The notes beneath the pieces are model-generated. The model had not been told where the DNA came from and made no database searches. It saw only the letters and a program-made list of their open reading frames with translations. 64,000 bases of DNA, taken from Adineta ricciae (Eukaryota; Rotifera; Eurotatoria; Adinetida; Adinetidae). The stretch's first letter is position 1. Each line of letters opens with the position of its first letter. Positions 1-64,000 of this stretch are shown one piece after another. The position numbers were made by a program, and so were the translations under genes. The stretch lies in contig CAJNOJ010000092.1 in assembly GCA_905250025.1 (NCBI GenBank), positions 1-64,000 on the forward strand, given 5' to 3'.

Positions 1-3000
1 GATTATCTCTCTGTACTCTCACGATATTTCCTCTTCCTTTCTGGCGTCACCGATCGACGCAGGATTGTATTCGTATACAGATTCAAATGGCATGTTGCTA
101 GAAAAAGAGTAATACAAACAAGACGTGCCTATACACTGCACGGAATCATTGATGATACGAACAATGATCACTGCAAGTCAACAAGATGAGGAAAAAGTGA
201 TTGGCATCAGTGAGACATATGCTGTTAGCTAGTGCATCGGGGAAAAAAAGATGGATATCATATTAGGTGATGTAAGACAGGAAACGTCGGATTCCTTTTC
301 TTCTTGCTCTCAATTCACAACAAGAGTAGATCAGCGAAAAGTGAGAATACAATTATATTTATTAGAGTTTAATTAGTAAGGAACAGAGGAAATGCGATAA
401 TTTCCGCGTCGACGAATAGTTTATCAATGAACAATTCTGACGACAAACAAACAAATAGAACCAATGCCAAGATGTCAAATTGTAAACTTCGAATACATAC
501 AGTAAGTTTAATCGATTGACCTTTACGATTGCCGTGACAACTTCGCTATTTCAGTCGATATGGTTCAGAAGCTCGACTAGATTTTCGAACGATATGTAGT
601 AAAGTGTTCTCCTTGTGTAAATGATGATCACATCAGTTGATATTAATTAACGAGAACATGTAATGAGAATGCATATTTTTCTCTTTCTTTCTCATGTTCT
701 GTCTTCATACAATTTAATCCATGAAAGTAATCGAAAATTTTCTCTTTCGATTGACAAACAGAGTTCATTTAGTTCTGAATTTGAACAGATCATTGTTGCT
801 CTCACTGATCGCCTTTATATACAATGCATACAAAGGCATATCGAATGTTGATAAATCCAAACAAAACAATGAGAAAAATGAGGTACGCTTTGTTGCCAAT
901 ATTTAACAACACACGATCGACGAAGGTGCATTCTTTCTCATGCCACTTCTCACGCGAAAAAGACAGCGAAGGAAAAGAAGAGCGAGGAAAAAAAAACTTT
1001 TGCATTTTGCAAACCTCTCCCGTTTATTTGAAGTAGATCAAATTTCGTAACATTGATGATTAGAAGAGAACAAGAGAGAAACAAAGATGTGTGTGTGTGT
1101 ATGTCTCTCTCCCTCTCTTACTGTCTAATTGAGGATGCTCTCCTTCACCTCTTTTAACTCAACAGCACCTGTTCAGTTTTGAATATATTTGACGATTTAA
1201 AATGCAAAAGAAGAACAACGTACTCTTCTGATAAGAACAAATCGAAGAAGGGGCGAGAAAGAAGAGATCACACAATTAATTTGACCGACGAACTCTCACA
1301 CAAAGATCATAATTGATTTTCAAATGATGCGTACATGTTCTCTCGTTTTATCTTTTGTATTCATGCACCTGCTGAGTATGTTTGTGCCATTCACTAGTTG
1401 CCGCTCTATGATTAGACACGGTAATCGGTCCGTTTTTCTTCTTCCTCCTTTTTATTCCAATTCTAAGCGTGAATACCCACATGAGTGGGTGATGTTTTAA
1501 TTATGATACATACGCGTCATCATCATCGTCTTCGTCTTAGTTGATGGCTCTATACTAGTCATAACGAAAGAACAGGCTGGATCGAATGTCGTTCTCCCGC
1601 TTCATCTCTCTGCTTTTTTTTTCTTGTGCTAGCGCTTGCCTACATGTTTGAAATTTGATCTACTACGTTGTCGTCATCTTAGCATTCGTATGAGAAAAGT
1701 GGGACGGCATCGAAGAAAAAGCCGAGAAAAGGAACTTAATGCGTATGTAATAGACAAAAAAAACTTGTGTACTAAATAATATCTCATCATCAGTAGTAGA
1801 AAAGCAAGAAAAAAAAAGACTAACTGACCAATTAGAATGCATAACGATAAAATTACCAACCAATCAGACTAGAAAGGATGCGCTTATATTTCTTTCTCTT
1901 TTCTCTTCTTTTCTTTTTTTTTCTTCCACAGCATACTACTGAAGAACCTCTTACTTATCGTTTTTCTCGTTGTTGGTATTGACACATCGAAAAACGCATC
2001 AGAAAGGAAAAGATAGGTATGTAAAAGAGAAATAAAAGATGATATCGATGGATCAAACTGAGTGGATCGAATTCGATATGTATATACTAATTGTGAGAGA
2101 AGGTGAAAGGTAATAGAGCAGTTGTAACGTCAAAATGTTATTTTGATTTCTAGTCGTCAAAATACATTTGATCAGTCGAACTTCGCTAAGAATATCTCGA
2201 AAAGACAAAAGTCGTTTGTTCTTTATTTTTGTTTTCGTCTATTTATTCATCTGTACGACGTAAAAACATATGATTGACAGTTTAGTTGTTTTTTTAATGC
2301 CGCTATGATGCATACACATATTAAATAGACGTGTCCGTTTCTATTTGAACATCAAAAAAAAGCAAACGCTCTTCAGTTGTGTCAACAATCGAGTCAGTCA
2401 AATTTATTGTCTATGTTGATGATGCCAACATATACAGACATACACACGTATCGACAAACAAACAAACAAACAAATTAGATACTGTCGTTCTGTCCTTTGA
2501 TTCTTTCGCTTTACACGACTATTGAATTAGGCAGACATTCTTCCGATCCTGTACCCGAAAGAGTCCATTATATAGTACATATACCTGTATATATTAGTAA
2601 AATGGCAATACGCCGTAACCTTAGATTCCGAATCGAATCAAGGACACAGTAACGATGTTGAGCCGGAGGTGCTTTATACGCGTGAGCATAAACGAAAAAG
2701 TGTGATAGATACATATATGTGTATGTGTGCATATAGGAAAGAGTCGAGTAAGTGTGTATATGTGTACAAATGCATAATTGAGCGGAAATAATGTTTTCAC
2801 ACCAGCAGGGGCGGAGAAGATGGATTTTCCTTAATGCTTACTCAAACACACATGGTAACTAAATAGAAGTGAAAAAGGGATTACATGTCGATCTTCTACT
2901 TTGCACTAGTACGGTCGATTGCTTTGTCTAGACAAGAGGTGAAAAGGAAATGTTCGCTTAGGGGATAAATAGAAAGAGTCGATTTATCAATAACTCATTT

Positions 3001-3204
3001 GCATACTTTGTATCCATAGAAATGCGTCAGAAATCAGATAATTTTAATCATGCTGAGATTCGACTTCTATCGTAGTCCTAATTATCAAAGAAAATAATTG
3101 TGACTATATAACATCAGGAGCCACAGGATGTCGATTTGCTTCGTCTTTTCTCAACTTTGATCGTTCGTTCAATGTAATATGTGTCTGTTGTATTGTTTTT
3201 TTAG
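1..3204. other. Long non-coding stretch upstream of eya
   Basis: No reading frame here resembles a known protein, and the small ORFs on both strands look random. The stretch is rich in poly-purine and poly-pyrimidine runs, short GT and CT repeats, and one AAAC microsatellite near 2453-2475. The first eya exon I can place (3205) is preceded in its own frame by a stop inside the splice acceptor. At least one further 5' exon carrying the start codon, or a 5' leader, should therefore lie here. I could not place it. Confidence 0.5.
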
Positions 3205-5890
3205 CCTACAATTAAATTCATTGACAACAATTGCGTCACATCGGAGTAAGTCGTATGATTTCATGCGATCGTTTCTAACCGTACTTGTTTTTCGTCTTCT
3301 ATTATTTAGATCTCTTCCCATTGATCTGGTTGTGTCCAAACGTAAACGATCATCAAACGGTAGGAAGAAGACGAGAGGGGAGGGGAAAAGTTAATCAGTA
3401 ATCTGAAACTTGTCGAACATGTGTCTTATTTGAAATTGTTCAACTGACAGATTCGCCTGAATAACAAACTTGATGATAAATCAGAATAGACAGACAAGTG
3501 GTCAATAATCATTTTCAATCATGGTGAATTTATTTGAGAATGTTCTTCATATGTTGCTTTTCTAGAGAATGAGCAAGACTTTTTAAACGAATCGACGACA
3601 AATCCGAGTTACTACTATCATCCACACAGTTCTACAATCTTCGACGGGTGAGTTTGGTTTTGACAAAAAAGATAAATATGACCTTCACGTTGTTTTTTCT
3701 ATCCTCCATTTTGATTCGCTCTCGCTTTTTTCTTGTGTTAGAAGAGGGGGAGAAAAAGAAAAGCATCATTCTCTTCCGAACGTTTGCTTTGTAGTTTTTC
3801 TTCCTTCAAAAAGAATAAAGGTAAGATTTCACTAGTTGAACCGTAACAGGATAGGGTTTTTCGTCTTCAAGTAGAATACATTAGCAGGTATCAGATTAAG
3901 ATCCTTTGATTCTTTTTCGTGTCTATGAATAAAGAAAATCGCGCATGCACCTGTGACTTACATTTGAGTGGACAACTGAATAGCGGCACGAGGGCAGTTT
4001 TAATACAAAAAGAAGTGAAGAAAGTTTCATTCGTTACCTATTCGATGACTTCTTTCTGTTCTAGCCAACCGTCGATGGCAAGCTATTCATTCTCCTCGCC
4101 GGGATACGTTAACATACCTCCATACTACAATACTACACCAAATGGATACTCGGGATTGAATTTTCAATATCCTTTACCTGAAGGTAACGTTAGCAATTCA
4201 TGAAACATTCTGATCTAACCTTTTTTTTCAATCATTTTATCAAGCGTATTCAACTCCTGGTGCTGCATCGGCAACGAGTCTAACAAGTCCATCGCCGTAT
4301 GGTACTCAATCCGTAAGTTGAAAGCCATTGTATTTCAAGTGAAGCAATCATCGAATTTTCTCTTCCGCAGACTCTAGATACAAGTTATTATCATCAATTT
4401 CAACCATCCCTTGGCTATCCATGTTACTCAGCAGCTACCTATCCATCACCGTACAATCTCAATTCGTCAACAACATCTCCAAATCAATTAACATCTTCGT
4501 TAAAAAACTCTCAAGGATATCCAATTGAATCCCTTCCACCGACAATTCTCGATCATCCGAATCAGTATTCGAATCCAAGTGTACTTTCATCTCCCAACTC
4601 TCCATCACCTTCGATTAAAACGGAAACAAGTGCACGATGTATGTACATTGAACGAAAAAAAAAGAGATTCTCCTTCGCTAATTTTGCCTTCGTCTTTCAA
4701 TTTAGCATCGAAATCGAAAAATAATCGTGGAAGAAATAAAACTCAACAACAGCAATCATCGCCTGATCCAGATAATCATATTGAAAGAATATTTGTTTGG
4801 GATTTAGATGAAACAATTATTATCCTACATTCATTGTTAACAGGCACATATGCTCAACGTTATCAAAAAGTAAATTCTCATGTCTTGCGCACGATCGATT
4901 GACATAGTTTTCTTTCCTTCTCTGAATTGCAACAGGATGCTCAAGCAGCCATGGCACTTGGTTTACGTATTGAAGATATCATTTTTAACTTAGCTGATGC
5001 ACATTTATTTTTCAACGATTTGGAAGAATGCGATCAAGTTCATATCGATGATGTTTCATCCGACGATAATGGACAAGATCTCAGGTAAGCATCAGCTTGA
5101 TCAATACCGTGTAAAACTTTTCTGTCGATTTGGTATTTAGTAATTACAATTTCTCTGCGGATGGTTTTCATTCATCAAGCAATGTTAATAATCCATGTAT
5201 CAGTAGTACAGTTCGCGGTGGAGTTGATTGGATGCGTAAATTAGCTTTTCGCTATCGACGTATAAAGGAAATCTACAATACATATCGAATAAATCCTCAA
5301 AGTAAGTTGTCCTGTGTTCCTCTCTCCCTCTCAATTAATTCGCCATCTTGGTTGGTAATTAGATTTACTTGGTCAACAAAAACACGAAGATCTACTTCAA
5401 TTGCGTGCTGATATTGAGAGTTTAACCGGCTCATGGCTTTCATTAGCAATAAAAGCATTGAATATTATTAAACAACGGTAATAGAAACGAAACATTTCGA
5501 TCATCTGAGTTGTTGGTCTCATGTTTCTAGAAAAAATTGTATCAATATTCTTGTTACAACATGTCAATTAGTACCAGCGTTGTCGAAAGTTATTCTATAC
5601 GGACTCGGTGGTGTGTTTGATATCGAAAATATTTATAGCGCGACTAAAATTGGCAAAGAAAGTTGTTTCGAACGTATACACACAAGATTTGGACGAAAGC
5701 CGACCTATGTGGTCGTTGGCGATGGTCGAGATGAAGAATTAGCTGCTAAACAGGTAAGTTTCGAGAGAAGTCACTGGAAAAAAAACACTCTTCTCATTGT
5801 TCTATTTAGCTTTCCTGGCCATTTTGGCGTGTTAGTGAACATCAGAATCTGACCGCACTTATTCATGCACTCGAATGGCAATTTTTATAA
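3205..5890 (+). CDS. eya: Eyes absent homologue (EYA transcription cofactor / protein phosphatase), 5' end not located
   Basis: EYA proteins are transcriptional co-activators that bind SIX homeodomain factors and are also HAD-type protein tyrosine phosphatases. The exons I can join are about 3205-3245, 3310-3359, 3566-3648, 4065-4184, and then six to seven more up to the stop at 5888-5890; phases agree at every junction. The N-terminal part is Tyr/Ser/Pro rich, like EYA transactivation regions. The C-terminal EYA domain begins near 4770 with [16 protein letters not shown] (the DxDxT nucleophile motif) and continues through [48 protein letters not shown] and VVGDGRDEE, ending HALEWQFL. It matches animal EYA almost without gaps, so the phosphatase should be active. 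Introns are short. The initiator Met is not identified, because the first exon found has an in-frame stop directly upstream. Confidence 0.93.
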
Positions 5891-6411
5891 ACGAGAAATC
5901 ATCGACGCGAACTGGAGTTTCTTTCTAAATCAACGTGTGCGTGTGTACTATTGTCTTGTCTTGTCATTCCTTGCCTCATTATGTGTTCTTCTCTTCATCT
6001 TTTTGAAACTACCTTTACACACAGTGATTATATGGAATCATATGCGGCTACAATCTTATGCGCATATTTAATTATATACATATTCTTTGCCTTCTTTTGT
6101 GTGTTTCTTATTTATAATAATATGACTATGGAAAAGACTTCAACGAATATTATCTTGTGTAAATAACAAATCTGTCTGTGTTTTACCTTCGAAATCGCGT
6201 ATAGGAAAGTCACATATTTCGAATGAAACTTTACGTAATAGATCGTCATCCGCAATCTGATTTATCTTGAAAATGTATAGAAATGTTGATCAAGAAATTG
6301 ATCTTATTATGAAACATTCTAATGAAAGTAATCAGATATATTCAAAAATGTCGATATGATGTAATCAATGATAAAAAGCTGGTTGTCCGTAAAGCGAAAT
6401 CCGACATTCGT
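5891..6411. other. Intergenic, converging 3' ends of eya and the ART-TPR gene
   Basis: About 520 bases between two convergent genes. It probably holds both 3' untranslated regions. I see no further gene. Confidence 0.5.
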
Positions 6412-8400
6412 TCATTGGATTTTCGATGTGACCCGTTTGATATCTTGTTCAATTCGGATGACATCGGGATGATTTGACGGTAAAATACAACGACGCATTG
6501 TTGCTGCCTTTTCATACTGAGTTTTCGCTTGAAGAAAATCACCTTTCATTTCATAGACTAACCCAATATTTTTCAAAGACAAAGCGATGTCCGGATGGTT
6601 CGTTGATAAAGCTTTATACTTGATATTCAGCGATTTAGTAAAATGTTCCAATGCAGAATCTAACTGACCGATACAACCATAGACTGTTGCAAGATTGTTA
6701 TGTGTCGCACTTAGATTGATATGATCATCGGGTAGATGTTGACTTTTGATTGTCAATGCTTTTTGATGACATTCCAGTGCTTGGGAATATTTCTTTTCAT
6801 TTTCGTAAACACAACCCATGTTATTCAAACACATGGCAACATCAGGATGATTCTCACCATAGGCTTTTTTCCAGACTGATAATGCTTTGTTATAAAATTC
6901 CAATGCGTGTCTGTAATCACCTTTCTTTTGATAAGTATTGGCTATACTGTTGTAACTACACGCCAAGTTTGGGTCATTGGTTTTTAAAGTTTGCTGACGA
7001 ATTGCGATTGCTTGTTGGTGCCATTCTAAACTGGATTCATAATCGCCTTTTTCATCGTTAACAAGGCCGAGACCATAGTGACAATCAGCGAGATTGATAT
7101 GATTCGATGGCAATTCTTTTAATAAACGTCGATAGAATTTCTCGGCATCGTCGAATTTATTCATTTTTCGTAGAACTTTACCGAACGTCAGCAGATCCAT
7201 CTGTTCCGTACTATATAGTAATTTCAATGGTTCGAGATGAAATTTCAGAAGTTTATGTTTATTCGTCGATAATTTCATTCGAATGATCCATATTCGCTGA
7301 TTTTCATCTTCTTGTTGATGAACACTAATCAAATGAAAGATGGATCCTAAGGTGAAAAGTATTTGATCTTCGCCCATAAAGAAACTAAATGGTGTAATGT
7401 TACAAAACGGTTTCTGTGGATCAGTATTCGGATCGGCGCTGATTTCGAACAGAACTTTCTCTAATTCGCTGGTCATATCCGCATGAGACAGATAATCAAG
7501 TGTTTGTTGTCGATTGATGTTCGTCGTGAAGTAACTATTGATGGAAAGAAACTCGCCAGTCGAACTTTTAAATAATTCAATTTCATCCGAGGACATGAGA
7601 TAACTTCGGTAAACACGAAGTGAACTTGTACATTTATTCTGTTCGATCAATCGTTGAACGTCACGGATAAAGAAACGAAACATGAGTAGAAGATCGAGAT
7701 TTTGTATCCGAAAAGCTTTGTTCAACAAACGATAAACAAACGTATCGCGTGTAAACCACCATAGCGCACGGTCGGATGAATAATCAATTTCGAATTCTCG
7801 TAGAATATTCAATTCACTATCGTTCCCTTTGTATTCATTTTTACACAGAGTGATCAACTCCTTTTCATCACTTGCTATTGGTTTAATATGTAAAAGATAT
7901 TCGATTAATAGTTGAGAGTACAGAAAATTTTCATTGACTTCTTTGCTGTTGTCACAATTTGTTAAGAAAAATGTGACTGGTAATGGTTCGTTGATATTGA
8001 TGTGACAACGTTGCTCGTGATTTGTGCGTATTTGCGACTCTAATTCACCTAATTTATTGATCACATCTTTGATTTTTGCGTAACTTTTCGCCCACCGTTC
8101 ATTTCGTTCTTTATCTAAGCAGTATACATAAATAGAATACACTTGTCGTAAATTATGTATTCGCGGGACGATGTCACGTCCTAAACGACCACTTATAATC
8201 AAAACGAATCGATCTTTCGGCTGCGACTGAATGTATTGTATACATTCATCACCGTCTTGAAATGTTTTCAAATGATTGATACACTTCCGGAGACGTTGTT
8301 GAGCTTCAACGTTTTCAATTGAGTCGTTAACAGCCGCATCTAACCAAACTAATGAAAATGTTTCTAAATTTTTGCTTTGCTCACGATGACTTGTCATCAA
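6412..8400 (-). CDS. ADP-ribosyltransferase-like domain fused to kinesin-light-chain-type TPRs
   Basis: Single-exon gene of 662 residues. Residues 1-200 form an alpha/beta region seen in many bdelloid proteins, with FSLVWLDAAV and FVLIISGRLG. Residues 200-360 look like an arginine-specific mono-ADP-ribosyltransferase fold of the R-S-E class: Arg in VYRSYLMS (about 265), the S-T-S-like stretch SINSYFTT (about 286-293), and GEDQILF (343-349) where the E-x-E of the toggle loop is expected. The second, catalytic Glu is Gln here, so transferase activity is doubtful. Residues 400-640 hold five to six TPRs of about 42 residues with NHPDVA-type linkers, as in kinesin light chain. The TPRs probably bind protein partners. 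Absence of introns is unusual beside its neighbours. The substrate is unknown. Start chosen as the first Met of the frame. Confidence 0.8.
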   Translation of the reverse strand: MMTSHREQSKNLETFSLVWLDAAVNDSIENVEAQQRLRKCINHLKTFQDGDECIQYIQSQPKDRFVLIISGRLGRDIVPRIHNLRQVYSIYVYCLDKERNERWAKSYAKIKDVINKLGELESQIRTNHEQRCHININEPLPVTFFLTNCDNSKEVNENFLYSQLLIEYLLHIKPIASDEKELITLCKNEYKGNDSELNILREFEIDYSSDRALWWFTRDTFVYRLLNKAFRIQNLDLLLMFRFFIRDVQRLIEQNKCTSSLRVYRSYLMSSDEIELFKSSTGEFLSINSYFTTNINRQQTLDYLSHADMTSELEKVLFEISADPNTDPQKPFCNITPFSFFMGEDQILFTLGSIFHLISVHQQEDENQRIWIIRMKLSTNKHKLLKFHLEPLKLLYSTEQMDLLTFGKVLRKMNKFDDAEKFYRRLLKELPSNHINLADCHYGLGLVNDEKGDYESSLEWHQQAIAIRQQTLKTNDPNLACSYNSIANTYQKKGDYRHALEFYNKALSVWKKAYGENHPDVAMCLNNMGCVYENEKKYSQALECHQKALTIKSQHLPDDHINLSATHNNLATVYGCIGQLDSALEHFTKSLNIKYKALSTNHPDIALSLKNIGLVYEMKGDFLQAKTQYEKAATMRRCILPSNHPDVIRIEQDIKRVTSKIQ

Positions 8401-9875
8401 TAGTGAAAAAGCGTCAGTTATATTTTATGAATATGTATCTTCTTCTTGCTCGTCGTGTTTCTCACATTACAAAGAAAAAATAACACGCTTCGCTTGACTA
8501 ACCCCAACTGACTTCATTCACGATAGACGGGCTTATTGTATTGTCTTCATACGAAAAAGAAACTAGGTGAATATCGTCGAGATCGATGAGGAAATAAACT
8601 GTTTTGTATTCATAATGAATTCTCCTGATATTTAGATGTTTGTTTTCTTTACGAGACCTATGATGACAATAGCGCTGGTTCCGACATATCGAGGCGCGAG
8701 ATTGGAAGAAAAGAACAGAAAAGAATTGATTAGACTTTCAGATTTTGATCTTTGATCAATGAACGACGTCATCGGGCGGATTACAAGTACATGAATGTTC
8801 TAAAACAAATCTTTCTATTATTTATCATTTACTTCTTGATGATCCTTCTGTCCTTCAAAATTTGCCAATAACCTTTTCGAATCATTAATCCATCAAAGCT
8901 TATTGACATCTGATGAAAAGTTTATTATTTCATTCGTTAGTTCAAGAGGTATAATTAAAAGTTCGCTGACTTTCTATCTGATCATAGAACGATTCGGTCG
9001 TAGATATGTCGAGCAAGGTCAAAGACTTTTGCGTATATTCATCGATTATGCTGTCGGAATGTGTGTTTTTTCAGTTATTTATATTTATTCTGTGTAATTA
9101 CCATAAAAATTCTTTTGCACGTTTGTTTTTTCCTTTTTTTTTGTAAGTCGTAATTCGAGAACAAACTGACTGAGTCACTGATAATAATCTTCGATGCTCT
9201 TTTAACGACATTTTATTATACCGACGCAGAATCGCTTTTTCGGTTATCTGACACGTGCTGAACGAATGCCACGGACTTTGGACATGAGGGAATCATGTAT
9301 TTTGTTTTTCTCACGATTTTATTTGTTGTTAATATTTTGAAATGGATATATAGCGAAGACATCGTGGAATAGAACACTGACATACGCTTTGACTTTCACT
9401 GATATACGAACCAACAAACATGAAATGATCATATAAGCAAATGAGAAAACTGTTCAATCAGATGACAAACTAATGGCTTTGCCGAACAACAACTAATCAA
9501 GAAAACATCGAGATAGAAATGTAGAGGAAATGAACTTTTAATTAGTCTTACGATGGAAATGACGAATGCAATAGTTTGAAAGAAGTACAATAGAGACAAG
9601 ATGAATGATGTTGATTCATCGGGTGAAAGATAAAGAACGAAATCGAAGCAAATCATGTTTATGGGAACAACAAAAGACAAATGACACAACACGCAGAAAG
9701 AGAATATGAATATGATAAATATGAACGAAAATAAGACGCAGAGAGCAGCTAGCGTTCGATGTTATTGATCGCCAAGAAAAAAAGAGAGATTTCTAGAGGT
9801 TGAGGGATTGCTAAGCATTGCTGTTGCTAATCAATAACAATACATTTATATGATGATGATGATGTTTCTGTTGAA
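8401..9875. other. Intergenic, no gene recognised
   Basis: About 1.5 kb with only short, unconvincing frames. It holds the 5' flank of the ART-TPR gene and the 3' flank of the antizyme gene. Confidence 0.5.
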
Positions 9876-10715
9876 TTAACACTCATTATCAACAATGTAA
9901 ACCATATGTAATTGTTCACCTTGTTGATCATTCGGTTCAATCAATGTATTGTCCGGTGATAGAACATGGAAACCAAGAAACATGAATGTTTTCACCAACG
10001 ATGCACGATCGGAACGCGTCTTGTCAAAACAAACGATGACATGTTTGCAATGTAAAGTATCATCAGCGAATTCAAGTAGACTGATGAATCTAATTTTTCA
10101 AAAAAAAAATAAATGAAAATAAGTTGTTATTGAAGGCTTTCCTAGATCTTACTTTTCTTTTGATTCTTCATTCAATTGCTGTGGAAGTTCTACATAAAGA
10201 GAATGACCACGTAGTTTAATTAGCCATAAGAGATCATGCTCAACGGTAAATTCATCCAGTTCAACATTTCTTTGTTTGTAATTTTCACCATCATTAAATT
10301 TATTGTTATCATTAGCAAACTTCTACAAGAATCAGATGAGAATAGATCGTTAGAAAAGAAAATTTTGCTTTTAAATATAGGTAAATACTTGTGGAATTCC
10401 TAAGGATTTGATGGATGTTTCATTGTGGCGCGAGGCTAATACTCGTCGTCCAACGCTGCCGCCCTCTGCGCTTACTTTCGATGTTAAGACTGCAGCAGCT
10501 AAACAATGGAAATTTTATTAGTAAGAAAAATTGCATCATTTTCTTATCTCACCGTTGGCAACATCAGGAATACCACGTTGCTTCTGCCGCGTTCCGATGA
10601 CAGAAGCGACTCATACTATAAACGGAGGAAAAAAGCAGACGCTTATGTCTTTGTTTTTCTCGAATCCAGTTTGTACTTACACTTCACTACTTGACTGAAT
10701 TTCAACACACGGCAT
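9876..10715 (-). CDS. OAZ: Ornithine decarboxylase antizyme, with +1 ribosomal frameshift
   Basis: Antizyme binds ornithine decarboxylase, sends it to the 26S proteasome without ubiquitin, and inhibits polyamine uptake. Exons on the minus strand: 10681-10715, 10553-10615, 10389-10498, 10153-10322 and 9876-10089. The first frame starts MPCVEIQSSSEV and stops after 28 codons at UCC-UGA-U, the conserved antizyme shift site. Moving +1 there continues as DVANAAAVLTSK and stays open through the next three introns to the stop at 9876-9878. The C-terminal core is typical: GHSLYVELPQ, LLEFADDTL, VIVCFDKTRSDRASLVKTF and MFLGFHVLSPDN. Total about 196 residues, near the usual antizyme size. The shift is expected to respond to polyamines, as in other eukaryotes. 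Confidence 0.93.
10564..10569 (-). promoter_or_regulatory. Antizyme +1 programmed frameshift site (UCC-UGA)
   Basis: In minus-strand reading the second exon runs TGG TAT TCC TGA TGT; the zero-frame stop is TGA at 10564-10566. TCC-TGA-T is the conserved metazoan antizyme slip site. The downstream protein is in the +1 frame only, which directly supports use of the shift. A stimulatory structure further downstream was not analysed. Confidence 0.9.
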
Positions 10716-11647
10716 GATTAATCTTTGAATTTAGAAATAATAATCGACGAAACGATGAATCTTGTATGGATAATGGTTAAGTAAGTTTTAACATATACAC
10801 CGCTACGACAATAACAACACAACACCGTAGAAAGCGACTGATTGCGCACTGGGGTTAATGTCGATGTAGCTCCTTTATATATTCTATAAAGAACGAAAGA
10901 AAAGAGAAAAATGAGTGAGAAAATATTCGACAGAATGAAAGAAAAAAAGATCCCAGAATATAATATGATAGGATAGAAAAGGTCGCCTTCGTCGTTTTTT
11001 TTCATGTGCGTCATAATATGTTCTATATTTCTCTCGTTTTTGCCATTAGGGTTCGAACCCTTTTCTTCTCTTTCTTTCTTTCTTTCTTCGTCAGTGTCTA
11101 TCAGCCTTCATCCAGCTGTGCTGAGCACAATCATGTGATGATGCTCTCTGCCTTCCTGGTCCAGAAATCCGTTGATTTATAAAACAAAAACGAGGCCGTT
11201 GTTTCCACTAGACGATACTCTCGTTCACAGCCTTTCTGTTTCTCACAGAACCGATCGACGAATCAGATAAATAAGAAAAGCTAAATTTCTTTTTCATTTT
11301 TTTTTCTATAACACGTAAATAGATAGATTACACGTACACACTCAATTACACATACATATGAGGAATGCGAGCAACAGGCAATTGTATATACACTGAAAAA
11401 AAAGGGAAAGATGAGTCAACATTTAAACGATGTTGGATTATTTTTATCTCTGAGTTGTAAGATATTGAGAAAAAAAGAACGAAATATCGAAGTTTAAAGA
11501 AGTAAGAATCATAGCTCTGAATTCATGTATGCCGAGAGCAATTTCTGTTCGCACTGGACGGCATCAGTAGTTAAAAAGAAAAAGAAACGAAAAGACAAGT
11601 TTATCACACCGGATTGAAAAAAGCTCGTTAAAGAAATAAGAGAAAAT
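10716..11647. other. Intergenic, no gene recognised
   Basis: About 930 bases between the antizyme start and the end of the kinase gene. AT-rich with simple CTTT runs near 11075. No convincing frame. Confidence 0.5.
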
Positions 11648-14204
<2,557 letters not shown>

Positions 14205-15540
14205 TATCTTCACGCACGAAATTATCAATCATCTAAATGAAGACGAAAGAATGTCGATGTTTCGTTTTCGTACGTGCAATACAATAAAAGTCTCAGATAG
14301 TTTGGCCAAAAGTTATCCCACGAAGAACAGAATAGTCGTTCGAAGGCAATCCGTTTTCATCTCATTCATAAGCTAACCGAACTCGACGCGAACGAACGTC
14401 TCGCCGACTATTTATTCTCCGTGTACATCCAACATTCTCGGATGTTTTCAAGACCCCTGCTTTATCATCATTGACTTTTATTTTATAACCCTACTTACTT
14501 GATAACAATACAAATAACTATATTGTCTCGATGTTCATAAAAAAAGCGAACTTTTCATTCCTTTACACATAATCTAGAAGAGACTAGAACAGAGCGAAGG
14601 ATGTGTAATTATGGCACATTGTATAATATGAACGAAGAAGGGAAAGAAAGAAAAAAAAGAAAGAGAAAAGTATCTTTAAGCTCTAAATAAACAGTATTGT
14701 TCAACGCGAGATATATATATAGATCTATGGGCGGAGACACGCCGGTAAACGAACGAAGTAAGACGCAACACGAATTTAATTTTGTCAATAGTCGATGTCA
14801 AACGATGATTCAATTGGAAAACGTTTTTCATACATGTTTTATCGTTCGATATTTTGAATCAGAAATCGAAATGAGCATAGCAGTGAAATAAAAGAAATGT
14901 TCTCAGTTGAAAACTAAAAGAATAGACGACGTAGGTCGATTTTGAATTCAATTAGGTTTTCGATAAGGTTTCAACTAGTTGAAAGAATAGAAAATATGTG
15001 ATTACAAAATGAATCGGTAATGATCTTTTTCTGTTTCTATAAATAACGATGTAGATCGAATCGAATCAGACGTATAGAATTTCGTATGAAAACATGAAAA
15101 AGCCTACTCGAGGATAGAAAGACCTTCAAAAATACCTCAAATTCTTTCTATTTTACTTGAATAGATGTACAAAGAAAAAATTCATTGTTAAGTACGAACC
15201 ATTTCGAGATTTTCAAGGAACCAACATTGACTCACATTCATCCGAGAAATAACAAAGGGCATTTGACATTAACCAATCACTACGAACAACTAGTCATTCA
15301 TTGAATTGAATCTATTCATCGTCACCGCTCAGCTAAATTCGATTGGACAGAATGCAGAATACATATACTTCCCTTTACACCTTCAAAATTCTTAAATTTG
15401 GATGGCGCTAGTTATCGAGTGAAGAAACTTTCTTTACAGAAATCATTCTCTCGATTGGTGTTCTTTGTACAGACGAAAATCATATAGAAATCAAAAAATA
15501 ATTCGTCTAACTATTATCTTATCTTACAATTGAATTGAAA
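14205..15540. other. Intergenic between divergent kinase and GINS4 genes
   Basis: About 1.3 kb that should contain both promoters. The kinase could have an earlier untranslated or coding exon here, but I see no LIM-type Cys/His pattern on the minus strand. Confidence 0.5.
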
Positions 15541-16224
15541 ATGGATGAAAATAATTCGATTCCTCTGACTTCGCAAATGGATTTTACTGAAGAGGAGGAT
15601 GATGACGATATCATGACGTCTCAGGAACTGTTTCAACGTTTACAGCAAGCATGGTTAAATGAAAAATATTCTCCGGTGTTGCTTAAACATGAAAATCTTC
15701 TAGTTCTTGCTACGTTCGAACTACTTGACGATATCGAGAAGCGTTTGAAAGCAAGTGAACATAAGACAACATCCTTTCGTTGGTTAATGCATCGAACGGA
15801 ATACAATCGTCTATATTTTATCTTGTGTTCATACATTCGAACACGTTGTTTCAAGATCGAAGAATATCCAGCAGCAGCTTTGAATTCAGAAGAACTTCTA
15901 TCGCCAGAAGAATGTGTTTATGCACATACATATTTGAACAATATGAAACAACATTTAAAGAAGAGTGTCTTGACAGAATTGAAATCTGAACAGCAACAAC
16001 AGAATGATGATAATGGATTAGCGCAACTTTTACCTAAACCCAATCTGAACGAATTCGCGTTTTTTCGAGTCGATCAATCAGTTAATGGTGTTATTCTATC
16101 GAATGAACAGAATCACAATGGCACACCAAATGATATCATCGATTTTAGAACAGATGATCAATATATCATGCAATTTCGACATATCCATAAACTATTATGT
16201 GAAAAACAAATTCATCTTGTCTAA
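15541..16224 (+). CDS. GINS4: GINS complex subunit SLD5
   Basis: SLD5 is one of four GINS subunits; with CDC45 and MCM2-7 it forms the replicative CMG helicase. The gene is a single exon of 227 residues, close to the family length. The acidic N-terminus is followed by LFQRLQQAWLNEKYSPVLL, matching the conserved ELIERLEQAWMNEK-APELL region of animal SLD5. The middle has YFILCSYIRTRCFKIEEYP and LSPEECVYAHTYLNNM. The C-terminal B domain has LPKPNLNEFAFFRV and ends FRHIHKLLCEKQIHLV. The ATG at 15541 is used; the acidic leader and an AATTGAAA context precede it. It is followed 228 bases later by the PCED1-type gene on the same strand. Confidence 0.93.
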   Translation: MDENNSIPLTSQMDFTEEEDDDDIMTSQELFQRLQQAWLNEKYSPVLLKHENLLVLATFELLDDIEKRLKASEHKTTSFRWLMHRTEYNRLYFILCSYIRTRCFKIEEYPAAALNSEELLSPEECVYAHTYLNNMKQHLKKSVLTELKSEQQQQNDDNGLAQLLPKPNLNEFAFFRVDQSVNGVILSNEQNHNGTPNDIIDFRTDDQYIMQFRHIHKLLCEKQIHLV

Positions 16225-16452
16225 TTCTATACTTCGAAAATAAATAGATTCTTTTTCTCTATGCGTTTATTTTATGATTTTGTTCACTTTGAATTCATAG
16301 AAATCAAGTCAAAGGTTAGAATTGATAATGCGAAGTACTATTTCTTATCGTACTATTCCGATGACATTCATGTTCATGAATTAATGTGCTGAAGCGAGCA
16401 AAGGTCATCTTTTAGTCTTAATACATCGTAATTGTGTCTTTTAGATCATGCA

Positions 16453-18409
16453 ATGACGTCATCATTGGATAACCTCACCACAAAAGACGTGAAAAACTTG
16501 CTTCATGATAAATATATTCTAATTCTTGGCGATTCAGGTAAACAGTTGAGTATTCACTATGATGAACAGGATTTCTGGCTTTCTAGTGGTTCGAGGTCTA
16601 TATAAAGATTTGATTAAATTCTTTAATTCAAACGATTTAATCAGTGAAGAAGAACTTCGAATAAAAGTATAGAAAATTAATTTTTGATGTGAACAACTAA
16701 AGACGTAATTCTCTAATTTAAGGGTGAAAATCGATTTTCAGGTGATCGATTAATTAGTGGCGGTATTCAAAAGGGTCTTACGAATGGGATCGATTACGAA
16801 GAAGTAATCATTAATAAAATGCTTGAAAACATCCACAATAAAGATTTTTTTCAGGTTCGAGAATACAGTGCAGGTGGTCGGCTTCGTCTTCGGTTCTATT
16901 TCCTAACGAAATGTTACTCATCATATGTGAAAGATGTTATATTCAGCGATATTAAAAATCAAGCAGTGAAACCAGATATAATCATTATGAATAGTTGTGT
17001 ATGGGACATGTCACGGTAAGACGCAGAAAGCATTTTGAATTGGTGGAAAGACTTATTCACTTTTCTTTTAGATATGGAACATGTGCGATGAGATCCTATC
17101 AACGAAATCTTGAGTATATTATGAGCTCTGCTCGGCAAATGCTACCCGACGCACTTTTCCTATGGCTGTCAGCATTGCCTGTATCTAATTCATCAAGAGG
17201 TTGATCATTTCATATGAAATTCGAATTTCTACATTTCGATTAAAGGAGGTGTCATGGTACCAAGTGCTGAATACATCCGGCCAATTCTACCCGGTAAGAT
17301 CGCTTGACACGTTGTCTACATCTATTATTTATCATTCTCAGGTCTGATCCGTGACGGAAATTATCGTTCCTTGCAAGTAGTTATCACTCTTATGTTTTTA
17401 ACTACGAATATCTATGGATTCTTCATAGACGTGTCATCTTCACAGTGTCCTGTATATCGATCTTCATTCAGTTTTCTCCACTATGTTGCATCTCCGTCGA
17501 CCCGATGGTATTCATTGGTAACGAAATTCTTCCATCGTTGGCTATGCATCGATCCACAACGATAAAATTTTTAGGTTACCGATTGGTATTCGTCTAATGA
17601 ACGAAATCTTGTTGAATCATGTCACAGCTTACTATCATGGTGTACAAAACTTCAAATGTCCTTCACTACGTCGAGATCTAGGTAATAAAATCAATGCATT
17701 TAAACAACGTTTAAGAGAATACAGTCAATGTACAAACGCGGCGCAGCTCGATCAAGAAATTCCTCACGTTAATTATCACATTTCCGGTAACAGCGATCCG
17801 TCAAAATCTAGACGCAAACGAATGCGTGATAATGACGAAGAAAAAGAAAACCTTCAATCGCATCTGAAAGTAATTGTCAACAGAGATATCGATGAAAATC
17901 GATCACAAACAGTGATTATCAAAGAGCCAGCAATTAAACAACAAAAATTAGATGTGAATGAATCGGTTCAATTCGATCATAACTATTGCGATATCATGTA
18001 TGATAATGAATTCGAAGGTCTCAATCTCCTGCATTATTCACCATGTGACATCGAAGAATCAGAAAATTTACCTTTCATAAGCAACATTCAAGAAATGATT
18101 CATCCAAAGGCTGTTGTTAATAGTAAACCCAATACCAGTACTATCTCTTCACGTGAGTTAAGCATCGAAAGCTAATTGTCGATTGGTGATCTCTATTTAG
18201 AATCACTATTGATACCGTGTGAACAAGAAAAGTTCTGCGAACCAGGTAAACTTTGCCGTTTGCTCTTTTTCCAGAATATTATTTTATATCTGTCTATAGA
18301 TTATATCATTCTTTCGTCAGATGATGAAGATGAACCGGAAAAAAATTGGAATCCTGCTTCATGTTTCATGACTATTTTACCTATTTATTTATTGAATCGT
18401 CTGTATTAA
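16453..18409 (+). CDS. PCED1: PC-esterase domain-containing protein 1-like (GDSL/SGNH family)
   Basis: About ten exons from ATG 16453 to TAA 18407-18409. The N-terminal half is a PC-esterase domain of the GDSL/SGNH hydrolase superfamily: LHDKYILILGDSVVRGLYKDL carries the nucleophile Ser in GDS; then EYSAGGRLRLRFYFLTKCYS, PDIIIMNSCVWDMSRYG, and near 17510 RRPDGIHW, giving the Asp and His of the D-x-x-H motif. The order and spacing match animal PCED1A/B (formerly FAM113). No substrate is established for this family. The C-terminal 200 residues are polar and low in complexity, with basic RRKRMRDNDEE, and look disordered. A TTTTAG acceptor-like site lies 8 bases before the start codon. Splice choices near the C-terminus are less certain. 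Confidence 0.87.
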
Positions 18410-18597
18410 TCTTTGAGATACTTAATTGCTTTTTCTTCTCATTTTCCTGTTGTCAATTCTTCTCTATATACATCCTTGTGTTAACCTTAGCTTTATTCTG
18501 TAAATATCCAACTTTTTGTTCTTCTTTTGTTTTCTAAATGGTTTATACGTTATGAAAAACAAATAACAACAAGAAACACAACTAAGTAGTAGCAAAA

Positions 18598-20377
18598 TTA
18601 TCCAGATGTTTTGCGAATTTGTGGTGGATTATTGTCTTTGACTTTCGTCGGATCGTATTTGTACGTTGGAACAGCAGAGCTGATGCCAGCACGACGAAAG
18701 ATATCATCTGAACAGAAATCAAACATTCTCAGTGCATATGTAAACACTTTTGTGAAATCATTCCACAAACCTCCTAATTGTTTTCGTTTTTCAACCTCAG
18801 CTAACAGTTTACTATTACGGAAATCTAAACGAAATACATATGTTCAAAGATACTTGGAATTCTGTTAATATAAATTATTCATACTTTCTCGAAATCCAGT
18901 AAGACCTTTCTTCTTTTGTACTTTCGTATCAGCTCGTTTTGTTGGTGGGGCTGGTAATCTTAATGCACGGCGAACAGGTGGTTGACGTAAAATCACCGAC
19001 TGAGCTAACGATATCACATTTGATGTTGCCCAATACAATGTCAAAGCCTATGAAAACATGGAAGATCAATGGGAAACCAGGATTGAAATCGTAGTTTTAC
19101 CGATGAGAAGTTTATTGTAAATATTAACGAGAGAAACGGGATAACGCGTAAAGCATTCCGACCGATAAGTCCTAGATTAGCCGTACGCATACCGGTTTCG
19201 ATACCAAGCTGAAAAATTTGGATAATAGTTGAACACTTAGGTTGGACTTCTGATGAAAGAACATACTTCCATTGTAACAAACATCGACACAGCAGTGAAA
19301 ACTGGCAGAATGTAATAAGGATCAGCAACGGTCAAATCAGGAAACCATAAAACTCCTCCGTACATCATACTCTCAAGAGGATAGTTAGCTAAACCACGAA
19401 TACCGAGAAAGAATGAAATGAAAAATGGCATCTAAATCAAAACGATTGAAATTTAGTTCCAATGGAAAATATCGATCTACCTGCATGAACGGCCCGATCA
19501 TAGCTTTCCACGGTTTAACATCTGAATATTTCATGAATTCCATTAGTTCATTGCCTGCTCTCATGACTAGAAACAAACGAAGAATACTTCGAATGTTCAT
19601 TTCAAACTACAAGTCTTGTCTGTTAACATACTTGCCAGTTGATCGTTTCGAATGCGTGCTTCTTGAAGTTTTCCTTGTAATTCTTGCAACTTGGGCATAT
19701 GTGTTTGCATTTGGCCAGCGCTTCGTTGATTATAGATAGCGATTGGTACTGTTGCTGTACGAAGAATCAGTGTACCTAAGTGAAAACCAGCAGATTGCAT
19801 CCAACTGATCTGTCCGTGGTGCGTTGACTTACCGAGTATAATTGTTCCCCACCATGGCAGACCGAGATTAGCATGAATGAAGTCAAGACTCTGTTGTACC
19901 CAACCAGTTGGTAAATACCATTTACCAAGGCCTAAAGTTGATAACGCTGGTTCACCAGCAGCATTCAAATAGAACTCAACAGGCATGTCTGATGGAATTG
20001 TTGGCGGTTCGGGTATGTAACCGAACTCATCAGCTTCAACTTTTGATACATCAGTGATGGTTGCAACGGGAGCTGTCGGTAGCTCCATAGAGGTTGGCTC
20101 AGAGATAGAATGTGTAATATTAGCAGGCCATGGGTCAACAGTTGATGTTGGCGGAGTTGATGTTTTCCAGAACTGCCATGATAATGAACGTTTCAAAACA
20201 AGTTGTGTGGAACTGATAGGAAACAATCGTGACGAAGAAGAGAAATTTCGAACAGAAGAGTAGACTCTTGGCTACAGAAACGAAAGAAATGATCTTCATG
20301 TGTGCAAAGATGGTATCTACCTGTCTAGATAGACGAACAAGCGAAATCGCAAGACGACCACAATGTCGTAATTCCAT
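18598..20377 (-). CDS. OXA1L: Mitochondrial inner membrane insertase OXA1L
   Basis: OXA1/YidC-family insertases place mitochondrially made proteins into the inner membrane and bind the mitoribosome. Exon 1 (20377 downward) encodes MELRHCGRLAISLVRLSRQ and joins PRVYSSVRNFSSSSRLF, a basic, Ser-rich and acid-free mitochondrial presequence. The core follows: NLGLPWWGTIILG (first membrane segment), TATVPIAIYNQRSAGQMQTH, the matrix hairpin, MPFFISFFLGIRGLANYP, GGVLWFPDLTVADPYYILP, GIETGMRTANLG and ALTLYWATSNVISLAQS. The C-terminal tail is basic, as in ribosome-binding OXA1 tails. Stop is at 18598-18600. It converges with the PCED1-type gene and sits next to MRPS33. Confidence 0.92.
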
Positions 20378-20534
20378 CTATAATACAAATGAAGCCTATA
20401 CGATAACCCGTGAGATCCTTCAAGTGAATGTGCCAATCATAAATCAGTGCAGAGTAAAACATGATGTTCCGACGATGTCCTAATTTTACTTGTTATATAG
20501 CAAAAAAAAACAAATAGGAAATAACAGAAAAGGA

Positions 20535-20966
20535 TCATTTTTTCGATGAAGGGGATGTTTTACAACACGGAGCAAGTTCAGGCATTCGTTTTGGATATAA
20601 GAGACGCATATTTTTGCGCTGTTTACCACGAAGAACACGTAGTCGAACGACTTCTTCTTGAAAATCTCGATGTTCATTTCTAAAAGCATTGATTCAAAAC
20701 GAACATACTGACAAAGGTTGTGCTTACCTAAAAAGACCGTATTCACGTAAACCTTCCATCAGTCGATATATTTCACCATAACGAGGATAGTAGTTCATCG
20801 AGACAAGTGTACCAGATGTGTGTGGACGATCGTCGAGAAAGCGAAGGAATTTCTCGTGTTGTTCTCGATGTTCTTTTCTCGCAAAGGCGATTTTCGGATA
20901 TTCTGTAAAGATTCGTTGACTTAAACGAATCATACGCTGTGCATAGCCACTCATCGGCGCTGCCAT
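20535..20966 (-). CDS. MRPS33: Small mitochondrial ribosomal subunit protein mS33
   Basis: Two exons, 20728-20966 and 20535-20679, give about 127 residues. MSGYAQRMIRLSQRIFTEY matches the start of animal mS33 (S-EYAFRMSRLSARLFGE). The rest continues with MNYYPRYGEIYRLMEGLREYGLFR and then NEHRDFQEEVVRLRVLRGK, the conserved DEHQDF--E--RLKKLRGK block. The C-terminus is basic. Start is either 20966 or the Met four codons later (20954); the second aligns better with other animals. The promoter region is shared with the divergent PDHB gene, another mitochondrial protein. Confidence 0.9.
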
Positions 20967-21836
20967 TTGTTTCTCTGAAAAGTTCAATAGTTGAAAATTG
21001 ATGTATTTCTGATAAAAAAGCAATACAAGATCTTGAAAGTCATTTCGGTTGTGTTATTAGAACTATTTGTAAACAAGAAATCCTATTGGTCACTTCCGTT
21101 CTTCCAATTACAGCTATCAAAAATCGTCGTCGCGTCAGCGAGCCAGGTAGAAATGAAAATGAATTTGATTGACACTGTAAATCGTAATATTCCATACCCG
21201 TTTCGAAGCAAATTTCCAAGGAATTCATAGTAGAGAACAATAAATTAACAGAATGATGTTTTTTCGATTTCATAAACTCATTCAAAATCTTTTTTTACTT
21301 AGCGTAATGATGAACTAAGTGTTTTCGCATTATCTCTTCATAATCCTATAATGTTCTAATCATCAGCACTCTTTTCTATCATCGGCTTTGGAATTTCCGA
21401 CTATTCTCCTCGTCAGTTCAGGTTTGATAATGATCGCTGGTAATGAAGAATATTGACCTAATCACTAGAAGAGGAGGTGCCGCGTGCTTATACTTTCACT
21501 TTGCGCCGCTATAATGTGGAAGATGATACTTGAGATGTAGTGCTTCGTTCGAGGCTTCGTTATTACATGTATAACCTAGCGTAGTGTATCTGAAGCATGC
21601 CGCCGACCGTATATATACCGAGATTGCGCCAGTAGTTAGCGACAATCGATCAATGGGTGATCAATAACCAATCAGAAGTTGCGCTACTTATACCTGTTGT
21701 GAAACGGAATAGTATGGAACACTAAACAGTGTATTTCTTACGGTAAACAAGTCTGTTAGAATCATTCAATTATATGTAAATAATAGAATTTTACCTTTTT
21801 AGATCCGAACATAAGAAAACCGACCAAATCATCGCC
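20967..21836. other. Bidirectional intergenic region MRPS33 / PDHB
   Basis: About 870 bases between divergent starts. No coding frame is convincing. A polypyrimidine-AG acceptor-like site occurs near 21802, 35 bases before the PDHB start codon. Confidence 0.5.
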
Positions 21837-23342
<1,506 letters not shown>

Positions 23343-23926
23343 AACATTCAACTCCTATAAATTCATGTGTAGTATCGAACACTATCTTTCTCCACTTTGT
23401 GTGTGTGTGCGTGTTTTATTTTCATTAGACTATCTCCGAACAGTAACAAAAAAGAAAAAGCAGTATTAAAGCAAGCATTAAAAAAGAGAAAAATCAATTC
23501 GTACTTATACAGCTTATTCTTGTCATGTACCGTTGTATACCTTGCAGTCAAGTATCTACATACACTTATTTATTTGATATAAAGTAGGAAATAAAAAGGA
23601 AAAAGAAATATGTAAATTTTTTGCTTCATTTGCGATCTGAAGATGCATGAGTATTTTAATAACGAGATGAAAATTTTTTTTGTATGGATTTTCATCTGTT
23701 GAAAAGGAAAGCAAACGAAGAGCGAATCATTCGTTAAACATCTAAACTATCAAATGAAATTTAATATATTGATCGCTGTTTTTTTTTCTCGAAGGAATAA
23801 ATTGCAAGAGAACAGAAAATATTGTAAATTTTCATATGATAAGACTGTAATTAAGTTCTGTTTTTTCTCTCTTTGCATCGTGATTGCTGTTGTTATTGTT
23901 ATTTGATAATTTGAAAAGCTATCATC
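23343..23926. other. Intergenic, no gene recognised
   Basis: AT-rich spacer between PDHB and the next gene. No convincing frame. Confidence 0.5.
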
Positions 23927-25414
23927 ATGAAACAGTAAGTTAGGAGGCGATGCATACGCGTTCATTCTGACTATTCCATGTAATTTTAGCAATAAAGTTA
24001 AATTCGATGAATTAGGTTATTGGGATAGCGAGAAATCTTGTTCGAATAATGAGGGCGTCTACGTCAATGATCAAGATCAATCGATTGCGTTGAGTAAGTG
24101 TTTGATTTCATCATTTATTTTTCTTGCATATTCAATCGATTCAAAGGTGTAAGTTTATTACAAAAACATAAAGCTATTTCTGCCATAAATCGAATACGTG
24201 TGCGATCACATACTATTCTATCAGCACAATGTCAATGTCATCGGTCATTTCATCTATTTTGTACAGATTTATTCAATGACAGTCCAACGGAGAATGATAT
24301 GATCAATCAACATCCCGCACCGCATTGCCATGATCGGGATGTGTCTCGACGAGTACCGACGCCATTTAGAAAATATCGACATAGATTTGTGAGCGAAACA
24401 ATACACCAGGAGAAGAATCTACCGAATGAATCAGAAAAATTATCACGAATGACTTCCAAAATATATCCACGAATATCATCATCGAAAGTTCCATCGACTG
24501 AACAATCATCCCATCGATCTGTCCAAACGCCAATAAAAACTTGTACTATGTCAAAACATTCGCTATCGAAATCAACAGCCTCTCTTCCACAATTACAAAT
24601 TCGTAGTCTACCTATTCACGATCCTTTCTCTTCAGAACCACAAATTATTCTTCCTCGAACTCCACCTCCATCACCAAAAACCCCCACGTATGAACCATCG
24701 ATAACTTCATCCCAATCGGACGCACCTGCATCATTGCAGATCATTTCTTTAACACCTCGTAATCGGCTTTCCAACGAACACAAAAAGGAATCGCCAATTA
24801 TGTCTTCATCGGCTAAAATCGCAACGTACGATGAACATGCACAAGAATATCTATCAGCTGTCGACCATTCTGAGGAAGTCGTTGATAAAGATAATCAACA
24901 GCCATTAATATCACCAACAATACGACAACTATCTGCATCTACTCGATCATTGTCAAGATCAGGCACTGCATTAAGTGTTCGTTTATTATCGCATGTTGCC
25001 AATCGATATTTAAATCTACAGAAAAATCATGATTCCTTAGCCGAGATAGATACTAATTCGCCAGATCGAATTCGGCGAACATACAAACCACAACGACGGC
25101 TGAGAACATTCATTAACGATAGTCATGAAGACACAACAAACAAATCCAAGCCTCTAGAAGTTCCACCCCGACTAAAATCGGTTTTCGGCTTTTCTAAGAC
25201 AGCAAGCTCCATGCATTTTGGATATGCTGCTGATCAATTAGGTTTACAAGGAACTGTAAGTGTGAAAACAAACCTCTCGACTTGATATAACTTTACTTTC
25301 TTTGCTTAGTTTGAAAAATGGCCCCGACCTCGCTCACGTCGTACGTCAGTCGAAAGAAAACATGAAGTAACAACACTTCGTCTAGTAACATTGCCTTTAG
25401 TAACATCTCGATGA
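23927..25414 (+). CDS. Uncharacterised disordered protein
   Basis: Exons 23927-23934, 23990-24093, 24147-25255 and 25310-25414 join in frame into about 440 residues. I do not recognise the protein. It starts MKHNKVKFDELGYWDSEK and has a basic stretch INRIRVRSHTIL. The long middle is rich in Ser, Thr, Pro and basic residues, with proline clusters such as LPRTPPPSPKTPTYEP (possible SH3-ligand or phosphorylation sites). It ends with a short conserved-looking block, VPPRLKSVFGFSKT and MHFGYAADQLGLQGT, and a basic tail. No membrane segment or signal peptide is seen. The long open exon 3 (over 1.1 kb) and clean junctions support a real gene. The first exon of 8 bases is the least certain part. Confidence 0.65.
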
Positions 25415-26520
25415 CAATAAAACGCAGAGAAACTTTTCTTCTTTTTTTTCTCCTCCGAATACGCGATCATTTTTTCTTCGTGTTGTACGTCTGTCGTAAT
25501 CATTGTCTATATATTTCTCCTCTCCTTATCGATATGGATTGTATTTCAGGCTTTTATAATGGAACTATGCTCGAATAGATTGTGAAAGAAAGAATAAGAT
25601 AAGCATTTACGGCAATTGAAGTGTATCGAAGAAGAACATATTGTTGTTTTGTTTCTTTCCAGACATCGATGGAGTGCAGCCTAGTGTTTTTATTTAGATA
25701 AGACAAAGTCAATTGGAGAAGAGCGACAAATCGTTCTAAGATCTTATTGGTTAATTCAAATTGACAAATAAGTTGAAATGTATCGATCGAGCGAACGAAC
25801 GAACGAACGTACGCTGCTTGTTCTTGTTCGCTCGAACGTTGATGTTTGTTTTCTTGACAAATCCACCCGCATCTCCTCAATATTTATATATATTAAAGAT
25901 CGATTGTTCGACTTGTTTTCGTACGATTGCTGAGCGTATATCAATGGTTGTTTCGTTTCGTATTCCGGTAGTTTCGATGCATTTTTCAATTGAAATAATC
26001 GCTATTTTACAGCATTAATTCATTCTGAACGCGAAATAACGACGATGGCATGCTGAGCAGGGTTTTGTTTATCATAGGTTCTTTTTTCATTCTACAATGT
26101 GTGCATGACTAATTTGGAGATTCACAAAGTCCCTCGTGTCATCGTATCTCCTTCGGTTGGAAATGACAGGCGATGAATTGTTCATTAAGTGGAAAGAATA
26201 GAGAGTAGGAAAGCAGGATCTTCTCATGTAGTTTTTGACCGATTTTCTTTCATGCGTTTGTCATTACGTGATATCTTCATGCGTACACAAAGAAGCATGA
26301 CTTCTTCTAGATAAACCTATAAATTAAATTATACTTACTAGTGCTGATATTAATTAAAATGCTGAGTTAACCTGTTGTTTTTTATCATTATTATTACTAT
26401 TATTGCGATTGTTCAACTGAACGTCTTTCATTTGCCTATCTTGCACAATATGTTAAAGAGAGGTATGTCGAAAAGAGTGACGACGCATGTGTTAGACTTT
26501 GAAAGTTTTTTTTTATCGCA
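25415..26520. other. Intergenic, no gene recognised
   Basis: About 1.1 kb containing a short CGAA tandem repeat near 25790-25810. It ends in the TTTTTTTATCGCAG acceptor-like tract immediately before the XK-related start codon. Confidence 0.5.
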
Positions 26521-29500
26521 GATGTCTGGTCGACAATCATCAAATGAACAATTGTCGATGAATGATCGACCTTTGCCAGTCGATACATGTGAGAAAAAAG
26601 AAGAATATCAGGAGCAACGACATGAGCGATCAGCATCCAGTCCAGGTATGCTATAAATGTGATCTAACAAGGGTGATTTCTATTGTTTTCTGTTGCATAG
26701 GAAAACGATTTTCTGTCACATCTCGACGAGAATCAACATCAGCTTCGTCAGGTGCTCGCCAATCAAATACTTCCACAACTGAATCGCATCGGGGACGTTC
26801 GAAGACAACACCATCACAGATACTGGAAGTCGAATCAACCTTTGATAATTCTTCGCAACCATCGACTATAGGATCCACTGGCTTTAATTTTCTTCAATCG
26901 ATCAAAGATTTAACACAAAAAGAACTCTACCGTGCTAATCCACTAGGACTTCTCGGAAAAGAAGTCATCTCTGCCACTGGTACAACGCGTTGTCCCGAGC
27001 CGATACCACCGAATGAAGATGAACGACCAGCTAGTAGTGTTGGTGAAGACGGTGGTGCAATAACACCCGCATCTTCGTCGGTTTCATCGAATAAACTATC
27101 ACCAATAACTGAAAATGAACCACAGCATATCCATTTCCCATTGAATGAAGAAGAGAAAGCCAATATGCACCGACGTCGTTCAACGCTAGTCAGTACATCT
27201 GAAGTCGTACTTCCACCATGTCCAGCCGAGTTCATTGAAAACACCGCTAACAATATCGAACAGCCACATTTATTCTCTCAACTATCGCCAACAACTATGG
27301 TAGCAGATTTTATACCTGACAAAATGACAATCAATGTTTTTGAAGTGTTCATTTATGCATGGGGTGTGTTCGCATTCTTCTTCGACATGATTACGGATCT
27401 TGTCCTGGCTCAAGCTTACTATACCGAAGGTGCCTATTGGCTCTTTTTATTGACTCTCATGTGTGTTATTGTACCAAACTTGACCTTATCCGTTTTTTCT
27501 CTCGTCTGGTACATCGATGGAAGTCAATTGAAATCATCTCGAAATGAGAAACAAACAGTAACACAATATAACACATCGATGCATGAAACAAATCTCTCCA
27601 ATGATCTGGCTGAGAAAGATCAACGACGAGCGAGCAAAACTTCAGAATCGATGCCATTAAATGAGAAACCAGCTGGAATAAATAAACTTGATGTACATAC
27701 ATCCGACTCGGAATATCAATCGCAAAAGCTTGACAAAGATGCACAACAGAAATTGTACAATGAAAAAGATATGCAGTTCTCAGTTGCTACCGCCAATGTT
27801 CTAACTTGGATAATTCGCATCATTATACTTGTATTACAGTTGGATTTATGTTTAAAGTAAGAAATCCTTTCCTGCAGCAATGCAATCACAAACTATTCTA
27901 CTTAGATACATTCGTGGATTGTATTATACATGGAAAGGCTTTCAAAAACGTCACAATCCAAAGTGGGCGCGATTCTATCTAACAAAACAAATTCTGATCG
28001 ATGCTGATATTGCTCTCTTACGTGTTTTCGATTGTTTTATGGATTCTGGTTCACAAGTAACATTACAACTATATATTATGTTACGATTAGGTTCAACATC
28101 GATGAAATGTAAGTTAGATAATGAACATCTACAAGTGATGTCATTTGTTCTTTGTTCGATAGTTGATAATCTATTCCTGAAGCAATGCCTATCGATTGTA
28201 TCATCATTGGGTTCATTAGCGTATGCACTGAGCGGTTACTCACGATGTTGGCGTCATATGCAATTAACGCATTCACCACAAGGCTGGCCAAAAGGTAAAC
28301 CTGCACCACAATTAGTATCTTGGTGGAGTACAATCATTCAATGGGTAAGACTTCATTGTTTGTTTTTGTACATGTATGTTTTCTTTCTCTCGTTTCAGGT
28401 TTGGTATCTGTTTTTAATTACTCCAAGAGTGTTAGCTTTAGCCATGTTTGCTGCTACATTTCGTTCGTGGTTTTGGATTATTATATTTGCACATTGGTGT
28501 GGAATGCTCTTTTGGGTTCTTCGTTTCGTAAGTTGAGCTCGTTTGCTGAAAGCGTTTTTCGATGTGCTTCTTTTTTGCAGCGTACAATCTTCTGTATCAG
28601 TGACCAAACGAAATATAACCCACGCGAAGCTATTTTCGAGAAATGTTACAATTTGGTTTGTTCATATATATTCATATTTTGTTACATGGTAAACTAACAA
28701 CTAAACACCAGTGCTGATGAAATTTTCTTACGTTTTTTTTCTTTAGAATCTTCGAAAAGGCGATACTCGTACTCATTATATTGGCTTTTATACCATTTAT
28801 TATATTGAAAATATCGCATTTTCCATCATCTATGCTATTCATTCGGCTGAAACTAATTTAGTCTTGAAGTATTCACTTGTTTTATTTGTTTGTTGCGGCT
28901 TTTGGGTGGCAGTGTCATTTCAATTTTGTTACTATCGATTTCTACATCCGAGTACTCATGTTCGTCTAAGTACCAAACGAAACATATCAGCATTTGTACA
29001 TACTCGAACGAAAAGACGGTCCGATCAATTAAACAAATCGAAATCGTGCGAAGACATCATTGCCCATGCAGAACATCCAAATCCCACTGAAAATAACGAA
29101 CTGATCGAAACAACATCTCTACACTTTGACAATTCGATTGATGAACGGTGGCACAATCGTTTCTCGAAAGAAAACCGACAAAAGCTTATTTTTCAACAGC
29201 AAGTCATTGATGAAAAAGTTAAAATGACACGCGCACAGAAACAGCTCGAAGATGCCGCCAAGCGTCAACATCGATCGACACAAAACTTCTTCACGCGATT
29301 ATCATCGCCATTCAAACGATCGCCTGTACTATCAACAACGCCGGTGATACAATCGTCAGATAGTACGATCAATCACCCTAGTGTATCGACGACAAGATCA
29401 CATCAACCCGATGCTGTTAATCAACTATCGGCGTTTTGTACACCTGATAAACAGAAGATTCCTTACCAGCAATCATCGCATATATATGATATTGACGAAG

Positions 29501-29682
29501 ATATACCATTACCTGTTGACGACCAAACTATCACATCTGTACATACTAATAACGTGATATCCGAAGGTGGAAATGAAATGATTTTAACTGCTGCTAAACT
29601 TGTATCTGATACCATAACTCCTCTCCCTTCATCTTCTGCTAATAACAATACGACTTTATCATCACCGACAATGATTGATTAA
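26521..29682 (+). CDS. XK-related multi-pass membrane protein (XKR family)
   Basis: XKR proteins are multi-pass plasma-membrane proteins; some members scramble phospholipids. Exon 1 (26521 to about 26644) and the start of exon 2 encode a long polar, Ser-rich N-terminus. Membrane segments begin near 27330: VFIYAWGVFAFFFDMITDLV (the XKR first segment with its Asp) and LFLLTLMCVIVPNLTLSVFS. A polar loop with many Lys/Asp follows, then LTWIIRIIILVLQ, ADIALLRVFDCFMDSGSQVT, SIVSSLGSLAYALSGYSRCW, VWYLFLITPRVLALAMFA and WIIIFAHWCGMLFWVLRF. NLRKGDTRTHYIGFYT and the last membrane helices come next, before a 230-residue polar tail. The order is that of XKR4/6/7. No caspase site was assigned. Stop at 29680-29682. 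ATG 26521 directly follows an acceptor-like AG. Confidence 0.87.
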
Positions 29683-30525
29683 TGCTGATAAAGAATCTAG
29701 GGTCAGTTGCTTTATTTCTCTAATGATGAGAGCAAGAAATCAAGTTTAACATCTACTTATATGATTTTTCATTGATCTATATGCCTTTGCAAAAGTAGAT
29801 TTCATTCTAGGATATTGTCGATTATGAATTCTTCTATAACTCGTGGATTTTCTTCTCGCCTTTAATGCAATGGCAACAGTAATGCATTGATTTGACGCCT
29901 GGTTTTCCTCATTTGATCTTCCAAACAATTTCTATTCACTTCTTTTTGTTTTGTTCCAATCACGAGTTTACCTCATATAATCAAGCATTGCAGAATTACT
30001 CAAAACAAGTCAGCCAATCCATACTCTTGCTTCAGTTGGTACTTATATTCTCATATTCAACCATTTGTGATCAGCCACTTGTTTTTCTCTTGAATATCTT
30101 CGAAATGATTCGATTTCAAATGGATATCCGATGAAGTAAGACTATTTTCATTTTCTAATCAAAGCAAAAGCATTTTCTCTTTCTCTTCAGGTTGTTAACA
30201 ATCGAGCTGAATAATCTAGTCAACTGCTCCTCATTCTAGTCATAATTTTGCTCAGTTGACACGTCCTTGCTTGATTTCGATATTCATTTTAACATAATCA
30301 ATTTTTTTGTACGTGTGCGTGTGTGTTAGAAAAAAGTAGAACAGAGAAGTTGTGTGATTGTTTTCTTCGAAACGGCTAGTTATGCGTTGATAGATATTCG
30401 TAATGAAAAGCAGAACAGCACCCGAAAGGATTTATTTTTATTTGATAATAATTAGAGAAATACATATCGTTTGAAATAAAGTCGTTCATGCAAATTTAGA
30501 TGAAGTCTTCTTTGTCATACAGATC
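29683..30525. other. Intergenic, no gene recognised
   Basis: About 840 bases downstream of the XK-related gene. Small frames only. It ends with a polypyrimidine tract and CAG three bases before the FANCD2 start codon. Confidence 0.5.
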
Positions 30526-33500
30526 ATGAATCGTCAAACAGGTTTATTACGTCAACATGAAATGCGTGCGACGCAACAAGTTGCAACGCAACGATCCACA
30601 CAATCACTCGCCAAAGTTCAGGAATACAGTTCGACACCACCACGACAGTCACAACGAAGTGCACAAGAAACGAACATGTTCATAACACGAATACTTGACG
30701 AATGTGGTTTGGAAATAAAGATGGCTGATGAAGAGAATATGAATAACAATGATGAATTGAATGTGAGTTTCGACTCAACTGAGATCCTCGAATCTAATAA
30801 GAAGGCTGTCGAATCGAACATAGGAATAAACATTTGTTGATTTTTCTCTAGCTTGAATTGAAAGTCGATCAAGGAATATTAGCCAAACGCTTATCTCAAC
30901 GTTTACGTTCAGCGTCAAGTACAACTTCTGTCACAACAACATCCACGTCGATATCGTTAAAACAATTCGAAAATGAATTAGTTTCATTCTTCTCTAATGA
31001 CTCCATATTTCGGTCCTCGTTACTTCCAACATCAAGTACAGATGATGTTTCACCGCTTCGGTCTCAACAACAAGATAGTCTCATGAGAATATTGCTATGT
31101 GTTGACGAATTGCAAATGTTTCTTGCTAAATATTTACTCAAACGTCTCGTTCGATTCGACAATAAAGGTGGCGATCGTGTTATTGTACAAAATCTACCAT
31201 TATCGATGATACGTCTCATTTTACAAACATTTCATTATTTACCTATTGGAAAATCGACCAATGCCAAAGAATTACTTGACTTTTATTTAGATGTGATCGA
31301 TCTAGTAACGAATAATGATGTACGTTGTCACATGATCTCACTCGTGACAGATATTTTCTGTGATGATTATCTACAAAACGATATCGTGATAAAATTAGAA
31401 GAGAAACTTGATTCAACGAATGTAGAGATTGTCAAACAGGTTCTATCAACATTGATCACATTACAATTGAGTGAATCAACCGACCGACGTATTCGAGAAA
31501 AGATTATTCCGATGANTACAAAATCTACCATTATCGATGATACGTCTCATTTTACAAACATTTCATTATTTACCTATTGGAAAATCGACCAATGCCAAAG
31601 AATTACTTGACTTTTATTTAGATGTGATCGATCTAGTAACGAATAATGATGTACGTTGTCAGATGATCTCACTCGTGACAGATATTTTCTGTGATGATTA
31701 TCTACAAAACGATATCGTGATAAAATTAGAAGAGAAACTTGATTCAACGAATGTAGAGATTGTCAAACAGGTTCTATCAACATTGATCACATTACAATTG
31801 AGTGAATCAACCGACCGACGTATTCGAGAAAAGATTATTCCGATGATAATGACCGGCATTTCAGATGTTAAAGTTGAATGTTTCAATTACCTATTCGAAA
31901 CATCGACGAAAGTGAATATGTTCGAAACAGTTCTATTATTTCGTGATGTGGCCATCGTATCTGGAAGACGGTAGAGAATAACTTGTTCTTCAATGACAAA
32001 TTTGCTTCCATTCATTTTACTTTAGATCGGATCGTTTGACCTCTTCGACAACGGATAATTTTTCATCAGTGGCCAGTCTTTTCGACCGATTTGAACATTA
32101 CTTTCAATCATCACGTATTCTCTTTCGAACTTGCCAAGAAAAACATCCAATTACGGCGGATATGTGTCTAAAAATCAACAGTTATTTTCTCTTTGACTTT
32201 TTCGTCGGTATTCTTCTTGCCAATCGTTCCTATTACACGAATTTGAAGACATTTGTTAAAAAACTCGGCGAAGAACCTTCAATCATTCGTGCTATTCATA
32301 CGCATCTATCATCAAATTTGTCATTCGTGATCAAATACGCCCAGCAAATCTTTCGTTTTGCCGTAGCGATATTTCAACAATTGTCATTTGGAAATTTTCC
32401 GGCAATCACAACGACAAATAATTCCTTATCATCCACGAATCTGATTCATTTACAGATCGGTCTTCAGCTAGCTGTTATGCTGGTTGATTTACTCTTTTCC
32501 ATCAGCCAAGAAGTGAAACATATACCGGACTTTCATGAGCAAATCGTCAGTGCTCTGGTGCGGATGGCAATCATCTTTCAACATCGATATATTCAACGTT
32601 TCCAAATTTTGAAGTTATTGAAACGTTTCTGCTATCGATTTAAAACAAAAATGTTAACATGTGAATCATATTTAAAGAATATGTTCGAATATATCGATGT
32701 ATTTCGTGTAAGTCATGAACTTTCGCCTCTCGAATCCGGTGACTAGCTGCTTTTGTGTTTCTAGGGTGATCATCTTCGTCTGGTATTTGCCATTCTTGCT
32801 TCAATGTATAATACAGGTGTATATAATGATTTGAATATGTTTGTTACAAAGTGTTTGATTCAACCGCATAAGGAAAAGGCGCGAGGTGTTTTCGGTGCAA
32901 TTGAAATCTTTCGATCATTGTTACTTAGACATGTTGCTGATTTAGCACAAGTACCAATGGAAAGTAAGTAAACTGTAAATGGGAATTTGAGATTCAATAC
33001 AACGATTTAGACAACAAACGACTGGATGGAAAATTATCGAATCATGAAAATGAATTGAAAGATCTGCTCGGTCTCGTTCAATCTTCCGGTATGCAATGTC
33101 CTCAAACGTTAGCATTGTTCTACGATGAATTAGCGAATATCCTTGGTTCAACCAATGTTAAACAATTACAACAACAGCAACAGACGTGTTCATCGATGCA
33201 AATTGACACCCAGTCTCTCGATTGGTTTGCTATCTCAGCAGCGGACATGTTTCAAGAAGCTTTTCTTAATGATAGTGATATATCTTTAACATCGAATTCA
33301 CTCGATAATCATCATCACCGTTTTCCTCAACAAACTCGCATCGTCTACAGTTTTCCTGGCCAAACAGCCAATGCAGCGGTGCTCAATCTTGCTAATATCA
33401 TTTCGAAATATCATCAATATCGAACGATGAGTGATACGAGTTCCTCGCCCATCTTATTAGCGCCCATGCTTCGCTTAATCGTCTTAGCCTCATGGTCGAA

Positions 33501-36066
33501 TATTGACCAAGTCGATGCTGTTCTTCAATGTTCATTACGCATTCCGGACCTTTCACCGTCGAATGATATTGATATTGATTCGCCGAAGTCTTTGGAATAT
33601 TATCGTGATAAATTAAAAGACTTGTCCAATTCTTCATTGAATATTGTATGCGATGTTTATTATTATGCCAGTCGATTATTTCGTGAAATATGTAATTTAT
33701 TAGCATCGACGATGAATCAAAACCAATCGTTGATTTCTACAAGACTTGAACAACTGACTGATATCGAAGAACATTTTGCTATTTCGGTACAAATATGTCG
33801 ACAACAGTATGGATTCTACGAACCTATTTGCTCTAATCTCGAAATCAACCAGGCGAAGAAGATTACGAAGAAACCAGCTTCAACGAAATCTAAATCAAAG
33901 AAATCACAAGGAGCAAAGTACAACAAATTTCCCAACGAAGTCTTTGTCACAGATTTTTCTTTAGGCGAACAATGCCAACAACGGAAGAAGATGAAGAAGA
34001 TGACGAAAGTAAAAGCGAAGATGAAGAAAATACTAACAAGAAGAAATCTCGAACTTCAGTTGTACCAAAATCAAAAGCCAAACCTAGTAATAGAGACTTT
34101 TCGTTTAACTTATATTTCTTTTCTTCTCTCTGTTTAGAAGCGAAATCAAAACAACCATCGATCTTCGATATTTACGAATTCGATATTCGTCCTTTGGAAT
34201 ATGTGACGTTTCACTATATCACGACATATCTCGAACAGCTACCGAAGAGTAGTGGCAAGCAACGTTTAACCATCCTGCGCTGTGTCTCAACATTAATGGG
34301 AGATCTTCATCGTTTGCTAACAAATAACAATTCGTCCATATCATCCATAGGCGTGATTAAAAAGCGGTTTAATACTCATACAGCGCCAACGACATTACAA
34401 ACCCAACAAATACGTGCCGAACATGCCGAACACGACGAAGATTTCGATGAGAACAACGACGATAAACTTGATCTGATGACATTAGAATCCTTCGAAATGT
34501 TTTTAGTACAAGTTATACATACGATGAAATATATACATATGTTCATGGGCACAACAAACACGGATGAAACAGCGAATCAATCGATGGATACAGATGATGA
34601 TGTGAATTGCTTGATCGATCGTGATCAAAGTCGTGATTTGGCTAGTCGTGCATTCTATTACGCACTGGATAGTTTTTACTTTCTCTTAAGTTTATTCAAA
34701 GTTAAACAGACAAATTGGCAGAAAGATCTGGAACGAGATACAACGTGTTTAAGTCGCTTATTGGCAATCGTTGGCAAACACATTTTGTCAACAAAAGAGC
34801 AGAAAGAAAATGAAAGAGTTCGAATTTTGAAAAAGATCTTCTCATTTGCTGAAATTCTCAATCTAATTGACGCAACTCGACTTTGTCAAGCTTTAGAATT
34901 ATTCATTCAATTATTCGATGAAGAAGAGCAACAAGTAAGCTTAGCGAAATTCTATTATGCAAACATAATTCGACTTGTTCGATTCTATTAGGATGAATTG
35001 TACAAAATATTCACAGCTAAATGTCGTCATTTCTTAGAAGAATGTAGTCTTGATACAACTTCAAGTACAGTCATATCATTTTCAAAGATTTCAACTGTAC
35101 GCGCAGTTGAGACACTGCTGAATTTATATTTACTCCATCTGGAATCCGACGAGATTACAGGTGTTATTGTTGGTATAGTAGATTATTCGTTGAAGATTGT
35201 GACACGAGCCAATGATAATGATGAAACTGATGACACGACAGAGAATGCCATTGTTGACCTTTCAACATGGAATATGAAGTCAACGTTTATCGTCTATTTT
35301 CGTTGTCTATTCAAACATTTCATCATCAAAGCACGATCGATTAAATTACCGAATGAATCGAAAAGGAAAGCTGAACTCGAAACAATCTGTGCGGAGTGGT
35401 TGGAATTAAACGATCTATTTCGCAAATTTGTCTCATTTGTGACCATTGATCAAATCTATGCAAAAAATGCTACGGTAAATTCGAATGACTGGAAAGATTT
35501 GCAATAATTGTATTCATTGTAGATCATTTCGACTGTTCTTCGGTGTTCGAAACAATATATTGATGTTTTCCGAGCTCGTGCTATGCCAACATTAGATCTC
35601 TATTTTCTTCACGATACACACGGAACAAAACAATTGCTAACTGTGTTACAAAAATCGACGCGATTGTTACAATCACTCTGCAACATGGTCAAAAAAGATC
35701 AAAAACATATGTCCTGCATACGATTAGTACCGGCATTGAAGCGGACTTTGGAAATGCTGATGTGTCGAGCTAAAGTTATGGTAGATGTGAATAATTGTCC
35801 AGCAAATGTTTTCTGTATTGGTCAATTGAAAGCGAAAGATTTGAAAGGAAATGAATTGAGTGATGTTACATATCGTCAGCAACAAGAAGAAGATGAAAGT
35901 AAGTGATTCGGAATAGGGAGTATTCAGGAGAGAGAGAGAGTTGTTGCATTTGATTTTTATTTTAGATGATACTTCTTCAACAATGGATGACGATTCGAAT
36001 GACGTACAACCCGATCAAGACGAAGAGGATGAAGAAGAAGAGGAGGAGGAGCAAGAGGAAGAATGA
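30526..36066 (+). CDS. FANCD2: Fanconi anaemia group D2 protein
   Basis: FANCD2 with FANCI forms the clamp that marks stalled forks and interstrand crosslinks. Exons run from ATG 30526 to TGA 36064-36066. Early: FITRILDECGLEIKM and the VDQGILAKRLSQRLRS block. Middle: CPQTLALFYDELANILGS then LDWFAISAADMFQEAFLNDS, matching the vertebrate LYYDEFANLI and [20 protein letters not shown]. Later: the STNAKELLDF-type helical repeats, PALKRTLEMLMCRAKVMVDV and IGQLKAKDLKGNE, the best-conserved C-terminal block of the family. A Glu/Asp-rich tail follows, as in other FANCD2 proteins. Expected length is roughly 1,500 residues. By eye the monoubiquitinated Lys (human K561) is not present. The reading frame as given is broken by a 330-base duplication around an N at 31516, most likely an assembly fault rather than a gene defect. 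Confidence 0.92.
31186..31846. repeat. 330-base direct duplication separated by one N, inside FANCD2
   Basis: Bases 31186-31515 are repeated at 31517-31846 with a single difference (31331 C versus 31662 G, a His/Gln codon). The only ambiguous base in the window, N at 31516, sits exactly between them. Reading from the first copy straight into the sequence after the second copy restores one continuous FANCD2 frame. This is what two overlapping contig ends or alleles joined by a placeholder would give. Confidence 0.95.
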
Positions 36067-36187
36067 AACCTATCTGTCAGATTTTATTTTTACTTTTCCA
36101 TATGTTCTTGTACAAATTATAGAGTCAGATATAATAAAATGATCAGATATAATTTTACTAGTTAATCACGCTGTGAAATACAACAAT

Positions 36188-38299
36188 ATGTTTCGTAGTT
36201 TTAGAATGAACTATCTTCTGTTTCTTGGATTACTGTCATCGGCTATTGCTATGCGATGGATTGTTGCTCGATATCCTTACTCAGGTAGATTGAATGGTTT
36301 GTGGTCATAATTGTAGTAGTTCATGCTTAAGGTTATAACAAACCACCGATGTTTGGTGATTTCGAAGCACAACGTCACTGGATGGAAATAACTCTGCACT
36401 TACCGGTGAACGAATGGTAATGAACAAAATGAAATGAATGTTTTTCTAGTGTAAATTATTTTTTGATTGTTAGGTATCAAAATTCGTCTGCAAATAATTT
36501 GACTTATTGGGGTTTAGATTATCCACTATTGACTGCATATCATTCCTACCTTTGTGGCTGGATGTAAGTAGTTTGAACAGCAACGTACCGTATCCTATGA
36601 TTCATATTTCCAGAGCTAATAAGATCAATCCAGCATGGTGTGCTTTGAAAGCTTCACATGGTCACGAGAGTGATGCGCATAAACTTTTTATGCGTTATAC
36701 TGGTAAGTAAACCAGAGTGTTGTCCAAACTTGATTTTCATAGAAACCGCTTCGTATAGTATTTATTGCTGATCTTCTCGTTTACTATCCAGCTGTTTTGT
36801 ACACATATCGATCTGATTTACTGAATAAAAATGTTCCAACTAAACGAGTAAGTCTTTCCATTCTCCAGTCTGCAAGCTTGACTATATTGTATCTAGTTGA
36901 CTGTTTTATTAACAAATTTGTTTTATCCTTTGTTAATCTTGACCGATCATGGTCATTTTCAATACAATTCCATTAGTCTTGGCTTTGCATTGCTAGCGTT
37001 TATCATGGCTACTCAAGAGAAATCGATTCTACTCTCCGCAGTATTCTTTACATTATCATTGAATTATAAACAAATGGAACTCTATCACGCCGTGCCAATA
37101 TTTGTCTACTTACTCTCGGCATATTGCGTCGAACAGAGAAAGATCAAGTAGGAGAATTTCCGTTTGATATGAAAGAATTTGGAAATCGTCGATTTCATTT
37201 AGATGGAAGACATTCTTCTCATTAGGTTTAGTAGTCATTGGAACATTTGCTGTGATTTGGCTTCCGGTGCTTCAACATAATCCATCTACTGTGATAAAAC
37301 GACTTTTCCCGTTTGAACGTGGTTTATTTGAAGTAAATCGTTCTTGACTAATCCATTGAATGAAAGTGCTTCTTGAAGGACAAAGTGGCGAACTTTTGGT
37401 GTACGTTGAATATATTGATAAAACTTCGAGTGAAATTTGAACATGAAACATTAGCCAAGATATGGTAAGTATTAACTTATTCCAAAACGTTGTCTTCAGA
37501 TTGTCCTTTGTTTGTAAATAGTTTATTGACAACATCATTGAGCATTTTACCTTCGTGTATAATGCTGTTTCGACGACCGACTGTGCGAAATTTCTATATT
37601 AGTCTAGTATGTGTTCATTTGCAAGAATTATACGATCATCGAATGGTTGTTTTACATTTAGTTCAATATATCCTTGTGCTTTTATTTATTTTCATTTCAA
37701 GTCCATGAAAAGACAATTTTACTGCCATGTCTGTGAGTATTCCTTCATTGTTTTCATTCGAATGAGTCTCACGCATTTACTGTGTAGCCCGATGATATTA
37801 TTATCTGCCACTTATCCAGTAGAATGCTTCACTTTTCTCCAATTTGCTATGATCAGGTAGACAAACAGAACAGACATCTTGAATTTCATATGATCACTTC
37901 GTTCTTTCTTTTAGCGTCTTTCCTCTCATGCTCAAAGATAATCTAGTATTTATCTTCTGGTTAACATTTATTGCCTTTTCAATTCTGGCTTTTCAACGTT
38001 TCTACATTCATTTCAATCATATTTCATTATTACAATTAATTCTAGTATGTTGCTCTTTCCTTTCAACTTTCCAAATCTTAGACTTCTTCTTCGTTTAGTT
38101 AACGCTATGTGTGACAGTGACCCTTCCTTTACTACTTGCTGCTGTTTACATTCGCCCGCCACGACGTTATCCAGATCTATGGATTGTTCTTATCAGTGCT
38201 TGTTCGTGTCTTTATTTTCTGAGCATATTGATTCGGTTTCATATCTATCAATTCCGAGAAACAACATTTAAACCATCTTCAACGAAAAAGATACAATAA
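36188..38299 (+). CDS. ALG6: Dolichyl pyrophosphate Man9GlcNAc2 alpha-1,3-glucosyltransferase
   Basis: ALG6 adds the first glucose to the lipid-linked oligosaccharide in the ER lumen, using dolichyl-phosphate glucose. Nine to ten exons from ATG 36188 to TAA 38297-38299 give about 500 residues. The first luminal loop has [20 protein letters not shown] and [20 protein letters not shown], with the acidic residue and the WGLDYPPLTAY motif typical of ALG6/ALG8. Further motifs: [70 protein letters not shown] and [13 protein letters not shown]. Many hydrophobic helices follow. Sequence favours ALG6 over ALG8. It starts only 121 bases after the FANCD2 stop on the same strand. Confidence 0.92.
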
Positions 38300-38445
38300 A
38301 GCTAGTACTCGTCGAAGTATCATTCATTGTTTGACATATATATTTATGAAGTAAATGATGGAATACGCGTACACACAAACTGAAATGAAATGAGAAGAAG
38401 AAAATATATATGTTTTGCATAAATGAGCATTTTGCTTGTTCGCTT

Positions 38446-41400
38446 TCAATAAATAGATTGAAGAACAGGACGAATACCACTTGAATCCATGTTCATTAGT
38501 TGTCGGGTACGATCAACTTCTGTCTGTGGGGTAATTTCGGTATTCAAACGACGGCGAGTTTCCAATGCACGTTTCTCCAACATGATCGAATTCGATTTGA
38601 CGGCGATCTCATCTTCAATACGATGTAAATTTTGCTGAAGAATGTTCCACGAATGTCTGAAATGAAAACAGTTCACTCAAACGAAAAATCTGTCAATCGA
38701 ATGGGTACTTCGCTTGTTTGAGTTGATCTTCCAAGGCACGTTTTTCAGCTTTCAATTGTTGAATTTCATCACATAACTAAATAGTTAATAGAGAGTAGAA
38801 AAGAATAATGGAATGTTATCATTCTCATACTCCGTATGAAACTTCATCACGAACCAAATCCATACCAGGTCGACTATGACGATTCTCTTGACGCGTCATT
38901 GCTAATTTGATCAATGGCTCTTTGTCTAAAATCACATATTTAGCTTTAAAGCGATTAGAAATATTTGCGACTTCATACCTCGAATAGCTTTTTCAAGACG
39001 ATCAATATCGTTTTCATTGCTGAGAATTTCTTCTTGAGTCTGCAAAACACAATGATATTGAAATTTGATTCAGATGGATTTATTGTACCTGTTTCTTCTG
39101 CCATTCGAGCTCATTGAGCGCTCGTTCGAGTTCATGAAGACGTTTTCGTAACGCATATTCGCTTGCTTTCTGTTGTGATTCGAGATCAGCTGCTGATTGA
39201 CCCATGGTATGGAATATATTTTCACGAAGGCGTGTTGATTCATACACTGAAATCGACGAGGATCAAACGTTTTCTTTCGAAGACTATTCGTGTTCTCGAC
39301 ATACTTTCTTTTTCTGCGCGATCTTTGTTATATTTTGAAAAAGCCATCCATTCTTCCGGTGTAATTTGTCCTTTGATTGGTCGACATGGGTCAGGTTTAT
39401 AACTGATATTGGGCGAGAATTCGTTCAGTTGTAAGTTTTCTTCGCAAATCGCAAAAGCTGTTTGTTTATCTTGTAAATCCTAAGTGACACTTCACAGGTT
39501 AACAACGGAAAATTCTTTTCGTTAGAGCGGAAATTTACTCGAATCAACTGTTGTTTCGCTTCGGTAAGTCGAGCAATTTGATCGAAAGATGTTTGTACTT
39601 GCTGATGAAGTTGTCGTTTAATACCATCGATCACGTAGACCTCCTACGCATGTGAAAAGAAAGAATGTTATCAGTCTTTTCTCCTTCTTTGTCAGTTGGT
39701 TAGTTCTGAGGTTTATTTCATGCCACGTATTCGAACGAATAGTTCGACTCCTGAAAGTCGAAGACGCGAACTTCTTCTATTGAAATCATCCTCGATCGAT
39801 GGACGAATTAAAACTGCGCTGAACGATGCCAAAAATGTCGTCCGAAAAAGTGTTCAGTTCGATACTCGCAAACGTTTGTCGTATGCAAAACAGTTATCTC
39901 TGTGTGATATATTCGAAGCGAATGATCTAATCGAGTGTACAACAATTCTACCACCAATTCATCGCGCCAGTACAATACTACTATTCGATGAGAATGATAG
40001 CAAACACCATGCACGAATATCGTCCACTACTTACGAATTCGTTGATCAAAACAAGAAATTATCAACGGCACCATCCATATATCATGTAGAACTAGCATTG
40101 AGTGATGATGATGATGATGACGATGTCCGTGATGGAACATATCGAGCACATTTTATAACTTGTTGTAATATAGTACCGGATTATCAATTCCTATATCATG
40201 GCCGTCGGCGAACAAGTTCGTTACCGAGTTCCACAATTACATTTGATCTTTCCATCCCGATTAAACAAGCAACATCGACCAATCGTAGTTCAAGTTTAAT
40301 GAATATAACTTCATGGCAGAATAATCCTCAAAAAGTAGTTCCTCTCCTCAGTTCTCAATATTATTGCCAACCGATTAGTCAGTTTCGGCCAAATCAATTT
40401 CTTTTAGCCACCGCTGCAGCTATCGATATATACAACATTCAAACAGGATTCTGCGAAGAACAACTACGTCTTCAATCAACAGATGTCAATTACATAGCTC
40501 TGTGCTACAATCAATACAAACAAGAACTTTTTGTTGCATCAACGACAGATTTATATGTTTATAATTTAGTCAAATGTCAAATCACTCACAAACTGCGTCT
40601 ACCTGGTTGCCCATTCAATCTAGATCATAACTCTCAGATACGATATTTAACATGCAATTCATCATCTATCTATCATGGCTATTTTACTTTTAGTTCAACG
40701 AAAACATCGACTGTCCTTTCGCGGTTGTCTCAATTTGGATTAAAACTCGTTGCCGATCTAGAATTCGAAGATGCAACCATGCATGGATTACATGCATTTG
40801 AAAATCATATTGGCGTGATTGTACGTTACGGACGGTACTCATTCAAACAACGTGAACACTATTGTTTGTATATTTATGATTCCTTACTGAAAAATATCTA
40901 CTATCAAGTCGATTTGAATGATGTTGGTTGCATCACATGCTTATCAGGCTATGAACGAACGTTAGATTGGATACTATGCGATTCCAATAAACAACGGATA
41001 TTGTTTGTTAATCAAGAATCGATTGAATATGTTCAGTACGATGAACAAATTCAGCAGTGCATGATATTGAACGAATCCAATTGGTTTATCGTTTGGGCGA
41101 AAAATCGCATGTTAGTGTATCCGATCGAATAACATACCTTTTTCAATTCACGTTCAGGTTCGTCATCAACATTGTCGATTGCTTTGCGTCCATCGCGTGT
41201 AACGTGGTTTTCTAGTGCAACATCTGTTGTTTTTTTCGAAGAGAAAAAGTGTTGATGTCGAATTCGTTGCTTGTAAAGAAATAAAAAGTTTACCTAACGG
41301 GCTTCGCATATGTGCTAGATAACGTTCACATTGTTCTTTAGCTGTTTGAATGGCTTGAATTTCGCGATCAATGTCTTGAATTGTATATTCAAGTGTTTTA

Positions 41401-41799
41401 CGCCATTTATCGATTTCATCAAGACGATCCGAGATACGCACATCACTGAAATCAAAAGAAAAACCATGCATTCGCTCTTTTGTTTAATTGTATGTTCAAT
41501 GTACTTGTCGTGTTTGTTCCACCATGATTCATTGTATGTTTCATTGGTTAATCTTCGACCATCTTGCCGTACTTGATGTGAAACATTTCTACTACGTTCA
41601 GCATCGTATGAAATAGCATAACTAATCAGAAGGACATTTAGAAAAACGGAGAATTCTGGTGAATGCATTACTTGTGATTGAACCAATCTGGTACACTATA
41701 TTTTGCACGGGGTTTTTCTTCAAGTGTTGGATGGATAGTGTGTACAGCAACTTCCGATCGAGGTTTTAACGGCTTGGAGAGTGCGTTGAATCCGCTCAT
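38446..41799 (-). CDS. TEKT2: Tektin-2
   Basis: Tektins are coiled-coil filaments inside ciliary and flagellar doublet microtubules. The gene starts at ATG 41799 (MSGFNALSKPLKPRS) and ends at TGA 38446-38448 with about ten exons. Motifs in order: YSVPDWFNHKYAISYDAE, SHQVRQDGRRLTNETYNES, DEIDKWRKTLEYTIQDIDRE, SPLDVALENHVTRDGRK, PNISYKPDPCRPI, EWMAFSKYNKDRAE, and RPGMDLVRDEVSYGLCDEI, the diverged form of the tektin signature RPNVELCRD. The C-terminus DEIAVKSNSIMLEKRALETR with the following TRRRL matches tektin-2 best. Heptads run throughout. The intron at 39644-41137 (1,494 bases) is far longer than the others and holds another gene on the opposite strand. It converges with ALG6, 146 bases apart. 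Confidence 0.9.
39720..41132 (+). CDS. Intronless uncharacterised protein nested antisense in a tektin-2 intron
   Basis: An open frame of 470 residues from ATG 39720 to TAA 41130-41132. It starts 76 bases inside the tektin-2 intron and ends 4 bases before the GT of that intron's donor on the other strand. I do not recognise the family. Residues 1-75 are basic and include VVRKSVQFDTRKRL, in which K-S-V-Q-F fits the RVxF docking motif for protein phosphatase 1. It is followed by LSYAKQLSLCDIFEAND, reminiscent of glycogen-targeting PP1 subunits. An acidic run of eight Asp lies near residue 135. Residues 215-470 have repeated beta-strand-like stretches (FLLATAAAIDIYNI, LFVASTTDLYVYNL, GVIVRYGRYSFK, LDWILCDSNKQRILFVN), which suggest a beta-propeller. 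The WD signature is not clear. Codon use and length make a chance frame unlikely. Confidence 0.8.
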   Translation: MPRIRTNSSTPESRRRELLLLKSSSIDGRIKTALNDAKNVVRKSVQFDTRKRLSYAKQLSLCDIFEANDLIECTTILPPIHRASTILLFDENDSKHHARISSTTYEFVDQNKKLSTAPSIYHVELALSDDDDDDDVRDGTYRAHFITCCNIVPDYQFLYHGRRRTSSLPSSTITFDLSIPIKQATSTNRSSSLMNITSWQNNPQKVVPLLSSQYYCQPISQFRPNQFLLATAAAIDIYNIQTGFCEEQLRLQSTDVNYIALCYNQYKQELFVASTTDLYVYNLVKCQITHKLRLPGCPFNLDHNSQIRYLTCNSSSIYHGYFTFSSTKTSTVLSRLSQFGLKLVADLEFEDATMHGLHAFENHIGVIVRYGRYSFKQREHYCLYIYDSLLKNIYYQVDLNDVGCITCLSGYERTLDWILCDSNKQRILFVNQESIEYVQYDEQIQQCMILNESNWFIVWAKNRMLVYPIE

Positions 41800-42035
41800 G
41801 ACTGAAAGAACGATGTTTTAAAATCAAAATAAGAATGTTGATCCGAAGTGAGCGCGGAGGTTATGTTTGGTTCGCCATTTTAATTCTCATCTCTATGGAC
41901 TGTCTTGACAACAGTCATTGTTCAAATGGAAATAGATTCGTGGTGTTCGACGATAAGAAACTCCTCAAGTGCCTTTTTTAAAAAGTATTCTATTGAAAAA
42001 ATGTGCTTGAAAGAAAAGATTTGAAAAGAGGTCGC

Positions 42036-43534
42036 CTAAGTCAATTTGTTCGTCCATTCGAGAAGTATATCAGTCAATTCTTGTACAATCAATGAATCAA
42101 CTTTGAACAATTTGATCAAGAGTTCAGTAAAATGATGTGACCCGTGTTCGAGATACAATCGAATCAAATCTTCAATCGATTCTATATGATACTGTTGCAT
42201 AAGTAAGCAAGTTGAATTTGACAACAATCGGTTCAATTGATAAATTGAATGAAAATCATCTTTGCAGTAATTGACATGTGAATTACATCGACGTATCATA
42301 GGTTTGCCTAGTGAAACACCAAAATGCTCACCACGATGTAGTATTATACCATCGGATACTTCTTCAATGAGTGTTGTATTCTGATGTTTGAACTTGAAAG
42401 AATTAGTTTTTATTATATGCAACTCCTTATCAAATACAGTCATACTTTTGGTAAAAACGATGGTATAGGTTCGTTGCTACTCTCCATACTAGTTGTATTT
42501 TGTTTATGATTATTATTGCTGTTGATGGAACGAATTACTGATGATGAATTTTCTAATGTTGTGAAGTGACTCTCATCGTTTGAACATGATTCACTGAGAA
42601 TTTTTGATAGATTCTCCACACATTGATTTACATTGTTGAAAATTGTTTTTCTTATACAATTTTTCTTGTTCAATTCTGAATAGTTCGTTTACAATGACGA
42701 TTCTTGAAATACTCATGCGAAAATGAATTTACCTTCACTACAAAATCGCTTTTGACTGTTATTTCGATCGTTTACAGACAATTTATTCTTTTTCAATACT
42801 TCACAAGGAACGAGGTCGTCGTCTTTGGTTGAATTATACGACAAGGAATCAAATGTATCATTTGAGATCAGGAAATTCGGCCGTTGTTCCGCTGCAAGAA
42901 CGATTTCAGATCGACCAGCATCGCTGTTAACATTCTGAATTCCAACACTAAGTTTCATAAGATTTGGTTTGAATGAATTCAGTTCTTCCACTACTTGAGA
43001 CGGCTTCATGCCAGTTTGCACTAATCGTGCCCGTAATGGCATGGACCAGAAGAATAAAACGGAGAGATTTCGGGCAAATATCGACTTTGCTGCTTGTCTA
43101 CTAGTCTCCGTGGGTACTCGGTATCGATTTAACTTGCATTCATTGATGAACGAACTCGTGCCTTTTTGTTGTTGGTTTACAAACAAACATGGACTTCTCC
43201 ATTGGGGTTGAAAGATATACTTCACTATTCCTTGTTGATCGACAATAGTTGATGATACAGTGACAGCCTCATATGATGTTGTTGGTGTTTGTTCATCGTC
43301 ACCATCATCATTGAATATGTAAGTAATGCCAGCTGCAGCGCATGCAGCTGCAGCTAAAAGCATCAATAGATTGGTTTCTATAGCCAAAAAAAAAGATTTT
43401 CCAAATTCTTTTCTTTGAGTTATATTGCGCCTAATGAAAATTCTATTGCTGACATCGATATAATGCTGAAATGGAAGTAGGAAATCGAGAAATAAGGTAA
43501 ACGCGAAAGAAGTTGAAATATATGTTTGCAACAT
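42036..43534 (-). CDS. Uncharacterised protein with N-terminal hydrophobic segment
   Basis: Three exons join in frame: about 42730-43534 (start uncertain), then 42450-42670, then 42036 to about 42391, with phase-consistent introns. I do not recognise it. The likely N-terminus contains a hydrophobic Ala/Leu segment, LLMLLAAAACAAAGITYIF, which could be a signal anchor if translation begins nearby. An acidic DDGDDEQ follows. The middle is Ser/Asn-rich. The last 130 residues look folded: SDGIILHRGEHFGVSLGKP, HSIYQLNRLLSNSTCLLMQQ, IEDLIRLYLEHGSHHFTELL and IVQELTDILLEWTNKL. A Met within ATG-CTT-TTA (about residue 57 of the open frame) may be the true start if the TTTGGCTATAG upstream is an acceptor. 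Function unknown. Confidence 0.6.
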
Positions 43535-44890
43535 CTCGGTGTAGGTAGATAATATAAATATTAAAGGAATTGGAAAGTTGGAAAATACCGATGGTATCTA
43601 TGTCAGCTTCTACCGTGAAGGTGAGAGTAGAACTGATGATGTAAATAATTTGCTTTTAAGACAGTATCTGACTTTTTACACGAAATATGGATGAAATGGA
43701 ACGCAAATTCTTTGTCCTATTCCATTCCGTGTGGGACGCTAGTGACGACTGCATGATGAAAACGTCTATTGAAGAAAATGGAAATCAATCAGTTTCCACA
43801 TCAAATGGTTAAATACAAAATTGTTGTTCTTCTACAAACACCTAATCAAGAGCTCCGAGTAAACGGAATTCATCGAATGACTCATTTCTGATTCATTGCA
43901 AGAACAGCGTTCGAAATCTTTTCACAGAAAGTTAAATGCCGCGATATTGAGCACTTTTTCAGTTTCTTTATCTTGTTGATCAATTTTTGACTGCAACATT
44001 ATGGAAGTACAAGCTTTGTTTGACTTTGATCATTTGTTGCATCACTATCAAAACTTTGGTCACGTTGATATAGTGATAGAACTGAATTATTCGAATCTCG
44101 AATCGTGGTCATAGTTTGTCAATCAAAATTTAACAATAAATAGCATTCCGTCGCAAATCATCATCAAATACAATCAAACTAGAATTTTGTCCGTTCACGT
44201 AGAATGTCTAAAGTTATTCATTGATCCGTTTCATTAATAAACAGAAAAAGACAAAATTTTCATCTTCATGTTCGTGAAACAATAATTAGATCTTCTCACG
44301 AAGCGAAGCTATGGCGGATCGTTTCTGACGATAAATCGATACGCTTCTGATTATCATTGTGGTAATCGCCGCCATTGAAATACAATTCCATAAAACTGAG
44401 AAATAGATAACGAAATAACAAATAAACGAAAACACTGTCTTATATCTGTATCCGATAAGAAAGAGAAAGAGACAGAAATGTAATCTTATCGTTTGAATTC
44501 ACAATCAAATAGTGGGATAAGAGTGGGATTATTTCAAATCGTGAATGAATAAGTACATACAGGGTGTGGGTGTGTGTGAAAGGGACAAATACTATATTAT
44601 ACATAATAAATTCAGTCGCTTTGGCAGCCAAAAACTAAATATCAATAGACTTTGCATATCATCGAGGTCAATTTTTATACTTGAAACATGGGTCACAGAA
44701 TCAATCTATTCGTTTTATTGTGTCATATATATGTGACATCTCTATCTGTCCTCTATATCGCACATATTCATTCGTTCTTTTTCGAAATTATCCAATAAAG
44801 TAAAGTTCTGCAGCTTTGATGTAATGTAATGTAAATGTAAAGACAGCTGCCAGCCAGACCACCAAGTTTTTCGATTTTTCACAGATCGAA
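43535..44890. other. Intergenic between divergent orphan and TERT genes
   Basis: About 1.36 kb with no convincing frame. A small TGTAATG tandem lies near 44820. It ends with the TTTTTCACAG acceptor-like tract 6 bases before the TERT start codon. Confidence 0.5.
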
Positions 44891-47800
44891 ATGAATATTC
44901 TTAAAACTCGTTATCCAGAACTATATGCTCTCCACCAAGCGATACCGAATATCGATCATGACGGTAAAGATCTTTTTCGTGGACTATACCTCACAAAAAA
45001 GATGACAAAAAATCAAGATCGCCATTGGAAAGACCTGCTTGCAAGAAAACAAACTTCAACTGATAATCAATCATTTCTATCGAATCTCTTGCACAGTTGT
45101 CATAGGAAAAATCGTTTAAACATCCTCCTAACAAATATTGATCTCAAAATGAATAATCATGATTATCTTTCGAAAAACTCGCTAATATCGCATATCTATT
45201 TATCAAATATATGGTTCGAACGACGAAAACTACTATCGGATGAAGCTGTCATATATCTGTTAAGTGAATTTACGATTATTGAATGTTTAACCCGTAAACG
45301 AAAGTTATTCATGCAAATAAGTGGTACACATGAAACATTTTATAGTTTACCTTATTATATCGCTAGAAAAGCGGAAGAAAAGCAGCAAGCGCATAAACGG
45401 GCAAAGAAAATCAACACTAGGAAACGAACAATTCAATTTCATTTACACGCTACTAAAGAAGGACAACAAGCACATCTGACAGATTTGTATGAAACATCAA
45501 TTCCAAACCATTTGATGCATTATCATGTCTCAAAATTCGAACGATTTGATGTCTATTCTCCAATTGAAAAAGCTTACAACGGAGAAATGCTAGTTGAAGC
45601 TTTCTTTTCGTCTGATTTTAGCAAAGGATTCTTTAGTCATCGACCTAAGGAAGAAGTGGTAATATTTATCTTTCGATTGTCTTTACAATCACATTAACTT
45701 TGTTATTTAGGAGCAAATCCGTGAAAATCTCATTCCGATCTTCGAACGATTTCGATCGAACCATCACGAATTCTACCTTCGCCGTCGATCACGTCTACCT
45801 CTTGCCTACACTCTTCATCATATTCCGGAACCTACAGCTACAGTGGACCAATTGATATCTCTGACAACACCGCTCGCTACTGTTCAACATTTTGTTCGTG
45901 TTTGGTTAACACATGTTTTTCCAGTTGAATTATTCGGCACAAAATATAATTCTCGATTATTCATCCGTCGCATGTGTTTCATTCTTCAATTACCACGCAT
46001 TCAGCAATATTCGCCAGGTGAAGTAATGCAAAAATTAAAACTAAACAAATGTCAATGGACAATCATCTCGAACAAGTTATCATCACTTGTTCGTCATCTG
46101 TATTTTGGTCATTTAATATATTTTCTTATTCATTATGTTCTGACACTAAGTCGTTCGTATTTCTATGCTACAGAAGGATCTTCACCATCTCATCCATTAG
46201 TTATGATCTTCTATCGACATAAGATTTGGTAAGAGAGCATTTCGGAGTTCGCGCATCGAATTCATTTTGCCACATAGGTATGCTATTCAACAGAAATCTC
46301 GTTGTGAACTATTGGAAAAAGCTTGCGCCCCAACAGTTCAACAAGAATTTGTCAGTGATTGTCATGATATTCGTTATCTATGGAAGGTACGCTTTGTACC
46401 GAAGAAAGCCAGCGTTCGTTATCTAGCCTGTGCTCAAGAAGGAATCAATACGAAAGAAAATATCAATCATTTAAAATATACAAATGAAGTTTTGAAGTAT
46501 CTGCGTCGACACAACAAGCATTTATTAGGTATTGCTACATTTAATCGAGTAGAAATGCATCGACGCTGGCAAGAATATTGTCAAACAGCACCGAAAGTAG
46601 AGAGCGGAAGCATGACATACTTTCTAGTAGGTTGACATTCGTGTTTATCTTTGATTGATTTAACTTGAATTTGAATTCTAGAGAAGTGACGTGTCGAATT
46701 TTTACGATTCAATCAATATTGATTGTTTAGATCAAGTAAGTCAGATATGAAAACTATCGAGTACATTGCTTCGCTAAAAACTCTGTTTGCATACACCAGA
46801 CAATAAAACAAAATTATGTCATTGATACATGATGATTAATCTTGTTCAAATAATAATATCCGAAAACAGTTCTCCGCCCTGTTCTTCTCTTTTTAGGCAC
46901 TGGTGGAATTTCTCAACGACTGTGAATTCAATTACAACTTGCATATACATACTATTTATAAAACCCAGTATCGTAACGGCCGGATCATTCGCAAACGAAC
47001 TCTCTTTTGGGTTGGTAAAGAAAATGAATCGATGTGTGCAACACTACTCGATGATACAAAACCAGTCAATAATGGTATCTTTCATGATATGGTCATCCAC
47101 GAAGGACACATTGAAGTATATGATAGAGCCAAACTATTGAAATATATTCGTGCTCAATTATACAAGTAAGTATCTTTCAGTTTTCTGCGCTTTTTAAAAA
47201 ATGTCGTTTAGTTCGTATCTTTACACGCGTCATTCGACAATGTCATCGATTAAATCATACCGTCGCACAGTTGGCATCAATCATGGTTTACGTATCGCGT
47301 CAATGCTTGGGCAAATCTATCTAAATAAAATTGATAATGATATCAAGTTTAGTCCGTTGGAAGACGAGTTCGCGGTTCGACATGAAGACGATCTTTTGAT
47401 CATTTCTCCACATCGTTACCGTCTCCGTCGAATTAAATTACATATGAATCAACGATTGAATGAATTACATCATATAACAAATCCGTTGAAAACTTCGCTG
47501 AAAACCAAAACCAATATTCGCCATAAGACAATGAAAAAAATCCGTCCTGTAGAATATTGGGGTTCACTTGTCGATATTCAGTCACGGCAAATCTTTGTTT
47601 CCATCAATCCCAACGAAAATATTCAAAACAAAATCAATCACTTAACCATCAAAGTCACGCGTGAACCCGGTTACAACGTTCGTCAATCGTTATTAAACGC
47701 TCTGAGCCTTCGCTCACATTCCTACTATTTCGATCGTTTATATACGACAGCGAACACGTTAATTAAGAACTTCTATTCGCTCTCATGCTATTATTTCAAA

Positions 47801-48127
47801 CGTTTACATTCCATATGTTATCGTTTTGCTCAAATCTATTCGAATCAGTACGTGCAGTCGAAAAGTTTATTCCTGTTCCGCACTATTCGTTCAGGATTAC
47901 GGTTGTTAATCAAAAAAGCATTTATATTCAGTCAAAAATCAACAATGGTGATCAATCAATGTAAATATGTCTTTTTTATAGCATGCTTAAGATTAATTCG
48001 ACGAAATAAACACCTTTTTCAAAATGAAATTATGACAAAACGATTTGCACATATGATAAAAAAATTGAAATATCTACCTAAAAAACGCAAACATGATTTA
48101 AAGAAACTCATTGGTATCAAACAATAG
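44891..48127 (+). CDS. TERT: Divergent telomerase reverse transcriptase
   Basis: Six exons (44891-45658, 45711-46228, 46278-46626, 46682-46735, 46897-47165, 47212-48127) join in frame into 957 residues. TERT extends telomeres from an RNA template. The CP/T region is present: PVELFGTKYNSRLFIRRM, YSPGEVMQKLKLNKCQW, then SRSYFYATEGSS and VMIFYRHKIW, the counterpart of FFYVTET--FYRKSVW. Motif 1/2 is LWKVRFVPKKASVRYL. Motif A is RSDVSNFYDSI, about residue 546. Motif B is VGINHGLRIASML, about 673, where most TERTs have GIPQGS. Motif C is RHEDDLLIIS, with both Asp at 712-713. Motif E is YWGSLVDIQSRQIF. All three catalytic Asp are present. The N-terminal 256 residues show no clear TEN domain. Against a retroelement: T/CP motifs, many spliced introns, no endonuclease, no terminal repeats. 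Confidence 0.88.
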
Positions 48128-50502
48128 TCTATTCAGTTTCTATCATATATATATATATGTGTGTGTGTATTGTTTTTCTATGATTAGAAATATAATAACG
48201 TTCATAACACGATTGGATCTTTTCTACTTAAGTGCAATATTGGCATATTTTTACATTCGAATCTGCTCGAATTGAACCTCGATTATTTGCCTATTCTTTT
48301 CTTCCATTCAGCTATTTGCAACTCCTTTCGCCACCACTTCAACTTCGATAGTCTTTTTCATTCACACATCAAAATGCTTCTCATTCGCTGCACTAATATT
48401 GACGCTACTCATCTTCGCTAGATCAACATTCAAATCGTTCGCTAATATATCATTTTCATGACGGATCTCATTTCTTTTCTGACGAAGAAGTACTAGGCGA
48501 ACCGCAGACAACTTTTGTCGCAACTAAGAGTAAGACATTGAGCGTTGATGAACTCGCTTAACTGAATAAGTCTAAAAGACATAATTGAGTTAAATTCCTT
48601 GTCAGAGTGACATTGTTTGCATTTATTGTTGCACTAAAACATCTTTATTTCTTGTCGAAATTAATCCTTTCAGAATTATAACGAATTTGTTTCTAATGAG
48701 ATGAGATTCTCTCGAGAGACATTGACACGTTTTTAGAGTACTTAATTACTACAAACATTTTGACAATTCGAGAACAAATGACGGATTATATAAAAAACTG
48801 ATAATTCAAACGGTGTTCGCTGGTATTTTCAATTATCTCTATCCAATGCAGCATACTGCACGATCAGTTGTTTAAAGGTAAGAATCTCAAGGTCTTGAAA
48901 ATGACATTGAATCGTCGATAGCGAAGAAAATGATCGCACTGCAGATCCATCGCATTATGGATGGATATATCCTCGCTTTACTAATATCATTTTCAAAACC
49001 TTGACAATCTAATTATAGAACTGATCTAGTCTTCCGTGTTCAGCATGTAAACGATTATTGAATAATCTTCGTTTTTTATCGATCACGCCGTATACTAGTT
49101 AAACATGTTACCGGGCGACGTGACTTTGTTCTCTTTGTGGAAATTGATATTCAGTAGTAGCAGCTAACGATTAGATCAGAAAGAAAAACGTTTGTTCAAA
49201 CGCGGTACGAAACGCATTGAGAACTTCCGGTCTCCTAAGACGTTCAAATCAAAGTCGTTTGTCATTTAAAGATTAAACGATTATTTGATATTGTTCTTCT
49301 CGTATCGATTTCTACTTCATCAATCGTCGCCGTAACATATATGATGAAAAATATCACCGCTCTACTGTAATTTCCTTCCTTTCATTTGCACACACAGATC
49401 TTCATGCGAAGAAATGATGCAGAAAACAATTGCTTCTTTTTCCAGCTAACATACATCTCTTCATAGTGATCCACTAGTCCAATTTCATTGGTAATCCTTC
49501 TGAATAGATCGATCGACTCCTTCCACTTCTTGTCGATGCACACATATGGAACAATACTAATCATTCTGATTGTAATAAGACGAGACTTTCGTTCGGAAAT
49601 GATCCTATCTGAAGCTCGATTTCGTTCATTATTATTCAGTCACACATGTGTCGAGTGAGTGCAGCTGAGAGAGAAAATCTTCTGCCAGAGACACGTTATC
49701 ACTGCCATAAATATCGCATTCAATTTAATTCATTCAGCCGGAAAGAATATATTAACGGATCGTATCGATTAGATTTTTTAATTGCATCATGATAGAAATG
49801 CAAAATAGATTACCAAGCGAAATCATCATCCCCTGGAAAATGAGGATTAAAATTAAAGTGTCTACAGGCATGATTAAATTTTTGTTTCCTACGATTGTTT
49901 TATGTGACTTCAACGATGTTTTAGAGCTTTTTGTTCGTTATTGATAGTTTCATTTACATGAGAACGATATAATTAGTCTCGGTTCAGTCATTGTGTGACA
50001 ATGTCACGAATAGAACCGGATAATGATGATCATGTACTGCTAAATACATATCAACATATTGCCAGAGGTTGGTTAGATCGAGCGAGGGGGATAGAAAATC
50101 TTTTGTCAAACAACCTATTGTCAGTTTTTTACAAAAATATCCTAACTAGCGCGTTTTTCTCTTCCTCTTTAAATACGATAGTAAACATAGCAAAAATATA
50201 GATTGCCGAAGAATATATATATATATTTTCTTTTCTTTTTTTTTGTATGCTCTCGTTCAGTATTCTTATATCTATATGACTAGCATGAGTATTTTCTATT
50301 ACATTCTCCAAACTAAGTATCAAAAACTGAGAATGACTACTAAGTTCAATTGTTTCTATTGATAAATCTATTTTCTTCACAAATCAACGCCGAGATAGTT
50401 TCCTCTTATTCCCGTTTCGTCAATGATCAGGGAGAAATTCTTTTCCTCAAATCCATTAAATATTCTCTTTCAGATTAAATCCAACACAGTCGTATTACAA
50501 GC
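48128..50502. other. Long intergenic region with an inverted repeat
   Basis: About 2.4 kb. No coding frame is convincing. It holds an AT/GT simple repeat near 48148-48170, an imperfect hairpin at 48888-49003 (listed separately), and a CTTTCAG acceptor-like site 30 bases before the neuropeptide start codon. Confidence 0.5.
48888..49003. ncRNA. Imperfect 116-base hairpin, possible small-RNA precursor
   Basis: The first 21 bases (from CAAGGTCTTG) pair with the last 21 (ending AAAACCTTG) with two mismatches. Weaker pairing (AGCGA with TCGCT) and a short inner hairpin (TCCAT with ATGGA) follow inside. It lies in a gene-free region. Size and arm length are compatible with a microRNA-like precursor, but a chance or decayed inverted repeat is equally possible. 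Confidence 0.3.
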
Positions 50503-50935
50503 ATGTACAGTAGCAGAAATTCAATTTTGCTTATTACCTTAACAGTTGCTCTTCGTAAGATTCTTTAAAAGAAGAAAAAAAAACATAAAGGAAATCATTC
50601 AATTATGAACTCATTTAGTTCTTCTCTGGTGTACAGTACAACCAACATCTGCTGATACGAACGAAGAAGAATCTCATCATGTCGTCGAAACTATGGAAGA
50701 AGATAATAGTGACAATGATTTAATTGATGATTTTCTTGATTTGTACGAACGTGCATCTCTTCGTCCTGTTGCTATACAACAACGTGCATCCCTTCGACCA
50801 TTTGCTGGTAAACGTGCATCTCTCCGACCATTTGTTGGTCGTCGTGCATCACTTCGACCATCGGCTGGCAAACGGGCATCCCTACGTCCAGCAAATCATT
50901 TGGGCAAACGAAAACGACGAAGCTCTGATGAATGA
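50503..50935 (+). CDS. Neuropeptide-like precursor with five RASLRP repeats
   Basis: Two exons, 50503-50554 and 50637-50935, give 116 residues. The N-terminus MYSSRNSILLITLTVALL, followed by QPTSA, is a typical signal peptide with a likely cut after TSA. An acidic spacer (NEEESHH to DLIDDFLDLYE) leads into five tandem units, each beginning R-ASLRP: ASLRPVAIQQ, ASLRPFAGKR, ASLRPFVGRR, ASLRPSAGKR and ASLRPANHLGKRKR. Four of the five are followed by Gly and a dibasic site (GKR or GRR), the standard signal for prohormone-convertase cleavage and C-terminal amidation. Predicted mature products are ASLRPFA-amide, ASLRPFV-amide, ASLRPSA-amide and ASLRPANHL-amide. Codons of the repeats differ mostly at silent positions, which argues for selection on the peptide. 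I do not recognise the peptide family. Acts presumably by secretion from neurons or glands. Confidence 0.85.
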
Positions 50936-51977
50936 AGCAATCAATCATCATGAAATCTTTCTTTGGATAACTAAGATGATCTTCTCACTTATTTTTTCTC
51001 TTTTTTTGCTTACAAAACATCAAGAAATAAAAATGTAATAAAAATTATTTCACCGAAGATCAACTGACAGGTGTCAATCGTGTTGAACTTTCGTAGAAAG
51101 ATGAATAATAAATCAAGCACACATTACTGAGAACGCGATATATCGAACGAATGCACAGTTACCGCAGTAATGTCAATCGCTAACTTTAGATTTCCGAGAA
51201 AGAATCACGGTAAGCGTTCGCAAACATCGTGTAACTGGTCTTATGTAAAGCTCAAAAGTCAATATTTTGCTCTTTTATCGTTGTATCGCCATAGGGAAAA
51301 TTGCGTTGGAGCTACTTTAGGAAGTTACTTTTTATAGATCTTGACTTGTAGAAGAATAGCTATGTTGAAAAGTTCATTTATGAAAATGAAGGCGTGAGAG
51401 AAGAGAAATCAACATTAAAATAATGAAACGGATGGAAGATACAGATGATTGTCAATTTGGTTAATTACAGAAAAAAAACACAAGACATATTTTCGACATT
51501 TGATTGTATCTATATATGGCATAATTGATAAAATTCAGCAAATTAGAACATTTTTATGTAATTTGGGAGAAAATCATCAGAAATATTCACTCTTTGCTCC
51601 CAAGATTTCAAGGATTGATCACCATAGTCGATGTCAGTCTAATGAGAAATTAGTCTCAAGCGAATGTCTGATAAGACGGCTGAGCTTAGCAATCACGGTC
51701 AGACATTGCTTATTATAGATAACTCGAAGAAAGTAATAATCAAATCAGCGAAACGATAAGTCGATCTGTATAAAACATAAACAGAACTATTCATTTATGA
51801 ACGACGTCAACGAACAAATGAGAACATGCAAGTGTATTGTCGTCGAATAAAACAATAAATTGCCTTTTTTATTTTTTCAAATGCGGCGATGAATAAAAAC
51901 TGCAAGAAATCACTTGTAACAGTAAAACTTATAGTCTATGCATGGTTTGCTTCTGAAAAGTACCTAATCATGACTTT
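50936..51977. other. Intergenic, no gene recognised
   Basis: About 1 kb, AT-rich, with no convincing frame. It contains the 3' ends of the neuropeptide-like gene and the convergent IDH gene. Confidence 0.5.
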
Positions 51978-53906
51978 TTATGTTGCTTGATTGAATTTCT
52001 TGTCGAGAGTTTTCTTCACTTCAGTAATGAAATCTTTGGTATTTAAATACATGCCTTCTTTCACACTAAAACAAACACGTAAAGATCATATTATTTAGAC
52101 GATTTTCCTGGATGGAAAAATCTCGTTTCGTCGAATAGGAAGTCGATGAAAGTACTTCTCATTTGACAAAACAAGATCTAACTGCTTTTTGAGAATCAGA
52201 GTCTTACTCTTTAAGTCCGTGTATGCAAATTGCAAGATCCTTCGTTATTTTTTGAGAATCAACTGTTTCAATACACGATTCTTCAAGTAATCGGCACCAA
52301 CTGAAGAGTGAAAGATATCAATCACTGTGTTTTTTTTACAGGGTGTAATTGTTTACCGTTGAAGTTCTTCGTTACCATCAAGTTTACCACGATGTTCGAG
52401 ACCACGTGTCCATGCAAATATACTCGCAATCGAATTTGTACTTGTTGCTTTTCCCTAGAACGACAAGCTGATTAAGTTTGTGTCTTTGGAATGACATGTT
52501 GTTACTTTTTGATGTTCTCGATAATGACGGGTTACAGTGCCATGTGCAGCTTCAGCTTCGATTGTTTTCCCATCGGGACAAACAAGTACCGACGACATAA
52601 GACCAAGGCTACCATAACCTAATGAACTCGGAATAGAAGAAAGATTTTTAGCAACGAAATACCTTGTGCAACAATATCAGACTGAACATCACCGTCGTAA
52701 TTTTTACATGCCCAGACAAAGCCACCGCTACTTTTGAGCGCTTGAGCAACCATATCTATCAAAGAATCACTTCCGTCTATTTTCATGTACAATTGACAAA
52801 ATTTGATTATGTACCATCAATTAATCGATGCTCATACCAGATCTTTTTCTCTTCAAATTCTTTTCTATATTGCTTTTGATATATCTCTTCGAATATATCC
52901 TTGAAACGTCCATCGTATCGCTTAAGAATGGTGTTTTTCGTTGATAGATACAACGGATAATTCTACAAGAATCACTTTTCATTTATTCTATATCATATCA
53001 ATGAAATCGCATACCTTTTTCAGCGCATATTGAAAACATGAATGAGCAAATCCAGTGATCGATTCATCAGTATTATACATAGCTAATGAAACACCACCAG
53101 TATTTGTAAAGTTGAACACCTCGACTTCTGTAGCTGCAGAACCATCCGCCGGTTCATATTTGAGTGTTACACGTCCTGGACTTTTAATCACCATGTCTTG
53201 ACACCGATATTGATCACCAAAAGCGTGGCGACCAATGACAATCGGTTCTTTCCAGCCGGGAACCAACAATGGAATAGATTTGCATATAATCGGTTCCCGA
53301 AATACAGTGCCACCCTATGTAAATTATAAGCATACAATGTGATCTTCTTCCTCTTGCTTGTAGAAAACGACACTTACAAGAATATTACGAATAGTTCCAT
53401 TCGGAGAAAGCCACATTTTTTTAAGAGAAAATTCTAAAAGTTCGAGTGATGATGTGTCGAATAGAAAGTTGGAAGACCATTTTTACCTTCTACACGTTGT
53501 TCATCAGGTGTTATCGTGGCACACTTTATACCGACGTTATATTTTTGAATGGCATGCGCTGCATCAATAGTCACTTGATCATTCGTAGCGTCTCGATTTT
53601 CGAGGCCCAAATCGAAATATTTGCACTCAACATCAACATAAGGAAAAATAAGCTAATCAAAGGAGATTTATGAAAGTAAGACTGTCATCCTAATAAAACG
53701 ACATGTAACGAACCATTTCTTTGATCCATGCCCAGATAATTCGAGTCATTTCATCTCCATCCAATTCAACAATTGGATTGGCAACTTTAATTCGTTTTCG
53801 CGATGTTCCATCTGAATCTATAAGAAAAGTACACTAGTTATCAGATCGAAATAGTGTACAACGGGAAATCTCTACTTGAGTGTTTGGTATCTTCGTGCGA
53901 CGACAT
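51978..53906 (-). CDS. IDH1: NADP-dependent isocitrate dehydrogenase
   Basis: Homodimeric IDH oxidises isocitrate to 2-oxoglutarate and makes NADPH. About ten exons. The main start is at 53906 ([10 protein letters not shown]); stop at 51978-51980. Motifs in order: [151 protein letters not shown] and [20 protein letters not shown]. Metal- and substrate-binding residues are present. There is no mitochondrial presequence and no peroxisomal SKL tail (it ends KFNQAT), so a cytosolic enzyme is likely. The symbol marks the eukaryotic NADP type; exact IDH1/IDH2 orthology is not shown. Confidence 0.92.
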
Positions 53907-54416
53907 CGTTTCAGCTAACGTTTAATGCTAAAATAACAAAAGAGACCAATCGACTTGCCGTACTATAGTAAATGACATGAAAAAAAAACACCGAGATACC
54001 GAACGAAACGAACATTGCAAACAATCAGGTTCTATAAATATCCTACATATAAAAGCTATACAACCGTATAGAAAAAATTATATGTCATGCATCGATACAT
54101 CGAATTATGTGCGAAAAAAAGATTTCAAGAGTAACTAATAATAAAAGTATATAAATTTGTTAAAAATTGTCGCTAGTTTCCAGACCGCGCATACTCAGGT
54201 TTTCTAGAAGATGCATCGACTATAGAGGTACACGTTTACTGGCAATGAAAACAGACTTACCGAGAAATGAATCATCTAGCATGACGTCGTAAGCAAAGAC
54301 TATGGAGAACGGAATTTACCCAGCAGTTTACACGCATATATATATACGTGTTGTGTAAGAAATGACGACACTTTCACTCATTTCTCATTTCGACGAACAC
54401 ACGAATCGTTGTAATC
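53907..54416. other. Bidirectional region IDH / capping enzyme
   Basis: About 510 bases between divergent genes. Apart from the possible 22-base IDH exon, no coding sequence is seen. Confidence 0.5.
54261..54282 (-). other. Possible alternative first coding exon of IDH
   Basis: Minus-strand ATG CTA GAT GAT TCA TTT CTC G is followed directly by GTAAGT. Its phase (one leftover base) matches the IDH second exon, so it would give MLDDSFLD in place of [11 protein letters not shown]. It could only skip the exon at 53906, since reading through the acceptor in front of that exon meets a stop. It lies 134 bases from the divergent capping-enzyme start. Confidence 0.45.
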
Positions 54417-57090
54417 ATGGCAGCGTCGATTGCTTTCTCATCGATAGTCGATCCGTTAACTCCGCTATATGATCCAGAAGGTATTCCTGCGAAATGGATC
54501 GATTGTCCAAGAAAATCAGCAGTCATTGCTGGTAAAACCGAGTCGATTGAATCTTGCATAACATAGGTAGTGATGAATTTTTCTCTAGAAACATTTCTTG
54601 CATTCAAAACCCCACTGGACGATCGTTATAAAAACGATATTCAAAAAGGAAAATACTGGACTTGTAAAATGTTAATTCAAAATGCGAACGACAAGAATGT
54701 AAAGATGAATTCAACATTTGTTGGGAAAAACCCAGTTCCATTTTTTTCGTATATGTAGAAAAAACTTGGTCTTGTGATCGATTTAACTAACACCAATCGA
54801 TATTATAATAGTGAAGTTGAATTCAAACCGCATGATATACAGTATAAGAAAATCCGATGTCAAGGGTAGGTATTCATTGTCCAAAGGGTGGCGTCTGATT
54901 TTCACACCAAATTAAACACATATATCTCTGCAGACACAATGAAACTCCAAACAACGAACAGATAGACGAATTCATTCGTGTCTGTCGTGAGTTTCGACTC
55001 ACTAGTCCAAATGACTTAATCGGTACTGTTCATTCCGATCTTATTTTCGCATAATAGAATTCTTCGATATGTTAGGTGTTCATTGCACTCATGGCTTCAA
55101 TCGCACGGGTTTTCTCATCTGTGCATATCTTTGCCGACAACGTCAGATGAGGCACGCAGAGCTCTGCAATTAGTTTCCTTTGGAATGATCATTTGTGGTT
55201 TTCATTTTTAAGGATCGATAATGCTATCGGTCTATTCGCAAAAGCGCGACAACCTGGTATTTACAAGCAAGATTATCTAGATAGACTAGTCCACTTATTT
55301 GGCGATGGTAATACATTGAACGTATTTGCACCGCTGTCACCTCTATGGCATCAAAGTAAATAGAACTGTTTTTCAACATGCTTTCATATTGTTCAATTTC
55401 AGCTGCTTCAACGACTCCATCCGAAGGAAATAAACGAGCACATGATGGAGATGACTCCGCACAATCTAACAAGCGATTTCAAACGAATTATGATTCAGTA
55501 AGCTTGATCATGTCATAGAAAGTTGATTTCGTGCATTGCATTTTCTCCTGTAGAAATCGTTGCCTAAATTTGCCGTTGACATTCCAAATGTTATACCTGT
55601 AGGCGACAAATATCTTCTGGATTCTATTCGATCAAGCTGCCAAAGCATTTGTGGATGGCAAAGGTAGATTTTTCTTTTAGGAAACAGAATCATTTTTTTA
55701 CAAATTACCATCTTCGTTTAGACGAAGTTTTCCTGGCTCACAGCCTGTGTCATTACACAGAGAAAACTATCCACTCATTTTTCTCTCTCCTTATATGGTT
55801 AGTTGGAAGGCGGATGGCACTCGGTAAAATGAATTATTTCATCTTGTACATGTTATTTATTAAAACTATTTCTGACCACAGATACATGATGTGGATCGAG
55901 GATAAAGACAAAGTCTACATGTTGGACCGGAATAATAACGCCTTCGAAATCCTACATATGTCATTCCCGAGAACGTCCGATGGTGAACAACCTTTAACAA
56001 ATACACTTCTGGATGGGGTGAGTTATCTACGATTCATATATTTCTTTGAATTCTGTTATATTTCTTTTCCAGGAATTCGTTACCGATTACGTTAACAATG
56101 AAAAAATCTATCGGTATCTTGTTTATGATATCATCATGATTAATGTAAGCGAAGAATCATACATAATTTCAATCGAACTATTCGTATTTATTATTTAGAA
56201 CATCAATGTTAGTCAACGATCGTTCAAAGAGCGTCTCAAACTCATCTCTCGAGATGTCGTCGGCGTTAGAGATACAGCCCATGAGAATGGCCGATTGGAT
56301 AAACAACAACAACAACCATTTTCAATAAAGGCAAAATCGTTTTGGACTTTGGAACATGTCACGACTGTAAGAAAATGTTGCACAATTCTAATGACTCATC
56401 TGTGTGGGCTGTTTTTTCGTCCTCTGTATAGTTACTCAGTGAGAAATTTCAATCGAAAATCACACATGGATGTGACGGATTGGTCTTTCAACCGGTAGAT
56501 GACGTGAGTTTATACTTTTCAAAACAAGAAACTTTTCTATGTTATCTTACTCTTTAGCCCTACCAATGCGGTCGATCTGACCGAGTATTGAAATGGAAGG
56601 GGGACAATACAATTGACTTTCAATTGAAGATCATTGAAGAACAGTAAGTCGAAATTTCATTCCTATTTCATCTCTATTAGAAATCTTCAAGATTTACAAA
56701 ACGAAGATGTGCAAACTTGTATGTAAACTATGGGGTCACACCATTCGCAACGATGTCTTATTCAACTGAACTTGAACAATACAATAATCAAATTATTGAA
56801 TGTTCTTTTCGGGAACAACAATGGCATTTCTATCGACATCGTACCGATAAAAAATACGCCAATGCACAAGGTAAAGAATTCTTTTCCCACAAAATATGAA
56901 ATCTGACAACTTATTTCTTTTTTTTAGCTACAGCCGATGGTTAGTCGATACTTAATTTTCTAGACTTTCTTCAATGATATTCATTTTAGGAGTTATGAAT
57001 GCTTTGACAAACGCAATAACCAAAGATTACTTGCTTTTTCTTATTGACGATCAAGCTGCAGCCAACGAATACTTCTCGAATGCAAATTAG
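54417..57090 (+). CDS. RNGTT: Bifunctional mRNA capping enzyme (RNA 5'-triphosphatase and guanylyltransferase)
   Basis: The enzyme removes the gamma phosphate of nascent mRNA and transfers GMP to it. About twelve exons from ATG 54417 to TAG 57088-57090. N-terminal triphosphatase domain: [32 protein letters not shown], and the Cys-phosphatase loop [19 protein letters not shown] (HCx5R). Then [18 protein letters not shown]. After a polar linker, the guanylyltransferase has [29 protein letters not shown] (the GMP-accepting Lys in K-x-D-G), [25 protein letters not shown] and [16 protein letters not shown], and the C-terminal fold [10 protein letters not shown] and [11 protein letters not shown]. 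To keep the frame and spacing of the family, the intron at 55152-55212 must use a GC donor (AG|GCACG). Both catalytic centres are intact. Confidence 0.93.
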
Positions 57091-57636
57091 ATAATGACCG
57101 TCCGTTTTTAGTTGTATTTTATGTACAGTTTTATTTATATAGTATATTGAATGAAATTCAGTGCAAATTTGTATTTCTTTTGTTATAAATAGTCATATTT
57201 CATTCGACTGTTGGAACTGTTTATGTTTATTCAGTGCAAAAAGCTTCTTCAATGATAATTAATGATTAATGTCTTTTTTTTTCGCTCTCACTGATGAAAA
57301 AGTTGCTACATATACACGCTTTTATTCTGAAAAGGTCGACTGAAGATTCATTAATCAAAACATTGATCGCGTCTTTTTTCTTCGAAATTTGAATTGTGAT
57401 AATAGCAGATGGATATCGATTTATCAATTGAGATCACGTCGTGTTCGTTCTCTCACTTTCTCTTTCCGCTTCTGTGTCAATGATATCTGTTTTCTCTTGT
57501 TGTTCTCGACAATAAATGATCGAAAGAGAACAAGTAACGTATGCGTGTTGTTTACATATGTTAAAAACGTGTATACATGTATAATGAACAATCCAGACGG
57601 TAGATAAAACAGCAGAGAAGCAAAAAAGGTGTCTAT
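57091..57636. other. Intergenic between convergent capping-enzyme and Hox genes
   Basis: About 545 bases, probably 3' untranslated sequence of both genes. No other gene is supported. Confidence 0.5.
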
Positions 57637-58383
57637 TTAATCTTGCAGTTCTTGCTTGATTGACGTTTCGATCAATTTTGATTTCGTGTTCGGCAAATTG
57701 TGATCTTTTTTCCATTTCATTCGTCGATTCTGAAACCAGATCTTTGACAGACAACAAAAGATTTTCGAATAAAACTGAAGAGTTCTTCTTTACCTTAACT
57801 TGTCGTTCGGTGAGTACTAACGTACGAGCGATTTCAATTCGTCGACGACGGTTTAGATACTTTTTGAAATGAAACTCTTTTTCTAATTCTAAGATTTGAC
57901 TCCGAGTATACGCTGTTCGAACGCGCTTGTACGTTTCCGTTCCATCGTTATTTTGAACGAGATTTTTAACATGAAGTTTCTTCATCCAAGGATAAATCAC
58001 ATTGGAAGAAATCGTTTCGGAAGTCGCTTTGGTCAATCTAAATACAAAATGTTTGCTTCTATTGGAAAGTAAGATCAGTTTTCTTACTCTGATGACATCG
58101 AGATACTATTTGAATGTGATAGTGGACTTGTTTGAACAAGATTTTGTTGAGTGAACGGTGCATAGGTATTGTAATGTGATTGGCAAGTGTTCGTTATTGA
58201 TGGATAACTATTTGATGGCGTATAGTAGTCATAGTAGGACGAAGAAGGTGGAGCAGGACATGATGAAATAGCATAACAATTCGTAGTATGTGCTGGTGAC
58301 GGATATAAAGAAAACGTCTCCGATGTCGAAGGTATTGGCCATTCGTGATTATAAGGATATGGGGTTTGGCATGGAATATCCAT
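57637..58383 (-). CDS. Hox4: Hox4 / Deformed-type homeobox protein
   Basis: Three exons. Exon 1 (58088-58383) encodes a Tyr/Ser/Pro-rich activation region starting [19 protein letters not shown]. Exon 2 carries the hexapeptide [13 protein letters not shown], a short linker, and most of the homeodomain: [39 protein letters not shown] and TERQVK. A phase-0 intron falls between homeodomain residues 46 and 47. Exon 3 completes it with [20 protein letters not shown], and the protein ends about ten residues later at 57637-57639. The KDHxLPNTK extension and YPWMKK hexapeptide are diagnostic of the Hox4/Dfd class. It binds DNA with PBC cofactors through YPWM and sets anterior axial identity. About 210 residues. 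No other homeobox gene is in the window. Confidence 0.93.
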
Positions 58384-59309
58384 GATTCGATTAGAAAGGT
58401 TTGTCTAAAGATGTGAAATATCAAATAGAACTGTAATTTTCGATTAAAAGAATGACTTATGTAAATGACACTCAATCTTCTCACCATCATCATTGGTAAT
58501 ATAGGATCTTTTCTATACCTTTGATTATCATTCAAATGATCATTTATTCTGTCTGCTGTATGGAAGTTATTCTCTCACTCTGCAAGACTAATTTCGCATC
58601 GTTCGTTGATTGGCTTTTTTCTTCTTTTTCCTGTATCACATGCGAATGATATATTTATTTCCACCGTATAGATATTCTCTAGCCAATCGGCTTATACGAT
58701 GAGATGATAGATCTGCGAAAGAGAGAAGGAATCTGTACATACAGAGAGCAGACGACATAGATATATCATTTTTTTTCCTATCATGCCTATTGTGAAAGGC
58801 GGCAGATATCAATCAAAAAAAACTTAATAATTTTCTTGCAAATCTTAATTAGTTATTTTGTAATTACAGCTCATTGTCAATCGGACAAAAAAAGAACAAA
58901 AGGCAATTTCGAGTTCTTCTGGTACATATCAACTTTTTCTGATTATGTGTTTTGAAAAACAAGTATGTTGAGTAATAATGAGATTGAGAGGCTTCGTTTG
59001 TCTGGCTGAGTGAGTTGTTGTGATGTGCTGTCTCATTCACACGTCGATACAACAATATGATGACGAAGAACGCGGTTATTTAATCGCATCCTGTTCTAAT
59101 CTGTGGAGTATATAAGAATGAAAAAAGAGAGAACGTTTAGTGAAAATGTCATCTTAAACACACAGACACAATGGATGTGTACGCGTGTATTATTGTTTGT
59201 TCAATGAAGATGTTGGACCATACATAACCATAATCATTTTCACATCGAAACACATAATCAAGCTTTGTTAAACAAGGATATAGGACGAAAGATAAAGTTC
59301 AATGTATGA
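58384..59309. other. Bidirectional region between Hox4 and the Ly6-EGF gene
   Basis: About 930 bases with no coding frame. As the 5' flank of a Hox gene it may hold regulatory elements; none was identified by eye. Confidence 0.5.
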
Positions 59310-61747
59310 ATGATGGTACGTTTCTTCTTTAATTTTAGCAAACTTTTTCCACAAAGATCACTTTTCATCTAGGTTTTCCGATGTTTGCTCATCGTTTACA
59401 TTTTTATTCATATCATAAGTGCAACGCCAGTGATCAAGAAAAAAACCACGCATGTTTCTGGTTCGATCGATCTACATGCGACAAAAATTACATGTATTTG
59501 AAATCGAAAAACTTTCTCTTTTAGAATTAGCTGTTTCTGATGAAGATAAACGCTGTTATGCGTGTAAAGGTGCAGATGAAGAGTGTGTCACCTCATGTCA
59601 TTGGACCCAACGCTGTTATATAAAAGCAAAACATGCAAATGCAACAAGTTAGTTTCCTTTCTTCTTGTTTTCGAGTAAAGTTATCGATCTTCGTCAACTT
59701 AGTTACCGATCGACAATGTACGACCGAGCGTTGGGCACGCGAATTACTTGCTGATGGATGTATATTATACATGAAGACGTACTGGTGTATGTGCTCGTCG
59801 GATATGTGCAATGGGGGTGATCTGGATTCCATTCGAGGTTGCGAACTATACGAAAAACAAACAGAACTTTTGACAGAAATTAGAAATTGTTTTAGGATAT
59901 GAAGATTGTTCTAAAAATCCATGTCAAGATGGAACTATATGTCTTGATACAAAGGAAGGTTTTACTTGTATCTGTGCACCATGGCAAGAAGATTGCACAC
60001 GTTGTTAGTCGAAATTTATTTCTGACGATAGTGTATATCGAAACTTGTATAATTTCTTTCAGCGTATCAAGTTGGTTGCAGTTGTAAAAATGGAGGTCGA
60101 TGTGTGATGAATTATGGGTCATATGGATGTGAATGTCCATATGGTTATACAGGAGTTAATTGTGAAACATGTATGAGAAATATCGGATTTCGGTGAGTTT
60201 GTATTCTTCATCTCAAAATTTTAGTGACTGGTCTGGTACCTGAAGAACTTCTGCCATTATTATTAAAAGAAGCAGCTGTAGAAAATGGAGAAGAAGGTAA
60301 ACCAAGAGAATCTAATTCATGCTATTCAGGATAGGGATGTTTCGTCATTAGATTCGGAATCTTCTCCGTGCGCTGGAGAACCATGTGGACTTGAAGGTGT
60401 TTGTATACCAATGCCGGAAGATAAATATGTATGTCTATGCCAAAATCGTGTTATTGCAGCAAAAAGCTGTGACGAAGGTAAAAGAAATTCATTGTGATAT
60501 CTTCCCTCAAAGTATATCTAATTGAAATTCTTCAGCTCGAATGGATCCGTGTGCACCACATAATCCGTGTCGTAACGGTCGTTGTATATCGAATGAACGC
60601 GGTGGTTTCCAATGTAAATGTCGAACTGGATGGACAGGCCGTCGATGTGACCAAGGCACGTAAGACTAATTGAAAAGCCATACGAAAATTGCAGATTTGT
60701 CTTTCAAATCACTAAATTATTTGCTAGCGTATGTGCCCCCTTATTCATTAGTTATTTTTAGTGAGCAGTTACTGTGCTAAATACAATCCATGCGTAAGTA
60801 AATCTTGATGCATAGTTGCTGAGCATCTAAATTTGTTTTTGCGTTACAGCTCAATAACGGTACGTGTCATGATGATGAAGATTCATATCGATGTCAATGC
60901 TCCGATAAATTTATGGGTCATCGATGTGAAAGAAGTATGTGAAGTGTTATGATGACAGAAGAGACAAAAGTATTCTATCTATGAATATTCAAATAGCGGA
61001 AAAAAGTTGCTCATCGCCTCAGTGTTTCAATGGTGGTGTTTGTGTGAATACGGCTACATCATTTAAGTGTATTTGTCCCATTGATTATGAAGGACAACGA
61101 TGTGATTTAAGTAAGTAGTTTACTTCTCTCGTAAGATATTCAACAAGTCTCTTCTGATGAAAAGAATGGAATGATTGTGCCAGTCATGCATGTCAACATG
61201 GTGCAACGTGTGTAGATGGTGTGGCGTCTTATACATGCCAATGTGCAAAAGGGTTCACAGGCAAATATTGTGAAATAAGTAAAATTTCGTTATTCAGTTT
61301 CCAGTCAATTCTATAAGAAAAAGCTAATTTCTTTAGATATCGATGATTGTCACATAGATTCATGTTTGAACAACGGAACATGTGTTGATCTTGTCCATGA
61401 TTACCGTTGTCAATGTTCACCAGGTTTCACTGGACGTATGTGTCAATACGATTTACGTAAATGTAATGAAACTCTTTGTCGTAATTTCGGTACATGCTAT
61501 ATGGGTTACGATGGTTTTGCTCAATGTCTTTGTAATCAAATCTACACTGGCCTTTTCTGTGAAACACGTAAGAAAACTCGGATAGAAAACATCAGATTCC
61601 ATCTGAAATTTCATTCTAGGTGTTCATCCTTGCTTTCCAAATCCTTGTACGAACGGCGGTACATGTGTTGCTCGAGGAAACAAAGTGGCATGTCTATGTC
61701 GAAATAGATTCATTGGTAATCAATGTGAAAAACGCGTAGATGCTTAA
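59310..61747 (+). CDS. Secreted protein with N-terminal Ly6/uPAR-like domain and ten EGF-like repeats
   Basis: Exon 1 supplies ATG-ATG (59310), spliced to GTTTTCCG, giving [20 protein letters not shown], a clear signal peptide. Then a Cys-rich domain: [53 protein letters not shown]; its Cys spacing and terminal C-x-C---C-N fit a Ly6/uPAR three-finger fold. Ten EGF-like repeats follow, mostly one per exon with phase-1 introns, for example [15 protein letters not shown] with [12 protein letters not shown], and [15 protein letters not shown] with [12 protein letters not shown]. There is no transmembrane segment after the last repeat; it ends KRVDA at 61745-61747. So it is a secreted extracellular protein, partner unknown. 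Two junctions are unusual: a GC donor at 60656, and a weak GT donor near 60280 needed to avoid a stop. Confidence 0.82.
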
Positions 61748-62855
61748 TCAAGTTCATTGTCTTCCCTTCGTTTGAATAAATTTTGTGTAAATAAAGTCGT
61801 TTCTCTGCAAATCGATTTCTTCGAATGTAAAGCTTAGAGGAACCATTTTCTTCTTAGCTTGCTTTAAAGACTATATTTTTAGCCGATACGATCAACTAAT
61901 AGGGAAAATAGTGTTTTCTCTCATTCCGGAGGATAAACGACATTTTCTCATATGGAATAAAACATCGACATATACGAGCGCAATGGAGAAATAATGTCGT
62001 AAACTCAATTATGAAAATGGAACGAGAAGAAGCAAAGTCGTTACATTATGAAAATGTCGAGAAAATCATGTAGAACAAGTTTTAATCAGCGAAACATTTC
62101 TTCCGATTGGAAAAAGAAGTACAAACTCGGTTTGAAAATCGGTGAAAAAGATCCAATTCAAATCAGAGGATCTTAATTTGTACCCTTAAGAACAATTTAG
62201 GACTTGAATGGCGATTTGTGCTGAAGAGAACTTGTCGGAAACATGTCTTGGAAATCTTCGAGGCATAACGGATGTATTACAATGTGAAGAAAACGTTCAA
62301 AAAGTATTTCCATAAGTCAGCGTCCTCTATCGTTTTTGAACAAGTCAATCAAATTATTAATAGTTATCCTCCTTCATAGCAAATCTTCGATAATTCTTCG
62401 GAAGAACTTAACGGTTGTCAAAACGAGTAGAGGTCAAAGAATTTGAAAAGATTTGTTCAAAAACAAAACCAATAGTGAGAAATATTTCATTAGTCAACAA
62501 ATCTAGAAAAATAAACACTCATACGTCCATCTCATCATGATTTTAGATCGATGTTAGTGCATTCCATCTTCTCACTTAGTACTGCCTTCGGCCACAATAA
62601 TCGTTAGATTTTTCTCTTGTTTTTCTTTGCCACAAAGCCTAAATATCTACAAAGAAAGAAATTCTAGATGAAACAAACTTACATTGTTTCTTTTTGTCAT
62701 TTACCTGCAATAGTTTTCCACATTCCACTTAATTTCCTGTTGCTCTGGCGTGTTTTTTTCCTTTAGATTGTGTAGGAAAATCAGTCAAAAGACATAGATC
62801 ATCAAAACTTCTCGATTTCTTCGAACTACACACCTCATAGCAACACTTCGCAACA
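61748..62855. other. Intergenic, no gene recognised
   Basis: About 1.1 kb after the EGF gene. An AATAAAG polyadenylation-like signal lies near 61790. No convincing frame. Confidence 0.5.
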
Positions 62856-62924
62856 ATGAATGACGAATCAGCACCAACTGAATTATCTGGTATTCAGATG
62901 CAAATGAATCAAACAACGAATGAA
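62856..62924 (+). CDS. Possible first coding exon of a gene continuing beyond the window
   Basis: ATG at 62856 opens MNDESAPTELSGIQMQMNQ and four more residues (TTNE), ending exactly at GTAAGTGG. A CCTTTAG acceptor-like site lies about 90 bases upstream, as expected for a 5' untranslated exon. No matching downstream exon was found before 64000, so the intron would be over 1 kb. Product unknown; the reading is tentative. Confidence 0.4.
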
Positions 62925-64000
62925 GTAAGTGGTTTGTTTTCTACAATTTGTTTCTTCTCTAATTGATTGCGTAGAGATCTAGGGGACGAGTAACGATAAT
63001 GGGAGTAAAAAAATCTAGAAGAGCCTTAAGCCGGGGGCACTTTTATGTTACTTGGGTTTTGCCTATACAATTTAGAACTGCTTATTATTGTTTTTTTTGT
63101 CATTGGTGCGAGTCTTCATTCGGTTTGCATTGTGTATAAAGAGGATGGTGACCCTTGTCGATCTATTACATCCGTCATAGATAGGAACCGAGTTTTTTCT
63201 TTCTCGATGTGACTGTGCGCGCTACGTGTACGTGCATGATTTTTTGCACTTGTCATTATTTCTCTCTTGTCTATTGTTATCAAAATTCGATCAAGATAAT
63301 AATCAGTCTAGGAGCTATTGCATTCTCCTTCGAGACTTTTTTCCAGCCTACGACAAGAATCACACACACGCTCATAGGAAAGGCCGGAAAAAAAAACTAG
63401 GAAAAAAGGCTTTAGTAGCATTTTTAACGATGCATCAACCTGTTCGATTCGACGATGATTTTTCTATATGTAATCGACTGAAGAAAGAAATGAACGATGA
63501 TTTGACAGACTTTCTCTCTTTTGAAGTTCGTAATTGACTCAGAAACAATATTGATTGTTTGAATTACGGTCACAAATAACGAACTTCTCTTAATAAGTTC
63601 AATCGAATGATGATTGAGCTTGTATGTATCCTTATATGGCAAGAATAGGAGCAATAAATTGTCGAGCTTGAAGTTCTGCTTTTTTCATATCTTAGTCTTC
63701 TGATTATTTCGATGGCGATTTTTGGAAATGAAGAACTCAATATTGTTGTTTTTGCTGTTCGCTTGCCTATTCTTTTCTTTTCTTTCGCTCTCGTCTTTTT
63801 TCTCCATTTCTTCTTATTACGCGTCCCTCTTTTTTCGACATTGTTCATAAAAAAACACTCGTAGCTCTCCGTGCTTTCTTTTTTGCTTCATCATCAATCG
63901 GCAGGAAGACAACGGCAAGTTAGTGCGCGTCGCCTTTCGCTCACGACTCTCTGTCTCTCTCTTTCTCTCACTCTTTGCATCCAAATTTCCTTTTCTCTCT
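62925..64000. other. Non-coding tail of the window
   Basis: No supported coding sequence. The last 200 bases are strongly pyrimidine-rich on the + strand, with CTCTCT runs. May be an intron of the preceding exon or a promoter region. Confidence 0.4.

Follow-up and report, generated by a model that had tools for sequence, protein, structure and literature searches.

A two-exon gene at 50503-50935 (+) of the DNA analysed here very probably codes for the precursor of a neuropeptide (or peptide hormone) in the bdelloid rotifer Adineta ricciae; its transcription, processing and receptor we infer from sequence. The DNA comprises positions 1-64000 of contig C92 (the window), and searches for relatives covered a genome of 130 Mb in 1033 contigs. 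A neuropeptide precursor had also been the reading of a preliminary description, and the leader, acidic spacer, repeated core and Gly-dibasic sites on which it was built are now joined by a core kept in a duplicate gene and by PAM-like and furin-like fragments in the same genome.

Structure of the probable precursor gene

The features of the gene, and its counterpart on contig C19, are as follows.

50503-50935 (+): peptide gene of two exons; its product has a leader, then an acidic spacer, then five units of RASLRP
50472..50473 (+): CTTTCAG, a candidate 3' splice site preceding the ATG, which may serve as acceptor for a spliced leader or within the 5'UTR
50503..50554 (+): exon 1 coding part, with the start codon and the first part of the signal-peptide-like leader
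50555..50618 (+): phase-1 intron, GTAAG...TTTAG, 64 bp, whose donor and acceptor sequences the C19 copy shares
50619..50935 (+): exon 2 coding part, including the stop codon
50619..50653 (+): remainder of the signal-peptide-like leader; putative cleavage site guessed after residue 29 (between PTSA and D)
50654..50749 (+): acidic spacer, residues 30-61, with 13 D/E and zero K/R in residues 31-61
51026-51031 and 51037-51042 (+): two AATAAA polyadenylation-type signals
C19, ATG at 209946 and stop ending at 209590 (-): duplicate gene of 102 residues, with a modelled intron of 48 bp

The C19 gene was found by tblastn of a 116-residue form of the protein against the genome, as its single strong relative apart from itself (C19:209587-209868, minus strand, E 4.9e-23). 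Other matches included C52:468317 (E 2.29) and C213:509, where no repeat was seen by eye in 1500 of 2200 bases, inspected as DNA only. Read without splicing, the C92 frame from the ATG reaches a stop inside the intron, so the intron is required in this gene. The preliminary description gave a protein of 116 residues, as would result from an acceptor at 50636. We rejected this site because the C19 copy has no AG there; that copy keeps TTTAG at the equivalent of 50618 and the sequence around it (TTTAG/TTCTTCT.TGGTGTAC, the slash marking the start of exon 2 in C92). Exon 2 therefore most likely starts at 50619, and the C92 protein most likely has 122 residues, MYSSRNSILLITLTVALLLLWCTVQPTSA being followed across the putative cleavage site by DTNEEE. 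Both acceptors (50618 and 50636) may be used in the C92 copy. Exon 1 was modelled at 52 nt in the C19 copy as well, and AATAAA is present downstream of it too. The C19 frame remains open across its modelled intron, so splicing there was modelled from the kept GTAAG and TTTAG.

Hydropathy in a 12-residue window reached a maximum of 3.03 at residues 8-19 of the C92 protein and 3.41 in the C19 protein, with maxima of at most 0.31 and 0.48, respectively, past residue 35. Judged by hydropathy only, the leader of both copies reads as a signal peptide. The signal peptide, acidic spacer and five tandem R-ASLRP units of the preliminary description were all recovered at 50503-50935 (+).

Repeat units and predicted peptides

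The RASLRP units of the C92 gene start at 50750, 50783, 50813, 50843 and 50873.

50750..50782 (+): unit 1, R-ASLRPVAIQQ, without an amidation Gly and with a single Arg behind it
50783..50812 (+): unit 2, R-ASLRPFA-GK, predicted ASLRPFA-amide
50813..50842 (+): unit 3, R-ASLRPFV-GR, predicted ASLRPFV-amide
50843..50872 (+): unit 4, R-ASLRPSA-GK, predicted ASLRPSA-amide
50873..50911 (+): unit 5, R-ASLRPANHL-GKR, predicted ASLRPANHL-amide

Units 2-5 run into FA-GKR, FV-GRR, SA-GKR and ANHL-GKR, in agreement with the earlier count of four units followed by Gly and dibasic residues. The C19 gene has R-ASLRPVVVYQ in the place of unit 1, and its units read ASLRPVVVYQ, ASLRPFT-GKR, ASLRPF-GKR, ASLRPF-GKR and ASLRPPSYF-GK-stop, so that four of five units carry a Gly amidation site in each copy and the final site of C19 is GK followed by the stop codon. 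Of the earlier name for the peptides, ASLRPxx-amide, the core stands; the two-residue tail is too narrow, given ASLRPANHL-amide from unit 5 and ASLRPF-amide (twice), ASLRPFT-amide and ASLRPPSYF-amide from C19. Predicted [M+H]+ values of the amides are 760.446, 788.478, 700.410 and 977.564 for the C92 gene and 689.409, 790.457 and 1036.557 for the C19 copy. The last residues of the eight predicted amides are A, V, A and L (C92) and T, F, F and F (C19), with the N-terminal ASLRP constant. Short repeat precursors are usually disordered.

When each of the two proteins was shuffled 20000 times, no 5-mer appeared more than two times, compared with five appearances of ASLRP in the real sequences. At the DNA level the RASLRP-like pattern itself is not enriched, with 49 matches genome-wide and 129 for the reversed control. 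Ten of the 49 lie in the C92 and C19 genes, and no two of the remaining 39 are within 8 kb of each other. DNA resembling LRPFG[KR] gave ten matches, two of them in C19, and five in the reversed control. Seven of the eight outside C19 (all but C180:200323) were examined and rejected, the open frames having 9-40 residues and no repeat. Three ASLRP matches on C57 were likewise discarded, since they lie in three different frames in DNA that, by eye, resembles leucine-rich repeats.

Comparison with known peptide families

No Pfam family exceeded its gathering cut-off for the window protein; the best matches, over residues 9-49, were PF15240 (15.2 bits, cut-off 30) and PF02950 (14.2 bits, cut-off 25.1), and the C19 copy gave no Pfam match rows. 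Nothing meaningful was found in NCBIfam with either copy or among PDB sequences with the window protein, and viral and prokaryote contig collections yielded nothing related to the C19 protein, which is unsurprising if the gene is an animal one. Among 5.39 million open-access papers, searches with core strings returned, as judged from titles and the opening lines of abstracts, no report of a peptide with an ASLRP core; a prior listing in a supplement or in an annotated rotifer proteome is possible. The earlier claim of an undescribed family thus holds for the open-access literature, supplements lying outside that search, and public bdelloid proteomes are likely to list the gene's product as a hypothetical protein. 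In the excerpts available, a spider mite ARPFAAMLamide (PMC6880623) and a nematode FIRPFADQ (PMC5344539) are without the ASLRP core.

The gene could instead belong to a known lophotrochozoan family, such as FCAP (feeding circuit-activating peptide), MIP/PxFVamide, RFamide or RYamide, as a diverged rotifer representative that has lost the defining C-terminus; we consider this unlikely. The precursor of the Mytilus inhibitory peptides/PxFVamide and other repetitive lophotrochozoan precursors hold many short peptides with dibasic cuts and Gly for amidation, and the C92 and C19 precursors likewise would give dibasic-cut short peptides with Gly for amidation. The C92 and C19 precursors differ in that only one of their eight predicted amides ends in FV (ASLRPFV), without P-x-F-V, and what these eight have in common with one another is the N-terminal ASLRP. 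None of the eight ends in RF, RY or PxFV, which we take to be the defining C-terminal motifs of the RFamide, RYamide and PxFVamide families, so a conserved amidated C-terminus of these families is lacking, and no Pfam family passed its cut-off. In favour of a known family, FMRFamide and RYamide precursors are described in Rotifera, and FCAP-related precursors in three Rotaria species (PMC6425005). As the available part of that paper describes them, FCAPs resemble the C92 gene in coming from a repetitive secreted precursor of related short peptides that is present in bdelloids. The same description, in which peptide length is fixed at 11 residues, the copies number 8-9 and variability lies toward the N-terminus, sets them apart from the C92 and C19 precursors, which have five units of variable length, peptides of 6-10 residues, an invariant N-terminus and a variable amidated C-terminus. 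Rotifer EP/CCHamide peptides, which have a cysteine pair (PMC6617912), and APGWamide/AKH in Brachionus (PMC10730642) also come from precursors found from sequence, and the descriptions in the excerpts are unlike ASLRP repeats.

The ASLRP precursors remain a new family within a familiar type of gene rather than a system of a new sort. According to the part of a 2021 survey available to us, sampling of gnathiferan neuropeptides has been sparse; it names an in-depth gnathiferan search as the next frontier and states that only a small number of precursors came out of the sole study, on three Rotaria species (PMC8557429). The present genes supply a definite peptide family, duplicated and under selection, whose exactly predicted masses can serve peptidomics and which is ready for receptor screens.

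The duplicate gene and selection on the core

The C19 gene lies in a larger region of similarity. Comparison of the window with C19:185501-235500 by blastn gave 19 segments. They run in a single order from window position 2754 to 62933, every one inverted, with 66-82% identity. Because these segments are collinear, we interpret C92 and C19 as a duplicated chromosomal block rather than a lone gene copy. Bdelloids are degenerate tetraploids, with which collinear duplicate blocks fit. Bdelloid genome duplication is also mentioned in the excerpt available of PMC5818035. When the five units of one gene were paired with those of the other, pairing by position had the lowest mean DNA distance among the 120 possible arrangements (2.6, compared with 4.2 for non-positional pairs), therefore the five-unit precursor probably predates the C92/C19 block duplication.

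Conservation between the two genes, both from one genome and in part a stand-in for a comparison of the core across related rotifers, is concentrated in the core. In the protein alignment all 30 core positions are identical, compared with 11 of 21 positions between and after the cores (10 more fall in gaps; Fisher test of core against inter-core identity, p = 2.8e-5) and 20 of 51 in leader and spacer (again 10 more in gaps). Nei-Gojobori estimates, each from a small sample, point the same way: dN was 0.017 and dS 0.54 in the core, where the dN arises from path averaging at one Leu codon, dN 0.36 and dS 0.50 between cores, and dN 0.47 and dS 1.02 in leader and spacer. The preliminary description had noted that the repeat codons vary mostly at third positions around an invariant core, and this extends to all ten cores of the two genes: of 26 single-base departures from the consensus, 23 are at third and three at first positions, and every core still reads RASLRP. 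The ten cores use four Leu, four Ser and five Arg codons, the last for the two Arg positions together, and two Leu codons (TTA) are two bases off the consensus and silent in combination only. Given that 35% of the possible single changes in the core are silent, the codon pattern has a probability of 1.6e-12, a figure that assumes independent, single changes and is a guide only. These substitution patterns indicate that the ASLRP core is under purifying selection across the old duplication.

Predicted processing and the nature of the peptides

In the mechanism we propose, the leader would carry the precursor into the secretory pathway, where a furin/PC-type enzyme would cut at the basic residues that precede every ASLRP and follow every Gly. 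These residues would then be trimmed off by a carboxypeptidase, and PAM would convert the exposed Gly to a C-terminal amide. The predicted products of the C92 gene are ASLRPFA-, ASLRPFV-, ASLRPSA- and ASLRPANHL-amide, perhaps with free ASLRPVAIQQ, and their proposed receptor is a G-protein-coupled one that would recognise chiefly the constant N-terminal ASLRP.

For the enzymes, the PHM C-domain model PF03712, a family common to dopamine beta-hydroxylase relatives, had 16 matches in the genome, and the P domain PF01483 had 13. Open frames were examined at three loci for each model, and one fragment for each was compared with PDB sequences. The first (locus L025) matched PAM chains only, in 13 of 13 rows (best E 4e-8), and the second (locus L031) had furin as the first of 21 rows (7e-49). 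These fragments point to PAM-like and furin-like enzyme genes in the genome.

The same convertase and amidation route would also serve a secreted multi-copy peptide of non-neural use, for example in epithelial defence, a gland or cement secretion. Sequence anatomy by itself does not separate a neural from a non-neural amidated peptide, and some animals make defence peptides from amidated precursors. Most membrane-active defence peptides are, however, unlike the peptides predicted here, which have 6-10 residues and one Arg each, and purifying selection on the core suits a receptor ligand better than a fast-evolving effector. We thus regard non-neural use as quite improbable. A chance open frame or functionless low-complexity repeat has a negligible probability: repeats can arise by slippage, but we found no positive evidence for this, and the diverged collinear duplicate keeps the splice-site sequences, the core and the order of units, with codons that vary while the residues stay constant.

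A second precursor type in the same genome

More distant kin of the gene are likely to exist in the same genome. With the C19 protein as query, we obtained weak matches on C213 (E 0.0013), C230 (E 0.0048) and C151 (E 0.059), each of which leads to a precursor of a second type.

C213:171520-171850 (locus L045): second type, 93 residues
C230:84403-84730 (locus L046): second type, 93 residues
C151:217285-217640 (locus L047): second type, 94 residues

These proteins follow the pattern RRASLRY[HQ]PH[IV]LY-KK-ASL[KR]P[LI]IG[HQ]NGK and have no amidation sites; those of C213 and C230 end in RRASLRYHPHILY-KK-ASLKPLIGHNGKMIFGDRERY and that of C151 in RRASLRYQPHVLY-KK-ASLRPIIGQNGKLTFVKRDQF. In all three, a phase-1 intron was modelled within the leader after 46 coding bases, and the unspliced frame stops in C213 and C230 and is open in C151. 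Over 20 kb, C213 and C230 show 93-95% identity and are thus probably alleles. A partly collinear block of 65-75% identity links C213 with C151 (six segments in one orientation and two at the end inverted), and because both genes lie between its matched segments, they look like an old duplicated pair similar to C92 and C19. Their proteins agree at 24 of 36 residues in the tail and at 22 of 55 before it.

Like the C92 type, the second type has a phase-1 intron in the leader, a spacer, a non-amidated first unit R-R-ASLR, a basic site and then an ASL[KR]P unit. Unlike it, the second type has two units only, no Gly-dibasic amidation site and a longer C-terminal peptide. Local alignments of the two types exceeded 2000 of 2000 shuffles in all eight comparisons, the aligned pairs having been selected by a search, and for C92 without its leader the margin was narrow (scores of 58-59 against shuffle maxima of 51-54). 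In the best alignment YRRASLR--PVVVYQRASLRPFTGK pairs with FRRASLRYQPHVLYKKASLRPIIGQNGK. Reverse searches were less consistent: the C213 query retrieved C19 at E 0.020 and C92 at E 0.118, along with C21:119846 at E 0.80; the C151 query gave no match to C92 or C19 with E values as high as 10; and tblastn of the window protein against the genome retrieved none of the second-type loci C213:171523, C230 and C151. The stretches of C213 (30 kb) and C151 (40 kb) compared with the window by blastn at 1e-8 contained no match. Intron phase and place, spacer and order of units agree between the types. We consider the two types likely to be kin, through a weak sequence link (E 0.001-0.06 in the genome search with the C19 query). 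If they are true kin, the C92/C19 genes and the second type would be older paralogues. No Pfam family passed its cut-off for the C213 and C151 proteins, and the peptide strings of the second type were not found in the open-access literature; the stretch IIGQNGKLTF may resemble insect ITG-like peptides, as a lead only.

Amidated neuropeptides normally keep their C-terminus. Here ASLRP is fixed, the amide ends vary and the second type, the probable sister, retains ASLR and ASL[KR]P yet lacks Gly-dibasic amidation sites, which suggests an N-terminal message with a free tail. Opioid-type precursors offer an analogous layout, with a fixed N-terminal YGGF core and a varying C-terminal tail, although there is no sequence relation and amidation is common in the ASLRP precursor. 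We put forward tentatively, as a possibility short of even likelihood, that the two types form an undescribed bdelloid (perhaps gnathiferan) family whose receptor reads the N-terminal ASLRP while the tail varies, amidated or not, and in which, earlier than the genome duplication of bdelloids, a five-unit amidated precursor arose from an ancestral two-unit non-amidated one (now C213/C230 and C151) or vice versa. If this is true, one animal would allow a test of how C-terminal amidation changed and of what this means for the receptor. The ASLRP genes also offer an example of an amidated peptide conserved at its N-terminus, with a probable non-amidated sister precursor beside it in the genome.

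Surroundings of the gene and spliced-leader exons

Nearly the whole window (2754-62933) is one arm of the C92/C19 collinear block. Two parts are much longer than their C19 equivalents: 41799-50726 spans 8.9 kb compared with 1.7 kb, and 29228-38450 spans 9.2 kb compared with 1.2 kb. Because an open reading frame inside the former (47198-48127) has a weak reverse transcriptase match (PF00078, 30.2 bits, cut-off 29.6), the excess in 41799-50726 probably stems from a retroelement that inserted on the upstream side of the peptide gene. Beyond the gene, an open frame at 52455-52676 (-) has a weak isocitrate dehydrogenase match just below the cut-off (PF00180, 26.1 bits, cut-off 27), and another at 57434-58105 (-) contains a homeodomain (PF00046, E 1.7e-12).

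Rotifers have a 23-nt spliced-leader exon, listed as the consensus 'Rotifera 1' in Table 1 of PMC3795323, and the excerpt available of PMC1925144 reports a 23-nt leader exon common to two bdelloid species of different families and none found in the monogonont Brachionus. Allowing at most one mismatch, we found this exon at 41 places in the genome (C2, C6, C8, C43, C77, C79, C99 and C146) and at none in the reversed control, in keeping with a bdelloid genome. In all 41 copies the first base is T where the published rotifer consensus has G, and 34 of them form 17 divergent pairs, 14 of which are about 150 bases apart. A GTAAA donor directly follows the exon in the three loci examined, and the TTTCAG found close upstream of the ATG in both the C92 and the C19 copies is a candidate trans-splice acceptor.
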